Source: Methanosarcina sp. MTP4
GTDB lineage: Archaea > Halobacteriota > Methanosarcinia > Methanosarcinales > Methanosarcinaceae
NCBI RefSeq assembly: GCF_000970045.1
Contig: NZ_CP009505.1
Location: forward strand, 1,178,001 to 1,242,000
DNA length: 64,000 nt
Reading direction: 5' to 3'
Under the pieces are notes generated by a model. The model was not told where the DNA came from. It saw only the letters and a program-made list of their open reading frames with translations, and ran no database searches. Shown in pieces: positions 1-64,000 of this stretch (the stretch's first letter is position 1; each line of letters begins with the position of its first letter). A program made the position numbers and the translations under genes.

Positions 1-132
1 GTTTGCGTAGAGGACTGTCCCGTCAGTTTTCACCCTGATTACAGGGTTCGGGTTTTTTGCGGGAAATTGTTCTATCCACTTTCCTTCATCGCCGTTCTCT
101 TTCGTCTTTTCAGCGTTTTTTATGCTGGACAC
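1..132 (-). CDS. PAS-domain protein, N-terminal fragment (sensor kinase-like)
   Basis: The minus strand is open from a GTG at 132 off the left edge, giving 44 residues. The end of the fragment, with the run NPNPVIRVKTDGTVLYAN, is the typical opening of a PAS sensory domain (N-P-x-P-V-x-R-x-x-x-x-G-x-x-x-Y-x-N). Such domains in Methanosarcina usually sit in multi-PAS histidine kinases, but nothing beyond the PAS start is visible here, so the output domain is unknown. The frame is closed by a stop about 33 bases upstream of the GTG, and no strong ribosome binding site is seen. The true start could therefore lie in another frame, or the gene could be 5'-damaged. Confidence 0.45.
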   Translation of the reverse strand, partial: MSSIKNAEKTKENGDEGKWIEQFPAKNPNPVIRVKTDGTVLYAN

Positions 133-323
133 GTCCCGGGATTTGTTTTGATTCCTTCGGTTTTATTTGGGTTCAAGGTAGAATCAGTATTTGAAATAAT
201 ATTCGAATTTTCACTTTTTTAAGGTCTATTTGAATTAAAGCATTTTAATTTTGTGCTTTGAGTTTGTAACTTTATGTTCTATGTCTACCCTATGTACAGG
301 ACTATATATTAATATGAAATATC

Positions 324-735
324 TGAGCTTATGCCAAAATTTACTAAAATGCTTTAAAACGGTAAAAAAAGCTTAAGAATACTTATTTATCCAAAAAATT
401 ACATATAATGCTTTTAAATTAGTACTCCTCAAAATGCCGATTAAAAATTTTAATCATAAATACTTAATTTATGTTATATATAAATTTTAAATTGATATTT
501 AATATGATTTTTTATCATAGAATGTATAAAAATATACTTTTTTACTATGTTTGAAACTCCTATTTGCCCCTATTTTACTTATTAAACGATTAATACAACA
601 TCTAATTGCTATTATACCTTTATTTAGACATATAATTACTTTAAAAATGTTTAAAACAAATTTTTTCGGCAAATAATTTTTATTAGCCAATATTATTGGA
701 AACTAAGGAATTCTGTGAAAAATGGCATAAGCTCA
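324..735. repeat. 412-bp A/T-rich segment bounded by a perfect 13-bp inverted repeat (MITE-like)
   Basis: TGAGCTTATGCCA at 324-336 is repeated in exact inverted form at 723-735. The enclosed DNA is very A/T-rich and has no convincing gene. The 63-codon minus-strand frame at 499-690 is Lys/Ile/Asn-rich, has no ribosome binding site and looks like chance. Short non-coding DNA with terminal inverted repeats is the form of a miniature transposable element. No clear target-site duplication is seen, so this is inference. Confidence 0.35.
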
Positions 736-963
736 TCTCAACTCAAAATACTTTAACTCAAAATATCCTGAATATCTGCTAGAGTACAAACTAAAAGAAG
801 ACTCTTCACCATTTCCTGTAGTAAGACAAGTTTCAATCCAAGAATGCATCTGTTTTTGTGAGGTTACCCAAACAAAAAAGCGAGGAGCCAAAGATTGTAT
901 AAATTGTAAAAAACGGTACTTAATGCAAATCTGGTATTCTTTGGGAAAAATGAGAGTTGATTA
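736..963. other. Intergenic stretch without recognised features
   Basis: A/T-rich sequence between the inverted-repeat element and the 3' end of the tRNA gene. No gene, repeat array or clear promoter was seen on either strand. Confidence 0.5.
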
Positions 964-1035
964 TGGACTCGGCGGGATTTGAACCCGCGGCCTTTACGTT
1001 GCGAACGTAACGATCTTCCCCTGATCTACGAGCCC
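964..1035 (-). tRNA. tRNA-Ala (anticodon CGC)
   Basis: Read on the minus strand this folds as a full cloverleaf of 72 bases. It has a 7-bp acceptor stem (GGGCTCG with CGAGTCC, one G-U), a D arm with GATC/GATC, an anticodon stem TTACG/CGTAA around the loop TTCGCAA, and a T arm GCGGG-TTCAAAT-CCCGC. The anticodon CGC reads GCG, so the tRNA carries alanine. The discriminator base is A and CCA is not encoded. No intron is present. Confidence 0.95.
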
Positions 1036-1122
1036 TTTTCCGGAAAAAATGGGAAATGGGAACTGAAAAATTAAATATGTAAAGGACGGTTTTCCCGGGG
1101 AATATCCGGTTTTTCCGCACCT

Positions 1123-1392
1123 TTAGAGACGGCCGAGTTCCAGGATCTGGACGTTCTCTGCGCCGGGGACCTTTGAGAAAGCTTCTTCCACGGCTTCGGT
1201 TCCGCCTTCCTGGTCTCCGACAATTATGGTGATGATCAGGGCCTTTAATCCGAAGGCAACGGGTTCCTCTATGATTTCCCCGTATACTTCGACGCCTTCC
1301 GGAACTGCGGCTCTGAGCTTCTCTTTCAGCTCGTTAAGGTCGGTTTCAATGGTTTCCGGCATGACCTTCATTTTTGCTGCTACTTCGCCCAT
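1123..1392 (-). CDS. ef1b: Translation elongation factor aEF-1 beta
   Basis: An 89-residue protein matching the archaeal EF-1B beta family in full length (about 90 residues). This is the guanine-nucleotide exchange factor that reloads EF-1A with GTP during translation. Visible family features are the N-terminal KVMPE segment, the acidic middle, the conserved PVAFGLKAL segment and the C-terminal AFSKVPGAENVQI segment that contacts EF-1A. The start is set by GAGAGGAA seven bases before the ATG. It lies downstream of, and in the same direction as, the zinc-ribbon gene at 1510-1680, an arrangement common in archaea, so the two are probably co-transcribed. Confidence 0.95.
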   Translation of the reverse strand: MGEVAAKMKVMPETIETDLNELKEKLRAAVPEGVEVYGEIIEEPVAFGLKALIITIIVGDQEGGTEAVEEAFSKVPGAENVQILELGRL

Positions 1393-1509
1393 ATTATTCC
1401 TCTCAATTATATTAATCTGATCCGATTGATCTGTCTATTGTGTATATTTGCTTTTTCCATTTTCATGGGTGTATCCGAGGTTTTTGCCTTTTCGGGCTTT
1501 TTCCTCGAA

Positions 1510-1680
1510 TCAGGGTCCCTGGAATCCGCATTTCGGACAGGTGTAAACGTTGCCCTGTTGCCTGCAGCTGACACATCTTCCGACTTCGGCTCCGCACTTG
1601 GGGCAGGGGAACTTTACGTTGCCCTTTTCTTCCAGGCGGATACCACATGAGGTACAGTATTCAACTTTGTTTGGTGACAT
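1510..1680 (-). CDS. Small zinc-ribbon protein upstream of aEF-1 beta
   Basis: A 56-residue protein with four Cys pairs: CTSCG, CPKCG, CVSC and CPKCG. Together they form two zinc ribbons, as in the small archaeal zinc-finger family (HVO_2753-like) that often precedes the EF-1 beta gene. A nucleic-acid or ribosome-linked role is inferred from family and context only. An ATG four codons upstream (1692) is also open. The internal ATG at 1680 is preferred because GGAG sits seven bases before it and because a TATA-like box at 1698-1710 would place transcription start near 1680. Confidence 0.85.
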
Positions 1681-1697
1681 TTTATTCTCCATATCGA

Positions 1698-1710
1698 TTT
1701 ATTAATATAG
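1698..1710 (-). promoter_or_regulatory. TATA-like box for the zinc-ribbon/aEF-1 beta operon
   Basis: On the minus strand the run CTATATTAATAAA lies about 25 bases before the ATG at 1680. With usual archaeal spacing this gives a very short or absent leader. Confidence 0.4.
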
Positions 1711-1871
1711 TGAGCTTGTAACGAATTTCCAGTGAAAGAGCACCAGCCTCATGCACCATGTCCTGCTTTTCCGGCACCTGTGATAGGCCTGTGCATCCTG
1801 TGAGTTGAACAGAAACAATGCTTTCTGGATACGGCTTGCTTCTTTTCCACTACTCATATACAATATCCGAT

Positions 1872-2690
1872 TTAAATATTCCCCTTTACCCACGTTCCCA
1901 GCACAGGCCTCCCGTACACCGCCAGAAGCACCCTTTCCGGATATTTCCCGTTTACAATCATGCAATCCATTCTGTTTTTCAGGAGGAATTCCGGAAGTGC
2001 CCTGTCGGTACAGCTTGTTCCGGTACAGCTCGTCCCGGTTGATGCCAGGGCAGGGGCGGAAATCTCTCTTACAAGTTCCCCTTCCAGGAAAACCCCGTCC
2101 ACGTCCGTGACCTTTACGAAGCGAGCGCCCGTTTGGTGTGCGACCCATGCCGCAATCGTGTCCGAGGTCACGTCCCAGGAATGGGGCAGAGGGTCTTCGG
2201 CTTTCAGGAGTCCGTAGGGGAAGAAGATAGAAACCTCGGAGGGCGGGTTCTTTATTGAGTGTGTGGCCGCAGCCCTGCTTTTGTCGAGAAGGCAGCAGGC
2301 GTACTGCTCCATCCCGAGCACCGCCATCCAGTGGGATGCATCTGCCCCAAGCCCGAACGTCCTGTCTGCCTCCCTCACCGCATCCGCAAAGATTCCCCCT
2401 CCCGGCACGATAAGTATGCACTCAGGGCATGTATCGGAACTATCTTCTCCAGATCTGCCTCTCACGGAAGCTTCCTTTTCCCGGTTGTTTTCTTCCTTTC
2501 CGGAGGCTACCTTTTCAGAGGCTACCTTTTCAGAGGCTACCTTTTCAGAGGCTACCTTTTCAGAGGCTACCTTTCCGAAGGTTTCCTTTTCCTGAGCAAA
2601 CCCTCCCGGAGCAAACTCTTCAACTAGCCTGTCAATTATTCCGGGGGCTTCCCTGATCAGGCTTCCACCCAGTTTGACGACCACTCTCAT
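1872..2690 (-). CDS. mfnE: Methanofuran biosynthesis kinase MfnE (amino-acid-kinase family)
   Basis: A 272-residue amino-acid-kinase-fold protein. It opens with RVVVKLGGSL (phosphate-binding start), has a second glycine loop IVPGGGIFADAVRE, and later DVTSDTIAAW and KVTDVDGVF, which shape the nucleotide site. In methanogens this family member phosphorylates 5-(aminomethyl)-3-furanmethanol phosphate to the diphosphate used in methanofuran synthesis. The assignment rests on family features and on the adjacent mfnF and mfnD genes. It is odd in carrying a run of five VASEK-type pentapeptides plus a charged Glu/Lys/Arg/Ser-rich stretch (about residues 37-77) between the first helix and the second glycine loop. 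This looks like an expanded surface loop and not part of the catalytic core. Confidence 0.8.
   Translation of the reverse strand: MRVVVKLGGSLIREAPGIIDRLVEEFAPGGFAQEKETFGKVASEKVASEKVASEKVASEKVASGKEENNREKEASVRGRSGEDSSDTCPECILIVPGGGIFADAVREADRTFGLGADASHWMAVLGMEQYACCLLDKSRAAATHSIKNPPSEVSIFFPYGLLKAEDPLPHSWDVTSDTIAAWVAHQTGARFVKVTDVDGVFLEGELVREISAPALASTGTSCTGTSCTDRALPEFLLKNRMDCMIVNGKYPERVLLAVYGRPVLGTWVKGNI
2504..2578 (-). repeat. Five 15-bp tandem repeats inside mfnE
   Basis: Five head-to-tail copies of AGGCTACCTTTTCAG (plus-strand reading); the last copy is slightly diverged. The unit is a multiple of three, so the frame is kept and the repeats encode VASEK pentapeptides. The first four copies are nearly identical, which points to recent slippage expansion. 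Confidence 0.95.
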
Positions 2691-2768
2691 ATTTACCCGC
2701 CTTCTGGCTGCATTGTATATTGCTTTTGTTATTGCTTTTGTTATGGCTCTTACAGACGTATCTTCAAG

Positions 2769-3752
2769 TTATGCCTTCTCGGAATCAAGCAGGCGAGCGG
2801 CTGCGTAAGCTGGAAATACTTTTGAAATTTCCTCGCCCCAGTGCCCTGCAACAGAGACGCATTCAAAGCCGAGCCTCTCTGCGGCTTCCCTTATCATGAA
2901 TTCCCCTAGCCCCGCGGCTGCAATCCTCCGGACCCCGTTCTTTTCCGCGACTTCAAAAATCGCTTCTGCCAGGAGAGATACCTGTTTTTCCTTTACCTGC
3001 CTGGCCATCTCGAGGATGTCTTCTTCCCTGATTTCGGAAAGGTCCGCACAGATCACCCGGGCGAGTCTCCGCATTGCATCGGTCCTGTTCCTGCCCGCTC
3101 CGTCCGCGGTCTCACAGGTGAACTGGTCTTCCCTGATTTCCCCGAGCAGGAGGTAGGCGTCTGCAGTGGTTGCGAAGAGTTCGGAGGAGGTCCGGCAGTA
3201 GCCTTCTTCAAGTTTTACTTTCTCCAGGAGAGCTGCAAGGTTTGTCCTGAGGGTGCCCGCGTATACGAGCTCGCTCCGGAGCAGCCTTGAAAAGTCCGTG
3301 TGCCCTGCCCTGTGTTCTCCTGCAATTATGGGGATGATGTCGCTAGTGGTGCTTCCCACGTCCACGAAAATGCAGTCTCCAAGTTCCTTCCCGATCAGCC
3401 GGGCTGAAGCCGCCCAGTTTGCAGCTGCAAGTTCCCGGAGCCCTTCGCTTTCCTGCCGGAACCTTCCTTTGCTGTTGACGTAAGAGCATTTCCCGGGCCC
3501 GAATGCGGCGTCTACTGCTTCCATTATGAAGCTGATGCCCTGTTCTTTATCTTCAAAACAGTCCGCAAGCTCCCCTGTCATTACCACGGCAACTTTTTCG
3601 GGGCGGAGACGCTCTGCAATCTCCTTTAAAACCCCGGGAAGTTGCGTATTTTTCCAGAGGGGTAGGTAGTGCAGTTCCACAACTGTCCCGTCCGAGGAAG
3701 CAAGTTTGGTATTTGCTCCTCCGATATCAAGCCCGATAACCTTTGATTTCAT
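2769..3752 (-). CDS. mfnF: Methanofuran biosynthesis protein MfnF (ASKHA fold)
   Basis: A 327-residue protein of the sugar-kinase/hydantoinase-like group long annotated as an H4MPT-linked C1-transfer protein. It has since been assigned as MfnF, which joins the furan diphosphate to gamma-glutamyltyramine. Visible features are a phosphate-1 motif GLDIGGANTKLA at the N terminus, a second phosphate motif VDVGSTTSDIIPI near residue 130, and an adenosine motif AAAGLGEFMI near the C terminus. The start at 3752 is chosen because the homologous region begins there and AAGGGATCA precedes it. The same frame stays open upstream for more than 200 codons, but that part is only a shadow of mfnD. The gap to mfnD is 14 bp and the gap to mfnE is 78 bp. 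Confidence 0.85.
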   Translation of the reverse strand: MKSKVIGLDIGGANTKLASSDGTVVELHYLPLWKNTQLPGVLKEIAERLRPEKVAVVMTGELADCFEDKEQGISFIMEAVDAAFGPGKCSYVNSKGRFRQESEGLRELAAANWAASARLIGKELGDCIFVDVGSTTSDIIPIIAGEHRAGHTDFSRLLRSELVYAGTLRTNLAALLEKVKLEEGYCRTSSELFATTADAYLLLGEIREDQFTCETADGAGRNRTDAMRRLARVICADLSEIREEDILEMARQVKEKQVSLLAEAIFEVAEKNGVRRIAAAGLGEFMIREAAERLGFECVSVAGHWGEEISKVFPAYAAARLLDSEKA

Positions 3753-3766
3753 CTTGATCCCTTTTT

Positions 3767-4738
3767 TTAATTTTGTCCGAAGATTTCTCCGAGCATGTCT
3801 TTTGAAAAGCGGTATTCTCCCTCGATGTGTACCGAATCGGGAAGCCCTCCGAATTTGTTCTTCAGGAGCAGGTCCCCTATTTCCTCTTTCATGACCCGTC
3901 TGATCCCGAAAAGTGAGGCTGTGGGCCTCGGGTTTACATCTACAACGTAAGGATGGTCCGCAAGCACGATATCCACTCCCACATACCCCGAACAGTTCAG
4001 GCAGCTTGCTGCGGAAACTGCGGTTTCGACCAGTTCGGTTTTTCTCGAGGTTTCGTAGGGGGTAAGGCTGCCGTTGTATTTTATGCCGGACTTTGCTCCT
4101 TCTTCCTTTTCTTTTCCGGCTTTCCCGGATACGCATTTTTGCGTCCCGAATTCGATGAACTGCCGGTTTACCGTGAGGGGGAGCGGTTTTTCTCCCGCGA
4201 CAAGGCTTACGCTCAGGTGCATGCCTTCGATGTACTCGCTTGCAATGACCTTCTCCCCAGGCTCGAATTTCCGGACGAGGTAAGTCTCTTCGGCTCCGCA
4301 GCCGAATCTCGGCTTTATTACGTACTGCCTCCCTTCCTCCGGTTCTGCCGCAAGCCCCGGAGCTCCTATCCCGGCATTCAGCAGGGATTCCGTGCACCGG
4401 AGTTTGTCCGCGCAGCATGCTGCGGATTCCGGGGAACAGCCCAGGTTTGTAGTGTTTTCTTCAAGGAGCCTGTTCAGTTCCGGGAGCATCTCGTCCGGGG
4501 CGATCAACAGCCCTGCATCGCACTCTCCTGCCTTTTTCTCAATAACCTGAAGGAAGTTTTCAGCCGTGGACTCGATAGCTGTGCCTGCGCAGATCCTGGT
4601 GCTGGCAGTCGGGTAGTACACTTCGTGCCCCAAACGGGCAAAGCTTTCCGAAAGGGTCTTGAGCATTGCTGCCCCCTCCGGGATCAGGGACTTCTCGACG
4701 TCCGTACCGACGGCAAATTCTGCGATCAGGATTTTCAT
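3767..4738 (-). CDS. mfnD: Tyramine--L-glutamate ligase MfnD (ATP-grasp)
   Basis: A 323-residue ATP-grasp protein, first gene of the mfnD-F-E operon. In methanofuran synthesis MfnD links glutamate to tyramine through a gamma-amide bond. Visible ATP-grasp features are YVIKPRFGCGAEE (nucleotide-binding lysine and glycine-rich loop), the hinge VIASEYIEGMHLSVS, and the metal-binding end GYVGVDIVL...YVVDVNPRPTAS with the D...N pair. The ATG at 4738 has no purine-rich sequence before it. A TATA-like box sits about 25 bases upstream, so the message is probably leaderless. Confidence 0.85.
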   Translation of the reverse strand: MKILIAEFAVGTDVEKSLIPEGAAMLKTLSESFARLGHEVYYPTASTRICAGTAIESTAENFLQVIEKKAGECDAGLLIAPDEMLPELNRLLEENTTNLGCSPESAACCADKLRCTESLLNAGIGAPGLAAEPEEGRQYVIKPRFGCGAEETYLVRKFEPGEKVIASEYIEGMHLSVSLVAGEKPLPLTVNRQFIEFGTQKCVSGKAGKEKEEGAKSGIKYNGSLTPYETSRKTELVETAVSAASCLNCSGYVGVDIVLADHPYVVDVNPRPTASLFGIRRVMKEEIGDLLLKNKFGGLPDSVHIEGEYRFSKDMLGEIFGQN

Positions 4739-4759
4739 CGGAAAGGAAAAACCCGGTCA

Positions 4760-4770
4760 TTTTATATTAC
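4760..4770 (-). promoter_or_regulatory. TATA-like box of the mfn operon
   Basis: GTAATATAAAA on the minus strand is centred about 26 bases upstream of the mfnD ATG. This is the spacing expected between an archaeal TATA box and the transcription start, which predicts a leaderless mRNA. Confidence 0.45.
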
Positions 4771-5008
4771 TGTTTGTTCTGTTCCATTGCTTGCCTCCCT
4801 ACCTCGGGATCGAACCGCCGGGAAGGTAAAAAAGACCTGGGTTGTTGAGAAAGTAAGAAGACCGGGGTTGTAGGGAACTTTTTGAAAATTTGGAAAATTT
4901 TGGATTTCCGGGAAGGTTCAGAAGATATAATAAGGAGATAAGCTAAAAATGAAAGTGAGCTCTTAATTGGCTGGATGTGAGTAAAAAATGGTGAGCCGTA
5001 AGTAAACC

Positions 5009-5026
5009 TTTTATATAATTTATATA
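5009..5026 (+). promoter_or_regulatory. TATA-like box before the membrane-protein gene
   Basis: TTTTATATAATTTATATA lies about 45-55 bases before the GTG at 5067, allowing a leader of roughly 20-25 bases. Confidence 0.4.
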
Positions 5027-5066
5027 GTTTATATTCAGGAAGCTATACTTTATAAAACTTCAAAGG

Positions 5067-5510
5067 GTGCCTGGTAATATAAGTAGCAAAAATTCTGATT
5101 CTCCCTCGGTATTCGAGAACCCTTTTGTCAAGACTCTCTCTGTCTCGGTCCTTATGGGGATCTTTCTGGTTGACATGGGGCTCGGGCTTTTTGAGATTTT
5201 TTTAACTAAGGCAAGTCCCCTGCCTCTCGCACTCGTACTTCTGATCTTTGCGATAATGTTTATTGCCGGTATGGTCTTTTATGAACGGCACGGGATGGAC
5301 CCCATAGGGTCTCTGATAGGGGGTGGAATTGCGGGTTTCGGGCTTTCTTTCGTGCTCGTATCTCTTGTCGGGGGCGTACAGTTTGCCCTTGGAGGAGGAA
5401 TTTCATCTCTGGGATGGGAACAGGTAACTTCGGCAGTTGCCGCTTCAATGGTCGCAAGTGTGGTAATGCTTAAAATACTCTCTTACAAACTTGAGGACCG
5501 CTTTTACTGA
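5067..5510 (+). CDS. Four-helix membrane protein of unknown function
   Basis: A 147-residue protein with a short polar N terminus and about four hydrophobic helices (near residues 21-47, 48-67, 77-103 and 110-135), several glycine-rich. It ends in a charged KLEDRFY tail. No known domain was recognised. GTG 5067 is the first start codon after the TATA-like box; purine-rich bases before it are weak, so an internal ATG is possible. It stands alone between the divergent mfn operon and grpE and has its own promoter. Its proximity to the heat-shock genes is not evidence of a shared role. Confidence 0.7.
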   Translation: MPGNISSKNSDSPSVFENPFVKTLSVSVLMGIFLVDMGLGLFEIFLTKASPLPLALVLLIFAIMFIAGMVFYERHGMDPIGSLIGGGIAGFGLSFVLVSLVGGVQFALGGGISSLGWEQVTSAVAASMVASVVMLKILSYKLEDRFY

Positions 5511-5559
5511 TTTTTCTTTTTTCTTATTTTTTCCTGATGAAACGCTTTTTTTCATACGT

Positions 5560-5575
5560 AAACTATTTATAGAAT
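5560..5575 (+). promoter_or_regulatory. TATA-like box before grpE
   Basis: The run AACTATTTATAGAATT lies about 55-70 bases upstream of the candidate grpE starts. Confidence 0.35.
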
Positions 5576-5637
5576 TACAAACAATCACAGATCATGACGA
5601 GCGAAACCGTTAACATTTTTTAATGGGGATACTGCAA

Positions 5638-6243
5638 ATGAAAAAACCTGGTAAAAAAGAAAATAAGGGCTCCGGAAAGGAAGAATCCCGGCTGGATTCT
5701 GAGAGTTCCGGGGCAACAGAGCAAAGTCCAGGAGATGAATCTGAAGCCTCCGGGGCTGAAATAAGTGCTTATGCCGCCTGCAGGGAAGAAAATTATATGC
5801 TCAGGGACCAGCTTTCCCGCCTTGCAGCTGACTTTGATAATTTCAGGAAGCGGAGCGCCCGTCAGATGGAGGAATACCGGAAAACCGTGCTTGAGAAAGT
5901 TTTGCTTGACTTCCTCGAGGTTTCTGATAACTTCGAACGGGCCCTGAAGTCCTCCGGATCTACGGAGGATATGGCTTCGGTTATAAACGGGCTTGAGCAG
6001 CTTTCCAGGCAGTTTGACTCGGTTCTGGAAAAGCACGGGCTTGAAAAAATCGAGTGTGAAAAAGCCGTAGAATTTGACCCTTACAAGCACGAAGCCGTGC
6101 AGCATGTGGAGACTTTAGAAATTCCCGACAACACGGTATTCCAGGTCTACAAGTCCGGGTATGCTCTGGACTCAAAGGTTATCAGGCCTGCCATGGTCTC
6201 TGTGGCCCGGAACCCCGGTGATAAAGAGCCCAAAGAAGAATAA
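5638..6243 (+). CDS. grpE: Co-chaperone GrpE (DnaK nucleotide exchange factor)
   Basis: GrpE opens the nucleotide pocket of DnaK to release ADP. The protein has a charged, low-complexity N terminus (about 45 residues), then the long coiled-coil helix LRDQLSRLAADFDNFRKRS typical of the family. It ends with the beta domain, including FDPYKHEAVQHVET and the closing KVIRPAMVSVARNP. An in-frame ATG at 5623 would add five residues; 5638 is preferred because GGGGAT precedes it at usable spacing. It comes before dnaK and dnaJ in the bacterial order. This chaperone set is known to have reached Methanosarcina from bacteria. Confidence 0.93.
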   Translation: MKKPGKKENKGSGKEESRLDSESSGATEQSPGDESEASGAEISAYAACREENYMLRDQLSRLAADFDNFRKRSARQMEEYRKTVLEKVLLDFLEVSDNFERALKSSGSTEDMASVINGLEQLSRQFDSVLEKHGLEKIECEKAVEFDPYKHEAVQHVETLEIPDNTVFQVYKSGYALDSKVIRPAMVSVARNPGDKEPKEE

Positions 6244-6582
6244 GCACTCTTACGGGTCATAAGTACCTCTATTGATTAATATTACCTCGGTGGGTTACTT
6301 ATAATTTCTACAGGTCAATAAGCCTCTTCAGGAGGCATTATAACTCTCCCGAGGACAAGTTCAAAAGCCTATTGTCCGGGTTTTGCCTAATCCCTGGCCA
6401 AAAAGCTGAATGGGTCAAAAAGCTGAATCAGGCTCTTTATCCCCCTAAGCTGGGCTTCACATATATACGAAGCATAATACTAAGAATAAAATGCTTAGAT
6501 TTACAGTTCAATTTTACAAATTCAGATTAAACCAATACACATTAAAGACATCTTTAAGTTAGCTAATTTATGGTGATATAAT
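6244..6582 (+). other. grpE-dnaK spacer (dnaK leader region)
   Basis: A 339-bp gap, so dnaK probably has its own promoter. A TATA-like CACATATATACG lies near 6459-6470. A short hairpin GCCTC-TTCAG-GAGGC lies near 6321-6335. AAAAAGCTGAAT occurs twice near 6400-6426. No bacterial CIRCE-type inverted repeat was seen. Confidence 0.45.
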
Positions 6583-8445
6583 ATGGCGAAAATACTGGGC
6601 ATAGACCTTGGTACAACCAACTCCTGTATGGCTGTGATGGAAGGCGGAGAAGCTGTTGTAATTCCCAACGCAGAAGGCGGTAGGACCACACCTTCGGTAG
6701 TCGGTTTTTCAAAGAAAGGGGAAAAGCTTGTAGGTCAGGTTGCAAAACGGCAGGCCGTTTCAAATCCCGACAACACGGTCAGCTCCATCAAAAGGCACAT
6801 GGGAGATGCAAACCACATGGTGTCCCTTCATGGAAAGGAATACTCTCCGCAGGAAATTTCCGCAATGATCCTTCAGAAGCTCAGGAACGATGCCGAAGCT
6901 TACCTCGGGGAAGATATCAAGCAGGCTGTAATTACCGTTCCCGCTTATTTCAACGATGCCCAGAGGCAGGCCACAAAGGATGCAGGGCAGATTGCGGGTC
7001 TCGAAGTCTTAAGGATCATCAACGAACCTACGGCAGCTTCTCTCGCCTACGGGCTTGACAAAGGGGATGTGGACCAGAAAATCCTTGTCTACGACCTGGG
7101 CGGGGGAACCTTTGATGTTTCCATCCTTGAACTTGGGGGCGGGGTCTTCGAAGTCAAGTCAACCAGCGGAGACACCCGCCTTGGTGGAGATGACTTCGAC
7201 CAGAGGATCATAAATTACCTGCTCACAGAGTTCAAGAAGACCGAAGGAATCGACCTCTCCAAAGATAAGGCCGTGCTCCAGCGCTTAAAGGACGCTGCAG
7301 AGAAGGCCAAGATAGAACTCTCCGGGGTTGCCAGCACCAATGTGAACCTTCCCTTCCTGACCGTAGGGCCGGACGGCGATCCCAAGCACCTGGACGTTGA
7401 CCTGACAAGGGCACAGTTCCAGAAGATGACTGAAGACCTCCTGGAAAAGACTCTCGTGTCCATGCGTCAGGCCCTCAGTGATTCCAAATCTACTCCCAGC
7501 GACATTGAAAAGGTAATCCTCATCGGAGGGGCAACCAGAATGCCTGCTGTCGTCGAACTTGTAGAAAACTTCACTGGAAAGAAGCCTTACAAGAACATCA
7601 ACCCTGACGAAGCCGTTGCCGTCGGAGCAGCTATTCAGGCAGGAGTGCTTGGCGGGGAGGTCAAGGATGTCCTTCTGCTCGACGTAAGTCCCCTTACCCT
7701 CGGTATCGAAACTCTCGGGGGTATTTCCACTCCGCTTATCGAGAGAAACACCACAATCCCAACAAAGAAGAGTCAGATTTTCTCAACTGCTGCTGACAGC
7801 CAGCCCTCTGTAGAAATCCACGTCCTGCAGGGAGAACGTGGGATTGCTGCCGAAAACAAGACTCTTGGCCGCTTTATTCTGGACGGTATACCCCCTGCTC
7901 CGAGAGGCATGCCCCAGATCGAAGTTACCTTTGACATTGATGCAAATGGGATCTTGCATGTGAATGCAAAGGACCTCGGGACTGGAAAAGAACAGTCCAT
8001 CTCCATCAAGAAACCGGGCGGACTCTCCGATGAAGAGATCGACCGCATGGTCAGGGATGCGGAACTGCACGCCGAAGAGGATAAAAAGAGAAAAGAAGAT
8101 GTCGAAACCCGTAACAATGCCGAAAGCCTGATCAACGCTTCGGAAAAGACCCTCAAAGAAGCCGAAGATATGGCGACGGAAGAGCAGAAGACAAAGATCA
8201 ACGCTGCAATTGAGGACCTTAAGAAAGCCCTTGAAGGCGAAGATATGGAGGACATAAAGGCAAAGACCGAAGCCCTCCAGGAAGCCGTTTATGAGGTCTC
8301 CGCACTGCTCTACCAGAAGGCTCAGGAAGCGGCAGCTGCACAGGCGCAGGAAGCAGGCGAAGCAGGTCCTTCAGACGCGAAAGGTCCGGAGGACACGGTT
8401 GTTGACGCTGACTATGAAGTTGTCGACGACGAGAAGAAAGCGTAA
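6583..8445 (+). CDS. dnaK: Hsp70 chaperone DnaK
   Basis: A 620-residue full-length DnaK. ATPase-domain signatures are [12 protein letters not shown] at the N terminus, [14 protein letters not shown] near residue 170 and [17 protein letters not shown] near residue 310. The linker [16 protein letters not shown] is followed by the substrate-binding domain with [19 protein letters not shown]. The C-terminal lid ends in an Ala/Gln-rich stretch and the acidic tail [13 protein letters not shown], like bacterial DnaK. It works with GrpE and DnaJ in folding and in protection from aggregation in the cytoplasm. The bacterial-type sequence fits the known lateral origin in methanosarcinas. Confidence 0.98.
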
Positions 8446-8566
8446 AGGGTAAATAAAAACGAATTACAGTAATTAAAACAAACTTTGATAGTATCAGGCC
8501 GGACCGGTAAGCTGCAGCCCCCGGTTCCGGCATTCTTTATCTTTTTTAACATAACAGGGAATCTTG

Positions 8567-9730
8567 ATGGCCACTAAACGTGATTATTACGAAATTCTCG
8601 GAGTCTCGAAAGACGCCTCAGCGGATGAAATTAAGAAAATCTATCGGAAGCTTGCCCTGCAGTATCATCCTGACAGGAATAAGGACGCAGGGGCTGAGGA
8701 AAAATTCAAGGAAATCTCCGAAGCGTATGCCGTTCTTTCCGACTCTGAAAAGCGTTCTCAGTACGACCGCTTCGGGCATGCCGGAATTGATGGGCAGTAC
8801 TCGGCAGAGGACATCTTCCGGGGTGCGGACTTCGGAGGCTTCGGGGATATTTTCGAGATGTTCTTTGGCGGAGGCAGGCGGGGACCCAGGGGTCCCAGGA
8901 GAGGTTCTGATCTCCAGTACGACCTCTACGTAACTTTTGAAGAGGCCGCTTTCGGGGTCCGGAAGGATATCGATATCCCCCGGACTGAAAACTGTTCCGT
9001 CTGTTCCGGGACCGGAGCCAAGGAAGGTACGAGCCCAAAACGCTGTCCCACCTGTGGGGGCACCGGGCAGGTACGCACCACCCATTCGACTTTCGGTATG
9101 CAGTTCGTAAGCACCACGGCCTGCAGCACCTGCCACGGTAGGGGCCAGATCATTGAGTTTCCCTGTCCCGAGTGCGGTGGCTCCGGAAGGGTCAGGAAAC
9201 GGAGAAAGCTTACTGTAAATGTTCCTGCAGGGGCTGATTCGGGCCTTGGCCTTCGCCTTAGCGGGGAAGGGGAAGCAGGAGAGCCGGGGGCGCCAACCGG
9301 AGACCTCTATGTCGTTATTCATGTGATGGAGCACAGGTACTTCAAACGGGTGGATTACGATGTCATATCCGAACTTTCCATCTCTTTCCCGCAGGCTGCC
9401 CTGGGGGCTGACGTAATGGTTGAAACCCTGCACGGAAAGGTAAAGATGAACATCCCTGCGGGGACTCAAACCCACTCTGTTTTCCGGCTCAAGGGTAAGG
9501 GCATCCAGCACCTGCACGGGCATGGGAAAGGAGACCAGCTTGTCAGGGTTGTTATCAAGACGCCTACAAAGCTGAGCAAAGAGCAAAAAGAGTTGCTCGA
9601 GCAGTTTGAATACCTTGGGAAGGGTAAGAAACCAGCAGATGCCAGGAGTAAAAGCGAAAAGGGCGAGACAGGAAAGGAAAAGAAGAGCAAAGGTATTTTT
9701 GAAAAAGTAAAGGATGCCCTTGAAGGCTGA
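8567..9730 (+). CDS. dnaJ: Co-chaperone DnaJ (Hsp40, type I)
   Basis: A 387-residue type I DnaJ. The J domain carries the HPD tripeptide (YHPDRN, about residue 33). A Gly/Phe-rich linker follows ([18 protein letters not shown]). Four CxxCxGxG repeats bind two zinc ions ([32 protein letters not shown]), and the C-terminal substrate-binding domains follow. The C terminus has a Lys/Glu-rich extension. ATG 8567 is chosen over the adjacent TTG at 8564 because AGGGAAT lies ahead of it. It is 121 bp downstream of dnaK and probably in the same transcription unit. Confidence 0.97.
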
Positions 9731-9760
9731 AAGCCGGAAATTATTTTCCCCGCCACTTCC

Positions 9761-9857
9761 TTTTTCCTTAACTTTTTCTTTTTCCTTAACTTTTTCTTTT
9801 TCCTTAACTTTTTCTTTTTTCCCGAACTTCCTTTTTTCCTTAACTTTTTCTTTTTTC
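9761..9857 (+). repeat. 18-bp pyrimidine-rich tandem repeat after dnaJ
   Basis: Three adjacent 18-bp units of TTTTTCCTTAACTTTTTC start at about 9761, and a fourth partial unit follows an interruption near 9833. The array lies just downstream of the dnaJ stop. Its long T-runs on the sense strand could also serve in archaeal termination. Confidence 0.8.
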
Positions 9858-9883
9858 CAGAATCTTCCTTTTTCCGGATTTTT

Positions 9884-10191
9884 TGATCTCTTCTACTATT
9901 AACACTTTTTTTATTGACTTACTTACCCATTTACTTACTCTCTTATACTTACTCACTTTTTTGTCCCCCCGCATACCTTCCTCCGGATACATCATGTCTA
10001 ATTTTTTTAATTAGATATTTTTAAAAATCTTTATATATATTTATATATTTTCTAGTATACGTGGCTTACAGAAAGGTTGCATGGAAGTAATTTATGTGAA
10101 ATTCCGGGTCATTTTCCCCGAATTTCCAAAGGTTACTTAAATAAGTAGATTTATTTATCAGAAAACAGTCCTTTTTTCGAAGGAAAATCGT
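9884..10191 (+). promoter_or_regulatory. Upstream region of trkA with TATA-rich stretch
   Basis: This 308-bp gap has a strong A/T run, CTTTATATATATTTATATAT (10030-10049), about 140 bases before trkA, which would give a leader of roughly 115-120 bases. A 19-codon reading frame begins at 10080 after AGAAAGG and ends before trkA. It is too short to call a gene. Confidence 0.4.
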
Positions 10192-11538
10192 ATGAAAGCG
10201 GTAATAATCGGCGCAGGTGAAGTTGGTTATCATATTGCAAAGGCTCTTTCCCTCACAAACGACGTAATCGTAATCGAAAAAGACGAAGATGCCCTGAAAA
10301 GGGCAGATGGACTTGACGTGCAGGTTGTGGAAGGAAACGGTGCGAATGCCGACGTTCTTGCTAATGTGCTTCCGGACGCAGACATTCTGGTTGCTGTTAC
10401 GGGGGTCGATGAAGTAAACATTGTAGCCTGCATGACAGCCAAACTGATTATCAGGGCCAGGCCCGGGTGGAGGGAATCAAAGACCATCGCCAGGGTTAGC
10501 AACCCCGATTACATTGATATGCCAGTGACCTCCAGGGCCCAGGTAGGGGTTGATCTTATGATCTGTCCCGAACTTGCCCTTGCTTCCGAGGTTGCAGAGG
10601 TACTGGCAAGTCCTTCAGCTATCGATGCTGAAATGTTCGCGGAGGGAAAAGTCCAGATGATGGAGTTCGCCATAAGACCTGAAAACAGGCTTGTTGGCAA
10701 GCAGATGCAGGATCTCAGGCTTGCAGACTGCTGCATCGTTAGCGCAGTCTTTCGGGACAATGAGATTATTATCCCTCACGGGAACGATATCATCAAGGCA
10801 AACGACCATATGGTGATCATAGGCAAGCCACAGGCCATGGAATCCCTCGGCAGTGTTTTTGGAGGTGAGGTCACTCACAGGAATAGAATTCTTGTTATTG
10901 GCTGTGGGATTGTTGGCTTCTATCTATGCAAAATACTTGATAGAGATGAGAATTCGGACCTCAAGATCATTGAGAACCGGAAAAGTCGCTGCATCGAAGT
11001 TGCGGAGATGCTGGAAAAGGCCCTGGTCCTGAACGGGGACGGTACGGATGTCGGTCTCCTCAGGGAAGAAAATATCGAGGACATGGACGTTGTCGTTGCG
11101 GTTACGGACAGCGATGAGAAAAACCTTCTCTGCTCCCTCCTTGCAAAACAGCTCGGGGCGAAGAAAGTGATTGCCAGGTCTGACCGCTCGGACTATGTGC
11201 CCCTTTTTGAGATGGTGGGCATCGACATGGCGGTGAGCCCCAGAGAGGCAACCGTAAATGAAGTCCTGAAACTTACTATGGGTAGGGGTATCGAGACCCT
11301 TGCTACCCTTGAAGGGGAAAAAGCGGAAATTATTGAGTATACCACTTCAAGGGACTCAAAGATTGTAGGAAAAGCCCTCAACAAGGTTAAGTTCCCCAAG
11401 GGCGCGATCATCACCATGGTGGTCCATAATGATGATATCGTTGTCCCTAGAGGGGATTTTGTGGTCAGGGAAGGTGATAGGGTGATTATCTTTGCTCTAT
11501 CTTCCACGGTTCAGCTTGTGGAGAAATTTTTCAGGTAA
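10192..11538 (+). CDS. trkA: Trk potassium uptake system protein TrkA
   Basis: A 448-residue cytoplasmic regulatory subunit of a Trk/Ktr K+ channel. It contains two tandem RCK units, each with an N-terminal Rossmann nucleotide site (AVIIGAGEVGYHIAK at the start, LVIGCGIVGFYLCK near residue 231) and an RCK-C lobe after it. Binding of NAD(H) or ATP gates the membrane partner. Length and two-fold layout match TrkA. GAAGGAAA precedes the ATG. trkH starts 74 bp downstream in the same direction, so the pair forms one operon. Confidence 0.96.
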   Translation: MKAVIIGAGEVGYHIAKALSLTNDVIVIEKDEDALKRADGLDVQVVEGNGANADVLANVLPDADILVAVTGVDEVNIVACMTAKLIIRARPGWRESKTIARVSNPDYIDMPVTSRAQVGVDLMICPELALASEVAEVLASPSAIDAEMFAEGKVQMMEFAIRPENRLVGKQMQDLRLADCCIVSAVFRDNEIIIPHGNDIIKANDHMVIIGKPQAMESLGSVFGGEVTHRNRILVIGCGIVGFYLCKILDRDENSDLKIIENRKSRCIEVAEMLEKALVLNGDGTDVGLLREENIEDMDVVVAVTDSDEKNLLCSLLAKQLGAKKVIARSDRSDYVPLFEMVGIDMAVSPREATVNEVLKLTMGRGIETLATLEGEKAEIIEYTTSRDSKIVGKALNKVKFPKGAIITMVVHNDDIVVPRGDFVVREGDRVIIFALSSTVQLVEKFFR

Positions 11539-11612
11539 GAAAAATTTTTCAGGGAAGGGATGGATATGCATAGTTATAGAAGCATGGGATGCTGTAAAAA
11601 CAGAGGATCCGC

Positions 11613-13043
11613 ATGAATTTTAAGATTGTTTTTTATGTTCTTGGCGGTTTGCTCCGGCTCCTGGGGATACTTATGATCATCCCGCTGGCTGTTGCATATT
11701 ATTATGATGAATCTCTGGTCCCTTTCCTGATTGCAATTTTGATAACGGCCGTTACCGGGCTTTTCCTGCTTACTTACAAAACAGAGGGGGAATGGCTGCG
11801 AAAGGAAGGTTTTGCGATCGTTGGCCTGGGCTGGCTTGCAGCTGCTATATTCGGGGCGATCCCCTTCGTCCTGGATGGGATTTCTCCCTTAAACGCCCTT
11901 TTCGAGTCCATGTCGGCGTTTACGACTACAGGTTCTACCATCCTCGTGGATATTGAAAGCCATTCCAGGAGCATCCTCTTCTGGAGGTCCATGATGCAGT
12001 GGCTTGGCGGCATGGGCATCATCGTTTTGTTTATTGCTATTCTGCCCAAACTCGGGGTTGCCGGAAGGCAGCTTTTCCGTGCTGAGGCTCCGGGCCCCAC
12101 CGAGGATAAGCTCAAGCCCCGGATCCGGGAAACAGCAAAGATCCTCTGGATGGTCTATATGGTAATTTCGGTCCTGGAGGTCGTTGCCCTCCTCCTGGCC
12201 GGAATGTCCCTCTATGACTCTGTAACCCATACTTTCACCACCATGGCCTGCGGAGGCTTTTCTCCCTACGGGACAAGTATCGAGGCTTTCAACAGCCCCC
12301 TCGTGGAGTTCATAATCACCTTTTTTATGTTCGTTGCAGGCGCTAACTTTGCCCTCCACTACAGGGCTATTTACGTGGACAAGAACTTCCTTTTCAAAGA
12401 CGACGAGTTCCGTTTTTATACTGCTCTCACCCTTGGGGCAACCGGGCTTTTGACCCTCTTGCTCTGGCGGGACCTTGGGACAGGCCTTGTTGATTCCTTC
12501 AGGTTTGCCATCTTCCAGGTGGTATCCATCATGACCACCACAGGGTTTGCCACAACGGACTTCAATCTCTGGCCCGAATCCGGGAAAATGATCCTCCTTA
12601 TGGTCATGTTCGTAGGCGGTTGTGCAGGTTCTACAGGTGGAGGCATCAAGGTCGTGCGCATCCTAATGCTGCTCAGGCACGGGCGTGCGGAACTCTTCAA
12701 GACAATGCACCCTCGGGCTGTCCGGGGCATCAAGTTCAACAACAAAACCGTGCCTGAAGAAGTTGTAAACTCCATCGTCTCGTTTGTTGTGATCTATCTC
12801 CTGGTCTTCTTTTCGGGAGCCCTCATCCTTTCGGTGCTAGGCATGGACATAATGACCTCGGTAACGGCTTCCATCGCAACTCTGGGAAACATCGGCCCCG
12901 GCTTGAGTATAGTGGGCCCCATGGGCACCTTTGACTCCATCCCCGCTGTCGGGAAGCTGGTCCTTATCGCAAACATGTGGATCGGAAGGCTTGAAGTTTA
13001 CACCGTCATCCTGCTCTTTACGCCGGAGTTCTGGAACAAGTGA
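11613..13043 (+). CDS. trkH: Trk potassium transporter TrkH
   Basis: A 476-residue integral membrane protein with the four M1-P-M2 repeats of the Trk/Ktr/HKT family. The four pore-loop filter segments are visible as TTTGSTIL (about residue 109), TMACGGFSP (about 210), TTTGFATTD (about 310) and TLGNIGPGLS (about 428), each with its key glycine. It carries K+ across the cytoplasmic membrane and is controlled by TrkA, encoded just upstream. High internal K+ is used for osmotic balance in these methanogens. The C terminus, with GRLEVYTVILLFTPEFW, is typical. Confidence 0.96.
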   Translation: MNFKIVFYVLGGLLRLLGILMIIPLAVAYYYDESLVPFLIAILITAVTGLFLLTYKTEGEWLRKEGFAIVGLGWLAAAIFGAIPFVLDGISPLNALFESMSAFTTTGSTILVDIESHSRSILFWRSMMQWLGGMGIIVLFIAILPKLGVAGRQLFRAEAPGPTEDKLKPRIRETAKILWMVYMVISVLEVVALLLAGMSLYDSVTHTFTTMACGGFSPYGTSIEAFNSPLVEFIITFFMFVAGANFALHYRAIYVDKNFLFKDDEFRFYTALTLGATGLLTLLLWRDLGTGLVDSFRFAIFQVVSIMTTTGFATTDFNLWPESGKMILLMVMFVGGCAGSTGGGIKVVRILMLLRHGRAELFKTMHPRAVRGIKFNNKTVPEEVVNSIVSFVVIYLLVFFSGALILSVLGMDIMTSVTASIATLGNIGPGLSIVGPMGTFDSIPAVGKLVLIANMWIGRLEVYTVILLFTPEFWNK

Positions 13044-13290
13044 AGCAGGGAACAGGCGGATTTCCCTTAAATGTCTTTTTTCATACCCTAAAGCAAAACC
13101 CCGGGGTTCCCTCATTAACCGATTGGGGGATTATTCCGAAACAGCCCGAGTGGAGTCTAACTTCCTTATTCTATGTGCTGCCTGCGCGGAAAGCCCTTGA
13201 AATTCCACCTTGAATGAAAAAGCACTGAAGAGATCCCGGAGTCCTGCCAAAAATAGCATCCACATTAATAGTGAAAAAAGCGGTTAAGTT

Positions 13291-13427
13291 CCGAAAAATT
13301 GTAAAATGGAAAAGATGCCGAAAAATAGTAAAATGGAAATAAATGCCGGGAAATAGTAAAAATGGTAAAGTTCTGAAAAATAGTAAAAAAGAACAAAATA
13401 CCGAAAATAGTAAAAAAGGAATAAACC
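13291..13427. repeat. 27/28-bp tandem repeat, five copies, downstream of trkH
   Basis: Five units begin with CCG or CTG at 13291, 13318, 13345, 13373 and 13401. They share the core GAAAAATAGTAAAA with diverged tails. The array fills the space between the convergent trkH and geranylgeranyl reductase genes, and no reading frame in it looks coding. Confidence 0.8.
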
Positions 13428-13441
13428 CTGTTTCCGGGGAA

Positions 13442-14665
13442 TCAGAGTTTATTTTTCGCCACTTCTTTTGCCGCATCTTTGAAAAGTACCCTGAGGTCCC
13501 AGAGCAGTTTCTTGTTGGCTTTGAAGAGGGCGTAGAGCAGGTCCAGAAGGAGCATTCTCTCGAACTTCACGTCCTTGAGGGAATGGGCAAGGGAGTTCAG
13601 GGCTTCGTCGTCCAGATTGATGAAGCAGTTCTTGACGATTAGGCTCATGTTGATCTCGTGGCCCACGGTAGCTCTCCATCGCTTTTCATAGGCTTCTTCA
13701 AGCATTTCCTCTGAGACGTCTCCTGCGGAGATGGCTTTGTAAGCTGCTTCTCCTGCGATTTTCCCGGCGTCCATGGCATTGATGATTCCGCCGCCCGTGA
13801 TAGGGTCGGACTGGCGGGCGGCATCTCCTACAAGTAGGAGTCCGTTTGTTGAGGTTTTTTCAATGCTTCCTGAGACCGGGACCCCTCCTAAAACCATTTC
13901 GATAATCCTGCCTCCAGGGAAGCGTTTCTCCACAAATTCATTGAGATAATCGATGGGTCTTGGTTTGAACTTTCCTGTCTTACTTCCGAGAAGGCCGATC
14001 CCTACGTTGGCTTTTCCTTTTCCTTTCGGGAAGATCCAGGCATAACCCCCCGGAGCGAGTTCTCCCCCTATATAAAACTCACAGTATTCCTGGTCAATGT
14101 CCAGCCCTGCCATCAGGTACTGGGCGCAGGTTTCAATGTCAGCGGGTTTCAGGGCGGTGTCGATCCCGGCCCACCTTCCTACCTTGGACTCAACCCCGTC
14201 GGCTCCGATGACGATGTCTGCCCTTACCTCATACTTTTCCCCGAGGTGCATGAGCCTGGCCCCTTTCACAAAGCCGTCTTCAATGATAAGGTCCGTGGCT
14301 CTTGTCTTGACTCTTACCTCTGCCCCCGCTTCTGCTGCTTTTTCCGCAAGGGCCCTGTCAAAAATCTTCCTTTCGAGAACATAGCCGACTTCCCCCCCGG
14401 AGATTTCTTCTGCCATTTCTATCAATGTGCCGTCCGGTGCGTAAATTCTGGAGCCTTTCAGGTCGGCACAGATCCACTTTTTGTCAATCTCCACGTGATT
14501 CTTGAGGTATATCTTGCTCGCACCCTCGGCGCAGCGTACAGGGTCTCCGATTTCCTGGCGCTTTTCAATCAAAAGTACGTCAAGTCCTTTCTCTGCCGCA
14601 GTTTTCGCGGCAATGGAGCCCGCAGGGCCAGCTCCGACCACTATGACATCGTACCGGTCTTTCAT
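13442..14665 (-). CDS. Digeranylgeranylglycerophospholipid reductase (geranylgeranyl reductase)
   Basis: A 407-residue flavoprotein of the geranylgeranyl reductase family that saturates the isoprenoid chains of archaeal membrane lipids. It has an N-terminal FAD site ([12 protein letters not shown]), a conserved RCAEG near residue 43, [12 protein letters not shown], a second flavin segment [13 protein letters not shown], and the FAD-ribityl motif [18 protein letters not shown] near residue 280. The ATG overlaps the stop of the ferredoxin gene (ATGA), so the two are translationally coupled. In M. acetivorans a ferredoxin encoded beside the reductase has been reported as its electron donor, and this pair fits that layout. 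Confidence 0.95.
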
Positions 14666-14838
14666 TTCATTACCTCAATTGCCCCCACAGGGCAAATACG
14701 GTCACACATCCCGCATGAAATGCACATACTTTCATCTACTTCCAACCAGGTTTCTACAAGTTCGAGTGCCCCTCTGGGGCAGACTCCCACACAGGTACCA
14801 CAATATCCGCATTTGTATCTGTTTACTTTTATGCTCAC
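14662..14838 (-). CDS. 2[4Fe-4S] ferredoxin coupled to the geranylgeranyl reductase
   Basis: A 58-residue ferredoxin with two CxxCxxCxxxCP clusters ([12 protein letters not shown] and [12 protein letters not shown]). It probably passes electrons to the flavoprotein encoded next. GTG 14838 is chosen because AGGTGA lies five bases ahead. An upstream ATG at 14865 would add nine residues but has no ribosome binding site. The stop overlaps the reductase start. Confidence 0.92.
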
Positions 14839-14916
14839 TAACTCACCTGTTATATTTGACGGCAAACTAAGGTAATTAATTGGTAAATGGCAACTTATGA
14901 ATATGTCAAATTATGG

Positions 14917-15205
14917 ATCACGTCAACTTATTTAACGTATCAACTTATTTAACGTATCAACTTATTGAAGTTATCAACTTATTTAACGTATCAACTCGGA
15001 ACATGCCAACTTATTGAACGCATCAACTCGGAACGTATCAACTTATTGAATGTACCAACTTATTGAATGTATCAACTTATTGAATGTATCAACTTATTGA
15101 ATGTATCAACTCGGAACGTATCAACTTATTGAAGTTATCAACTTATTTAACGTATCAACTCGGAACATGCCAACTTATTGAACGCATCAACTTATTGAAT
15201 GTGTT
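14917..15205. repeat. Degenerate 15-17-bp tandem repeat array with higher-order 164-bp period
   Basis: About 18 head-to-tail units of two kinds are present: a 17-bp form GTATCAACTTATTGAAT and a 15-bp form GTATCAACTCGGAAC. A block starting at 14967 recurs almost exactly at 15131, a 164-bp higher-order period. The units are adjacent with no unique spacers, so this is not a CRISPR array. It lies just upstream of the ferredoxin/reductase operon. Confidence 0.92.
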
Positions 15206-15606
15206 AAGTTATATACTAAGTTAGCTGTGGAAATAAGACAATTTAAAGCAGATAATAATAATTCTCTAACATATAGTTTTTGTTACTTAAGATAATCCCG
15301 ACTTGAAGTCCTATTTTTCGCTTCAGCTATTTACTGTGCCGGACTTCCTTCTTGTTTTTTCAGGTTTCTCCCCACTCTGAGATATTTTTTTCTACCCGGT
15401 CTTAGGAACTAATTCTCATCTGTCCTGCCAGGTGAACTGTTTTTGGGCCTGTCCTGTTTTCCGACTGCCCGATTCTCCCTCGTACCCCACATACCTTTTA
15501 CTTTAAAATTATTTGACCATTACGATGCTTCCGGAGTTTTCTCTTAAAGATGCCCTTCCGGCTTAGCCCTTCGGGTCTTAAAGGTCTACCGGCATTTTCT
15601 CCGCGT
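15206..15606. other. Spacer between the repeat array and cofC
   Basis: About 400 bp between the repeat array and the 3' end of cofC. No gene, RNA or promoter could be supported. It is moderately pyrimidine-rich on the plus strand. Confidence 0.5.
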
Positions 15607-16233
15607 TCAAAGCGGAATGAGCTTGACCCTTCCCTTGCTGACTTCAAGCCTGAACTTACCGTCTATGTAGGCTTTTGAGGGTCCATTTCCGTGGATAAGT
15701 AGTTCTACCAGGTCTTCCGGTTCGTCTATATCCGTGCCTGCGAGGAAGGAATCGTAGATTTCCAGGCTCTGGCAGGCTTTGGTAGCTATCGAACAGTGGG
15801 TCAGGAAACTTGAGCCGTAGTATTTCACCTGGTAGAGGGAAGGGTTCCTGATAAAGAGGGCATTTGTTCCTCCCCCCTTCCCCGGGATGATGCAGACATC
15901 CTTTTCGGTGGAGATTATCTCTTTTATATGTTTGGGGGTCAGCAGAGGAAGGTCTGCCATTGCGATCAGAACCGGTTCTCCTGCCTGTTCCAGATAAAGG
16001 TTAAGGGCTTCGTTCAGCCCATTTTCATCAATAAGCACTCTGGCTTTTTCCATACCTTCGAGCCCGTAGCCCGAAGTGCTGAGAATATCTATTTTTTCGA
16101 TTCCGGCTTCTTCGAGGGAGGCTATGACCTGGTCCAGCATGATTCCGACAAACTCTTCCCTTTCCCCCAGGCTGAGGACAGGGGACAATCGGGATTTTGC
16201 ACCGGCTTTCTTATAGGGAATTACGGCTCTCAT
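15607..16233 (-). CDS. cofC: 2-phospho-L-lactate guanylyltransferase CofC
   Basis: A 208-residue nucleotidyltransferase that activates 2-phospholactate with GTP to form the diphosphate later joined to FO in coenzyme F420 synthesis. Family features are the N-terminal VIPYKKAGAKSRLSPVLS (nucleotide-binding), MADLPLL with the metal-binding Asp near residue 94, GKGGGTNALFI near residue 118, and the closing GTDIDEPEDL. It is the last gene of the cofG-cofH-cofH-cofC row, 64 bp after the second cofH. Confidence 0.95.
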   Translation of the reverse strand: MRAVIPYKKAGAKSRLSPVLSLGEREEFVGIMLDQVIASLEEAGIEKIDILSTSGYGLEGMEKARVLIDENGLNEALNLYLEQAGEPVLIAMADLPLLTPKHIKEIISTEKDVCIIPGKGGGTNALFIRNPSLYQVKYYGSSFLTHCSIATKACQSLEIYDSFLAGTDIDEPEDLVELLIHGNGPSKAYIDGKFRLEVSKGRVKLIPL

Positions 16234-16297
16234 CTTTACTCCTGCTGCTTCTTCGTTTTTGTGGTGCCGGGAATTTTTATCTGTTTTTTCGGCTTTC

Positions 16298-17449
16298 TTA
16301 TTCCTTGCTACCTATTCCTGCTCTCTTGCAGCTCGGGACTGTTCCCTGGCTGCCCTGGCGGGGTTCGACCTGCCTGTAAAGGGTATCCCGCTGCATCGGG
16401 ATTCTTCCTGCACCTTTTATCATCCACTCAAACTCTTCAGGAGATACATATTCCCCGTTGCTGCCGCCGGAGGCTGTGGAGATCTGGTCTTCCATAAGGG
16501 TCCCTCCAAGGTCGTTGGCCCCGCAGTGGAGGGCTACATGTGCCAGTTTTTTTCCGAGTTTTACCCAGGTAGCCTGGATGTTGTTGACATGGGTGTGCAG
16601 GATAACCCTGGAAATCGCAAGGAGCTGCAGGTCTTCAAGCCCGGTGCTGGAGAACTTCCCGGACGCAAGCATTTTTTCCCCGATCCGGTTATTGTAAGGC
16701 AAAAAAGACATCGGGATAAGTTCGGTAAAGCCGCCGGTTTCCCGCTGGATCTCCCGGATCGTAAAAACGTGGTCAAGGCGCTCTTCCAGGGTTTCAACAT
16801 GCCCGTACATGATGGTTGCGTTGGTGGAAATCCCGGTTTTGTGGGCCGCAGTTATGGTGTCTATCCACTGCTGGGTGTTAATCTTGCTCGGACAGATAAT
16901 TTTTCTTACCCGGTCGGAAAGGATTTCAGCCGAGGTCCCGGTCAGGGAGTCAAGTCCGCTCTTTTTCAGTTTGTGAAGGGCTTCTTCCACGGACATGCCG
17001 GAAATCCCTGCCGCATAGTTCACTTCCATCGGGGACAGGGCGTGGATGCACATCTCAGGAAACTCGGCTTTTATGGACTCTATGATCTCAAGATAGAACT
17101 CCATGTCCGCTTCTGGAGTATACCCTCCCTGCACGCAGACTTCCACGGCTCCTGCCCTTTCGGCCCATGCGACCTTTTCCAGGATTTCCTCGACACTCAG
17201 GATGTACCCGTCCCGGGTCCTGTAAGCGCAAAACCCACAGGTTCCTAAGCATTTGTTTGTGATGTAAATGTTCCTGTTTGCTACATAGGTGACCACGTCG
17301 CCCACGGCAAGGGCGCGTAATTCATCGGCAAGCGTGAAAAGCTCGAAAGGATTTCCCTCAAGCAGGGTAAAGGCATCTTCTTTTGTACATTTTCCCCGGT
17401 ACGCCCTTTCAATGACGTCTTCGGGGATTGTCGGTTTTTTACTGTCCAT
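16298..17449 (-). CDS. cofH: FO synthase subunit CofH, second copy
   Basis: A 383-residue radical-SAM protein of the CofH type. CofH transfers the hydroxyphenyl part of tyrosine onto 5-amino-6-ribitylaminouracil in FO synthesis. The cluster motif is CLGTCGFCAY (C-x3-C-x2-C), followed by family features VQGGYTPEADMEFY, LTGTSAEILSDRVRKIICP and MYGHVETLEERLDH. It is a paralog of the cofH immediately upstream, with strong similarity along its whole length. ATG 17449 is chosen because MDSKKPTIPEDVIERAYRGK aligns with the start of the sister protein. A GTG at 17527 overlapping the previous stop would add a Lys/Pro/Gly-rich stretch of 26 residues. The C-terminal tail is longer than in the sister. 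Confidence 0.9.
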   Translation of the reverse strand: MDSKKPTIPEDVIERAYRGKCTKEDAFTLLEGNPFELFTLADELRALAVGDVVTYVANRNIYITNKCLGTCGFCAYRTRDGYILSVEEILEKVAWAERAGAVEVCVQGGYTPEADMEFYLEIIESIKAEFPEMCIHALSPMEVNYAAGISGMSVEEALHKLKKSGLDSLTGTSAEILSDRVRKIICPSKINTQQWIDTITAAHKTGISTNATIMYGHVETLEERLDHVFTIREIQRETGGFTELIPMSFLPYNNRIGEKMLASGKFSSTGLEDLQLLAISRVILHTHVNNIQATWVKLGKKLAHVALHCGANDLGGTLMEDQISTASGGSNGEYVSPEEFEWMIKGAGRIPMQRDTLYRQVEPRQGSQGTVPSCKRAGIGSKE

Positions 17450-17523
17450 CCCGATCATTCCTGTCCGTGTTTTGTCTAATCTGGTTTTTCTTGTAGGTCC
17501 GGGCTTCTTTCCTTTCCCCGGTT

Positions 17524-18654
17524 TCACTGGAGCGTTCCATACCCAGCCGCTTTTTTGCGACCGGAGGCTGCCAGCTTATTCACTCCCCTGTAAAGGGTAT
17601 TCCTCTCTTTAGGGACCCTGCCGGCCCCGTGGATCATCCATTCCAGTTCTTCAGCCGAAATGAGTTCTCCGTTATTCGCCCCTGCTGACTTTGAAATGCT
17701 CTCTTCCATCAGGGTACCTCCCAGGTCGTTGGCTCCGCAGTGGAGGGCAAACTGGGCAAGTTTTTTCCCGAGCTTCACCCAGCTTGTCTGGATGTTCTCG
17801 ACATGGGTATGGAGAAGGATTCTGGAGATTGCGTAAATTTTCAGGTCTTCCGTTCCGGGGGTGGCGTACCTGCCTTCCCGGATCATTTTTTCCCCTATAG
17901 GGTTGTTGTAGGGCATGAACGGCAGGGGCACGAATTCGGTAATGCCGCCGGTTTCCCTCTGGATTTCCCGGATCGTTAGGATATGTTCTATCCTCTCTTC
18001 CGGGGTCTCAACATGCCCGTACATCATGGTTGCGGTTGTGGGAATCCCTGTGGCATGGGCCTGCCTGACCACTTCAACCCATTCTCCTGTCTTGAGTTTC
18101 GCAGGACAGATGATTTCCCGTACGCGGTCGGAAAGGATTTCAGCAGCCGTCCCGGGCATGGTGTCAAGTCCGCTTTTCTTGAGCCTGGAAAGGGCTTCTT
18201 TTACAGTGATTCCGCTGATGTGGGCGGCATGGTAGACTTCCATGGGGGAAAAGGCATGGACGTGCATTTCCGGCCATTCGGCTTTTATGGCCTCGACTAT
18301 TCCCTGATAAAAGTCCAGGCCCACATCAGGCAAAAGCCCTCCCTGGATGCAGACTTCAGTGGCTTTTGCACTGGCTGCTTCCTTTACCCTGGCAAGGATT
18401 TTTTCAAGGCTCAGGATGTAGCCCTTATTGTCCCTGAATGCGCAGAACCCGCAGGTTCCAACGCAGCGGCTGGTGAAATTGATGTTCCTGTTCACAACAT
18501 ATGTGACCTCGTCTCCCACGGCAAAGGCGCGGAGCTCGTCCGCAAACCTGAACAGTTCGAAAGGCGGAGTCTGCAGGAGCAGGCTTGCGTCTTCTTTCGT
18601 GTTCTTTCCCTGATATGCACGTTCGATGAGGTCATCTGGGATTCTGCTGTCCAT
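17524..18654 (-). CDS. cofH: FO synthase subunit CofH, first copy
   Basis: A 376-residue radical-SAM enzyme with the C-x3-C-x2-C motif CVGTCGFCAF near residue 67. It carries the CofH segments CIQGGLLPDVGLDFY, MPGTAAEILSDRVREIICP and MMYGHVETPEERIEH. It starts three bases after the cofG stop, so the two subunits needed for FO formation are tightly coupled. Two consecutive cofH genes are present. Either both serve FO synthesis or one has taken a related role; sequence alone does not decide. Confidence 0.93.
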   Translation of the reverse strand: MDSRIPDDLIERAYQGKNTKEDASLLLQTPPFELFRFADELRAFAVGDEVTYVVNRNINFTSRCVGTCGFCAFRDNKGYILSLEKILARVKEAASAKATEVCIQGGLLPDVGLDFYQGIVEAIKAEWPEMHVHAFSPMEVYHAAHISGITVKEALSRLKKSGLDTMPGTAAEILSDRVREIICPAKLKTGEWVEVVRQAHATGIPTTATMMYGHVETPEERIEHILTIREIQRETGGITEFVPLPFMPYNNPIGEKMIREGRYATPGTEDLKIYAISRILLHTHVENIQTSWVKLGKKLAQFALHCGANDLGGTLMEESISKSAGANNGELISAEELEWMIHGAGRVPKERNTLYRGVNKLAASGRKKAAGYGTLQ

Positions 18655-18657
18655 TTT

Positions 18658-19680
18658 TTATTCCTCGGAATACTCGTTTTCGGGGGGTTTCCTGTAACCT
18701 TTCCTGTCGGAAAGCCGCTCAATCAGTCCACTTATCCCGGGTGAGTACCAGCCCTTCCTGACGTACTGCGGGTAGATTGGCAGGCGTTCCCTGAGGGGGA
18801 TACTCCCGAGTTTTTCCTGCAGGGCTCTAACGTCCGGCCATTCGGCTTCCGGGTTGATCCAGTCAATGGTAAGAGGGGAAATTCCTCCCAGGTCCGAAAC
18901 TCCTTTTGCGATCAGGACTTTCGGGTCGATAAGGTTCGGAGCCACCTGCACGGCAACGTCTGCGGGCAAAAGCTGCCTGGCAAGGGTCACGGTGTCTATC
19001 ATCTCTTCTGCCGTTGGCTCGGGATGCTTTTCCATGGGGGTCCCGGGTTTTGGGGCGAAGTTCTGGATGATAACTTCCTGGATATGCCCGTACTTCCTGT
19101 GCAGGGCTGCAATCGTCTCCAGGGATTCTATCCTATCTTCCCGGCTTTCGCCTATCCCCACAAGCAAACCAGTGGTATAGGGGATACGGAGCTTTCCGGC
19201 TTCCCGGATAGTTTCGATTCTTCTCTCCGGGTCCTTGCCGGGACAGTCCCGGTGGGCTTCCAGAACCGCGGTGGTCTCGAGCATGAGCCCCATACTGGCG
19301 TTCAGGGGTTTTAAGGCTTCGAGTTCCGAGCGGGTCATGACGCCTGCATTCGTGTGAGGCAGGATTCCGATTTCGATAGCGGTTTTGGAGAGCTGGATGA
19401 GGTAGTCCAGGGTGGAAGAATATCCCAGGGTGTCGAGCCATTCGCGGTATTCGGGCAGTTCTTCGGCATATTCCCCGAAGGTGAAAAGAGCTTCCGTACA
19501 CCCTGCTTTCACCCCGTTTTCAAGGATGGGGATTACCTCTTCGGGTTTCATGAGCCTGGCTTCGGGATGTCCGGGGTCGCGCCTGAACCCGCAGTATGCG
19601 CAGTGGTTCCTGCAGACGTTGGTTACGGGAATGAATACGTTTTTCGAATAAGTTACGAAAGGGGGGTTTTCCTGTTGAAT
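18658..19680 (-). CDS. cofG: FO synthase subunit CofG, with non-standard start
   Basis: A radical-SAM enzyme that closes the deazaflavin ring (7,8-didemethyl-8-hydroxy-5-deazariboflavin synthase). The essential cluster motif CRNHCAYCGFRRDPG lies upstream of the first ATG in this frame (19551), so translation must begin earlier. The frame is open back to a stop at 19705-19707. Between that stop and the motif there is no ATG, GTG or TTG. The best candidate is ATT at 19680, with AGGTG eight bases before it. Other family features are NAGVMTRSELEALKP, LLVGIGESREDRIESL and QNFAPKPGTPM. The gene heads the cofG-H-H-C row. A sequencing error near the start is the main alternative to true ATT initiation. 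Confidence 0.88.
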   Translation of the reverse strand: MQQENPPFVTYSKNVFIPVTNVCRNHCAYCGFRRDPGHPEARLMKPEEVIPILENGVKAGCTEALFTFGEYAEELPEYREWLDTLGYSSTLDYLIQLSKTAIEIGILPHTNAGVMTRSELEALKPLNASMGLMLETTAVLEAHRDCPGKDPERRIETIREAGKLRIPYTTGLLVGIGESREDRIESLETIAALHRKYGHIQEVIIQNFAPKPGTPMEKHPEPTAEEMIDTVTLARQLLPADVAVQVAPNLIDPKVLIAKGVSDLGGISPLTIDWINPEAEWPDVRALQEKLGSIPLRERLPIYPQYVRKGWYSPGISGLIERLSDRKGYRKPPENEYSEE

Positions 19681-19803
19681 GGTAAAACACCTGCCAGCTA
19701 GGGTCTATTCTGGATCTATTTTTGATCTATTGTTATACTCTGGAATCTTCGGGTCCGGGTTTTCTTATGTGATTATTAAGTGTGAAATTTTTAAGGATGG
19801 GAC

Positions 19804-21081
19804 TCAGCCAAGAATTTTCTCCATGGTCCTGGCAACTCCAAGGGCTATTCCCTCGACTTCGATTCCTCCTTCTCCTTTGGCTCCGTCTCCTACGACGTAG
19901 AGGTCCGGGATTGGGGTATTGTTGCCGGGGTCAGTTCCCGAGGACGCCCTGTTTACGGGCCAGGAATCATGATAGGACTGGATGAGCAGGACTTCGTATT
20001 TTTTGCCCGGGAAGATCTCTTTTAAGTCCCGGAGGCCCATTTCGATTTCTTCTTCAAGTTTCCCTACATTTTCCGGAGCCACATGCTGGTGGGACATGGT
20101 CAGGTGCTTTCCGGGAGGGGAAAGTGACGGGTCCACCTGGGTGACCTCATTGATCCCGTTTACGCGCCTTGCATAAGGGGTCAGCAGCACTCCGGAGTGC
20201 CCTATCAGGGGTTCTTCTGCGGAAAGGCAGATTTTTATGCCGGCTGAGGGCTGCAGGGTTTTAAGGGTCCTGAGATATTCGGCATTTTTTTCTTCGGAGA
20301 GGATTTCACTGCAGAGCCCGGCAGTTGCGGCATGGCCTATGTTGCTTATTACGAGGTCGGCTCTATGTTCCGTACCGTCCACTACAACTCCTACCGCTTT
20401 TCCGTTTTCCACCAGGATCTTCGAGACTTCGGTTTTCGTGTTGATTGTCCCGCCGTTTGCCGTGATCACCTTTTCAAGAGCGCCGGTTATACCTTTGCAG
20501 CCGCCCATGGGCACGCCCGGGCCCCCAAAGCGGTAAAGGTTTTCAATGATCTCGAAGACTTCTTCCACGGAGACCTCATCGCTTCTCATACTCAGGGACC
20601 AGCCGCAGAAGGAATCCGCAAGCTTCACCAGCCATTCATCTTTGACCTGGGATCTTATCCATTCCTTAAGAGTGCTCCCTTCGGGAGGGTCCTTTCTTGT
20701 GCTAACGATCAGATAAGCGCTTTTCAGGCGGTCTCTGTGGGAGAGCGGTTTCTGGAACTCGTTGAAAGGAATGTCCCTGAACCCTTGCCTGTAGTCGGCA
20801 TCCCCTTTCTTCAGGGGTAGGCGGATCGTAGTCTTTTCGGAGCGTACGATCTGGACGTCAGCTCCTATCTCTTTGAGAAGTTTGGCAAGGGGGCCACCCG
20901 GGCCGTGGGGGAGCATGTGAAAAGCTCCGCTGGAAAGCTGGAAGCCCTTATACTCAAGATTCGTGAACCTGCCTCCTGTAATCGGGAGCCGTTCGAATAC
21001 TTCAACGGCATTTCCTGCCTTCGAAAGCCTGGCGGCACTCAGGAGCCCACCCAGCCCGGCACCGATGATTACTACTCTCAT
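19804..21081 (-). CDS. Phytoene-desaturase-like FAD-dependent oxidoreductase
   Basis: A 425-residue flavoprotein of the CrtI/phytoene dehydrogenase group. It has an N-terminal FAD site MRVVIIGAGLGGLLSAARLS, then ITGGRFTNLEYKGFQLSSGA and a C-terminal FAD segment PDLYVVGDGAKGEGGIEVEG. In Methanosarcina, members of this group act on isoprenoid chains of lipids. One homolog in M. acetivorans is reported to be needed for hydroxyarchaeol, but whether this gene is the same ortholog cannot be told here. The start at 21081 overlaps the stop of the ferredoxin gene (ATGA), which suggests a ferredoxin-linked redox role. The open frame upstream of 21081 is a shadow of that ferredoxin. Confidence 0.85.
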   Translation of the reverse strand: MRVVIIGAGLGGLLSAARLSKAGNAVEVFERLPITGGRFTNLEYKGFQLSSGAFHMLPHGPGGPLAKLLKEIGADVQIVRSEKTTIRLPLKKGDADYRQGFRDIPFNEFQKPLSHRDRLKSAYLIVSTRKDPPEGSTLKEWIRSQVKDEWLVKLADSFCGWSLSMRSDEVSVEEVFEIIENLYRFGGPGVPMGGCKGITGALEKVITANGGTINTKTEVSKILVENGKAVGVVVDGTEHRADLVISNIGHAATAGLCSEILSEEKNAEYLRTLKTLQPSAGIKICLSAEEPLIGHSGVLLTPYARRVNGINEVTQVDPSLSPPGKHLTMSHQHVAPENVGKLEEEIEMGLRDLKEIFPGKKYEVLLIQSYHDSWPVNRASSGTDPGNNTPIPDLYVVGDGAKGEGGIEVEGIALGVARTMEKILG

Positions 21082-21239
21082 ACCGACACCTCTATGGCTT
21101 TTACGGGGCAGTAGGGGGCACATGTCCCGCATTCCACACAGGCATCGGTTATCCGGGCTTTTCCTCTGACCACTATTGCGCCCTGCCTGCAAAAGGATGT
21201 GCATTGTCCGCACCCTACACAGTTATCGTTAATTTTCAT
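21078..21239 (-). CDS. 2[4Fe-4S] ferredoxin coupled to the CrtI-like oxidoreductase
   Basis: A 53-residue protein translated from 21239 with clusters CVGCGQCTSFC (followed by RQGA) and CVECGTCAPYCP, each of C-x2-C-x2-C-x3-C form. In the first cluster the residue after the last Cys is Arg and not the usual Pro. The ORF overlaps the oxidoreductase by four bases. This repeats the ferredoxin-flavoprotein layout of the geranylgeranyl reductase pair 6 kb away, although the two ferredoxins differ in sequence. Confidence 0.88.
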   Translation of the reverse strand: MKINDNCVGCGQCTSFCRQGAIVVRGKARITDACVECGTCAPYCPVKAIEVSV

Positions 21240-21317
21240 ACGATTTCCACCAGCTTTCCTATCATGAAAGGAGTTATTATAAAGTATTGGTATGACGTTT
21301 GGTCTCTTTTTTGTTCG

Positions 21318-21445
21318 GATAAGCCTTGAATCCCGGAAAAGTTTGAATTCCGTGAGGAGGCTTAAATGTCGGGATTAAGCTTGAATGCCGGGGAAGTTTG
21401 AATACCAGTATCAAGTTTGAATCTCGGGGGGAGGCTTAAAGGGCG
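21318..21445. repeat. Degenerate short repeats upstream of the second ferredoxin
   Basis: Several imperfect copies of AAGTTTGAATNCCGGGG, alternating with GAGGCTTAAA, lie between 21318 and 21445. Spacing is irregular and no reading frame is kept. Confidence 0.55.
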
Positions 21446-21629
21446 GGGCATATTTTAAGTTTCTGACCACGTTTTAAATGTCCGTTTGTCCGGATTGCCC
21501 GGGGACAGTTAAGCTGACTCGCTCTTTGAAAAACTTGCCATCTGCCATATTTATGCGGTTGATGATATATCATTTATTTATATCAATTTGATTATAATAT
21601 CTTATAGGTACTCCTGTTTGGTTCCTGTG

Positions 21630-21883
21630 GGTTCCTTGCAGGAGTTTCGGTTGAAGCTTTATGATTTGCTGCCTATATTATATCTGCCGTGCCTTTAGGT
21701 GGCTAAGGGCTGAGCCAATTGAAGTGCTGGTGAAATCCATCCTCCGTCCTGTGAGGGGTGTCGGGGTAGCATGGTAAATGGAATTGGAGTTGCGCACTTG
21801 ATATGTAAAACCAAGCACATTAGAGCTTGCCAGGAAAATCCTGCTTTAGACCGTTTGGTGCTCCATGCTACTGGTTTTTTTTT
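21630..21883 (+). ncRNA. Candidate structured non-coding RNA upstream of fpo
   Basis: About 250 bases with a dense set of complementary segments. GTAGCATGG (21766-21774) pairs exactly with CCATGCTAC (21863-21871) and is followed after three bases by nine T (21875-21883). Inside this stem lie CAAGC/GCTTG (21812-21816/21825-21829) and CAGGA/TCCTG (21831-21835/21839-21843). Upstream are GGCT/AGCC (21701-21704/21713-21716), CCTC/GAGG (21741-21744/21753-21756), and a longer-range CCAATT/AATTGG pair that competes with part of the others. An A/T-rich promoter-like region with TTATTTATATCAA near 21570-21583 precedes it. Reading frames through it are short and lack ribosome binding sites. It does not match tRNA, SRP or RNase P RNA as far as can be judged by eye. 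The 5' end is a guess. Confidence 0.5.
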
Positions 21884-22189
21884 CAACTGCGTAAGTCTTA
21901 TGGAAGGTTCTTTATTATTTTCGGTTCCGGAATGTTTCAGAGTCCAGATTTGTCATTATTATTTGTAATGTATTGGGGGGTTTTTATGCCTACTAAAATA
22001 ATTATTAGCTATATATATTTCTCGATCGTCTCTTTGAAAAATCTTGTCTGAAGGGTTAATTTATTTGGGTAATACGGGGTGAAATTTGTTTGTAAATATC
22101 ATATTTATGCTGTATATATAATTTAGGGGGATAGATATTGCTTTACCGATGTCAATTTTCTGTATAATTATTTTTTCATACAGTCTTTC

Positions 22190-22639
22190 AAATATTTAAA
22201 CTTAATATTTATATAATATTAATTATCTAGCACATACCTATAAATATCCCCTGATTCATTGCAGAAATAAATAGTGGTTATTTGGAATCTTAATTATTAA
22301 TAATAATAATCTCATGACAATTTGACCACTTTGCCGGAGGAGGAATTTCCTTAACTTCCGGTAATTTATTTCAATGGTCGGGCTTTGAAAAATATCTTTT
22401 CACAGCCCAAAAATCAGATGCCTGTTTCGTACTGAGTCAGGTTTTTTCAAAAAACCCGGTCCGAAGTACAGGTGTATTAATGATAGGCTCTGCGATGGGA
22501 TCTGCATTTGGTTGAATTCGGGTTCTGGAAACCCTCTCTCCTGAAGATGCAGATTTTTCTCAGGAATATCGAAAACCCTATAGAATCCAGGTCATAAAAT
22601 GCTGCAGTTTCAGATTGCCGCACTTTAAAAGGTGATACA
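22190..22639 (+). promoter_or_regulatory. fpo promoter and long structured fpoA leader with attenuator-like hairpin
   Basis: A TATA-rich stretch TTAATATTTATATAATATTAA lies near 22203-22223, about 415-435 bases before fpoA. This predicts a leader of nearly 400 bases. The leader contains hairpins GGGCT/AGCCC (22380-22384/22404-22408), GTACT/AGTAC (22429-22433/22465-22469) enclosing GGTTTTT-TCA-AAAAACC, and GGGTT/AACCC (22520-22524/22530-22534). The last lies inside a perfect 8-bp stem ATCTGCAT/ATGCAGAT (22500-22507/22547-22554) that ends in five T. That last stem plus T-run resembles an intrinsic terminator 80 bases before the start codon, so transcriptional control in the leader is possible. 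Confidence 0.45.
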
Positions 22640-23014
22640 ATGTCTGGAATAATCGATAGCTACATACCGGTTGCAATCTTTCTCGCCGTTGGGTTGATTA
22701 TGCCGCCCATGACGATGTTTATTGTAAAGCAACTGAGTCCGAGGAGCAAGGCAGCAAACAAATACACAACATACGAATCAGGTTCCGTCCCTACCGGGAC
22801 TGCCAGGATCCAGTTCAATGTTGAGTATTATCTCTATGCGATTGCTTTTGTTCTCTTTGATATTGAGGTGCTTTTCCTCTATCCCTGGGCCACGGTCTAC
22901 AAAGGGCACGGGATCACTTCAGTCGCAGTAATCGAGATGTTTGTCTTTATCTTCGTGCTGCTCTTCGGATACCTCTATCTCTGGAAGAAGGAGGCCCTTA
23001 CATGGGTGAAGTGA
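22640..23014 (+). CDS. fpoA: F420H2 dehydrogenase subunit FpoA
   Basis: A 124-residue membrane subunit homologous to NuoA of complex I, with three transmembrane helices. It carries the conserved loop KYTTYESGSVPTGTARIQFN after the first helix and FDIEVLFLYPWA in the second. Fpo oxidises F420H2 and reduces methanophenazine while pumping protons. GGTGAT precedes the ATG. It overlaps fpoB by 13 bases. Confidence 0.97.
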   Translation: MSGIIDSYIPVAIFLAVGLIMPPMTMFIVKQLSPRSKAANKYTTYESGSVPTGTARIQFNVEYYLYAIAFVLFDIEVLFLYPWATVYKGHGITSVAVIEMFVFIFVLLFGYLYLWKKEALTWVK

Positions 23015-23556
23015 AGGTGAAAAAAACGAGTGATATAAAAAACACTCCGGATGACGAAATCCCGGGGGTAATCACTACCACCACCAGTGCGATCCATAAC
23101 TTCCTCAAGAAGTCCAAAGCTCAGGACTTTATAAATTGGGGAAGGAAAAACTCGCTCTGGTTCATGACCCAGCCCATGGGCTGTTGCGGGGTGGAGATGA
23201 TTGCTACGGGCTGTGCCCACTATGATACGGACCGCTTCGGGATCATTCCAAGGAACTCTCCGAGGCATGCGGATGTCATGATCATCAGTGGCTACGTGAC
23301 AAAGAAATATCTGCCGGCTTTGAAGAGGCTCTGGGAACAGATGCCGGCTCCAAAGTGGGTTCTCTGCATGGGGGACTGCTCTATCAGCGGCGGCCCGTTC
23401 TACGAATCCTACAGCACGGTACAGAACATCGATGAGATGTTTCCCATTGATGTGTTTATTCCCGGCTGCCCTCCGCGGCCTGAAGCCCTGATCCAGGGGT
23501 TCGTGGAGCTCCAGGAAAAAATCAAAGCCAAGAAAGACCTGGGAACGGAATATTGA
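23002..23556 (+). CDS. fpoB: F420H2 dehydrogenase subunit FpoB
   Basis: A 184-residue NuoB-type peripheral subunit that carries the terminal [4Fe-4S] cluster N2 next to the quinone-type site. The cluster ligands are visible as the tandem Cys pair in PMGCCGVEMIATGCAH, the Cys in CMGDCSISGGPF and the Cys in PGCPPRPEALIQG. The N terminus is hydrophilic. Its start overlaps the 3' end of fpoA. Confidence 0.97.
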   Translation: MGEVKVKKTSDIKNTPDDEIPGVITTTTSAIHNFLKKSKAQDFINWGRKNSLWFMTQPMGCCGVEMIATGCAHYDTDRFGIIPRNSPRHADVMIISGYVTKKYLPALKRLWEQMPAPKWVLCMGDCSISGGPFYESYSTVQNIDEMFPIDVFIPGCPPRPEALIQGFVELQEKIKAKKDLGTEY

Positions 23557-23594
23557 GGTTTTTCTAACGGTTTTGAATTATTCGAGGGAAAATA

Positions 23595-24071
23595 ATGGAT
23601 GCCAGAACAATTATCGAATCACTGACCAGTGAATTTCCGGAGGCAATTTCCGAATCCGAGGTCGAATCCGAAATTCGCGTAAGGGCATACGTGGCTGCGG
23701 AAAAGGCAAAGGAAACCTGCCAGTACCTTAAGGATTCCCTTCAGTTTGACCACCTCGGCAGCGTCTGCGGAGTTGACTATCCGAAGCGTGGGGAAATCGA
23801 AGTTGTCTACCACATCGCTTCATATGAGCACCCTGTGGTCCTTATGCTGAAGGCAAAACTTCCCCGGGAAAACCCGGAAATCGAGTCAGTCGTGCCGGTC
23901 TACTGGAACGCAAACTGGTACGAGCGAGAAACCTACGAACTCTACGGGGTCATGTTCAAAAACCACCCTGACTTAAGGCCCCTGGTGCTTCCTGAAGAGA
24001 TGCTGGGCGAGTGGCCTCTCAGGAAAGACTACGAGGGTTTCCCGAACAAGACAGCCAGAAACCTTGTGTGA
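23595..24071 (+). CDS. fpoC: F420H2 dehydrogenase subunit FpoC
   Basis: A 158-residue NuoC-type subunit of the peripheral connecting module. It shows the family segment NWYERETYELYGVMFKNHPDLR and the closing EWPLRKDYEGFP. It lies 38 bp after fpoB, with GAGGGAAA before the ATG. It contacts FpoD and FpoB in the complex and has no cofactor of its own. Confidence 0.96.
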   Translation: MDARTIIESLTSEFPEAISESEVESEIRVRAYVAAEKAKETCQYLKDSLQFDHLGSVCGVDYPKRGEIEVVYHIASYEHPVVLMLKAKLPRENPEIESVVPVYWNANWYERETYELYGVMFKNHPDLRPLVLPEEMLGEWPLRKDYEGFPNKTARNLV

Positions 24072-24081
24072 GGGGTTAAAA

Positions 24082-25206
24082 ATGGAAGAAATGGTTGGAC
24101 CTAATGAGATGATCGTACACCTGGGCCCCCAGCATCCTATGCAGCCCGGACCTTTCAGACTGAACCTGAGGCTGAAAGGGGAAACCGTGGTGGATGCTGA
24201 TGTGGAACTGGGTTACATTCACAAAGGTATTGAAAAAATCCTGGAAAACAAGACCTACCTCCAGGGAATCCCTATCGTGGACAGGATCTGCTACCTGGTA
24301 GCCCTGACCAACGAGGAATGTTTTGTAGGCTGTGTGGAAAAACTTGCAGGAATCGAGGTTCCCGAAAGGGCCCAGTATATCAGGGTCATTATAGAGGAAC
24401 TTTCCAGGCTGCAGAGCCACCTGCTCGGCATGGGCGAGTACGGGGAATTCATCGGCTTTGTTTCCATGTTCATGTACACGATTAAGGAAAGGGAAGATAT
24501 CCTGACTCTTATCGACATGGTTACCGGAGCCCGGGTCACCCACACCTACCTGAAGTTCGGAGGGGTGCGCGACGACCTGCCCGAAGGCTTCAAGGAAACA
24601 GCTCTTCCTGTCCTGAACAACCTCAAGAAGGTCATTGACGATTACGAGGAAATGTTTGCGTCGGACTCTATCTACAGGGAACGTGCCGAGGGTGTGGGCA
24701 TCCTTACCGCAGATGTTGCAAAGAACCTGGGTGTTTCCGGGCCTGCGCTCCGGGCAACGGGTGTTCCTTTCGATATCCGGAAGAACGAGCCCTACCTTGT
24801 CTATAAGGACCTGGACTTCAAGGTCTGCACCGAGACCGCAGGGGACTGCGCTGCAAGGGTGCGGGTAAGGCTTAACGAGATGCGGGAAAGCATCTACATC
24901 CTCGAACAGTGCCTTGACCGGATCCCTGACGGGCCGATTTTCCCCGTAAACTCTCCCTACGGCAGGAGGACTCCTGTTATGAGAGTGCCCCCAGGAGAGG
25001 TATTCCACAGAGTGGAAGACCCCAGGGGAGAAATGGGGATGTACATGATCTCTGACGGCTCGGACAAACCGCACAGGGTAAAGGTCAGAGGACCTTATTT
25101 CCCGACTCTGCAGGCCCTGCCCCCGCTTATCATAGGTACGACGGTTGCGGATGTGGCAGCGATTTCAGGCAGTATGGACGGATGTACCAGTGAAGCGGAC
25201 AGGTGA
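24082..25206 (+). CDS. fpoD: F420H2 dehydrogenase subunit FpoD
   Basis: A 374-residue NuoD-type subunit, which with FpoB shapes the methanophenazine reduction site. It has the N-terminal LGPQHPMQPGPFRLNL, ELGYIHKGIEK, the helix SRLQSHLLGMG, and the C-terminal RGPYFPTLQAL and ISGSMDGCTSEADR. It is related to the large subunit of [NiFe] hydrogenases, but the nickel cysteine pairs are missing, as in complex I. ATG 24082 with GAGGGG ahead is preferred to the ATG at 24064, which overlaps fpoC. Confidence 0.97.
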   Translation: MEEMVGPNEMIVHLGPQHPMQPGPFRLNLRLKGETVVDADVELGYIHKGIEKILENKTYLQGIPIVDRICYLVALTNEECFVGCVEKLAGIEVPERAQYIRVIIEELSRLQSHLLGMGEYGEFIGFVSMFMYTIKEREDILTLIDMVTGARVTHTYLKFGGVRDDLPEGFKETALPVLNNLKKVIDDYEEMFASDSIYRERAEGVGILTADVAKNLGVSGPALRATGVPFDIRKNEPYLVYKDLDFKVCTETAGDCAARVRVRLNEMRESIYILEQCLDRIPDGPIFPVNSPYGRRTPVMRVPPGEVFHRVEDPRGEMGMYMISDGSDKPHRVKVRGPYFPTLQALPPLIIGTTVADVAAISGSMDGCTSEADR

Positions 25207-25211
25207 TTTTA

Positions 25212-26249
25212 ATGATCGAAATTCCTGAATTAATAGTGCCTTTTATTCCCTGGATCCGCGGGGTTGTGGGCCTTGCTCTTGTTGGTGCCATTTTCCTGGG
25301 CGCAATGGGTGCGGTCTGGATTGAGCGTAAACTCTCAGCCGACATCCAGTTCAGGTACGGCCCTATGAGAGTCGGCAAGTTCGGGCTCCTGCAGCTCGTG
25401 GCAGACGCTATCAAGCTCTTTACTAAAGAAGACCTGAGGCCGAAGAACGCTGACCGCCTTCTTTTCGACAATGCCCCTATTTTCCTGATGAGCTCGGTTT
25501 TCCTGATGCTTGTTGCAATCCCCGTGGGAGCGGTCTTCATAGGCGGCGTCGAATACCCGCTGGCAGTCACCGAGATGGATATCAGTATCCTTTACATCGA
25601 GGCAATGTCCTCTATTTCGATCTTCGGGATCTTCATGATGTCCTACGGTTCGAACAACAAATATTCCCTCTTGGGAGCCTTCAGGAACTTTGCCCGGATG
25701 GTAGGGTATGAAGTCCCCCTCGGAATTACGGTTATCAGTGTTGCTGTTATGACCGGGTCCCTGAACATTGTGGAAATCGCTCAGGGCCAGGGGCTTGTCT
25801 GGAACATTTTCCTGCAGCCGGTCGGATTTGTTGTTTTCTTTATTGCCCTTATGGCTGATATGGGAAGGCTTCCTTTCGACCAGAACGAGTCTGAAGAAGA
25901 ACTGGTCGCAGGATGGGTTACCGAATACAGCGGAATGCGTTTCGGGCTCGGGTTCTTTGCCGAGTATATCCACATGATCCTGGGTTCTTTCCTTGTGGCG
26001 CTTCTTTTCCTTGGCGGCTGGAACGTGCCGGCTTTTGTTGCAAGCAACCCGGTGCTGGGCCTGATTGCCCCCACAGGTTTCCTGCTTCTTAAAACTGCCC
26101 TTGTCCTGTGTACTATCGTCATGATGAGATGGGCTGTTCCGAGATACAGGATCGACCAGGTGGTAGACCTTAGCTGGAAAAGACTGCTGCCCCTATCCCT
26201 TCTGAACCTTGTTTGGGCAGTGGGCCTTGGGCTCTATCTGGGAGTGTGA
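25212..26249 (+). CDS. fpoH: F420H2 dehydrogenase subunit FpoH
   Basis: A 345-residue NuoH-type membrane subunit with about eight helices that links the peripheral arm to the proton-pumping arm. Conserved loops include WIERKLSADIQFRYGPMRVG, ADAIKLFTKEDLRP and GRLPFDQNESEEELVAGW; the last lines the quinone-type entry site. ATG 25212 is set by AGGTGATT. An in-frame GTG nine bases earlier overlaps the fpoD stop and is less likely. Confidence 0.97.
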   Translation: MIEIPELIVPFIPWIRGVVGLALVGAIFLGAMGAVWIERKLSADIQFRYGPMRVGKFGLLQLVADAIKLFTKEDLRPKNADRLLFDNAPIFLMSSVFLMLVAIPVGAVFIGGVEYPLAVTEMDISILYIEAMSSISIFGIFMMSYGSNNKYSLLGAFRNFARMVGYEVPLGITVISVAVMTGSLNIVEIAQGQGLVWNIFLQPVGFVVFFIALMADMGRLPFDQNESEEELVAGWVTEYSGMRFGLGFFAEYIHMILGSFLVALLFLGGWNVPAFVASNPVLGLIAPTGFLLLKTALVLCTIVMMRWAVPRYRIDQVVDLSWKRLLPLSLLNLVWAVGLGLYLGV

Positions 26250-26253
26250 AAGC

Positions 26254-26664
26254 ATGGTTCTTAAAAATATCAAATATGCGCTAAAAAACATCCCTAAAAA
26301 ACGCGTAACCAGGCTGTGCCCCGAAGTGGAAAGCCCGCTTTCTGACAGGTTCAGGGGGCTCCAGATCCTCGATAAAAGCAAATGCATTGGCTGTGGGATC
26401 TGTGCCAACACCTGTCCGAACAACGCAATAAGGATCGTAAAAGCTCCTATTGCACCGGGCAGTGGAAAACAGCGCTGGTTCCCGGAAATTGATATCGGTC
26501 ACTGCCTCTTCTGTGGGCTTTGCATTGACCAGTGCCCGAAAGGTGCCCTTTCCAGCGGGAAGGAATATTGTAAGGGCGTTGTCAAGTGGACTCACAAAGA
26601 CATGCTCATGACCCCTGCCAAACTTGCCAGGGAAGTCGACATTGCGGAAGGTGATGAGAGATGA
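26254..26664 (+). CDS. fpoI: F420H2 dehydrogenase subunit FpoI
   Basis: A 136-residue NuoI-type ferredoxin subunit with two [4Fe-4S] motifs, CIGCGICANTCP and CLFCGLCIDQCP. These carry electrons from the input module towards FpoB. The ATG at 26254 lies four bases after the fpoH stop. An upstream ATG (26209) inside fpoH is not used. The input subunit FpoF is not in this window, which is usual for Methanosarcina, where it is encoded elsewhere. Confidence 0.96.
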   Translation: MVLKNIKYALKNIPKKRVTRLCPEVESPLSDRFRGLQILDKSKCIGCGICANTCPNNAIRIVKAPIAPGSGKQRWFPEIDIGHCLFCGLCIDQCPKGALSSGKEYCKGVVKWTHKDMLMTPAKLAREVDIAEGDER

Positions 26665-26951
26665 TCGGACTTGAAACGATCGGAGCCTTTGTTGAAATGG
26701 CCGCCTTCGGGCTTTTTTCTGTAATCACGGTCTTCTTCGCAATCTTTGTGGTTATCACAAAGGATGTTGTGAGAGCCGGGCTTGCCCTTATCATGTGCAT
26801 GTTCGGTGTGGCAGCGCTCTATCTCCTCTTGAACGCCCAGTTCCTCGGAGTTGTCCAGGTGCTGGTCTATATCGGAGCTATCGGGGTGTTGATCCTCTTT
26901 GCCGTGATGCTTACCAAGCGTGAACTCGGAGGTGCTTCCAATGCAGATTAA
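26661..26951 (+). CDS. fpoJ: F420H2 dehydrogenase subunit FpoJ, N-terminal half
   Basis: A 96-residue protein with three hydrophobic helices, matching the first part of NuoJ, including the conserved helix QVLVYIGAIGVLILFAVML. The single NuoJ of bacteria is encoded as two consecutive genes here. It overlaps fpoI by four bases (ATGA) and the next gene by eleven. Confidence 0.93.
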   Translation: MIGLETIGAFVEMAAFGLFSVITVFFAIFVVITKDVVRAGLALIMCMFGVAALYLLLNAQFLGVVQVLVYIGAIGVLILFAVMLTKRELGGASNAD

Positions 26952-27192
26952 CCGGCCCGCAGCCCTTTTAGTGGTCCTGCTCTTCCTGGCCGTTGTGGTC
27001 CTGGGAACTTTCGGGACTTCCTGGAACACCGTGTCCGAACTGCCTGAAAACCCGGCTGATCCGAGTAACGTTGAAGGCCTGGGGATGCTGATCTTTACCC
27101 AATATGTAATTCCCTTCGAGATCATGTCAATCGTCCTGTTAGCCTCCCTGATAGGGGCAATCTATATGGCAAAAGGAGAGGGCAGCAAATGA
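26941..27192 (+). CDS. fpoJ: F420H2 dehydrogenase subunit FpoJ, C-terminal half
   Basis: An 83-residue protein with a helix at each end, matching the second half of NuoJ. It includes [27 protein letters not shown], described here in two pieces: [12 protein letters not shown], then a Leu/Ala/Ile-rich helix. ATG 26941 is chosen because the Gln-Ile-Asn-Arg-Pro start leads directly into the first helix and the gene then overlaps the stop of its partner. An ATG at 26920 lies inside the partner. Confidence 0.92.
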
Positions 27193-27491
27193 TTCCCTTA
27201 AACTTTTACCTTGGCCTTGCAGCCCTGCTTTTCTCTATCGGGCTCTATGGCGTAATGACGCATAAAAGCGGTATCAGGCTGATCATGTGCATCGAACTCA
27301 TGCTCAACTCCGCAAACCTGAACCTGGTAGCTTTCTCAAGCTACACGGATACCCTGAACGGACAGGTCTTTGCCCTGTTTTCCATTGCTCTCGCAGCCGC
27401 AGAGGCAGCGATCGGGTTTGCGATCTTCATGGCAATCTACAGGATGCATGACAGGATCAACCTTGACGAACTTAACCTTCTGAGGTGGTAA
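27189..27491 (+). CDS. fpoK: F420H2 dehydrogenase subunit FpoK
   Basis: A 100-residue NuoK-type subunit with three helices. It carries the conserved acidic residues of the proton path in [20 protein letters not shown] and in the next helix [12 protein letters not shown]. The start overlaps the stop of the previous gene by four bases (ATGA). Confidence 0.96.
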
Positions 27492-27493
27492 AA

Positions 27494-29503
27494 ATGGCAC
27501 TGGAAGAACTTGCATTTTTAATCCCCGTGCTTCCGGCACTTGCGTTTGTAATCACCTTCTTCTTCGGGAAGAAGTTGCCCTCGGGAGGAGCAATCATCCC
27601 GATAGCAGCCATTGCCGCCTCCTTTGTAATCTCTTTCATGATTACTCTCGGCCTGCTGGCAAACCCGGAAGAGGTTGTCAGCCAGTCCGTTTCGTGGTTC
27701 GCAGTGCTAAACCTGGGAGTATTAATTGACCCCCTGGCTGCAGTCATGCTCTGCATGGTCTCCTTTGTGAGCCTGCTTATCCACATCTATGCAGTGGGCT
27801 ACATGTCCCATGACCCCGCAAAACCCAGGTACTTTGCAGAAACCGCCCTTTTCACCGCGGCAATGCTGTCCCTGGTCCTTTCGGACAACATCCTGCAGCT
27901 TTTCGTTTCCTGGGAACTTGTGGGGCTTTGTTCCTATCTCCTGATCGGGTTCTGGTTTGCAAAACCCTCGGCAGCATCCGCAGCCAAGAAAGCCTTCCTG
28001 ACAACCAGGATCGGAGATGTGATGTTCCTTACGGGAATTATCGTGCTCACCGCCGACCTTATGAAGCTTGCAGGCGGGTTCACGGAAGGCGTATACCTGC
28101 TCCGCTTTGACGAGATCTTCAGCTATATCCCGGAACTCTCGGCTATGCAGGCAAACTTCCTCGGCTTTGAAGTGAGCCACCTTACTATTATTACTCTGCT
28201 CTTCTTCGGAGGCGCAGTAGGAAAATCCGGGCAGTTCCCGCTCCATGTGTGGCTGCCTGACGCAATGGAAGGCCCGACAACCGTTTCAGCCCTCATCCAT
28301 GCAGCAACAATGGTTACTGCGGGGGTCTACCTGGTCGCAAGGACCTTCCCGATGTTCATTGCAGCTCCCGACTCTTTGATGGTAGTTGCCTACTTCGGAG
28401 GCTTTACAGCTCTCTTTGCAGCCACCATGGGCATTGTGATGAACGACCTCAAGCGTGTGCTTGCCTTTTCAACCATCAGCCAGCTCGGGTACATGATGCT
28501 GGCCCTGGGTCTGGGAGCAGCCGTCGGGCTTGAAGCAGTGGGCGTGTCCCTCTTCCACCTGATCAACCACGCATTCTTCAAGGCGCTTCTCTTCCTCTGT
28601 GCCGGAAGTGTGATCCACGCAGTGGGCACCCACGACATGAGAGAACTCGGAGGCGTTGCGAAAGTCATGCCGATAACCGCGGCTACAATGACCGCTGCAG
28701 CCCTTTCCCTTGCAGGTTTCGGGATTCCGGGGACTTCAATCGGGACAAGCGGTTTCTTCTCCAAGGACCCGATAATCGAGAACGCTTACCTGCTTGGAGA
28801 ACACAGCGGCAACTGGATTCCCTACATTTTCTCAATCGTTGCAGCGCTCCTGACCGCAGTCTACATCTTCAGGCTGATCTTCATGACCTTTGCAGGAAAG
28901 CCAAGGAGCAACTGCGGGGGGCACGAGTCTCCGTCCGTGATGACCATTCCGCTCAGCATCCTGGCAGTCCTTGCCCTTATCTTCGGTGGACTTACCAGGA
29001 CAGGTTTCATGGAGTTCCTTGAGGAAACCTTTACAAACAGTTTTGTAAATGTGGACATCGGAAGCCTTGCAGGGCTTGGAGGAAACGAAATTGTCCATGC
29101 CGCAGGGCACGAGCCGCTCCTTATCCTCTGGATGCCGGTAATTATTGCCCTTGCAGGCCTCGGGATTTCCTTCGTGCTCTACTACCTCAGGGCAGTGGAC
29201 CTCGGAGCTGTGGCTTCTATGAAGAACCCTGTCTACAAGTTGCTCTACAAGCGCTACTACCAGCACGAGATCTTCACTGAATTCTTCTCAATCGGTGTGG
29301 TCTACGGCATTGTTGCCTTCCTGGGACAGGTAGTTGACGTGATTATTGACAGCATTGTGGAAGCAATCGGAATCGTCACAGTCGCAGCAGCCGATGCACT
29401 CAGGCGGGTGCAGACAGGGGTCGTGCAGACCTATGCAACCGTCGTGATCGCGGGTGTGGGCCTGTTGATAATACTTGTTAAGTTGATAATGGAGGTGCTC
29501 TAA
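27494..29503 (+). CDS. fpoL: F420H2 dehydrogenase subunit FpoL
   Basis: A 669-residue NuoL-type antiporter-like proton pump with about 16 helices. Landmarks are SWELVGLCSYLLIGFW (pump-linked Glu), GKSGQFPLHVWLPDAMEGPT with the key lysine, the histidine-bearing HAATMVTAGVYL, and HAFFKALLFLCAGSVIHA. After the core, the protein has the long lateral C-terminal helix that runs along the membrane arm. ATG 27494 is preceded by GAGGTGG. Its last base is shared with the fpoM start. Confidence 0.97.
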   Translation: MALEELAFLIPVLPALAFVITFFFGKKLPSGGAIIPIAAIAASFVISFMITLGLLANPEEVVSQSVSWFAVLNLGVLIDPLAAVMLCMVSFVSLLIHIYAVGYMSHDPAKPRYFAETALFTAAMLSLVLSDNILQLFVSWELVGLCSYLLIGFWFAKPSAASAAKKAFLTTRIGDVMFLTGIIVLTADLMKLAGGFTEGVYLLRFDEIFSYIPELSAMQANFLGFEVSHLTIITLLFFGGAVGKSGQFPLHVWLPDAMEGPTTVSALIHAATMVTAGVYLVARTFPMFIAAPDSLMVVAYFGGFTALFAATMGIVMNDLKRVLAFSTISQLGYMMLALGLGAAVGLEAVGVSLFHLINHAFFKALLFLCAGSVIHAVGTHDMRELGGVAKVMPITAATMTAAALSLAGFGIPGTSIGTSGFFSKDPIIENAYLLGEHSGNWIPYIFSIVAALLTAVYIFRLIFMTFAGKPRSNCGGHESPSVMTIPLSILAVLALIFGGLTRTGFMEFLEETFTNSFVNVDIGSLAGLGGNEIVHAAGHEPLLILWMPVIIALAGLGISFVLYYLRAVDLGAVASMKNPVYKLLYKRYYQHEIFTEFFSIGVVYGIVAFLGQVVDVIIDSIVEAIGIVTVAAADALRRVQTGVVQTYATVVIAGVGLLIILVKLIMEVL

Positions 29504-30990
29504 TGCTGCCGGTAGCATCGTTGCTGATTCTGGTGCCGCTGATTTTTGCAGCAGTGACCTTTTTCACAAAAACGAAAGAACAGGCTGCAGGAATGGGCCT
29601 GCTCGGTTCGCTTGTAACGCTTGGAATCACCCTCTACGCCTACATGAACTTTGACAGCAGCACGGCTGCCATGCAGTTCTTTGAGTCGATGGAGTGGATT
29701 CCTTCCCTAGGGATCAGTTACACCGTGGGGATTGACGGCATTTCCATGCCCCTGATCCTCCTGAACGCGATAGTAATTCCGCTGCTTGTTGTTTATTCCT
29801 GGAGCGAGGACAGAGAAGCCCCTAACAGGTTCTACGGCCTGATCCTTGCCATGCAGGCAGCAGTTATAGGGGTCTTCGTGTCCCTTGACTTCTTCATGTT
29901 CTACATCTTCTGGGAACTCACCCTGATCCCCCTCTTCTTCATGGTGAACATCTGGGGAGGAGAAAAGCGAGCCCATGCGTCCTACAAGTTTTTCATTTAC
30001 ACGCATGTCGCTTCCCTGGTGATGCTCCTCGGGATCTTCGGGATCTTCTATGCCTCCTGGCAGCAGACCGGGGTGCCCACCTTTGACATCAGGGAACTGA
30101 TCTCTCAGTACCAGTTCTTTGAGTCCGGAATGCTGAAAGACGCCATTTTCCTGGCGCTTCTCTTCGGGTTCCTGGCAAAAATCCCATCCTTCCCCTTCCA
30201 CTCCTGGCTTCCGGATGCCTATTCCGAAGCCCCCACCGCAGGCAGCGTGCTCTTCGTCCTGCTCAAGATCGGAGGGTACGGGCTCTTCAGGATCATACTC
30301 CCCATGCTCCCTAACGCAGGCAGCCCTGACCTGTTCATTGTTCTGATGGGCTTGCTCGGGTCGGTCAGTATCCTTTACGGAGCTCTCCTGGCGCTCAGGC
30401 AAAAGGACCTCAAGCGTATGATCGCCTACTCCAGTGTGAGCCACATGGGGTACGTGACCCTCGGTGCTGCAGGCCTGGTTGCCCTTTCAGTCTCAGGCGC
30501 AATGTTCCAGCAGTTCTCTCACGGGCTGATTATGGCAATCCTGTTTATGTCGGCAGGCGCCATCCACAGCAGTGCAGGGACGAGGATTATAAACGACCTT
30601 GGCGGGCTTGCCCAGAAGATGCCAAAGCTGACAGTCATCATGATGCTTGCTTTCATGGCTTCGCTTGGTCTTCCCGGGCTGACCGGCTTCATTGCCGAGT
30701 TCCTGGTGCTGACCTTCACTTTCGCGAACCTGCCTGGCTTTGTGGTGATAGCTCTCCTGGCAATCGTGATTACCGCTGGCTACCACCTCTGGGCAATGCA
30801 GAGGGCAATGTTCGGTGTGTATAATGAGAAGCTCGGGGACGTGAAAGACATTAACTCCCTCCAGGTCTTTTCCATGGCAATAATTGCCCTCCTGGTGCTC
30901 TACTTCGGTCTGCACCCGAATCCGGTGCTTGATATGATGATTACTAATTCGGAAGCAATAGTCAGCCTGGCGGCTGGAGCGGGGGTGTGA
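29503..30990 (+). CDS. fpoM: F420H2 dehydrogenase subunit FpoM
   Basis: A 495-residue NuoM-type antiporter-like subunit with about 14 helices. Landmarks are FYIFWELTLIPLFFMVNIWG, GFLAKIPSFPFHSWLPDAYS, EAPTAGSVLFVLLKIGGYGL and RMIAYSSVSHMGYVTLG, which include the lysine and glutamate residues of the proton channel. It is translationally coupled to fpoL (TAATG overlap). Confidence 0.97.
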   Translation: MLPVASLLILVPLIFAAVTFFTKTKEQAAGMGLLGSLVTLGITLYAYMNFDSSTAAMQFFESMEWIPSLGISYTVGIDGISMPLILLNAIVIPLLVVYSWSEDREAPNRFYGLILAMQAAVIGVFVSLDFFMFYIFWELTLIPLFFMVNIWGGEKRAHASYKFFIYTHVASLVMLLGIFGIFYASWQQTGVPTFDIRELISQYQFFESGMLKDAIFLALLFGFLAKIPSFPFHSWLPDAYSEAPTAGSVLFVLLKIGGYGLFRIILPMLPNAGSPDLFIVLMGLLGSVSILYGALLALRQKDLKRMIAYSSVSHMGYVTLGAAGLVALSVSGAMFQQFSHGLIMAILFMSAGAIHSSAGTRIINDLGGLAQKMPKLTVIMMLAFMASLGLPGLTGFIAEFLVLTFTFANLPGFVVIALLAIVITAGYHLWAMQRAMFGVYNEKLGDVKDINSLQVFSMAIIALLVLYFGLHPNPVLDMMITNSEAIVSLAAGAGV

Positions 30991-30993
30991 AAA

Positions 30994-32439
30994 ATGGTAG
31001 ACCTTATGTTACTTGCACCTGAAATCGCAATCGCGGTTACCGGCCTCTTTGTCCTGGTCACGGGGATTTTCATGTCCCCCCAGGCAAAGAACATGCTCGG
31101 CTACCTGGCAACCTTCGGGGTCCTGGCTGCTCTCGGCCTGACGGTCGCAAGCTTCGGGACCGAAGCGGTGATGTTCTCGGGAACGGTCAGTATCGATGCC
31201 CTTTCCCAGTTCTTCAAGCTGGTCTTCCTGGCAGTCGCCCTGCTGGTCTCGGTAGCTGCCATAAAGTATAATGAGGACAGCGACCACACCGAAGAGTTCT
31301 ATGCCCTGGTGCTCTTTGCAACCTTTGGCATGATGTTCGTGGCTTCAGCCAATGACCTGATCGTGCTCTTCTGCGCCTTCGAACTTGCAAGTCTCGCAAC
31401 CTACGCCCTTGCAGGCTATGAGAAGCAGAACCCGAGGTCCCTTGAAGCCTCCATGAAGTACTTCGTGATTGGCTCGGTCTCGGCTGCCCTGATGCTCTTC
31501 GGGCTTACCTACGTCTACGGAGCAACCGGCACGACCAGCATCCCCCTGATCGCTGCAAACTGCGGCCTTCTCGTGGACAACCCGATCGGGCTTGTGGCAG
31601 TGGTCCTGCTGATTGCAGGGTTCGGTTTCAAGATGGCTCTTGTCCCCTTCCACATGTGGGCTCCGGATACCTACCAGGGTTCCCCCTCGGTTGTGTCTGC
31701 CCTCCTTGCGGCAGGGTCCAAGAAGATGGGCTTCGTGGCAGCTTTCAGGGTTTTCATCGTAGCCCTGGCAGCCCTCCAGCCTGACTGGCAGCTAGCCTTT
31801 ACGATCCTGGCTGTTGTCACCATGACCTTCGGAAACGTGGTCGCAGTGTCTCAGACCAGTGTCAAGCGCATGCTCGCCTACTCTTCCCTTGCCCAGGCAG
31901 GGTACATCGCAATGGCTTTCGTGGTCATGACCCCGATGGCTCTTGCAGGCGGTATCCTCTATGCTCTTGCCCACGCCTTCATGAAGGCAGGCGCATTCAT
32001 AGCAGCAGGGGCCGTTGTCTGGATGGTGACCTCCGAAAAGAAAGGCAACCTGGAAGTCCCCGACCACCTGGATAGCTTCAAGGGCCTTGGCAAGAGAATG
32101 CCAATCGCTGCCTTTGCAATGATGGTCTTCGTCTTCGCCCTTGCAGGAATCCCGCCAACCGCGGGCTTCATGGCCAAGTTCGTGCTCTTCTCCTCGACCA
32201 TCCAGGCAGGCATGACCTGGCTGGCTGTAATCGCCATCCTGAACAGTGCCCTTTCCCTGTTCTACTACGCACGGCTCGTGAAGTACATGTACTTCCTGCC
32301 CCCCGAAGGCGAGAAGATCGGAACTCCCTTCCCGTATGCCCTCGCTCTCCTGCTCGCAGTGGCAGGCGTACTGGTAATCGGAATCTGGCCCGAACCCTTC
32401 GTGCAGTGGGCAATGGAAGCAGCAAGTGTACTGGTCTAA
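30994..32439 (+). CDS. fpoN: F420H2 dehydrogenase subunit FpoN
   Basis: A 481-residue NuoN-type antiporter-like subunit next to FpoK in the membrane arm. Conserved stretches are FCAFELASLATYALAGYEKQ, GFKMALVPFHMWAPDTYQGS, PSVVSALLAAGSKKMGF and RMLAYSSLAQAGYIAM. It starts three bases after the fpoM stop. Confidence 0.97.
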   Translation: MVDLMLLAPEIAIAVTGLFVLVTGIFMSPQAKNMLGYLATFGVLAALGLTVASFGTEAVMFSGTVSIDALSQFFKLVFLAVALLVSVAAIKYNEDSDHTEEFYALVLFATFGMMFVASANDLIVLFCAFELASLATYALAGYEKQNPRSLEASMKYFVIGSVSAALMLFGLTYVYGATGTTSIPLIAANCGLLVDNPIGLVAVVLLIAGFGFKMALVPFHMWAPDTYQGSPSVVSALLAAGSKKMGFVAAFRVFIVALAALQPDWQLAFTILAVVTMTFGNVVAVSQTSVKRMLAYSSLAQAGYIAMAFVVMTPMALAGGILYALAHAFMKAGAFIAAGAVVWMVTSEKKGNLEVPDHLDSFKGLGKRMPIAAFAMMVFVFALAGIPPTAGFMAKFVLFSSTIQAGMTWLAVIAILNSALSLFYYARLVKYMYFLPPEGEKIGTPFPYALALLLAVAGVLVIGIWPEPFVQWAMEAASVLV

Positions 32440-32460
32440 GGAAAATAAGGAGGAAAAGAT

Positions 32461-32823
32461 ATGGCAGACTGTGATCTATGCGGACGCGGAATCCCCACCG
32501 TTAACCCGGTGCGGGTTTTCCGCCCCCTCCTCAAATTCGCCTACCCCGAAGGAGTCTGGACAGGCCTCTGCGAGAACTGTCTCGAATCCGCCGACAAAAC
32601 CCGCGTAAAAGTGGAAAAAGAAGAACTTGCAGGTACCCCCGGCAAATGTAAACTCTGCGGGACAAAAACCGACCTCTACCCCGTGGAACTGCATATCCCC
32701 AACTTCTCAAAAGGTGTCATGACTGAAAATGCCATGCTCTGCAAGAAGTGCCTGGATGCAGCCGGTGAAAGCTACGTCAAGTTCAAAAGAGAACAGGCGG
32801 AACACGGGCACGGGCATCATTAA
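32461..32823 (+). CDS. fpoO: F420H2 dehydrogenase subunit FpoO
   Basis: A 120-residue protein specific to Methanosarcina-type Fpo with no bacterial complex I counterpart. It has four Cys pairs: CDLC at residues 4-7, CENC near 39, CKLC near 62 and CKKC near 99. It ends in a His-rich tail (HGHGHH). The Cys pattern suggests an iron-sulfur or zinc site; its role in the complex is not established. AAGGAGGAAAAG gives a strong ribosome binding site. It closes the operon and is followed by a terminator. A broken second copy lies at 39352-39711 and an 80-bp piece at 33791-33870. Confidence 0.95.
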   Translation: MADCDLCGRGIPTVNPVRVFRPLLKFAYPEGVWTGLCENCLESADKTRVKVEKEELAGTPGKCKLCGTKTDLYPVELHIPNFSKGVMTENAMLCKKCLDAAGESYVKFKREQAEHGHGHH

Positions 32824-32834
32824 GTGAGGTTGAA

Positions 32835-32866
32835 GCTGCTTTTTAAAGCGGCTTTTTTCTTTTTTT
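32835..32866 (+). terminator. fpo operon terminator
   Basis: An 8-bp stem GCTGCTTT/AAAGCGGC (one G-T pair) with a two-base loop at 32835-32852 is followed by a long T-rich run. The loop is short, so the inner pairs probably open. A copy of this structure follows the second fpoO. Confidence 0.7.
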
Positions 32867-33086
32867 GCTGGTGCTGGTAGTTCTTTATCTCCTTCACCGG
32901 TTTCTTTTTTGCATAACTCTCAAATTGCTTAAAACCATTTGCCAAGTTTTTGTTGGTTTTTGGCTCCAATCAAAAGTGAATATAGTCAGGAACGCAATGT
33001 TTGTAACTACTCATTTTAGGTTTTTTAACCCTTAAAATTCTTTTTAGAGTTAGTTAATGACTATTTTGGCTCTTACGTATATTAAC

Positions 33087-33641
33087 CTATTCGGTTTTTT
33101 CAATTTTTTTTGCTCCGCAAATTGAACATTTCAAATATTTAATTTTTCCAAAAATCGGTGTTTTTGCATCCCACCAATCAATAATTATATCTTTTTCTTG
33201 CGTTATGTACCAATTATGATATTCATCAAGGTCATATTTTCTTGTGCTAAATAAACATCTGAATAATTTGATAATATTTGGTATAATGAAAAAAAGAATA
33301 TAGAAACAAAAAAGAAATAAAAATAAACTATATGGAAAGGTTAATATAAATCTAAAAATTGAACATTCAAGGTTTTGCGAGTCAGTACATTGTAACAAAA
33401 TTACAAAAATTGAAATCGCAATAGTAAATATTATAAGATGTGTGATGCTAATAATACCATCTTTGATATCCAATGACATGCTTTCTCGTATTGTTTTAAC
33501 ATGGGTTTCAAGTTTGGTATGATAATCTTCAGGATTTTGATTATGTTTAATAATATCATTTTTTATTTTACAAATTTTTCTTTCAGCCACCCGACTTGCA
33601 ATATTCCTAAATAACGGTGGCACTTCAACTTTACATATCAT
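33087..33641 (-). CDS. Hypothetical membrane protein with C-terminal CxxC
   Basis: A 184-residue, A/T-rich, Lys/Ile-rich protein. It has a charged N-terminal half, two long hydrophobic helices (about residues 64-85 and 99-122) and a cytoplasmic tail ending with KYLKCSICGAKK, a single CxxC. No family was recognised. Base composition differs sharply from the fpo genes next to it. It is the first gene of the island between the two fpoO copies and points towards fpo. Confidence 0.55.
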   Translation of the reverse strand: MICKVEVPPLFRNIASRVAERKICKIKNDIIKHNQNPEDYHTKLETHVKTIRESMSLDIKDGIISITHLIIFTIAISIFVILLQCTDSQNLECSIFRFILTFPYSLFLFLFCFYILFFIIPNIIKLFRCLFSTRKYDLDEYHNWYITQEKDIIIDWWDAKTPIFGKIKYLKCSICGAKKIEKTE

Positions 33642-34179
33642 AAGTGGTTTCAGATTGTAACCTTCTTTATTTTATTAAATGTTATTAACCAATTTTGACA
33701 TTCAAAAGTAATAAAATTTTCCAAATTCTTGCCACTAAATAAGCTGGCATATTTTCTTATTTGATCTCTTGATTTTTAGGATCGAGCGTTCTCTGTGAGA
33801 ACTGTCTCGAATCCGCCGACAAAACCCGCGTAAAAGTGGAAAAAGGAGAACTTGAAGGCACTCCCGGCAATAAGGAATTTTTATCTTATTGAAAGTAATT
33901 GTCTGACTGTTTGTCCAGGGTGGATAGTAGCACATAATTTGATTTTTATAACTCTTTTTAATTAATCATCTGATTTTTTAAAAAATTATTTATGTATATT
34001 TGTTATAATGTGGGAGAGTCGGAAGTTCCAGTTGATGTCTATTTTGACTCCCACAAAAGTGATAAATTGCTTAAATTTCAGCGCATGATTCTACATCAAG
34101 AGGCATCTATGCGCCTGAGAATACGGAACCTGATTAAAATTAGTTTAGATATTATTTTATTATTTTTGGAGGTTTTTAA
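33642..34179. other. A/T-rich spacer holding an fpoO scrap and the metallophosphoesterase leader
   Basis: Apart from the 80-bp fpoO fragment listed separately, this stretch holds no convincing gene. The 63-codon frame at 33992-34183 has no ribosome binding site and is probably leader sequence for the gene at 34180. Confidence 0.45.
33791..33870 (+). pseudogene. 80-bp fragment of fpoO
   Basis: Nearly identical to fpoO bases 32567-32646, covering the codons for the second Cys pair and the KVEKEEL stretch. It is flanked on both sides by unrelated A/T-rich DNA. It has no start or end of its own, so it is a dead copy left by recombination. Confidence 0.85.
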
Positions 34180-36357
34180 GTGAACATTAATTACAAACGA
34201 GTTTACTTAACGATAGTTATTTTCTTTTTGTTCCTTATGAGTGTTACTTCTGCAGAAGAAATCAATCTTGAACTTGTTGGAAATATAGGAGAACTAGATG
34301 GAAATAACATCCCTGTGTCTAATTCTGTTATTTCTAAAGGTAATCCTGTTGCTTCTGAAGATTTTACTGTAGTTCATTTCGCAGATATTCACATGGGGAT
34401 GCCTCAAAGGTTATTTGCGGGTGAAGAAACTCCGGATGAAAAAAGAGAATTTTTTGCAGAGGGGATTCTTGCCGCAAATCAGTTAGATCCGTCCCATTCC
34501 TTAATTCTTGTGACCGGTGACCTGGTTGAGTATAATGAAGAGGAATATTTTGATGATTTCTGGAATGGAATATTTTCAATAAATAATTGTACGGAAAGAG
34601 TTCTCTGTGTACCTGGAAACCATGATCGCCGGACTAAGGCTATTATTGATTCAAATGGAAGTATAATTGATGACCTTGAAGAGTATAATGAGCGAGTAGA
34701 ACCGCTGCTGCCGGAAAGAAAAAATTATCTTTCCGATGACTTCAATGATTATTCAATAGAAGTCGGCGACTATATGTTTATAGGCCTTGATTCATTGTCC
34801 GATTACGATGCCTATTATTTGACATGGGGTCAATTCTTTGATCCCACACCTGAATCATTCGGTCTCAATGATACTCAAATTGATGCTTTAAAAGAACTGG
34901 ATAGAAATAAGCCTAAAATTATTTTTATGCATCATCCGGCAATTCGATGCACCTCAGTCGATGATGAAAACCCGGATGGTACCGGACTTCCCCAATCTGA
35001 GCCCGGTGGGAACGATGGTTGCATTGCGTTTAACAGAGTGCAATTTATAGATTACTGTGAAGATTACAATGTGAAACTCGTAATCTCAGGCCATACTCAT
35101 CAGTCCCATATCATTGATTCAGCAGGAACGCCTTTTTTTGCAAATGAACTTCTTCTAAATGAATTTCCTTTAAATGAATTCCCTTTGTTTGTACAGACCC
35201 AGAGCCTTGCCAAACACAGTGAATATTTTGCACCCGGTTACAGGACAATAGAATTCAAAGAAGGGGATATTTTTATACAACAGCCGGTAGAGCTGACTCT
35301 TGAAAGACCAACAATGATATCCGGGTCTTTAAGTTGTCCTGCGGACTTAAACGCCTATGATTCGGAAGGCAGACATACGGGTCCTTCCTCCGGAAAAATT
35401 GACCGGAATATTCCGGATTCATTCTATTTCAGTGGCTACACTGTTACCTTATATGATACTACTAATTATAGCGCTCCTGAAACAATTTTGCTTTACAATA
35501 CCGGCGAAGAATATGTTTTTGAAATCAGGGCGAATTTTTCAGAGAATGAGCTAAATTCTGTAGAAGAGCAGCACTTCAATTTCACTATAAAACAGAGATC
35601 TGATTCAGGAACTACCGAAGTATTTTATGAATTCGTGCCGTTGACTAAAAACACTGTTGCTACTATCCCGATCAATCTCACAACACAAAAATATGAGATG
35701 ATGATTGATACGGATGACGATGGGACAATTGATGAAACAAAAGAGCCTGATTCTATTCAAACCATAATAATTGGCAGTACGGGGGTTAGCAATCTTGAAT
35801 CAAGTTCCGGCTCAAGCTGGATCAACTTCACCTGGACCAACCCCTCAGACCCCGACTTCTCACGCACCGAAATATACCTTAACGGCATCTTCCAGACCAA
35901 CACCTCTGCCGAATACTTCAATGCCACAGGGCTCGAACCCGAAACAAGTTACACAATCGGTACACACACGGTGGATATTTACGGGAATGTAAATGAGACC
36001 TGGGTCAATGCAACAGCCGTAACAAAAACAATCCCAGAAGAAAAAGGAGCTCACAGAGGTGGGAAAGGAAAGGGAAGTGCCAGGATAATTCCCGCAGAAC
36101 CTGCACCGGCCTCTAATGAGATGGAAGAGCCTGAAGAAGGAGATGAATCACTTCGGGATGTGCGGAATGTAGATATATCCCCCGAAGAAGCAGAACCCGC
36201 TGAAAATTTGATGGATTCTGAGATTCCAACAGCTACTGAAGAACCCGCAACTTCAGAAACGGAGGGTGCTGCTGAAGAAAAAAAGATTCCGGGATTCCAA
36301 ATCGCATTTGCGATTTCAGGACTTCTGGCTGTTCTCTACTTATTGAGGAAGCAGTAA
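34180..36357 (+). CDS. Secreted metallophosphoesterase with fibronectin-like domain and PGF-CTERM tail
   Basis: A 725-residue exported protein. A signal peptide (about residues 1-24) is followed by a calcineurin-type phosphoesterase domain with all metal motifs: FADIHMG (Asp 69, His 71), GDLVE, GNHDRR (about 147-150), MHHP (about 251) and SGHTHQSH (about 305-307). The substrate cannot be told. Next come a beta-rich region, a calcium-loop-like DTDDDGTIDE (about 511), and a fibronectin type III domain (about 530-610) also found in the giant protein at 49281. The end has an acidic Glu/Pro/Ala-rich linker and PGFQIAFAISGLL plus a basic end. That is a PGF-CTERM signal for archaeosortase processing and lipid anchoring at the S-layer. 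GGAGG precedes GTG 34180. Confidence 0.88.
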   Translation: MNINYKRVYLTIVIFFLFLMSVTSAEEINLELVGNIGELDGNNIPVSNSVISKGNPVASEDFTVVHFADIHMGMPQRLFAGEETPDEKREFFAEGILAANQLDPSHSLILVTGDLVEYNEEEYFDDFWNGIFSINNCTERVLCVPGNHDRRTKAIIDSNGSIIDDLEEYNERVEPLLPERKNYLSDDFNDYSIEVGDYMFIGLDSLSDYDAYYLTWGQFFDPTPESFGLNDTQIDALKELDRNKPKIIFMHHPAIRCTSVDDENPDGTGLPQSEPGGNDGCIAFNRVQFIDYCEDYNVKLVISGHTHQSHIIDSAGTPFFANELLLNEFPLNEFPLFVQTQSLAKHSEYFAPGYRTIEFKEGDIFIQQPVELTLERPTMISGSLSCPADLNAYDSEGRHTGPSSGKIDRNIPDSFYFSGYTVTLYDTTNYSAPETILLYNTGEEYVFEIRANFSENELNSVEEQHFNFTIKQRSDSGTTEVFYEFVPLTKNTVATIPINLTTQKYEMMIDTDDDGTIDETKEPDSIQTIIIGSTGVSNLESSSGSSWINFTWTNPSDPDFSRTEIYLNGIFQTNTSAEYFNATGLEPETSYTIGTHTVDIYGNVNETWVNATAVTKTIPEEKGAHRGGKGKGSARIIPAEPAPASNEMEEPEEGDESLRDVRNVDISPEEAEPAENLMDSEIPTATEEPATSETEGAAEEKKIPGFQIAFAISGLLAVLYLLRKQ

Positions 36358-36715
36358 AAATAAATTACTGGAGGTAAAGGGTCAATACCTTTCCCTCTTT
36401 TTTGTGTTTCCGTTTTTCTTTTTTGGTGGATTCTTTTTTAAGGTGTTTGTTTGTTGGTTTTTAATTTCTGGTTTTAAATATTAATTTTCAAATAGGCATT
36501 TTGAGTGTATACTTACTAAATTTTTGTATCTCACAGTATACTGTGTATTTTTCCTCTGTTGATGTCATTTCTAATTTTAGTTTCCAATAAATGTTGTTAG
36601 ATCTTGTTCAGTACAGTAGTAACATTTATTTACTGTAAAAGCATCATCCTTTCTTTGTAAATATCTTTATTCATAAACTAAATAATTTAAATTACGGGGT
36701 GATGGGGCGATTAGT
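36358..36715. other. Spacer with possible terminator and promoter
   Basis: A weak hairpin (GGTAAAGG with CCTTTCC, one mismatch) followed by T-rich DNA lies near 36371-36405, soon after the metallophosphoesterase stop. The rest is A/T-rich leader of the next gene and no coding frame was supported. Confidence 0.4.
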
Positions 36716-37840
36716 ATGACATTTACTCAGAGAGTGCTTAGTTTATTTGTCGCTTTTGTTCTATTTGGAACGATGGCAAGTGGAATAGCTTCAGCAAATT
36801 CAGCTGCTGATAATGCAATTTTTGAAGATAATTTCGATTCCTATCCTGTTGGGGTATTTCCCTCTTCAGGGGGCTGGAATCTTAAGTATAGTGGTTATGG
36901 GGCTTCATATCAGATAGTTGACAACTCCCAATCTGTATCCTCTCCAAATTCCTTAAAACTTGAAGGGCGATCTGGCTGGGCTGCTTGTGCAGATCGCCCA
37001 TTGCCTGAAACTCCTGATCAGGTTATCTTCGAAGTTGATGTAAATGTGGTAAAACCTGGATCTTCAACCGGTTGGGTCAATTCTTATGTAAGCCTTGTGG
37101 ACCCCAACGTTGGATGGGGAAGAGCCTATGGTCTTGTGGGTTTCGGAGCAAACATGCTTGTTGGGCCTGGAGAAGTTCCTTACAATTTAAACCAGTGGTA
37201 TCATGTTAAAGTAAAAATTGACATAGTTGACAGGATTTATGATGTATGGCTGGACGGCGAGTTGATTGGAGAAAATTTGCCACTTCCGGCAGATGGAACC
37301 TATAAGTGTGTGAGGCTTTCGGGAGATAACTGTGGTCATACCAGAGTGCTGTTTGATAATGTGCTGGTCACGGAAGTAGAAGATATCATCCCGGTTGAAG
37401 CCGAAATCAACTTCGACCCAGATACCCTTAACCTTGGCAGCGGCGGCAAATGGGTCACTGTATATATCGAACTTCCTGATGGATACGACGTCTCTGGAAT
37501 CGATGCATCCGGTGTGTTCCTGAACGGTGTAGTTCCGGCTGTTTCGGACCCTCAGTACGAATTCGTTACCAATAAAAGTGAATACCTGAAGGATACTGAC
37601 GGCGACGGAATTCTTGAGAGAATGCTTAAGTTTGACCGGGAAGAAGTCGAAGCCATCCTTGGAGCCGGTGATGAGGTAATCATAACTTTTGAAGGCAAAG
37701 TAGGGTATGAAAACGAGATTGATTCGGGTATGGCTGTCTTTGAGGGTATGGATACGATAACGGTTATCGAGTCTTCAAATGTTAGGGAGAACAACGGGAA
37801 AAAAGGTAATCTTTGGTCAAACACATCCATTTCTGGTTAA
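36716..37840 (+). CDS. Secreted protein with jelly-roll-like N-terminal domain
   Basis: A 374-residue exported protein. A signal peptide (about residues 1-27, ending ASANSA) is followed by a domain of about 190 residues starting EDNFDSYPVGVFP and including WYHVKVKIDI...YDVWLDGELIGENL. This pattern fits concanavalin/LamG-like sugar-binding folds. The second part, from VEAEINFDPDTLNLGSGGKW onward, is an Ig-like unit seen in methanogen surface proteins; it contains DTDGDGILER, a likely calcium loop. No membrane anchor or CTERM tail is present, so it is released or bound through other proteins. GGGGTGAT precedes the ATG. Confidence 0.75.
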   Translation: MTFTQRVLSLFVAFVLFGTMASGIASANSAADNAIFEDNFDSYPVGVFPSSGGWNLKYSGYGASYQIVDNSQSVSSPNSLKLEGRSGWAACADRPLPETPDQVIFEVDVNVVKPGSSTGWVNSYVSLVDPNVGWGRAYGLVGFGANMLVGPGEVPYNLNQWYHVKVKIDIVDRIYDVWLDGELIGENLPLPADGTYKCVRLSGDNCGHTRVLFDNVLVTEVEDIIPVEAEINFDPDTLNLGSGGKWVTVYIELPDGYDVSGIDASGVFLNGVVPAVSDPQYEFVTNKSEYLKDTDGDGILERMLKFDREEVEAILGAGDEVIITFEGKVGYENEIDSGMAVFEGMDTITVIESSNVRENNGKKGNLWSNTSISG

Positions 37841-37843
37841 AAA

Positions 37844-37880
37844 CGCGGGTTCTTTTATCCCGCTCTTGGTTTTTTTGTTT
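37844..37880 (+). terminator. Terminator after the jelly-roll-like protein gene
   Basis: GCGGG (37846-37850) and CCCGC (37859-37863) form a 5-bp stem followed by a T-rich run a few bases after the stop codon. Confidence 0.55.
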
Positions 37881-38043
37881 AGCTTTTTTGGGTTATTTTC
37901 TCTCTTATTTATGTTTCCTTATGGAAAAGCCGGCCGCCTTCGGCGTCCGGTGAGAGCCCGAGGTTCTGAAAAGCGACAGAAAAAAGATGATGATTGTGTT
38001 TTCATCCAACATTATTTTCTTTCTTCTCAATATACTCCAGCAC

Positions 38044-38057
38044 TCAGGCATGCCTGA
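38044..38057. promoter_or_regulatory. Perfect 14-bp palindrome before the antitoxin remnant
   Basis: TCAGGCATGCCTGA lies about 115 bases before the antitoxin start. Toxin-antitoxin genes are often self-repressed through such sites, but the modules here are decayed and the assignment is a guess. Confidence 0.3.
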
Positions 38058-38172
38058 ACTTGGGTAGGTGATTTTTTCTCGAGGCTTAATTTACGAAAAA
38101 AGGTTATACCTGAAAGGAAGATAAATGCATATAAAAAAGGATTTCATGTTTTTTCCTGAAAAAGGTGACTAT

Positions 38173-38328
38173 GTGACTGTAGCGCATGAACAATACGTGG
38201 TCGATGAAAATGGGGAAAAGGTGGCGATTATTCTTCCTATCGAAGAATATGAAAAAATGAAAGAGGATCTCCACGACCTGGCTATCGTTGCAGAAAGACG
38301 TAACGAGAAGACTATTAGTTTCGAATAA
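38173..38328 (+). pseudogene. RelB-type antitoxin, probably 3'-damaged
   Basis: A 51-residue protein of the RelB/Phd-like antitoxin kind common in Methanosarcina: HEQYVVDENGEKVAIILPIE followed by EYEKMKEDLHDLAIVAERR. GTG 38173 is chosen because AGGTGA precedes it; an ATG at 38125 is possible. The frame ends at TAA after TISFE. In the same frame the next codons would read IKRNL and stop just before the toxin ATG. A single GAA-to-TAA change could therefore have shortened the antitoxin by about six residues. The partner toxin is truncated, so the pair is probably inactive. Confidence 0.6.
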
Positions 38329-38356
38329 ATAAAAAGAAATTTGTGAAGTCGGAGCA

Positions 38357-38431
38357 ATGGCAGCTTATACCATCGATTTCAAGGCTAGCGTAGTAAAATA
38401 TTTAAGGAAAGTACTAAGCTTTATTCTGTAA
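38357..38431 (+). pseudogene. Truncated RelE-type toxin
   Basis: ATG at 38357, with GGAG just before it, opens MAAYTIDFKASVVKYLRK, the start of a RelE/ParE-type toxin. The frame then leaves the family pattern and stops at 38431 after 24 residues. The break falls where the 3' end of the oppositely oriented HEPN gene begins (about 38415-38421), so a rearrangement joined the two modules and removed the toxin's catalytic part. Confidence 0.7.
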
Positions 38432-38846
38432 GTTTCTCTGCGTATTCTGCAGCGTAAAAGGCAAATGTATCAAAGTCGTCCAGGTTTTCAGCAAGCATTT
38501 TTTTTAAGACGTCAAGGTCCACTTCCTCATATATATGAACCAGAACATTTCTGAACCCTGCTGCAAAAGCGAATTCCTCTGAGAATTCGTTAGGGATTAT
38601 TTCGTGCCTGCCAAGAATCCGGAATACAGTCCTGTAGTCTTCAGGCCTTTCAAATCCCTCTTTTGAGATGATGATTTCTCCGATGTCAATGGCACATTCA
38701 ATTGCCAGTTGGAAATTTCTCTCGACCGCGGAGCGCTTTTCATAATTGCTTTCAAGGTCCGTGCTTTCGAGATCTATTGATTTCAGGTAGTCCACACAGC
38801 GCTGCATAAAGTTTAGCTTTCTATATATCTTATCTGCTGCTGACAT
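38421..38846 (-). CDS. HEPN toxin-like protein (HepT/DUF86 family)
   Basis: A 141-residue mostly helical protein. It carries the RNase-type motif R-N-x3-H in GFRNVLVHIYEEVD (about residues 98-111), with a tyrosine two residues after the His as in HepT. HepT toxins are RNases neutralised by a partner nucleotidyltransferase that adds AMP to that tyrosine. The partner gene lies directly upstream and overlaps by 17 bases, giving the usual HEPN/MNT order. It looks intact. Confidence 0.88.
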   Translation of the reverse strand: MSAADKIYRKLNFMQRCVDYLKSIDLESTDLESNYEKRSAVERNFQLAIECAIDIGEIIISKEGFERPEDYRTVFRILGRHEIIPNEFSEEFAFAAGFRNVLVHIYEEVDLDVLKKMLAENLDDFDTFAFYAAEYAEKLTE

Positions 38847-39294
38847 TCGGAATACCTCTCTTCTCCCTGATTCGTTTCAGCAATTCCCTGTTTAAAAAGT
38901 CTTCATGGTGCTTTCTGTCCAGGTATCTGGACATGACACGCTGCTCCACGTCCAGTTTCAGGTCTTCATTTCTAACGAATAACGGCACATTGGGCTTTAT
39001 TGCCTCAAAGTTAATAACAGGTGCAGCATCGTTCATCACCAGAAGGTCTACGTAATCGGTTTTGAGGAGGGTTGCAAGCTCTCCCATTAATTCCAGGCGC
39101 TTTTCTATCCTTTCTCCTTTCGTAAGTTTGCCGGAAAGATACACAGCTATATCAATATCACTTAACGGCCCTTCTGTGCCTTCGGCTGTCGAACCGAAGA
39201 GATATGCAAGTTCCACATATTCCCTTGCCTTAAAAAATTCAGGGAGCACGGTACATAGAGCCTCTTTCCCGACCTTCTGTATTTTAAAGCCCAT
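38830..39294 (-). CDS. MNT-type nucleotidyltransferase antitoxin
   Basis: A 154-residue minimal nucleotidyltransferase. It has the catalytic loop LFGSTAEGTEGPLSDIDIAV (GS-x10-DxD) and the third carboxylate candidate in DYVDLLVMN (about residue 83). It is paired with the HEPN gene it overlaps. In the known MntA-HepT systems it modifies the toxin with AMP. The C-terminal helix FLNRELLKRIREKRG is basic. The pair sits just inside the right edge of the fpoO-flanked island. Confidence 0.88.
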   Translation of the reverse strand: MGFKIQKVGKEALCTVLPEFFKAREYVELAYLFGSTAEGTEGPLSDIDIAVYLSGKLTKGERIEKRLELMGELATLLKTDYVDLLVMNDAAPVINFEAIKPNVPLFVRNEDLKLDVEQRVMSRYLDRKHHEDFLNRELLKRIREKRGIPNVSSR

Positions 39295-39351
39295 TGCATT
39301 TTTCTCTATGCCCTATTCTTTCAAATACATTATGTTGTAGGCAGGATCGAT

Positions 39352-39711
39352 GTGGAAGATTGTGATCTATGAGGACGCGGAATCCCCAACGTTAACCCGG
39401 TGAGGGTCTGCCATTCCCTCCTCAAATTTGCCTACCCCGAAGGAGTCTGGACAGGCCTCTGCGAGAACTGTCTCGAATCCACCGACAAAACCCGCGTAAA
39501 AGTGGAAAAAGAAGAACTTGCAGGCACCCCCGGCAAATGCAAGCTCTGCGGCTCAAAAACCGACCTCTACCCCGTAGAGCTCCGTATCCCCAACTTCTCA
39601 AAAGGCGTTGTAACCGAAAACACAATGCTCTGCAAGAAGTGCCTGGATGCAGCCGGTGAAAGCTACGTGAAGTTCAAAAGAGAACAGGCGCATGGGCACA
39701 GGCATCATTAA
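39352..39711 (+). pseudogene. Second fpoO copy, broken by an early stop
   Basis: Aligns with the whole of fpoO from its start. GTG 39352 gives Val-Glu-Asp-Cys-Asp-Leu, then TGA where fpoO has TGC for its second cysteine. The rest is about 93% identical in protein to FpoO, with CENC, CKLC, CKKC and a His-rich end intact. Translation could restart at GTG 39400 to give 103 residues lacking the first Cys pair. The downstream terminator is copied too. The Phe-Arg-Pro of fpoO near residue 20 is Cys-His-Ser here. Confidence 0.85.
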
Positions 39712-39722
39712 GTGAGGTTTAA

Positions 39723-39756
39723 GCTGCTTTTTTAAGCGGCTTTTCTTTTTTCTTTT
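39723..39756 (+). terminator. Copied fpoO terminator
   Basis: GCTGCTT and the matching AAGCGGC at 39723-39740, followed by a T-rich run, repeat the structure found after the intact fpoO. This shows that the duplication reached past the gene end. Confidence 0.65.
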
Positions 39757-39829
39757 TGATTGTACTTGCTTTTTGTGATATTCTCAAGGTCGCAGACACC
39801 AAACTTATGATAGGAATAAGCCTGTTCAT

Positions 39830-39990
39830 TTAGATTTCTTTCATCATAACGTGACGATTTTTTGGCCTGCCAAAATTAGCGCCAACTCGAGGAATTTGAT
39901 TCTTTTTGGGATACGCCTTCAAGATCTGTTGAACTCGATGAATTGAGATCTTCTACTTGCTTTCGGCAGGTGGCTTGCATATTATGAATG
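39830..39990 (-). pseudogene. Transposase relic (helix-turn-helix part)
   Basis: On the minus strand the frame from 39952 to 39830 reads ISIHRVQQILKAYPKKNQIP followed by RVGANFGRPKNRH. This is the DNA-binding start of an archaeal insertion-sequence transposase with the usual R-R/H-V-Q-Q and G-R-P signature. A stop lies just upstream in the frame and another follows MMKEI, so only a piece is left. It lies directly outside the second fpoO copy. Confidence 0.6.
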
Positions 39991-40525
39991 ATTTTTCCCG
40001 ATTCCGTTTTTTGCCTTATTTCAGGAATCACATCCAATCTCTATAGGTTCCATACACATGCTCTTACTTATATATTAACCGAGATTCCAAGTATATGTAA
40101 ACGTTATCATATGATTTCAGTTAGAGATTGTTTATACAAAAACGTCATCAAGAAAAATGTCTAAATTATTATGTCGACCTGCTGAATATAAGCTTCTAGA
40201 TTTCAACTACATTGCGGGTATTTTTCCTTCTTTCCTTTTGACAATGATCCACTTAATCTTCTGACGTTAAGTTTCACAATAAATGATGATTTCCAGCAAA
40301 GTAGTTAATTCAAAATCATTTCGAGATAAAAGTACGGCTCTTATTTTCCTATCAATGCGAAATTTTGACCTGATGTTATCATTTATTTTAATTTTGGGGT
40401 CATATTCTTCTCTTTAATAATATATTGGCAAGTAATTAATAAATTTAGAATATTTTTTATATATGTTTCTACGTACGTTTTTTACTGTCTTTATTTTTGA
40501 ATACAATAAAATCGGTGGGATATTC
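39991..40525. other. A/T-rich spacer before the lipoprotein gene
   Basis: No supported gene. Parts may be further remains of the insertion sequence. The last 100 bases hold TATA-like runs (TTTTTATATATG near 40454) that may serve the lipoprotein operon. Confidence 0.4.
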
Positions 40526-41338
40526 TTGAAAACTCGCGTAAGTCTCCCTTTCAGCTCCCTAATGTTTTTTTTGCTTATTGGATTCATATTGATAAGTGGT
40601 TGCTTGGAAGATGAAACGGTAAATCTAGATACCCTTAATCTATCTGACATCCCTGAAGTTTTCAGTGACGATGTTTTGATAGTTATTGGGGATAACGTTT
40701 CGGAATTGGAAAAAAGAGTAGCTGAAGATGTTGAATCTTATTTTGAAGACACATTCAGCGTTGAACCCACAATAAAAAGTTATTTGGATGTAAGTTATGA
40801 AGATAAAGTGAAAAACAACCTGATTGTAATCGGAACTCCGCAAAGCAATGGGATGTTATTGGAGATATATGGTTTAACAGATGCCGTTCCCGTCACTGAT
40901 ACCTTTCCAGGAAAAAGAAGAGGCATTTTGGAAATTTTGAGTAATCCCTGGAATGAAAAAAAATCCCTACTTCTGATTCAAGGGAATGATGATTTTGGAG
41001 TCAAAGCTGGCTATCTGGAGTTATTGAGAAGTAAAGAATATAACGAAGACAGAAAAATTACCAGCACTTTAATAGAAATAACGAAATGTAAGGAATCTTC
41101 TCCAATTTTTGTAATTCTGCCTGTTACAATACCAATAGAGGATAATGAAGAAATTTTGGAACTAATCGAAGCATGTACTAACAAAGATTTTTTCAATGTG
41201 GGAAAAGAGCCCATGAATATTACTCTTGAAGGAAATGAATGGATAATATCTGAGGTAAACCCTTCGTTGGGTCATCCTACCTGGGAAATAACTATCAATA
41301 AAACTACAGGCAAAACAGAATGTTCTTTGTATTTTTAA
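40526..41338 (+). CDS. Lipoprotein paired with the C25 peptidase-like protein
   Basis: A 270-residue protein with an N-terminal hydrophobic segment ending in the lipobox ISGC (about residue 25), so it should be lipid-anchored on the outer face of the membrane. TTG 40526 is chosen because GGTGGGAT lies five bases ahead; an ATG at 40463 is open but gives an odd leader. The first half has VLIVIGDNVSELEKRVAEDV and NNLIVIGTPQSNG, a pattern found in archaeal S-layer-type domains. The last 90 residues form a separate small domain. It ends 12 bp before the 1524-residue gene, so they are surely co-transcribed. A helper, anchor or inhibitor role for the peptidase is possible but unproven. Confidence 0.8.
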   Translation: MKTRVSLPFSSLMFFLLIGFILISGCLEDETVNLDTLNLSDIPEVFSDDVLIVIGDNVSELEKRVAEDVESYFEDTFSVEPTIKSYLDVSYEDKVKNNLIVIGTPQSNGMLLEIYGLTDAVPVTDTFPGKRRGILEILSNPWNEKKSLLLIQGNDDFGVKAGYLELLRSKEYNEDRKITSTLIEITKCKESSPIFVILPVTIPIEDNEEILELIEACTNKDFFNVGKEPMNITLEGNEWIISEVNPSLGHPTWEITINKTTGKTECSLYF

Positions 41339-41350
41339 GGGGTATTTGCA

Positions 41351-44300
41351 ATGAAAATATCACAAAAGGTAAAGAAAATTTTTGGGTACTTTTTATTAAT
41401 TTCTCTTTTGCTATGCATGGTACCTGGAGCCGTAGCTGAAGAAGAAATAGGAGAAAGAGCAGTTTTTACTGTCCACTGGGAGACTCCAAGTTGTCCTGTA
41501 GGCTATCCCTGTGAAACAAAACCTCTTGTTTATGCAAATCAATTTGTCAATATATCAGGTGCTGTCAAAAATGTTGGTGATGTATCTTTAACAAATTGTA
41601 AAATTACAGTCGCTGTAAAAGACAGCAGTGATAACAGCATTGTGTACTACGCTATTAAAGAGAATACTACTGATCTTGATGTATTTGAAGTCAAAAATTT
41701 CACAGAAATTGTCTCCAATGAAGACTGGCTTAAATGGAACACCGGAATAAATACGGGTCAATACCATGTCTGGGGTGAACTGGAAGTTGGAGGCGAAACA
41801 AAAGAAGGATGGACCTCTTCCTTTGAAGTTGGGAATGAAGAAAGAGTAGCTTTCCAAAACTTCAGGACGGAAAATATTTCTTATCAGAAAAATCAAATCG
41901 TTAACTTAAACGAAAGTGCAAGTTTGCTTAACGTAGGGAATCAAGAAATAAGCGGAAATTTAGTAACAAAAATCTGGAAATATGATAACACAACCAAAAC
42001 ATGGGACAAGAACTTCGATGTGGTAAAAACAAGTTATATTTCTTTGAATCCTGGAGAGAGTTATAATCTTAAAGATTATTGGCCTGGTTGGTCTACAAAT
42101 ACGTACTCAGATGGAACATATAAAGTGTACATGGCTATTATCGATGGCACTGGAAAAGTGAAGGATCAACTGGTTGGAACCAGATCTATTGGAAAAATGG
42201 AGATCACATTACCTTGCGTAACTGTTGATAAATATGTAGACCCCGTGGATGTTAGTTGTGGAGATGTGCAGACAAAGGTGTCTCTGATAGTGGGATCTAG
42301 CGGTTGCTCTGTAAGAGATTCTGGAACTTTTGTGATAGGAGAAAATAATACCGTATCTGAACTTGACATTGTTTTCGTTGTGGATACATCTGGAAGCATG
42401 TATAACGAATGGAATGATTTGTGTAGCATAATGGGTGACATCGTCAATCAGTTATCTGATGACACTCATGTTACATACAAAATATATGGGCTCGGCAGGA
42501 ATTATAAATGTTCAGATGATTATCTTGCTATGCATAGCGAGAGTTGGGGGCCGGGAACTGAATACGTCGCCAAAAATTACCCATGGAGAGCTGGTGCGAC
42601 CAGGGTAATATTCCCGATATCTGATGAAGGTCCATATGCAGGTGGAACATCTTACTCAACTACAATGAGCCTTGCAGATGATGAGTCGGTGCAAAAAGCG
42701 ATCGATGCATGTAAGGAGAATTCTGTAATAGTTTATCCTATGTATGGAGACAATTCCGGAATTGAATATGTAATAATCCAGATGCAAAAGTTGGCTGATG
42801 GTACGGGAGGCGAAATAGCTTATTGGAGAGATATAGAAACTGCTAAAAAATCAATAACATGCAATCTTTTCAAAGAAATAAAAATTGCAGGTAAAAATGT
42901 TCTCCTTACAGAAAACATAATAGATAAACAGGGCTCTTCAGAACCTGATTGGAATTCTTTCAAGTTTGACGGTAGCTCAATACCCCAGAGTGAGTTGAAG
43001 ATAGTATCTTCTGGTGGCATAAAGAGCGTTACTTTTGATAATAGCTATGATAAAAACTATCTTGATTTGACTTCAATAAGCTCTAACCCTCTCGAGAGAA
43101 AGACCATTTCGTATGAAGTTACTCTTCCAAATGTACTTTCTGGAGAAAAAAGAGATATTACTGAAAAAGGTTCCTTCACCTATGAAGATGCATTTTCAGG
43201 TGTCAGAACCTCCCCTATAGAGATCCCGGTTGCTTTTGTTCAGGCAAGTTCTGAAGCAGATGTTCTGGTAGTAGTGGATCCATTAAGGTTGAAAGAGGTT
43301 TACGATGTAAATGAAGTAGACAGTTTAATGAATAATTTAAAAAGTTATTGTTTAAACAACAATGGTGTGCTTTATAACCTATCTGTCTATCGGCTAGAGT
43401 GGGAAAGTGACCATGGAGACGCCTATAATGGGATTTATAACCTGCCTGATCTTGAATGTACGGAGAATGGAAGATGGCAGTGGAACGGTTGGCCTCAATA
43501 TGCAAGTGGTATAATGCATACTCTTGCTATCGATAGAAAAGTAGACCATGTGCTTCTTGTTGGTTCGGATATCATTATACCTTACCACAGAATAAGTAGT
43601 CCAAGTTCTGAGCTTGGTTATCGATATACTACGCAAGGTATTCATGATATCTTATGGAGCGACATGCCATATAGTGATTTAAATGGTGATGATTGGCCTG
43701 ACATTTCGATTTCAAGATTGATTGGGACTCCTTCTATTATGGCTTCTACTCTGATTCAGGCCTCTACGCAGTATAAAACAGAGAATGTAACTGTTGTAAG
43801 CTGTGCGTTGGGCTTGTCTGAAACTAAACAAGTTGCGAATTTACTCAACACTAGTTGGGGATTTGAAAATGACAGTGTGTATAGATATTATGAAGAAAAA
43901 GATGACATAGCAGATATTACTGCGGGGAGATTAACATTCCTGAATAGGTTAGATGAGGAAAACACTCTGATTTACACTGTGTGTCATGGTAATAATTTTA
44001 GAGATCCTGGGTTTGATATTCATAGATTCAGTGATCATACTACCTTCGAGCCTTATAAGAAGATAATAAGAGCTGATGAGGTACTTTTATCCGAGACTCA
44101 TCCTTTCTTTGCTACAATAGCTTGTCATGGAGGTTCGACATATTCTGATGATTCTCCTGATACTAATATGCCACTTTCATTTTTAGACGAAGGAGCGACA
44201 GGCTATTTGGGTTCGACTGGAGGTACTCCTTACGCTGGTAATGATTTTTTTGATGGATTTTTTGATATACTAAAGAAAAATAGCACAGGGAAAAGTGTTC

Positions 44301-45925
44301 TCATGGCAAAGAGAAAGATGCTTTTTGCCAATAACGATCCTCACCATCAAATGGTAGCTAAAGAGATGCATCTTTATGGAATCCCTACCTATGAAGTTTA
44401 CGTTCCAAATGATCCGCCGGGTCCCTGCGGGTATGAACTCCAAAAAACAGTTAACGGTGATATCTCTATGAAGATATTTATTACCTCCTACAATAAGCAA
44501 AAAATAACTACAGCAGAGGGGGACCGTGAATTAATAACAATACCTGGCGCTGATACCGTTTCACGTCATGGGGAATACATAGTACCAGAGATAGTTGAAG
44601 TAATCACTTTACCTTCAGGACTTGATATTAATAATTTGATAAATCAGTTCAACTATGATTCGGAGATATTGGACAATATTATGCTACCTGTGGCAAATTT
44701 GGGTTCCATATCAGAGATTGATAGTGGTTATTCTGGGGAAGAGCTAAATTTATCTGAGCTATATCCTATCAAGACTGTTGAATACGAAGTTGTAAATGAA
44801 GTAAATGGCAACAAAACTGTCGTCTTTAGAATATTCCCATTACAATACAATGAAAGTGCACATGAAGCATATCTTTACAAAAATATAACCTTTGGTTATT
44901 CAACAAAAACTGAGCCTCCAAAACCACTGGTTGACCTTTCTGTGGCGAAGAGTGCTTCTGAAACATCACTGGTTGCTGGAGAATCTACTACCGTTTTCAC
45001 AGAGATAAGGAATAGTGGAGATGTAGACGCAGTAAACTTAGTTATAACAGAGAGTTTACCAGAGGGATTCTACGCTTCATTAATTTCTGATAATGGTGTG
45101 TATGATGTTTCAACGAATTGTGTTATGTGGGAAATGGATAATCTAAGTTGTGAAGGTTTAGAAAACTTCAAAATTTTAAATTATGAGTTGCATACTCCTC
45201 TCTCTGCAGGAACTTATAAGATTGAAACAGCAGTTGAATACAGTAGTGAGAGTGGAATTGTTTATCCAGATAAAATGAAGGGTATAACTCTTAACTTAGT
45301 ATGCCCGGTCATCCCTGACAATGTACCTCCGACAATTACCTGTGATTTGTTCCCTGCTAACACCTCGGCAGGCTCTACCATTGAAATCGGTGTAAATGCC
45401 ACGGACAACGTTGGAGTCACAGAAGTAACAGCAGGCGATACCCAGCTCACAAAAACAGAAGACATCTGGCAGGGCAGCATAATCGCTCCTTCGTCGGTCG
45501 GTGACTATTCCCTGTCGATAACAGCAAGTGACGCCGCCGGCAACACCGCTGAAACTTCAGTCCCGTATCACGTTGTTCTGCTTGAAGGTGGAGCTGACAT
45601 AGCTGTTTCACCAAGAGCCAGCAGTGTAGTAGCAGGAAATAACGTTTCCGTGGGTATCAAAGTGAAAAACACCCAGAACATCGACGACATCTTCAAAATC
45701 CGGATAAACGTTGATGGCGTACCTGAATCCTACTGGGCAGACCTTTCCGGCTTCGGCTGGACTGAAACGGATGTGCAGCTAAGAGCAGGAGAGGAAAGGA
45801 CATTTCCGCTTGAGGTGGAGGTGCCTGCAGGCACTTCTGCGGGTTACAGGCTCTTTAAGGTGACTGTGGACTCCGGGACCTCGTCGGTTTACGGGTTTGA
45901 CACAGGTTACCTCATAGTCTCATGA
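41351..45925 (+). CDS. Secreted vWA plus gingipain-type (C25) peptidase-like surface protein
   Basis: A 1524-residue exported protein with a signal peptide (about 1-29). Domains in order: two CARDB/Ig-like units (about 30-310); a von Willebrand A domain with metal site DIVFVVDTSGSM (about 339-350); a C25-like caspase-fold region (about 635-1040) with catalytic-type His in TVCHGNNF (about 879) and Cys in IACHGGSTY (about 925). A DUF11-type unit VDLSVAKSASETSLVAGEST follows (about 1195-1310), then the shared C-terminal module (about 1327-1524). Gingipain-like enzymes cut after Arg or Lys; the specificity here is unknown. The His-to-Cys spacing of 46 is somewhat longer than in classical gingipains. 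The last 600 bases have higher GC than the rest and closely match the end of the gene at 49281. Confidence 0.87.
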   Translation: MKISQKVKKIFGYFLLISLLLCMVPGAVAEEEIGERAVFTVHWETPSCPVGYPCETKPLVYANQFVNISGAVKNVGDVSLTNCKITVAVKDSSDNSIVYYAIKENTTDLDVFEVKNFTEIVSNEDWLKWNTGINTGQYHVWGELEVGGETKEGWTSSFEVGNEERVAFQNFRTENISYQKNQIVNLNESASLLNVGNQEISGNLVTKIWKYDNTTKTWDKNFDVVKTSYISLNPGESYNLKDYWPGWSTNTYSDGTYKVYMAIIDGTGKVKDQLVGTRSIGKMEITLPCVTVDKYVDPVDVSCGDVQTKVSLIVGSSGCSVRDSGTFVIGENNTVSELDIVFVVDTSGSMYNEWNDLCSIMGDIVNQLSDDTHVTYKIYGLGRNYKCSDDYLAMHSESWGPGTEYVAKNYPWRAGATRVIFPISDEGPYAGGTSYSTTMSLADDESVQKAIDACKENSVIVYPMYGDNSGIEYVIIQMQKLADGTGGEIAYWRDIETAKKSITCNLFKEIKIAGKNVLLTENIIDKQGSSEPDWNSFKFDGSSIPQSELKIVSSGGIKSVTFDNSYDKNYLDLTSISSNPLERKTISYEVTLPNVLSGEKRDITEKGSFTYEDAFSGVRTSPIEIPVAFVQASSEADVLVVVDPLRLKEVYDVNEVDSLMNNLKSYCLNNNGVLYNLSVYRLEWESDHGDAYNGIYNLPDLECTENGRWQWNGWPQYASGIMHTLAIDRKVDHVLLVGSDIIIPYHRISSPSSELGYRYTTQGIHDILWSDMPYSDLNGDDWPDISISRLIGTPSIMASTLIQASTQYKTENVTVVSCALGLSETKQVANLLNTSWGFENDSVYRYYEEKDDIADITAGRLTFLNRLDEENTLIYTVCHGNNFRDPGFDIHRFSDHTTFEPYKKIIRADEVLLSETHPFFATIACHGGSTYSDDSPDTNMPLSFLDEGATGYLGSTGGTPYAGNDFFDGFFDILKKNSTGKSVLMAKRKMLFANNDPHHQMVAKEMHLYGIPTYEVYVPNDPPGPCGYELQKTVNGDISMKIFITSYNKQKITTAEGDRELITIPGADTVSRHGEYIVPEIVEVITLPSGLDINNLINQFNYDSEILDNIMLPVANLGSISEIDSGYSGEELNLSELYPIKTVEYEVVNEVNGNKTVVFRIFPLQYNESAHEAYLYKNITFGYSTKTEPPKPLVDLSVAKSASETSLVAGESTTVFTEIRNSGDVDAVNLVITESLPEGFYASLISDNGVYDVSTNCVMWEMDNLSCEGLENFKILNYELHTPLSAGTYKIETAVEYSSESGIVYPDKMKGITLNLVCPVIPDNVPPTITCDLFPANTSAGSTIEIGVNATDNVGVTEVTAGDTQLTKTEDIWQGSIIAPSSVGDYSLSITASDAAGNTAETSVPYHVVLLEGGADIAVSPRASSVVAGNNVSVGIKVKNTQNIDDIFKIRINVDGVPESYWADLSGFGWTETDVQLRAGEERTFPLEVEVPAGTSAGYRLFKVTVDSGTSSVYGFDTGYLIVS

Positions 45926-46039
45926 GGTGCTGAGTTGTCCTTTCCACAGCAGCGAGTGATTGAAATACTTTCTCTTGCTGTTTGTCAGGAAACAAAAACG
46001 TAAAGATTTGGAAAATGTTTGAAATTTGCTAAAGGTTTG

Positions 46040-46080
46040 AATCTCCGGTCTGGAGATTTAAACCTCCGGATCTTTTTATC
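46040..46080 (+). terminator. Terminator after the C25-like gene
   Basis: A perfect 7-bp stem AATCTCC/GGAGATT with loop GGTCT (46040-46058) is followed by a second half-site and TTTTT. A near-copy follows the giant gene at 61637. Confidence 0.6.
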
Positions 46081-46176
46081 TGAGTTCTTCAGGTCCCGGT
46101 GTTTTTATTCCTTTTTTTAATTCTTTTGGGACTATTTTGCCAACCTTTCGTAAGTATGTTTGATTTTCTTTTTGCT

Positions 46177-46192
46177 GGCAAATATATTTGCC
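46177..46192 (+). promoter_or_regulatory. Perfect 16-bp palindrome with TATA-like centre
   Basis: GGCAAATATATTTGCC lies 85 bases before the lipoprotein start at 46277. The centre AATATATT can serve as a TATA box, so a dimeric regulator bound here would block or help the basal transcription factors. Candidate operator only. Confidence 0.4.
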
Positions 46193-46276
46193 GAGTTACA
46201 TAAATACATTTATAAGTCCTTCTCCTATACTTTCTTAAAAATATACTGTTATGAGTACGAATTGAAGTGGGAATCT

Positions 46277-47119
46277 ATGAAAGCAAAAGCGAAATTCCTG
46301 TTGATATCGGTTTTATTTTTCTCTCTGGTTTTGTCAGGTTGCGTAAGTCCTTCTCAGCCTGAAGAATCTGCCGCTGCTGGGGCAGAAAGTGAGCCTGGAC
46401 AGCAGGGTGCTTCTTCCGGTTCTTTCGCCGAAGGAGAAGGTGTTTCGGAGAGCATGCCAGATGCAGGGGATAGTTCGGTTCCGGATATTAATTCAGAGTC
46501 CGGTGAAACGTCTTCCCTTATTCGTTCGGTTACCCTGTTCCCGGCTAACGCTATGCCCGGAGCTTCTATAAATGTTAGTGTGGAAGCAGCTTCAGGGGTT
46601 GAAAAAGTCGAGATAGCAGGCGAGGACGTCGGGCTTGTAAATGAAAATGGGATCTGGAAGGGAAGCATAATTGCTCCTTCAGAGGCCGGAGCTTATGTCC
46701 TGGAGATAACTGCCGGGGATGGTTCCGGAGGCTGTGCCGAAGCTTCAGTTCCTTACAGGGTGCTCTTGCTTGAGGGCGGAGCGGATATAACTGTCTTCCC
46801 GAGGGCGAATAACGTTACTGCAGGAGAGGAGATCCTGGTAAATATCAGGGTCAAAAATACCCAGAACGTTGATGATATTTTCAGGGTCTACCTTGATGCC
46901 ACTGGCAGTGAAGTCCCGGCTGGTTCACAGGCAGAACCCGGCTGGTTTGAGTGGAGTGAAAAAACAGTGGAGCTGAGGGCCGGGCAGGATGTTTCGCTTC
47001 CTCTTAATATCAGGATCTCGGAGGGAATAAGTCCGGGGTACAGGCTCTTTTCTGCAAAAGTTGTATCTGAAACTTCAGAGTTATATGGTTTTGATACCGG
47101 ATATCTGCTGGTGAGTTAA
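46277..47119 (+). CDS. Lipoprotein carrying the shared C-terminal surface module
   Basis: A 280-residue protein. The signal segment ends with the lipobox VLSGC (about residue 21). It is followed by a Ser/Glu/Gly-rich disordered linker (about 22-80) and then almost only the shared module: an Ig-like unit with LFPANAMPGASINVSVE and the NEW3/CARDB-like unit LLEGGADITVFPRANNVTAG. It ends GFDTGYLLVS. ATG 46277 is chosen for the signal peptide and the GTGGGA before it; the open frame upstream is not needed. Because it is little more than an anchor plus the module, it could be the membrane partner for other proteins ending in the same module. That is inference. Confidence 0.85.
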   Translation: MKAKAKFLLISVLFFSLVLSGCVSPSQPEESAAAGAESEPGQQGASSGSFAEGEGVSESMPDAGDSSVPDINSESGETSSLIRSVTLFPANAMPGASINVSVEAASGVEKVEIAGEDVGLVNENGIWKGSIIAPSEAGAYVLEITAGDGSGGCAEASVPYRVLLLEGGADITVFPRANNVTAGEEILVNIRVKNTQNVDDIFRVYLDATGSEVPAGSQAEPGWFEWSEKTVELRAGQDVSLPLNIRISEGISPGYRLFSAKVVSETSELYGFDTGYLLVS

Positions 47120-47360
47120 AACAGTTGTTTAAATGGATTCTATTTCACCTTATTACTTTTTTTATTAATTTGCCTTTCAGCTCCATGCAAGCCAGCATTT
47201 TGTTCAGTTTTACTTTTAATAATTTATTGTATAGTACTCTTTGTAATTTATTGCCTTTTATGTCATTACTATTTACACAAATTATATAATATATATTTTT
47301 CTATTGTATCGAATGCTATCTATTTTTTCTATTTAACTTCTAAAAAAGGAGGGACATTTA

Positions 47361-47434
47361 GAATAGTTTATTATGTACTAATTTTATCAGTAAATAGCCC
47401 TTATCCCCTAATTTATTCTCGATGTCTTCAGTTT
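47361..47434. repeat. Upstream element A, copy 1
   Basis: This block, beginning GAATAGTTTATTATGTAC and containing CCCCTAATTTATTCTCGATG, is repeated in diverged form at 61867-61937. Each copy lies upstream of a surface-protein gene (49 and 173 bases away), so it may be a copied promoter region. Confidence 0.65.
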
Positions 47435-47482
47435 ATTCAAGCTTTGTGCTATCATTTGTAGCCTTTAATTTGAGGTGGTGTT

Positions 47483-48043
47483 GTGGTAAAAATAAAAAAT
47501 TTGTTTTTCGGAATCCTTATTTTGTTTTTGATGGTAAATACGTGTTCTGCCGGATTTTCATTATTAGTAAGTCCTGTAGATAATATATATGTTGTGAGTC
47601 CCGGAGAGTCAATAAGTTACAATGTAATTGTAAATGATAGTGGGTTAATTGTAGGTATCCCGGACCTTTCATCTGAAGATGTTTTCTTCTCAATTAATAG
47701 GACATCTGAATGTCCTGCTAATATTGATGAAAATTATTGGAGTCCTGATTGGGTTTATACTTTCAATCCTTCAACAGTCACACTAGATGACCCAACTGAA
47801 TCTGAAATTTCAATTTTAACACTCACAGTCCCCGCTGATGCAGCCCCAGGCTATTATTATCATCCAGTTGAAGCGAAAGTATGGAATGCTATTAATTATT
47901 TCTGTGGAGAACCAGGTATAGCCCAAGTATATGTGACTGGTACAGATGTCAATAACATTCCGGAGTTTCCAACCATCGTAGTGCCAGTGATTGCGATTCT
48001 CGGTCTGGTGACTATGTTTGGACGTCGAAATAACAAAACCTGA
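47483..48043 (+). CDS. Secreted protein with PEF-CTERM tail
   Basis: A 186-residue protein. The signal peptide (about 1-23) is followed by one beta-sandwich unit with LLVSPVDNIYVVSPGESISY and ILTLTVPADAAPGYYYHPVE, like archaeal NEW3-type domains. The C terminus has the PEF-CTERM sorting signal: PEF, then a hydrophobic helix (TIVVPVIAILGLVTMFG) and a basic end. PEF-CTERM proteins are processed by archaeosortase C-type enzymes. GAGGTGGTG precedes GTG 47483. Function unknown; probably a small surface-layer-associated protein. Confidence 0.82.
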   Translation: MVKIKNLFFGILILFLMVNTCSAGFSLLVSPVDNIYVVSPGESISYNVIVNDSGLIVGIPDLSSEDVFFSINRTSECPANIDENYWSPDWVYTFNPSTVTLDDPTESEISILTLTVPADAAPGYYYHPVEAKVWNAINYFCGEPGIAQVYVTGTDVNNIPEFPTIVVPVIAILGLVTMFGRRNNKT

Positions 48044-48330
48044 TTAATATGAACAGTTATATGTTTTTAGGTTTAAATGTAAATTCTTGAAGACAGTTGT
48101 TCTTCATTCTCTATTTGTTTTTGGATACTAATTTTAACTATGGTATCCAAATTTGTTTCCGCGGTAACATTCAGTTAGCACCGCCTTTTGATTTTTCGTT
48201 TTTCTTTTCCTTACTCGTTTTCCGATTATACTAAATATATTCAAATGAATAACTTAAATGTCTTTTTTTGAATATTTATTTCAGCCGAATATACGCAGGT
48301 TGCTGCGAGGATGAAAATTTCCCCGAGAAC
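48044..48330. other. A/T-rich spacer
   Basis: No gene was supported between the PEF-CTERM gene and the decayed module copy. Confidence 0.4.
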
Positions 48331-48332
48331 CC

Positions 48333-48473
48333 TTTCCTGGCTTGAGTGGACCGAAAAAACTGTCGTCTCAGAGCCGGGGAAGAAAAATATTCAAGCTTGA
48401 GGTTGAAGTGCCTGCAGGATCCACTTCCAGATACAAGCTCTTTAGGGCTAACGTGGACTCCGAGACAATGCCC
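48333..48473 (+). pseudogene. Decayed copy of the shared C-terminal surface module
   Basis: The bases encode LEWTEKTV in one frame, then LRAGEEK in the next, then KLEVEVPAGSTSRYKLFRAN and VDSET in a third. In that order they match the last 60 residues of the shared module (for example EWSEKTVELRAG and EVEVPAGTSAGYRLFK). At least two frame changes have killed it. No upstream part of the gene remains. Confidence 0.8.
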
Positions 48474-49280
48474 TCCTGAATTTATTTCCTTGGATATTCC
48501 TGAAGTGTCAAACCTTCCGATTATTTTGTCTTGTTGTTTTTTGGTATGTTCTTCTTTCCCAAAAATATACTTCTATTCTGCTATATATATAATTTTTGAC
48601 CTAAAATAGAAAATGTTATATGGTTCTGGATAAATCCTTCCCAATTCATACTTGAATATTCTAGAGTGTTTCTAACACTGAAAAACGAGTAAAACGGTTT
48701 TTTAAATTCATCTATTTATGTGGGTTTTAACCCGCAAACAATTTCACAGAGCAGCAGTATCTGCCAGTTATTTTCAGTGGTCCCTGAGCGTAAGGAAAGA
48801 AAAGCCATCTTTTCGATGGTCAGGACAAAATCATCCGATCTCGGGTTCTATGAAAATAAGCGTTGGGGAATGAAAGAATCAAGCTATATTTGAAAATATT
48901 TATTGTTCCATATTTGTGGAGTTCGTACCGGCTTTCCCGGCCAATGAAAAAGTTGCTATCGTGCAAAAGGAAACCGGAACTCCCGAATAGCTCCTCATCA
49001 GCAGAATAAAATCTGGAGTTGCTGTTGCAATAATTCTTTACATTTAATGGGTCTGTTGTTCGATGCAGGTGTTTGATAGTAGTTTGAAAATACAAGAATG
49101 AAGATTTGAGGATCTGAATGGTTAGAGCTTTGAATTTTCTTTCTTCCTTTCGTGAAATTTATTGAAACAAAACTTTGCTAATTACTTAGAATGTCATTAT
49201 GGTTTATTTCTTGATATTTTTATGATGAGAATACTCAATTCAATAATTTGTGCTGGAGATTTATTCAAGGGGATATAGAA
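48474..49280. other. Long spacer before the giant surface protein gene
   Basis: About 800 bp. A short plus-strand frame near 48778-48892 (VVPERKERKAIFSMVRTK and on) looks weakly coding but has no start or family match and may be another relic. A/T-rich DNA from about 49130 is the likely promoter region of the giant gene. Confidence 0.35.
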
Positions 49281-52200
49281 ATGAATGGGCCGAGTAAACT
49301 AATTTGTATTGGAATGCTTCTCTCTTTTTTGATAATAGGAGTAGGTATCGGATCAGCTGCAACCATCATCAACGGGGACTGGGTTGTAAATGATAATGAA
49401 GTGAGAAGCAACGAAGAAATAATCCTGTATGGCAACTTAATTATCCCTGCCGACGCCTCATTAACGCTGGATAATGTTCGGCTTGAGATGAACGGCACAT
49501 CGGACAGGCAGCGCAGTATAACTGTGCAGCAGTGGGGGAAATTGTATGTTAAAAATGGGTCCAAAATTACAGGGAATTTCTATTATTATTTTGATAATTA
49601 TGGCTATTTGAATTTACAAAATACTGATATAAATAGAGCCTATTCAATTCATTTTTATGACAGCAGCGATGATTCTTCTGTGATTAATGGCAGTGCAATC
49701 ACAGATAACAAAGAACGGGGCGTCTACCTTGAATCCGCATCTCCTTCCATTACTAATAACAAGATAACAAGCAGTGTTCAAGGCATATATATCTACAGAA
49801 GTTCTGCATTAATTGAAAACAATACCATAAGCAATCAAACTTATGGAATCTATTCAGGAGATAATAACGGAAATTCATTGATCATCAAAAATAATTTAAT
49901 CTCAAACCACACAAATTCAGGAATTTACTATAACAATAATTACTATGGCGGCAGTGCTCAAATAACAGGCAACTTCATTGAAAATAATTCCCAAAATGGA
50001 TTATATCTCGGTCGTGCATCAGCAACTCTTGATGATAATCTTATACGCAATAATAAGAATTATGGTATCTCCACTTATAGTGGGAACAACATCATAAACA
50101 ATTCTATAATTTCCGATAATAACTACGGAATTCGCACTTATTCCGGCAGTAACATAGTTAGCAATTCAACAATAAAAAGTATCTATTATGATTATACTAC
50201 TTCTTACGGCATTATAAAATCCATAAACAGTACATTTGACAAATCAAAAGTATCTTTTTCCGGCTCGGGGTCATTGCAGGTCTTCTGGTATGATACAGTT
50301 CAAGCTAACAGAGATTATTTACCTGTTGTCGGTGCAAATGTTGAAATTTATGATAATGACGGTTTCAAGGAATCTCAGGGAGTAACAGATTCAGATGGGA
50401 ATATAAAACTGCAGGTTCAGGAATATATACAAACTTCTGCAAAAAAGCTCTATTTTACACCACATTTTATAACAGCATCTAAAGATTCAGAATACGGATC
50501 TACTTATTCAAATGTCACTGAAACAAAACAAGATTTTATTGATCTTAGCTCTGAACCCATAATCCAGAATAGTTCGATTTCTAAAAATGGGGATTGGATT
50601 ATAAATGATACACAATCCTATTCAAATTCAAAAATAATACTTGATGGCAATTTGATTCTCCAGAATGGAGGAGCTCTAACACTCGAGAATGTAACACTTT
50701 CAATTCGTTTACTGGGAATTAATGGATATGGCATTAAAATAGAAGACGGTGGCAAATTTTATCTCAATAGTTCTGCTGTGACTACATCATATCCTGAACT
50801 TGGCTATTCTTATACCTTCCGTAACTACGGTTACCTGAATGTCCAGAACAGTACTGTAAGTGGAGCATCTTCGATTACTTTTTACGATAGCAGTGACGAT
50901 TCTTCAGTCATTAATGGTAGTGTAATAAAGGGTAACAAACAACAGGGCATTTACCTTTATTACGCATCTCCTTCCATCTCAAATAACAAGATAACAAACT
51001 GTGGTCAAGGCATATACGTCTACAGTAGTTCTGCCTTAATTGAAAACAATACCATAAGCAATCAAACTTATGGAATCTATTCAACATATAATTATGGAAA
51101 TTCATTGAGCATTACAAACAATGTAATATCAAATCACACCAATTCAGGAATTTACTATAACAATAATTACAATGGCGGCAGTGCTCAAATAACAGGCAAC
51201 TTCATTGAAAATAATTCCCAAAATGGATTATATCTCGGTCGTGCATCAGCAACTCTTGATGATAATCTTATACGCAATAATAAAAATTATGGTATCTCCA
51301 CTTATAGTGGGAACAACATCATAAACAATTCTATAATTTCCGGTAACAACTATGGGATTTCTACTTCATATGGCAGTTACATAGTTAGCAATTCAACAAT
51401 AAACAGCAGTAGTTATGATTACTCTTCTTCCTATAGCGGTACTATAAAATCAATAAACAGCACATTTGACAAATCAAAAGTGGCTCTTTCCAACTCTGGG
51501 TTGTTAGAGGTTTACTGGTATGACACTATAGAGGTTCTGAACAACTCAATTCCAGTATCTGAAGTCCTTGTACAGGTATACGGCAGAGATTTGAATAAGG
51601 TTTCAGAGGGAACTTCTGATGAAAATGGAAAGGTTACTTTTACCATAAGGGAATATTCCCAAAGCTCCACTACAAAAACAGATGCAAACCCACATGTTAT
51701 CAAGGCAAGCAAACAGGGTTTCCCTGATGGTTCAATAGAATCTAACATTACAGAATCAAAGAATGACATTATAGAGATGGGGCAGGGAGAATTTACTTCT
51801 GAGCTTCCTTTAACTATCAATGGTGACTGGATTATAAACGACACACAATCATATGCAGACAAAACGATATATCTTGAAGGAAATCTGATTGTCCAGGACG
51901 GCGGCTCTTTAACACTTGATAACGTAACTTTTTTGATACAACTTTTAGGGTCTGAACAATATGGGATCAATGTTCAGAAAGGCGGAGAGTTGAATCTTAT
52001 AAATTCCTTCTTGTCGCCAGCTTATACGGAACTCGGGTTTTATTATCCATTCGATGTATACGGCCTCCTGAATATGGATAATAGTACTGTAAAAATGGCA
52101 ACGTCAATATTATTTGATAGTTTGAGTGATGATAACTCCACAATAATTAACAGCAAGATACTTAGAAACGAAGACTACGGATTGTACATAAAATCTAATC

Positions 52201-55200
52201 CGAGAATTTCAGGTAATCTCCTGCAGTACAATGGAAATGGTATAAGAATTTATTATTCAAGTATTAATGTCAGTGACACAATAGTTGAAAGATCCTCTAA
52301 TTATGATTATTATATCTACAGGAATTCCGGAATAAACTCTATAAATACATCTTTTGATGAGTCTAAAGTCTATTTCTATGATTCCAGTAGCATACTCGAT
52401 TATTCCTGGTATCTTGATGTCAAGACCGTTGATGCCAATGGAAATCCCATTTCAAATGCAAATATTTCTGTAAATGATTTTACAGGTACACAGATACTCA
52501 ACGGTTCAACTAATGCTGAAGGACTGGTTGAAAATATTGTTGTCAAAGAATACAGGAAAACAAGAGATTCCAATACAAATTATAATCCGCATCAGATTTC
52601 AGCAATTTTCGATAATGTTACTGCTCAAACATCAGTTGATGTGGATTCAAATAAAGAAGTTAAATTGTCTTTAAACGTAAATCAGCCCCTGAAGGTTACT
52701 GTTCTTGAACCTGCAAACAACTCCATCTTTGTGCAGGATGACCCTGTATCCTTCAATGCGCTTGGATTTGATCCTGTAGACGGTATCCTTATGGGCTCGG
52801 CAATAAACTGGACATCCAGCCTGGACGGGTTTATCGGTGCCGGAGAATCATTCACTTCTTTGGACCTCGCTCTGGGGGTCCACCAGATAACCACAAAAGC
52901 AACAAGCAGCAGGGGTATGTCTGTTGAGGACTCTGTTAATATACAGATAATCGGGCGTTCAGATCTCACCATCGATGGCATAAATTGGAGCCCGACTAAG
53001 ATAAATGAAGGCGAGATTGTAACCTTCAATGCAAGCATACGAAACATCGGGGACGGGTACACGCTCTCTCCGTTTTATGTGAGGTTCCTTGCCGATAATC
53101 AATACATCGGGCAGAAGCGGATTGAGAGACTAAACGCCAGTGAATCAATAGTTATTACCCAGGAATGGACTGCCACAGCTTATGCAGAAAATGTCACTGT
53201 TGTTGTAGACTATTACGATCATGTCAAAGAGCTGGACGAAACAAACAACAGGTTTACCGTTTCCCTCTCTGAAGTTGAACAGGCAGATCTGATTGTTTCA
53301 AATCTTACATGGATGCCAGAAACGTTTTATGATGGGACTCCGGTTACCTTTAAAGCCGAAATACGAAATATAGGGGTCGGGAATGCTTCCAGGTCGTTTG
53401 ATGTTGGCTTCTATATTAATGAAAGTAAAATTGGCACTGTTACGGTAGATGACGGACTTCCAGTGGGAGAAATAAGGACGGTTTCGACAGAATGGGTTGC
53501 CGTTCCGGGTATTTATGTTTTAAATGTAAAAGTTGATGATGCGAATGGAATACTTGAATCCAATGAGTCTAATAATCTAGGATCAGCCATTCTACCTCCG
53601 ATCTATCAACCGGAACTCGTAATTTCAAATATCACTGTTCCATCCCTAATTGATGATGGGGATACTATCGTCCTCAATGCTACGGTTGAGAACGCTGGAC
53701 TTAACAGCACGGAAAACTGGTTTGGAGTACGGTTCTACCTCGATGGGAATGATATCGGTTATGCAGTTATTGATGGGCTGGTGGCTGGTGGATACGAAAC
53801 CGTTTCAAAAAGCTGGACTGCTGTGCCCGGGAATCACACTCTGACAGTTACAGCGGATGCGGGTGGCTGGTACGCTTATCCATATAATGCAAATGGTCCA
53901 AGAGTGGAAGAGTCAAACGAAACAAACAACAATCTGACTCAGGCCCTTCCAGAGATCAAAAGATCCGACATAACCGTTTCCAGCCTTACATGGAACCCTT
54001 CAAACTTCAGTGATGGAGAGATTGTAACATTCAATGCCAGCATTCAAAATGAAGGATTTGGAAGTACCTCCAAAAGGTTCCATGTCCAATTCCTGATCGA
54101 TGGGGTTTCGATTGCCTATAGACAGCTTGATGGCCTGGCTTCAGGATCTCATGAATTCATTTCCCAAACCTGGGCTGCAGTACCTGGAGAACATACGATA
54201 CAGGTAGTAGCAGATTCTGCTAATGAAGTAAGCGAATCAGATGAAACTGATAATTCCCTGGAATTGGTTCTTCCAGAGGTCGAGCAGTCTGATTTGATAG
54301 TATCCAACTTTACATGGACGCCTGAAACCTTTTCAACAGGGGACTCCGTTACTTTCAATGCTTATATCGAAAATATTGGGAATGGAACTACGCTGAGACC
54401 TTTCAATACAGGTTTTACTATTGATGAAAACTTAGTTGGTATAAAAACAGTCTATGGTTTATTAACTGGTGAATCTGTAAAGATTTCTCAGGTATGGACC
54501 GCAACATCCGGAGATCACAATGTCAGTGTAAAAGTGGATTATTCCGGGCAGATAAAAGAATCTAATGAGAGCAATAACCTGCTGCTAACAAATCTTTCCT
54601 ACATTGAAGAAAAATACCTTTTACTTGTAAGCAGTGACAGCCAGAGTTATGCCGAAAACGGTACTGCTGTATTCACTGCAAAAGCATCCAGTCTGGCTTC
54701 TCCCAACGTTTACCTGACGGATAGCGATGTAAATTTGACTCTAAGCGTTCTGGATGAAAACAATAATATTCTATACACCGGTCCGATGAGCTATACAAGC
54801 TCCGGGTTCACTTCAAATGTGGACCTGACCGGTTACCCGAAAGGAAGTTACAGTGCCAGAGTCACGTTAAGGGATATTAATGGATTAACTGCCGAAAAGA
54901 CAATTTCATTCAAGATCGTAGAAAATTTCAGCGTATCCATCTCAACAGACAAATCAATTTATGACAGGAAAGAAGTCGTGCATATCACCGGCAGAGCGCA
55001 ATATGAAGATGGGAGTCCTGTTGCCAATACGCCGGCTGTTCTGACCATAAAATTGAAAGGTTATACACGGACTTACAGCCTTGTAACGGATTCCAATGGA
55101 TATTTCTCATATTATTTCCAGCCCGGAACCAGTGAAGCTGGGAATTTCACTGCCAAAATCAGCGTGAATTCTGATAGGCTCTGGATAAGCGCAGAGACTT

Positions 55201-58200
55201 CTTTTGATATGTACGGGCTTTACATGAGTCCTTCCGGTACCATAGACTATGAAATGTCTGAAAATTCATCTGAGAACATCACATTTTCCCTCAGGAATTA
55301 CGGAGAAATAGATCTGCACGGTGTAACTGTCCGGCTTGACGGAGACGCAGTAACCGGGGTAGAAACTCAGCTGGTACAGCTGCCGCCTGAAACCCTTGCT
55401 GCCGGAGCTCAGGGGACGTTTAAAGTAAAAATCAGCTCTGCAAATGTGGATGTCTCCCAGGCAAATTACGTAGTTTCAGTTACTACCGATGAAGGCAGTT
55501 ATGAAGAAGCTGAATTATTTGTCCACCTGGTCGATGCCAGACCTGCTGCCATTGTCAACCCGACATCGATAATAGCTGGAATGAACCCCAACAATACCCT
55601 GGTCAAAACTGTCAGTATCTCCAATGCCGGATACGAATCCATGAATGATATTAACATTTCAACGCCAGCTCTTGATTGGGTTTCCGTAAGTTCTGCAAAT
55701 CTCGGGAGCATTTCCCCGGGCACGAACAAATCTTTCAGTATTTTCCTCCACCCGAGCAACGAAACTGCTGCAGGAGTTTACCAGGAAACAATTACCATCT
55801 CCAGCAGCAACCATCAGCCTGTAAACATATACCTGAAAATTTCAATCACTTCTTCCGAAAAGGGAGACCTGATGTTCCATGTTGTGAATGATATTGGACA
55901 GAACATTTCCGGAGCATCAATTGCAATCCAGAACCCGGCTGTCCTTACACAGGTATTCCAGGGCACCACAGATGAAAACGGATATTATCTCTTCGAGGAT
56001 GTTTCAGTCGGTACGTATAATTATTTCGTAAAAGCGTCCGACCATGCACCAGTAAGTGGTTCTTCAACAGTTTCTCCTGAAATACAGACCCTTGTAGAAC
56101 CTGTACTCTCCAAAGACATCCTCGGAGTAGAACTCACTGTAACTCCAGTACAGATAGAAGATGATTATGATATCCAGCTGGACCTTACATTTGAAACCGA
56201 GGTACCTCCACCTCTGTTGATTCCTCACCCTATGTATCTCAGGTACGGAGTAAACTTCTCTGATCCTGTATACGAAAACGACAACAACATCATAATTTCA
56301 AACCCCGGGCTTGTTTCGGTTTTCAACGTGACGGTGGATTCGTCCTCTCTGCAGGGAGTGAACATAACTTTCCCAACCGTACACAGCTTCTTTGTCGATG
56401 AACTCAAAGCTCAGAGTTCCATCACAATCCCCTATCATTTAAATGCCACTTATGTTTCCTGCGGCGGGGAATCGTACCGAAACAGTATCAGAATCCGGGG
56501 AGATTATCTTACCTTTGAGGCAAACAGTGACGTAACCAGGAAAGTGTACCTTTCGTCAGAGCTTCCTGTTTTTGTCTACATGTATAACTGCCCGGTTAGT
56601 TCCGAACCGGTCATCGATGTAATAGAAGAACATTTCAGACATGATTACAATAGTCCAGGAGGAAGCTATTCCTCAGGCAACTATGGTGGTGACTCAATTC
56701 CTCAGGTAGTGGAAACAGTTCGTGAGAGGGTCAAATTCTACATCTCCCAGGAAGCCACTCTCGAAAGAGATGCATTTGCTGCCAGCCTCGAACTGACAAA
56801 TAAATTGACTGACCAAAACATCGAAAGTGTAAATGTAAACCTTGAGATAAAGGATTCAGAGGGAAACGACGCCTCGAATCTATTCTTCGTTAACCTGACA
56901 TCCCTGAGCAGCATCAGTTCTATCGACGGCAGTGGGGTTATAAGTCCTCTAGCAGTTTCAAACGCAGACTGGTTGTTAGTACCCGAGAAAAATGCAGGAG
57001 GTACCAATCCCGAAGGCAAGGATTACACAGTTCAGGCATTCATAGGCTATACCGTAGATGGTGTCCCCTTCAGCATAAACAGCACAGAAGAAAGTATTAC
57101 TGTGATGCCGCAGCCACTATTGGATCTGACCTACATAATTCCCGGTGAAGTCAAAGCAAATACACCCTTCAACATCACGTTGAATGTTACTAACGTGGGA
57201 TACGGTACTGCAAAGAACCTTAAACTCGACAGCGCCCAGCCTGTGATCTACGAAAATAAAGCAGGATTGCTGGTCTCCTTCGAACTCATCGGCAGTGGAC
57301 TTGTGGACGGGCCTGAGACGGATTCGTTACTTATAGACTTCGGAGACGTGGCACCCGAAGAGAGCAAAGAAGCTTACTGGGTAATGACATCAAGCCTTGA
57401 TGGGGAATTTACCGAGTTTAAGGGGTCTTTCAGCCACAGTAATGCTCTGGGTGGGGCTGAGACTTCGCTGATTAATAGTATCAAGTGTATTATTCCAGGT
57501 TCAGTCCATAACATAAACAAGGGCAGTAGCTTTGCTTCGATCCAGGCAGCTATCGATGATGCCGATTCCGGGAATGAATTGCATGTAGATAGTGGGGTTT
57601 ATTATGAGGATGTAATTATTAACAAACAAATAATTTTAAGAGGCATCAACATTGACACTGGTAAACCCATAATAAATGCTTGTTGGGAGAAAAATGCGGT
57701 TACAATTTCTGCTGATGGTGTTATCCTTGATGGTTTTGTCGTTACTGGAGCTGGAAAAAAAGCTGTAGAGGTATTATCGGATGGTAATATTATTGTCAAC
57801 AATAATATTAGCTCCAATATGCAATGGGGGATTTACCTCAGTTCTAACAACAACGAAATTACGAATAATATCATTAATAACAATTATTATGGAATTTACT
57901 TATCGTCTTCCAGCAATAATAGAGTTTATAACAATAGATTAATTGAAAATGATATGAGTGCTTTTGATGATAGTTTAAACCAATGGGACAATGGGATTAT
58001 AGGAAATTACTACTCAGAAACTACTGAAATGGATTATGACCTCAACGGTATTATGGATACTGATTATGACGGTATTTGCGATGATCCTTACCCGATAGCA
58101 GGAGGGGACAGTTTAGATAATTATCCTCTATACCTCCCCCAGCCTAACAAACCACCGATTGTATCTTTTAGTTATACTCCCGAAGGTCTAATTCTCATCG

Positions 58201-61200
58201 ATCAGGAAGTAACTTTTGATGCTACCGCATCTTATGATCCATATGGTCCTTATGATGGTGGTGAAATTGTTTCATACAATTGGGACTTTGGAGACGGCTC
58301 TACTGGTACAGAATCCATAATTAGTCATACCTACTCAATGTTAGGCGACTATGAAGTGAATCTTACATTAACTGACGAAGATGGGGCTACCAGTTACTAT
58401 ACTGAAGTGGTTCCGATTTCATCAGTACTTGGAGAAGATATTAAATTTACAGTTAGTGAGACTAAAAAAAGACTTGACAAAATTGAAACTGAAGCTAAAT
58501 CATCTGCAGAAGACGGGGATTATTTTTCGAGGGAAATGACAGATGATAAAATACAGCGTAATTGGATTATTTTTGAAGGTTTTTTGGAAGCCGGCGGGTT
58601 TATGAGTACGAAACTTGCAGAAAGTGAATATCTTGGAGATCCAGATTTTATCAACAATCCACTACGTCATGTTGGTAATACTATTAGATATATTGAAAGT
58701 TTTGCCTGGGAAAGCAAATCTGATTTGGCCATTGGATATGCTGGCGAACTTTTAAACATGGTATCTTTTGGCGAACTTTTAAAGGATAATGATGCCCTGC
58801 AAAATAACATCGCTTCACCGCTCAGCAAAGCAATAGAGGAATATAAAAATGAACTTGATAACAGTGAGAATGTCGCTTTAAGCAAAATTAGCGATATTCC
58901 TGAAAATGAAATAAATATGTATCAACAAGATTTGTCAAAAAAGAGGATTGCAAATCAACTTATGGTCAATTATCTGGAGAAAAATGGAATAATATTACAT
59001 GAGTCTAAAAAATATAGAGTAGACGATAATTCTGATTTATATAATAGTTTCATGACGATCTATGCTAAATTTGGACTAAAGACAATTGCAACACTGGTTG
59101 CTGGTCCAATGGGGGCAGTTGTTGTTGGGGAAACAGCTGTAATTGGGGATGCTGTGGAAAATGAATTCAAAATCGAGCAAGACACTTATATGTATAATCT
59201 TGGATTGGGAATAAATCTCGACGCGTACAATAAATCAGAAAAAGTTTATATGAATATAAATAAAGGATTAAAAATAATCGAAAGTGGAAAAAGGCCAGAG
59301 ATTGCAACTGGTGAAATCGTTTCAATAGGGGAACCTGTGGTACTCGGCGTTGGTGATTTTTTTGGAGTTGAGTACAAAATATTTCCGATAGAGGCATATA
59401 CTGATGTTACCATTAAAAACAATGGTCCATTCGACACGAGATATGAATTAATCGCTGATTATCAACACTGGTTTTTCAATGTTCCTCTTATAGGAGATAT
59501 TAGCTGGACACCAGTAATGAGCAATGGTAAATTGAAAATACACGCTGGACGAACTAATACAATTCGTGTGTATCATTTTAAAAATGGAGAAATTGGAGAT
59601 AAGCCAGAGAAAGGAACCAGAGTTAACTTTGTTATATTTGGGGAAACTGATACTGGAATTTATCCTATTGGAACTGGTGACACTGTATTTGGTACTAAAA
59701 GAATAGTAACATCAGGCGATTTATCTGTATCTCAAGAAGTTATAGACAATGCTGAAATATTAACATATCCCATTAGAACTTCAATAAAGACTCCCATAAA
59801 TAGTAATGTATATTCACTTGAAATATTGGCAGAAAATCCGTTCAAAATACCAATATCAGTCAATTTAAGTCAAGAAATTCCAAGTGATATAACAGTGGTC
59901 AGTGTAGATAATGGTACTATAGGTGAAAATGCTATCAACTGGAATTTATACCTTGCACCAGAGGAGTGTCACCATATAGTTGTGACATTTATTTCAAATG
60001 GTGAAACAGGAGTCATGGTTGAATTGCCTCAAACAGAATTGAATATCTATGATCCTGTTAATGATAAGACAATTGACTTCCTATCCAATTCAAACAACTT
60101 TACAACCCAATTTCCGATTGAGATTCATGCGTATCCGCCAACCAATGCTTCAGTTGGAGAAAATATTATTGTTCCTTTCAAGATCACTAATCTCTTGAGT
60201 GACTCACCATATACAGGGAATGTTCTTTTAGAATTGGAAAATTTTGAAGGGGCTGAAGTTTACAACTCAATAATGATGGTTACACTGGCACCAAATGAAA
60301 CTCAAGAAATCAATATTGAGGCTTCGCCTGAATTAAGCCCTGGAATTTATACTATGAAAGGGATATGGCAAGGAACCAAAGCCAATATGAGCATTTTTAC
60401 GAGTTATATTTCTATTGATGCTGGTGATGTTTTAGGCACTGTACTTTTGCAAAACCAATATAATAACAATGGAACTGAAGTTAAGTTGGGCAACCATAGT
60501 ACAACCACAGTGCCTGATGGGAGTTACATATTTGTTGGCATACCTATAGGGAACTATTCATTGACAGCATCCCACCCAGGTTATTCAGATTATAGTGGGG
60601 AAGTAACGATTGGTGAGGGGCTTAACACAATACCTCAAATCGTGTTAGAACAAAATAATACTCTATCAAGTATCACCAATCTCCAATCTACTACAGGCAA
60701 TACCTGGATCAACTGGACTTGGCAGAACCCCCCCGACCCCGACTTCAACCACATCGAAATCTACCTCAACAACATTTTCCAGACCAACATCTCTGTCGAA
60801 TACTTCAACGCCACCGGTCTGGAGCCCGAAATAGATTATACTATCGGTACGCGCACGGTGGACATTTATGGGAACGTGAATGAGACGTGGGTCAATTTGA
60901 CTGCAACAACCGAGGCAGAGCCGGTACTTGATGTTGAACCCCCAGTGTTTGAATCGGTAGTTATTTTCCCTGCCAATACTACAGCTGGTGCAACGATTGA
61001 TATTGAAGTGAATGCCACGGATGACACTGAAGTCTCCAATGTAACAGCAGGCGATACCCAGCTCACAAAAACAGACGGCATCTGGCAGGGCAGCATAACA
61101 GCTCCTTCGTCAGTTGGTGACTATTCCCTGTCGATAACATCAAGTGACTCTGCCAGCAACATAGCTGAAACGTCAGTCCCGTATCACGTTGTTCTGCTTG

Positions 61201-61541
61201 AAGGCGGTGCTGACATCGCTGTTTCACCAAGAGCCAGCAGTGTTGTAGCAGGAAACAACGTTTTCGTAGGAATCAATGTGAAAAACACCCAGACCATTGA
61301 CGACATATTTAAAGTCCGGATAAACCTTGATGGAGTACCTGAATCCTACTGGGCAGACCTTTCCGGCTTCGGCTGGACTGAAACGGATGTGAAGCTCAGG
61401 GCAGGAGAGGAAAGGACATTCCCGCTTGAGGTGGAAGTGCCCGCAGGTACTTCTGCGGGTTACAGGCTCTTTAAGGCGAATTTGGATTCCGGGACCTCGT
61501 CGGTTTACGGGTTTGACACAGGTTACCTCATTGTTTCATGA
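49281..61541 (+). CDS. Giant secreted beta-helix/CARDB/PKD surface protein
   Basis: A 4086-residue exported protein with a signal peptide at about 1-30. In order it has: three right-handed beta-helix blocks with N-rich rungs (about 35-330, 440-740, 845-1040), the first two near-copies with Ig-like linkers; five CARDB units, each starting like SDLTIDGINWSPTKINEGE (about 1227-1775); macroglobulin- and carboxypeptidase-regulatory-like beta units (about 1780-2300); mixed beta domains; a NosD/pectate-lyase-type beta-helix (about 2740-2950); and a PKD domain with NWDFGDGS (about 2957-3050). Then come a helical region of unknown type (about 3050-3350), a CNA-B-like unit, a fibronectin III domain (about 3794-3878) and the shared C-terminal module. 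ATG 49281 follows AAGGGGAT; an ATG at 49248 is less likely. It is probably an adhesin or sheath component. Confidence 0.88.
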   Translation: MNGPSKLICIGMLLSFLIIGVGIGSAATIINGDWVVNDNEVRSNEEIILYGNLIIPADASLTLDNVRLEMNGTSDRQRSITVQQWGKLYVKNGSKITGNFYYYFDNYGYLNLQNTDINRAYSIHFYDSSDDSSVINGSAITDNKERGVYLESASPSITNNKITSSVQGIYIYRSSALIENNTISNQTYGIYSGDNNGNSLIIKNNLISNHTNSGIYYNNNYYGGSAQITGNFIENNSQNGLYLGRASATLDDNLIRNNKNYGISTYSGNNIINNSIISDNNYGIRTYSGSNIVSNSTIKSIYYDYTTSYGIIKSINSTFDKSKVSFSGSGSLQVFWYDTVQANRDYLPVVGANVEIYDNDGFKESQGVTDSDGNIKLQVQEYIQTSAKKLYFTPHFITASKDSEYGSTYSNVTETKQDFIDLSSEPIIQNSSISKNGDWIINDTQSYSNSKIILDGNLILQNGGALTLENVTLSIRLLGINGYGIKIEDGGKFYLNSSAVTTSYPELGYSYTFRNYGYLNVQNSTVSGASSITFYDSSDDSSVINGSVIKGNKQQGIYLYYASPSISNNKITNCGQGIYVYSSSALIENNTISNQTYGIYSTYNYGNSLSITNNVISNHTNSGIYYNNNYNGGSAQITGNFIENNSQNGLYLGRASATLDDNLIRNNKNYGISTYSGNNIINNSIISGNNYGISTSYGSYIVSNSTINSSSYDYSSSYSGTIKSINSTFDKSKVALSNSGLLEVYWYDTIEVLNNSIPVSEVLVQVYGRDLNKVSEGTSDENGKVTFTIREYSQSSTTKTDANPHVIKASKQGFPDGSIESNITESKNDIIEMGQGEFTSELPLTINGDWIINDTQSYADKTIYLEGNLIVQDGGSLTLDNVTFLIQLLGSEQYGINVQKGGELNLINSFLSPAYTELGFYYPFDVYGLLNMDNSTVKMATSILFDSLSDDNSTIINSKILRNEDYGLYIKSNPRISGNLLQYNGNGIRIYYSSINVSDTIVERSSNYDYYIYRNSGINSINTSFDESKVYFYDSSSILDYSWYLDVKTVDANGNPISNANISVNDFTGTQILNGSTNAEGLVENIVVKEYRKTRDSNTNYNPHQISAIFDNVTAQTSVDVDSNKEVKLSLNVNQPLKVTVLEPANNSIFVQDDPVSFNALGFDPVDGILMGSAINWTSSLDGFIGAGESFTSLDLALGVHQITTKATSSRGMSVEDSVNIQIIGRSDLTIDGINWSPTKINEGEIVTFNASIRNIGDGYTLSPFYVRFLADNQYIGQKRIERLNASESIVITQEWTATAYAENVTVVVDYYDHVKELDETNNRFTVSLSEVEQADLIVSNLTWMPETFYDGTPVTFKAEIRNIGVGNASRSFDVGFYINESKIGTVTVDDGLPVGEIRTVSTEWVAVPGIYVLNVKVDDANGILESNESNNLGSAILPPIYQPELVISNITVPSLIDDGDTIVLNATVENAGLNSTENWFGVRFYLDGNDIGYAVIDGLVAGGYETVSKSWTAVPGNHTLTVTADAGGWYAYPYNANGPRVEESNETNNNLTQALPEIKRSDITVSSLTWNPSNFSDGEIVTFNASIQNEGFGSTSKRFHVQFLIDGVSIAYRQLDGLASGSHEFISQTWAAVPGEHTIQVVADSANEVSESDETDNSLELVLPEVEQSDLIVSNFTWTPETFSTGDSVTFNAYIENIGNGTTLRPFNTGFTIDENLVGIKTVYGLLTGESVKISQVWTATSGDHNVSVKVDYSGQIKESNESNNLLLTNLSYIEEKYLLLVSSDSQSYAENGTAVFTAKASSLASPNVYLTDSDVNLTLSVLDENNNILYTGPMSYTSSGFTSNVDLTGYPKGSYSARVTLRDINGLTAEKTISFKIVENFSVSISTDKSIYDRKEVVHITGRAQYEDGSPVANTPAVLTIKLKGYTRTYSLVTDSNGYFSYYFQPGTSEAGNFTAKISVNSDRLWISAETSFDMYGLYMSPSGTIDYEMSENSSENITFSLRNYGEIDLHGVTVRLDGDAVTGVETQLVQLPPETLAAGAQGTFKVKISSANVDVSQANYVVSVTTDEGSYEEAELFVHLVDARPAAIVNPTSIIAGMNPNNTLVKTVSISNAGYESMNDINISTPALDWVSVSSANLGSISPGTNKSFSIFLHPSNETAAGVYQETITISSSNHQPVNIYLKISITSSEKGDLMFHVVNDIGQNISGASIAIQNPAVLTQVFQGTTDENGYYLFEDVSVGTYNYFVKASDHAPVSGSSTVSPEIQTLVEPVLSKDILGVELTVTPVQIEDDYDIQLDLTFETEVPPPLLIPHPMYLRYGVNFSDPVYENDNNIIISNPGLVSVFNVTVDSSSLQGVNITFPTVHSFFVDELKAQSSITIPYHLNATYVSCGGESYRNSIRIRGDYLTFEANSDVTRKVYLSSELPVFVYMYNCPVSSEPVIDVIEEHFRHDYNSPGGSYSSGNYGGDSIPQVVETVRERVKFYISQEATLERDAFAASLELTNKLTDQNIESVNVNLEIKDSEGNDASNLFFVNLTSLSSISSIDGSGVISPLAVSNADWLLVPEKNAGGTNPEGKDYTVQAFIGYTVDGVPFSINSTEESITVMPQPLLDLTYIIPGEVKANTPFNITLNVTNVGYGTAKNLKLDSAQPVIYENKAGLLVSFELIGSGLVDGPETDSLLIDFGDVAPEESKEAYWVMTSSLDGEFTEFKGSFSHSNALGGAETSLINSIKCIIPGSVHNINKGSSFASIQAAIDDADSGNELHVDSGVYYEDVIINKQIILRGINIDTGKPIINACWEKNAVTISADGVILDGFVVTGAGKKAVEVLSDGNIIVNNNISSNMQWGIYLSSNNNEITNNIINNNYYGIYLSSSSNNRVYNNRLIENDMSAFDDSLNQWDNGIIGNYYSETTEMDYDLNGIMDTDYDGICDDPYPIAGGDSLDNYPLYLPQPNKPPIVSFSYTPEGLILIDQEVTFDATASYDPYGPYDGGEIVSYNWDFGDGSTGTESIISHTYSMLGDYEVNLTLTDEDGATSYYTEVVPISSVLGEDIKFTVSETKKRLDKIETEAKSSAEDGDYFSREMTDDKIQRNWIIFEGFLEAGGFMSTKLAESEYLGDPDFINNPLRHVGNTIRYIESFAWESKSDLAIGYAGELLNMVSFGELLKDNDALQNNIASPLSKAIEEYKNELDNSENVALSKISDIPENEINMYQQDLSKKRIANQLMVNYLEKNGIILHESKKYRVDDNSDLYNSFMTIYAKFGLKTIATLVAGPMGAVVVGETAVIGDAVENEFKIEQDTYMYNLGLGINLDAYNKSEKVYMNINKGLKIIESGKRPEIATGEIVSIGEPVVLGVGDFFGVEYKIFPIEAYTDVTIKNNGPFDTRYELIADYQHWFFNVPLIGDISWTPVMSNGKLKIHAGRTNTIRVYHFKNGEIGDKPEKGTRVNFVIFGETDTGIYPIGTGDTVFGTKRIVTSGDLSVSQEVIDNAEILTYPIRTSIKTPINSNVYSLEILAENPFKIPISVNLSQEIPSDITVVSVDNGTIGENAINWNLYLAPEECHHIVVTFISNGETGVMVELPQTELNIYDPVNDKTIDFLSNSNNFTTQFPIEIHAYPPTNASVGENIIVPFKITNLLSDSPYTGNVLLELENFEGAEVYNSIMMVTLAPNETQEINIEASPELSPGIYTMKGIWQGTKANMSIFTSYISIDAGDVLGTVLLQNQYNNNGTEVKLGNHSTTTVPDGSYIFVGIPIGNYSLTASHPGYSDYSGEVTIGEGLNTIPQIVLEQNNTLSSITNLQSTTGNTWINWTWQNPPDPDFNHIEIYLNNIFQTNISVEYFNATGLEPEIDYTIGTRTVDIYGNVNETWVNLTATTEAEPVLDVEPPVFESVVIFPANTTAGATIDIEVNATDDTEVSNVTAGDTQLTKTDGIWQGSITAPSSVGDYSLSITSSDSASNIAETSVPYHVVLLEGGADIAVSPRASSVVAGNNVFVGINVKNTQTIDDIFKVRINLDGVPESYWADLSGFGWTETDVKLRAGEERTFPLEVEVPAGTSAGYRLFKANLDSGTSSVYGFDTGYLIVS
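49360..51785 (+). repeat. Intragenic duplication in the giant gene, period 1227 bp
   Basis: Bases from about 49360 to 50560 recur from about 50587. For example GCAGTGCTCA at 49951 is repeated at 51178, exactly 1227 bp (409 codons) later. Around these points more than 150 bases are almost identical, while other parts have diverged. This means uneven gene conversion or recent partial exchange. Confidence 0.85.
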
Positions 61542-61636
61542 GGTGCTGATTTGAGCTCGTCTGAAGCAGGAGGGATTGAGATCTTATCTCTTTCTGTTTG
61601 TCAGGAAGTAAAAACGTGAGGATCTGGTAAAGGTTT

Positions 61637-61680
61637 AAGTCTCCGGTTCTGGAGATTTGGATCTTTACATATTTTTCCTA
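61637..61680 (+). terminator. Terminator after the giant gene
   Basis: An 8-bp stem AAGTCTCC/GGAGATTT (one G-T pair) around GGTTCT at 61637-61658, then T-rich DNA. It resembles the terminator after the C25-like gene, including flanking bases. Confidence 0.6.
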
Positions 61681-61866
61681 TTTTTTCTTTTCAGCTTCAA
61701 ACAGTCTGGTTTTTTATTCATTCTACTCCGACAATTTTTTATTAATTTTGCTCCGTAAAGTTTTACTTTTGGTCCTTAATGTTTGCGGAGCTTTCAATAG
61801 GATAAACGGGGACTGTTGTCTCTGTTAACTGTCTTCTTACTCACTTTTGAAAAAGAGGAAAATATA

Positions 61867-61937
61867 GAATAGTTTATTATTTACCAGTTTCATCAACAGT
61901 TTATATTCCCTAATTTATTTCCTATGTTTTCAGTTCA
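61867..61937. repeat. Upstream element A, copy 2
   Basis: Diverged copy of 47361-47434, sharing GAATAGTTTATTAT, CCCTAATTTATT and the following CTATG/GATG-TTTCAGTT stretch. It lies 173 bases before the cohesin/PKD gene. Confidence 0.65.
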
Positions 61938-62109
61938 TTTTTTTAAGAAGACCAGAAGCTACAGATATCTGTCCCCTTGAATAAAATCCAATGTCCCTTC
62001 CCAGCCAGCGTCACTGATGTTCTAAGATCGGCATCAGTATGGGTGCTGATTACGAAAGAGTATCTCTTTCGATGATTTGTAGAGTATTTGATAATGTGGG
62101 AGTAAAATT

Positions 62110-64000
62110 ATGAAAATCAGACATCTTGAAAGTTGTTTTTTTTTACTAATATTTGTGCTTTTAGCAGCTGCTTCTCCGGCCCAGGCAGATGTTGAGCCAT
62201 TTTGCAGCCTGGTTTCGGAACCAAACGTAACATATGTAGAGCCTGGAGATGTGTTTACTGTAACCGTAAGCATAGATCCCCACTCTGTAGAAGTTTGCGG
62301 GCTGCAGTACAACGTTTCATTCGATCCGGATGCATTTGAAGTGATGTCCCTGTCTCCGGGACCTTTCCTCTCTCAGGATGGCCAGATGACGTTTATAGTC
62401 CCTCCGCAAATAGGTCCTGAAATAGGTGAGGTTCTCTATGCAGAAACAAGGTGTGCACAGACCGGGGTTTCTGAACCAGGCGTCGTTTCAACAATCGAAT
62501 TCAAGGTAAAGGACCAGTTTTCGTCCCACGGGGTAAAAGAATTCGCCCTCAATGAAGTTATAATTGTAGATTCAAATCTCCTAACTGCTGGTCATGAGCT
62601 CAGTAACGGGACAGTTGTTTTGCTGAGCTCTTCCGTTTCGAATTTTACTGCCAATGTTACCGAAGGCGAAGCTCCGTTGATAGTCGGGTTCACCGATACT
62701 TCTCTGAACGCTGTTTCGTGGTCATGGGACCTTGACGGTGATGACCTGGTGGATTCTTATGTCAGGAATCCTGAGTATACGTACGCCGAACCCGGTGAAT
62801 ATCTTGTTTCCCTTACCGCAACAAACGAGCTGGGTACCAGCGATACGGTAACAGAAACCATCACTGTTTACGGCGCTCCTGCTGCCGGTTTCACTTCAAG
62901 TGTTACCGAAGGCGAAGCTCCGTTGACAGTTGGGTTCACCGACACTTCTACGAACGCTGTTTCGTGGTCCTGGGACCTTGATGGTGACGGTGTAGCAGAT
63001 TCTGAAATACAGAATCCAGAGTACACATACACTGAACCCGGTGATTATATTGTTTCCCTTGCCGTAGAAAACGAACTCGGTACAAGCGATACAACAACAG
63101 AAGCCATCACTGTTTACGGTGTTCCTGTCGCTGATTTCACTTCCAGTGTAATTGAAGGCGAAGCTCCGTTAAAAGTCCTGTTCACCGATGCTTCTACGAA
63201 TGCTGTTTCCTGGTCCTGGGACTTTGATGGTGTAGCAGATTCTGAACTACAGAATCCAGAGTACACGTACACAGAACCTGGTGATTATATTGTTTCCCTT
63301 ACCATAGAAAACGAACTCGGTACAAGCGATACGATAACAGAAGCCATCACTGTTTACGGTGTTCCTGTTGTCGGTTTCACTTCAAGTGTTATTGAAGGCG
63401 AAGCTCCGTTGACAGTTGGGTTCATCGACACTTCTCTGAACGCTGTTTCCTGGTCCTGGGACCTTGATGGTGATGGGTCTGTGGATTCTTCTGTCCGGAA
63501 TCCTGAGTACACGTACACCGAACCTGGTGAGTATCTTGTTTCCCTTACCGCAGAAAATGAACTGGGTACCAGCGATAAGGCAACCGAAACCATCACTGTT
63601 TACGGTATTCCTGCTGCCGGTTTCACTTCAAGTGTTATTGAAGGCAAAGCTCCGTTGACAGTTGGGTTCATCGACACTTCTCTGAACGCTGTTTCATGGT
63701 CCTGGGACCTTGATGGTGATGGGTCTGTGGATTCTTCTGTCCGGAATCCTGAGCACACGTACACCGAACCTGGTGAGTATCTTGTTTCCCTTGCCGCAGA
63801 AAATGAACTGGGTACCAGCGATAAGGCAACCGAAACCATCACTGTTTACGGTGTTCCTGTTGCTGATTTCACTTCCAGTGTAATTGAAGGTGAAGTTCCG
63901 TTAACAGTCGGGTTCACCGATGCTTCTACAAACGCTGTTTCGTGGTCCTGGGACTTTGACGGTGACGGTGCAGTAGATTCTAATGTTCAGAATCCTGAGT
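62110..64000 (+). CDS. Secreted cohesin-like/PKD-repeat protein, C terminus beyond window
   Basis: The frame is open from ATG 62110 to the window edge (630 codons). A signal peptide (about 1-28) is followed by a cohesin-type domain (about 35-175) with VEPGDVFTVTVSIDPHSVEV, CGLQYNVSFDPDAFEVMSLS and later VVSTIEFKVKDQ. At least six PKD domains then follow, each opening like FTSSVTEGEAPLTVGFTDTS and carrying SWSWDLDGDG (calcium-type DxDxDG) and NPEYTYTEPGEY. Cohesin-like domains in archaea need not bind dockerins; no dockerin is seen here. It probably extends from the cell surface. No strong ribosome binding site is seen before the ATG. Confidence 0.85.
   Translation, partial: MKIRHLESCFFLLIFVLLAAASPAQADVEPFCSLVSEPNVTYVEPGDVFTVTVSIDPHSVEVCGLQYNVSFDPDAFEVMSLSPGPFLSQDGQMTFIVPPQIGPEIGEVLYAETRCAQTGVSEPGVVSTIEFKVKDQFSSHGVKEFALNEVIIVDSNLLTAGHELSNGTVVLLSSSVSNFTANVTEGEAPLIVGFTDTSLNAVSWSWDLDGDDLVDSYVRNPEYTYAEPGEYLVSLTATNELGTSDTVTETITVYGAPAAGFTSSVTEGEAPLTVGFTDTSTNAVSWSWDLDGDGVADSEIQNPEYTYTEPGDYIVSLAVENELGTSDTTTEAITVYGVPVADFTSSVIEGEAPLKVLFTDASTNAVSWSWDFDGVADSELQNPEYTYTEPGDYIVSLTIENELGTSDTITEAITVYGVPVVGFTSSVIEGEAPLTVGFIDTSLNAVSWSWDLDGDGSVDSSVRNPEYTYTEPGEYLVSLTAENELGTSDKATETITVYGIPAAGFTSSVIEGKAPLTVGFIDTSLNAVSWSWDLDGDGSVDSSVRNPEHTYTEPGEYLVSLAAENELGTSDKATETITVYGVPVADFTSSVIEGEVPLTVGFTDASTNAVSWSWDFDGDGAVDSNVQNPE
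62640..64000 (+). repeat. PKD repeat array, 246-bp period
   Basis: The marker GAAGG of each repeat lies at 62662, 62908, 63154, 63394, 63640 and 63886, so the period is 246 bp (82 residues) except for the third unit, which is 240 bp and lacks two residues in the calcium loop. Units four and five are almost identical in DNA, which points to recent duplication. Confidence 0.93.

Follow-up and report, generated by a model that had tools for sequence, protein, structure and literature searches.

The window analyzed here, a 64,000-nucleotide stretch of the Methanosarcina sp. MTP4 genome, carries several genes whose products end in the same module of approximately 200 residues, comprising an Ig-like half A (about 85 residues) and a NEW3-like half B (about 113 residues). 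The first-pass annotation had described this shared end in three proteins, namely a C25-like protein, a lipoprotein, and a giant protein. Searches with tblastn on the window and within the genome confirmed these copies and revealed a fourth full one, with 76% identity, which forms the C-terminus of a cohesin/PKD protein and lies beyond the window end (Table 1). The copies matched one another with E values of 1e-57 to 1e-109 at 49-86% identity, which excludes a chance resemblance. In the three proteins described earlier, the motif GFDTGYL(I/L)VS stands directly before the stop codon and nothing follows it, as had been reported. The four module genes, a decayed fragment, and a partner gene form one cluster of about 24 kb. 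In the rest of the 4.21-Mb genome, the own-genome search yielded partial matches only, mainly half-A-like repeats.

Table 1. Genes and features of the module cluster, in window positions.
Feature	Position	Strand	Description
Client 1	41351-45925	+	Secreted multidomain protein: VWA region, C25-like region (label of the first-pass annotation), DUF11, terminal module
Module copy 1	45317-45922	+	Half A until about 45580, half B up to the stop
Repeated DNA unit	45350-46020 / 60966-61636	+	C25-like and giant genes; 87% identical; extends about 95 bp beyond the stop codon
Client 2	46277-47119	+	Lipoprotein (signal ...SGC), 280 aa, mostly module
Module copy 2	46511-47116	+	Found by tblastn
Partner (proposed socket)	47483-48043	+	186 aa: signal peptide, one Ig-like domain, PEF-CTERM tail
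PEF-CTERM sorting tail of partner	47957-48028	+	G000:C1:1225957-1226028
Decayed half B fragment	48331-48467	+	DNA 72-75% identical to the living copies
Client 3	49248-61541	+	4097-aa beta-helix/CARDB/PKD protein, terminal module
Module copy 3	60930-61538	+	Found by tblastn
Client 4	62110-64000	+	Cohesin and PKD repeat protein, 1032 aa, cut at the window end; module ends at window coordinate 65205

The dead copy mentioned by the first-pass annotation is real but small, being confined to the fragment listed in Table 1. Similar decayed module remnants were observed 3' of the partner in G003 and G169 (L047 2770-2985 and L161 6500-6930). The decayed pieces just 3' of the partner in these three genomes appear as if two module genes had once flanked it.

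The module proteins matched no CTERM model, in agreement with the earlier description, and their reading frames close with the folded module, without a tail motif, hydrophobic stretch, or basic end. Half B scored 18.6 and 20.3 bits against NEW3 / NPCBM_assoc (PF10633), below the Pfam cut-off of 24.4. In the structure model of the module (pLDDT 95.8, pTM 0.83), the last strand (193-202) was built into the sheet, so that the predicted C-terminus is a folded domain and not a cleavable tail. The fold of half B resembled Ig domains of the macroglobulin/complement and sialidase types, with Z scores reaching 11.6 over about 100 residues; among these was an Ig-like domain from a bacterial sialidase (Z 10.9, 21% identity over 97 aligned residues). 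The top Foldseek rows also included the biofilm protein RbmA, with a poor superposition (rmsd about 18). Because these folds are common, no function was drawn from the fold search.

The two halves differed in their distribution. Among 99 related genomes, many proteins contained half A as a repeat at internal positions, and full modules were rare. A half B profile applied to 49 fetched stretches produced 57 matches, some of them contig-end pieces and decayed copies, and 53 of these were C-terminal (46 at 0-5 residues and 7 at 11-18 residues from the frame end). The four internal matches were one tandem copy in G060 and weak ones in G336, G370, and G430. The expectation that the module is always C-terminal is thus largely borne out for half B but not for half A, which is often internal.

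Two observations concern how the module spreads. The DNA repeat common to the C25-like gene and the giant gene continues past the stop codon (Table 1), and in G010 many contigs break within the module, the copies there being up to 96% identical. We read these observations as a sign that the 3' end of the gene moves by recombination. At least ten module copies or pieces were present on the G010 contigs (L050-L063), many at contig ends. A 163-aa reading frame in G010 (L057 596-1087) combines a signal peptide with part of half A and half B.

Judged by eye, the complete client reading frames start with a signal peptide, as would be expected from the earlier claim that the module is carried by exported proteins. 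The lipoprotein frame (46160-47119) opens at a TTG at 46160, and its likely start is the ATG at 46277. The front ends of the clients were diverse and included beta-helix and CARDB, PKD, FG-GAP, Amidase_3, papain with a lectin-like domain, C39 peptidase, VWA, and cohesin regions. The C25-like region had no Pfam C25 match and nothing convincing in the solved-structure search, and the name is retained solely as a label of the first-pass annotation. An N-terminal cohesin domain in client 4 (window 62110-64000; L074 8924-10342) scored above the Pfam cut-off. Since the window's genome contains three dockerin matches above the cut-off, this client may hold dockerin proteins and may serve as a scaffold for anchoring. 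Elsewhere in the genome (L231 2309-3637; G000:C1:1324808-1326136), a gene encodes a 442-aa dockerin protein that has a signal peptide, and a PEF-CTERM tail lies in a separate 97-aa frame about 210 bp 3' of it. A lipoprotein-like reading frame with a weak BcsB-like match (window 40463-41338) lies 5' of the C25-like gene.

The partner gene, which the first-pass annotation passed over, encodes a protein with a tail matching the PEF-CTERM model TIGR03024 (24.2 bits, above the curated cut-off of 23). By hhalign, half B and the outer domain of this protein are remotely homologous (95.1%, E 3.2e-8), and wider profiles with the tail removed yielded 97.3% (E 1.7e-11). The partner had no Pfam match, and hence none to cohesin. 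Its structure model, which was poor (pLDDT 64.9), contained a single beta domain and a tail helix of 14 residues, and it is from this model that weak Foldseek matches to cohesins stem. The genome encodes archaeosortase C (ArtC; TIGR03762, E 1e-123, G000:C1:3252074-3252895). The tail marks the partner as a predicted archaeosortase C substrate that would be cleaved and attached to a lipid, two steps that are described for ArtA substrates (PMC7157517).

A small PEF-CTERM protein adjoined the module gene in 6 of the first 10 stretches read. Because these six initial partners had been chosen by adjacency, reverse profile searches were run. The full partner profile produced 15 matches at E<=1e-20 in the 185 genomes of the order, six belonging to the profile and nine outside it, and all 15 adjoined module genes. 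The next match (G002:C46, 3.6e-15) did not adjoin a module gene, and most lower ones reflected the common PEF tail. The outer-domain profile produced 16 matches at E<=1e-10 in 13 of 392 genomes of the phylum, and again 16/16 adjoined module genes; nine were outside the profile, of which seven came from the distant family f10 and the other two from the genus of the window. At these thresholds, the partner outer domain was found only beside module genes, and other PEF-CTERM proteins in nine stretches had no match to it. Two of the 16 matches (G252 and G345:C124) occurred in longer proteins with no obvious tail. Such partner-like proteins, of 446-457 aa, were observed 3' of module genes in G345 and G252 (L193 1511-2851, L196 1749-3122).

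Half B was detected in 28 genomes (E<=1e-6 in the order and E<=1e-8 in the 392-genome sample of the phylum; weak or internal matches in G071, G336, G370, and G430 excluded). These comprise 16 genomes of the order (17 minus the weak G071) and 12 of families f10 and f17 of the same phylum. Named records with the module include Methanosarcina sp. 2.H.T.1A.6, KYL-1, and UBA10923, the Methanosarcinaceae archaea UBA9310 and HMMV2, and three Euryarchaeota MAGs; G001-G003 belong to the genus of the window's genome (G000). Both genes of the pair are present in Methanosarcina sp. 2.H.T.1A.6. A tail-anchored partner adjoined a module gene in 23 of the 28 genomes, a count in which related genomes are not independent. 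Module gene and partner lay side by side on the same strand in 13/16 genomes of the order, the partner being frameshifted in two of these, and in 10/12 outside the window's class, and the gaps between the two reading frames in the deep branches were about 1-35 bp. We are highly confident that the module gene and the partner constitute a real conserved gene pair.

The frameshifted partners, in G064 (L066 4171-4655) and G003 (L047 2107-2609), are either pseudogenes or assembly errors; both genomes had no ArtC match. The partner was not seen in G160 (a Methanosarcina), G171, and G177 of the order or in G305, all of which contain half B. A module gene of Methanosarcina sp. KYL-1 (L170 8803-10221) has the downstream neighbours of the window's genus (a transporter, a WD40-like protein, and a symporter) without the partner, which looks like a loss at the orthologous locus, judging from gene order. 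In genomes with several copies, the partner lay directly beside 1/4 module genes in G000, 3/8 in G010, 1/3 in G168, and 1/3 in G179. The G010 count covers full or near-full copies without contig-end pieces, and one of the eight (G010:C110) has only 595 bp downstream.

We also compared the occurrence of ArtC and the types of partner tail. ArtC scored above the cut-off in 62/185 genomes of the order and in 11/16 module genomes. It was present in 10/13 partner genomes of the order vs 52/172 others (Fisher p 0.0012, the related genomes not being independent). Outside the order, it was found in 6/8 f10 genomes and 0/4 f17 genomes. An ArtC match was absent in G003, G064, and G179 and only weak in G309 and G382. 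The f10 genomes G236, G302, and G309 carried a PEF-like tail (two above the cut-off and one at 17.9 bits vs 23), the tails of G345 and G382 had a weak likeness to IPTL-CTERM or the XrtH type, and that of G374 was similar by eye. The partner tails of the four f17 genomes resembled one another; a scan of one of them against CTERM models gave no match. Since G309 combines a PEF tail with a weak ArtC match, and G345 and G374 combine ArtC with other tails, tail type and sortase coincide only in part. General archaeosortase matches were present in 18/18 genomes tested and were not discriminating.

On the basis of these findings, we propose that half B may act as a folded C-terminal docking domain of secreted clients and that the partner may be an Ig-like socket tethered to the membrane through its sortase tail. 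Clients with diverse front ends (proteases, amidases, beta-helix/PKD adhesins, and the cohesin protein) would thereby be retained at the surface, half B making a non-covalent contact with the homologous Ig-like domain of the socket. One socket could serve several clients, because clients outnumber sockets. Docking is the simplest account, since tail-less clients end in a folded domain and a homologous, sortase-tailed partner adjoins some of them; we give it an even chance of being correct. Several observations argue against it. The lipoprotein client is already anchored and would not need the module for its retention, and where a genome has several copies, many module genes lack an adjoining partner; in some genomes none was seen. 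The partner-like proteins with no obvious tail in G252 and at one G345 locus, and the genomes with no ArtC match or a weak one, also count against it.

Three candidate lines of evidence for a direct link between client and partner were rejected. The distance matrices of module and partner correlated over all 17 pairs (r 0.65), a value confounded by ancestry, and the correlation was weak within family f1 (r 0.18, p 0.053); co-evolution was therefore not adopted as evidence. Stop-codon read-through fusing client and partner was unsupported, the stops of the 18 listed module genes being TGA (15) or TAA (3) and none TAG, and fused client-partner proteins were absent from the nine stretches with other PEF-CTERM proteins.

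The homology between half B and the partner, the generic repeat character of half A, the ordinary Ig/macroglobulin-type folds, and the DNA unit that travels with its 3' flank would also suit an operon of two surface proteins that share a duplicated Ig-like domain by common ancestry. The module would then be a spacer or stalk spread by gene-end recombination, and no docking would occur. A spacer, however, has no need of the C-terminal place that half B occupies in 53 of 57 matches, and adjacency to the partner persists over distant families at low identity. We consider this explanation unlikely, although it is the strongest competitor of docking. The partner might otherwise be a membrane-held assembly or processing factor, resembling a chaperone, and the clients might finally be released or passed to the S-layer. 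Its small size and place beside the clients, their excess over partners, and the anchor already present on the lipoprotein agree with such a role; nevertheless, the partner had no Pfam match and thus no likeness to a known chaperone or enzyme, and we regard this role as improbable.

Still less probable is a direct binding of half B, and in parallel of the partner, to surface polysaccharide or the S-layer. The similarity to the bacterial sialidase Ig-like domain and the wall- and carbohydrate-related domains among the clients point in that direction, but such binding would not account for how closely the module is linked in the genomes to a partner with a sortase tail. The first-pass annotation had proposed a surface retention or assembly module with the lipoprotein as membrane receptor and had expected a short lipoprotein form in every module genome. 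The C-terminal place of half B and the signal peptides are consistent with the first part of this proposal. Although the lipoprotein is mostly module, its form was found in only 3/28 half B genomes (G000, G001, and G003), all of one genus, and long module proteins occur without it; the lipoprotein is therefore rejected as a general receptor, a role that we consider highly improbable. The partner, as a conserved neighbour, is the better receptor candidate.

Two-part anchoring is already known in archaea (SlaA/SlaB) and in bacteria (cohesin-dockerin), as is sorting by archaeosortase C. The S-layer of Sulfolobales combines the large secreted SlaA with the smaller membrane-anchored SlaB, which has three beta-sandwich domains, thought to contact the large protein, and a long C-terminal helix (PMC10903991). 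The likeness lies in the pairing of a large secreted protein with a smaller anchored beta-domain protein. In contrast to SlaB, the partner has one domain and a sortase tail; where SlaB has a long C-terminal helix, the low-confidence model of the partner shows a tail helix of 14 residues. The client end is, moreover, a module shared by unrelated proteins. The partner resembles archaeosortase C substrates in its PEF-CTERM tail and in the presence of ArtC in the genome (PMC5244752, PMC9723798). The clients, however, are tail-less, and an adaptor would extend sorting to non-substrates.

Cohesin-dockerin systems, including the cohesin/dockerin sets of ANME archaea (PMC9012536), similarly join a modular plug on many proteins to a beta-sandwich socket on an anchored protein, an arrangement that would be analogous here. 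The module differs in that no dockerin Pfam match was found in the clients scanned, and the partner has no cohesin Pfam match. The choice-of-anchor families (NCBIfam NF041740) likewise join ectodomains to exchangeable anchor tails; the lipoprotein and one partner matched them weakly and locally, at 16.4 and 15 bits where the cut-off is 70. The C-terminal domains of type IX secretion are also C-terminal Ig-like domains on diverse secreted proteins. That system belongs to another group of organisms, and an outer membrane is absent here; the NCBIfam scan, taken up to E 0.1, matched no model of a type IX C-terminal domain. By the tests made, the module/partner pair fits none of the systems compared. 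The literature searched, in which subscription journals were mostly absent and articles were partly available, contained no account of such a partner or docking module.

More generally, and with somewhat less than even confidence, we suggest that archaea may possess a two-part surface display in which a C-terminal Ig-like plug, swapped among unrelated secreted proteins by gene-end recombination, fits an archaeosortase-tethered Ig-like socket, the socket domain being kept while the anchor tail varies by lineage. Many large secreted archaeal surface proteins have no visible anchor. If the docking proposal is true, one sortase substrate could hold many clients, unannotated proteins would gain a predictable place, and the module could be used as a display tag in methanogens and in methane-oxidising archaea.
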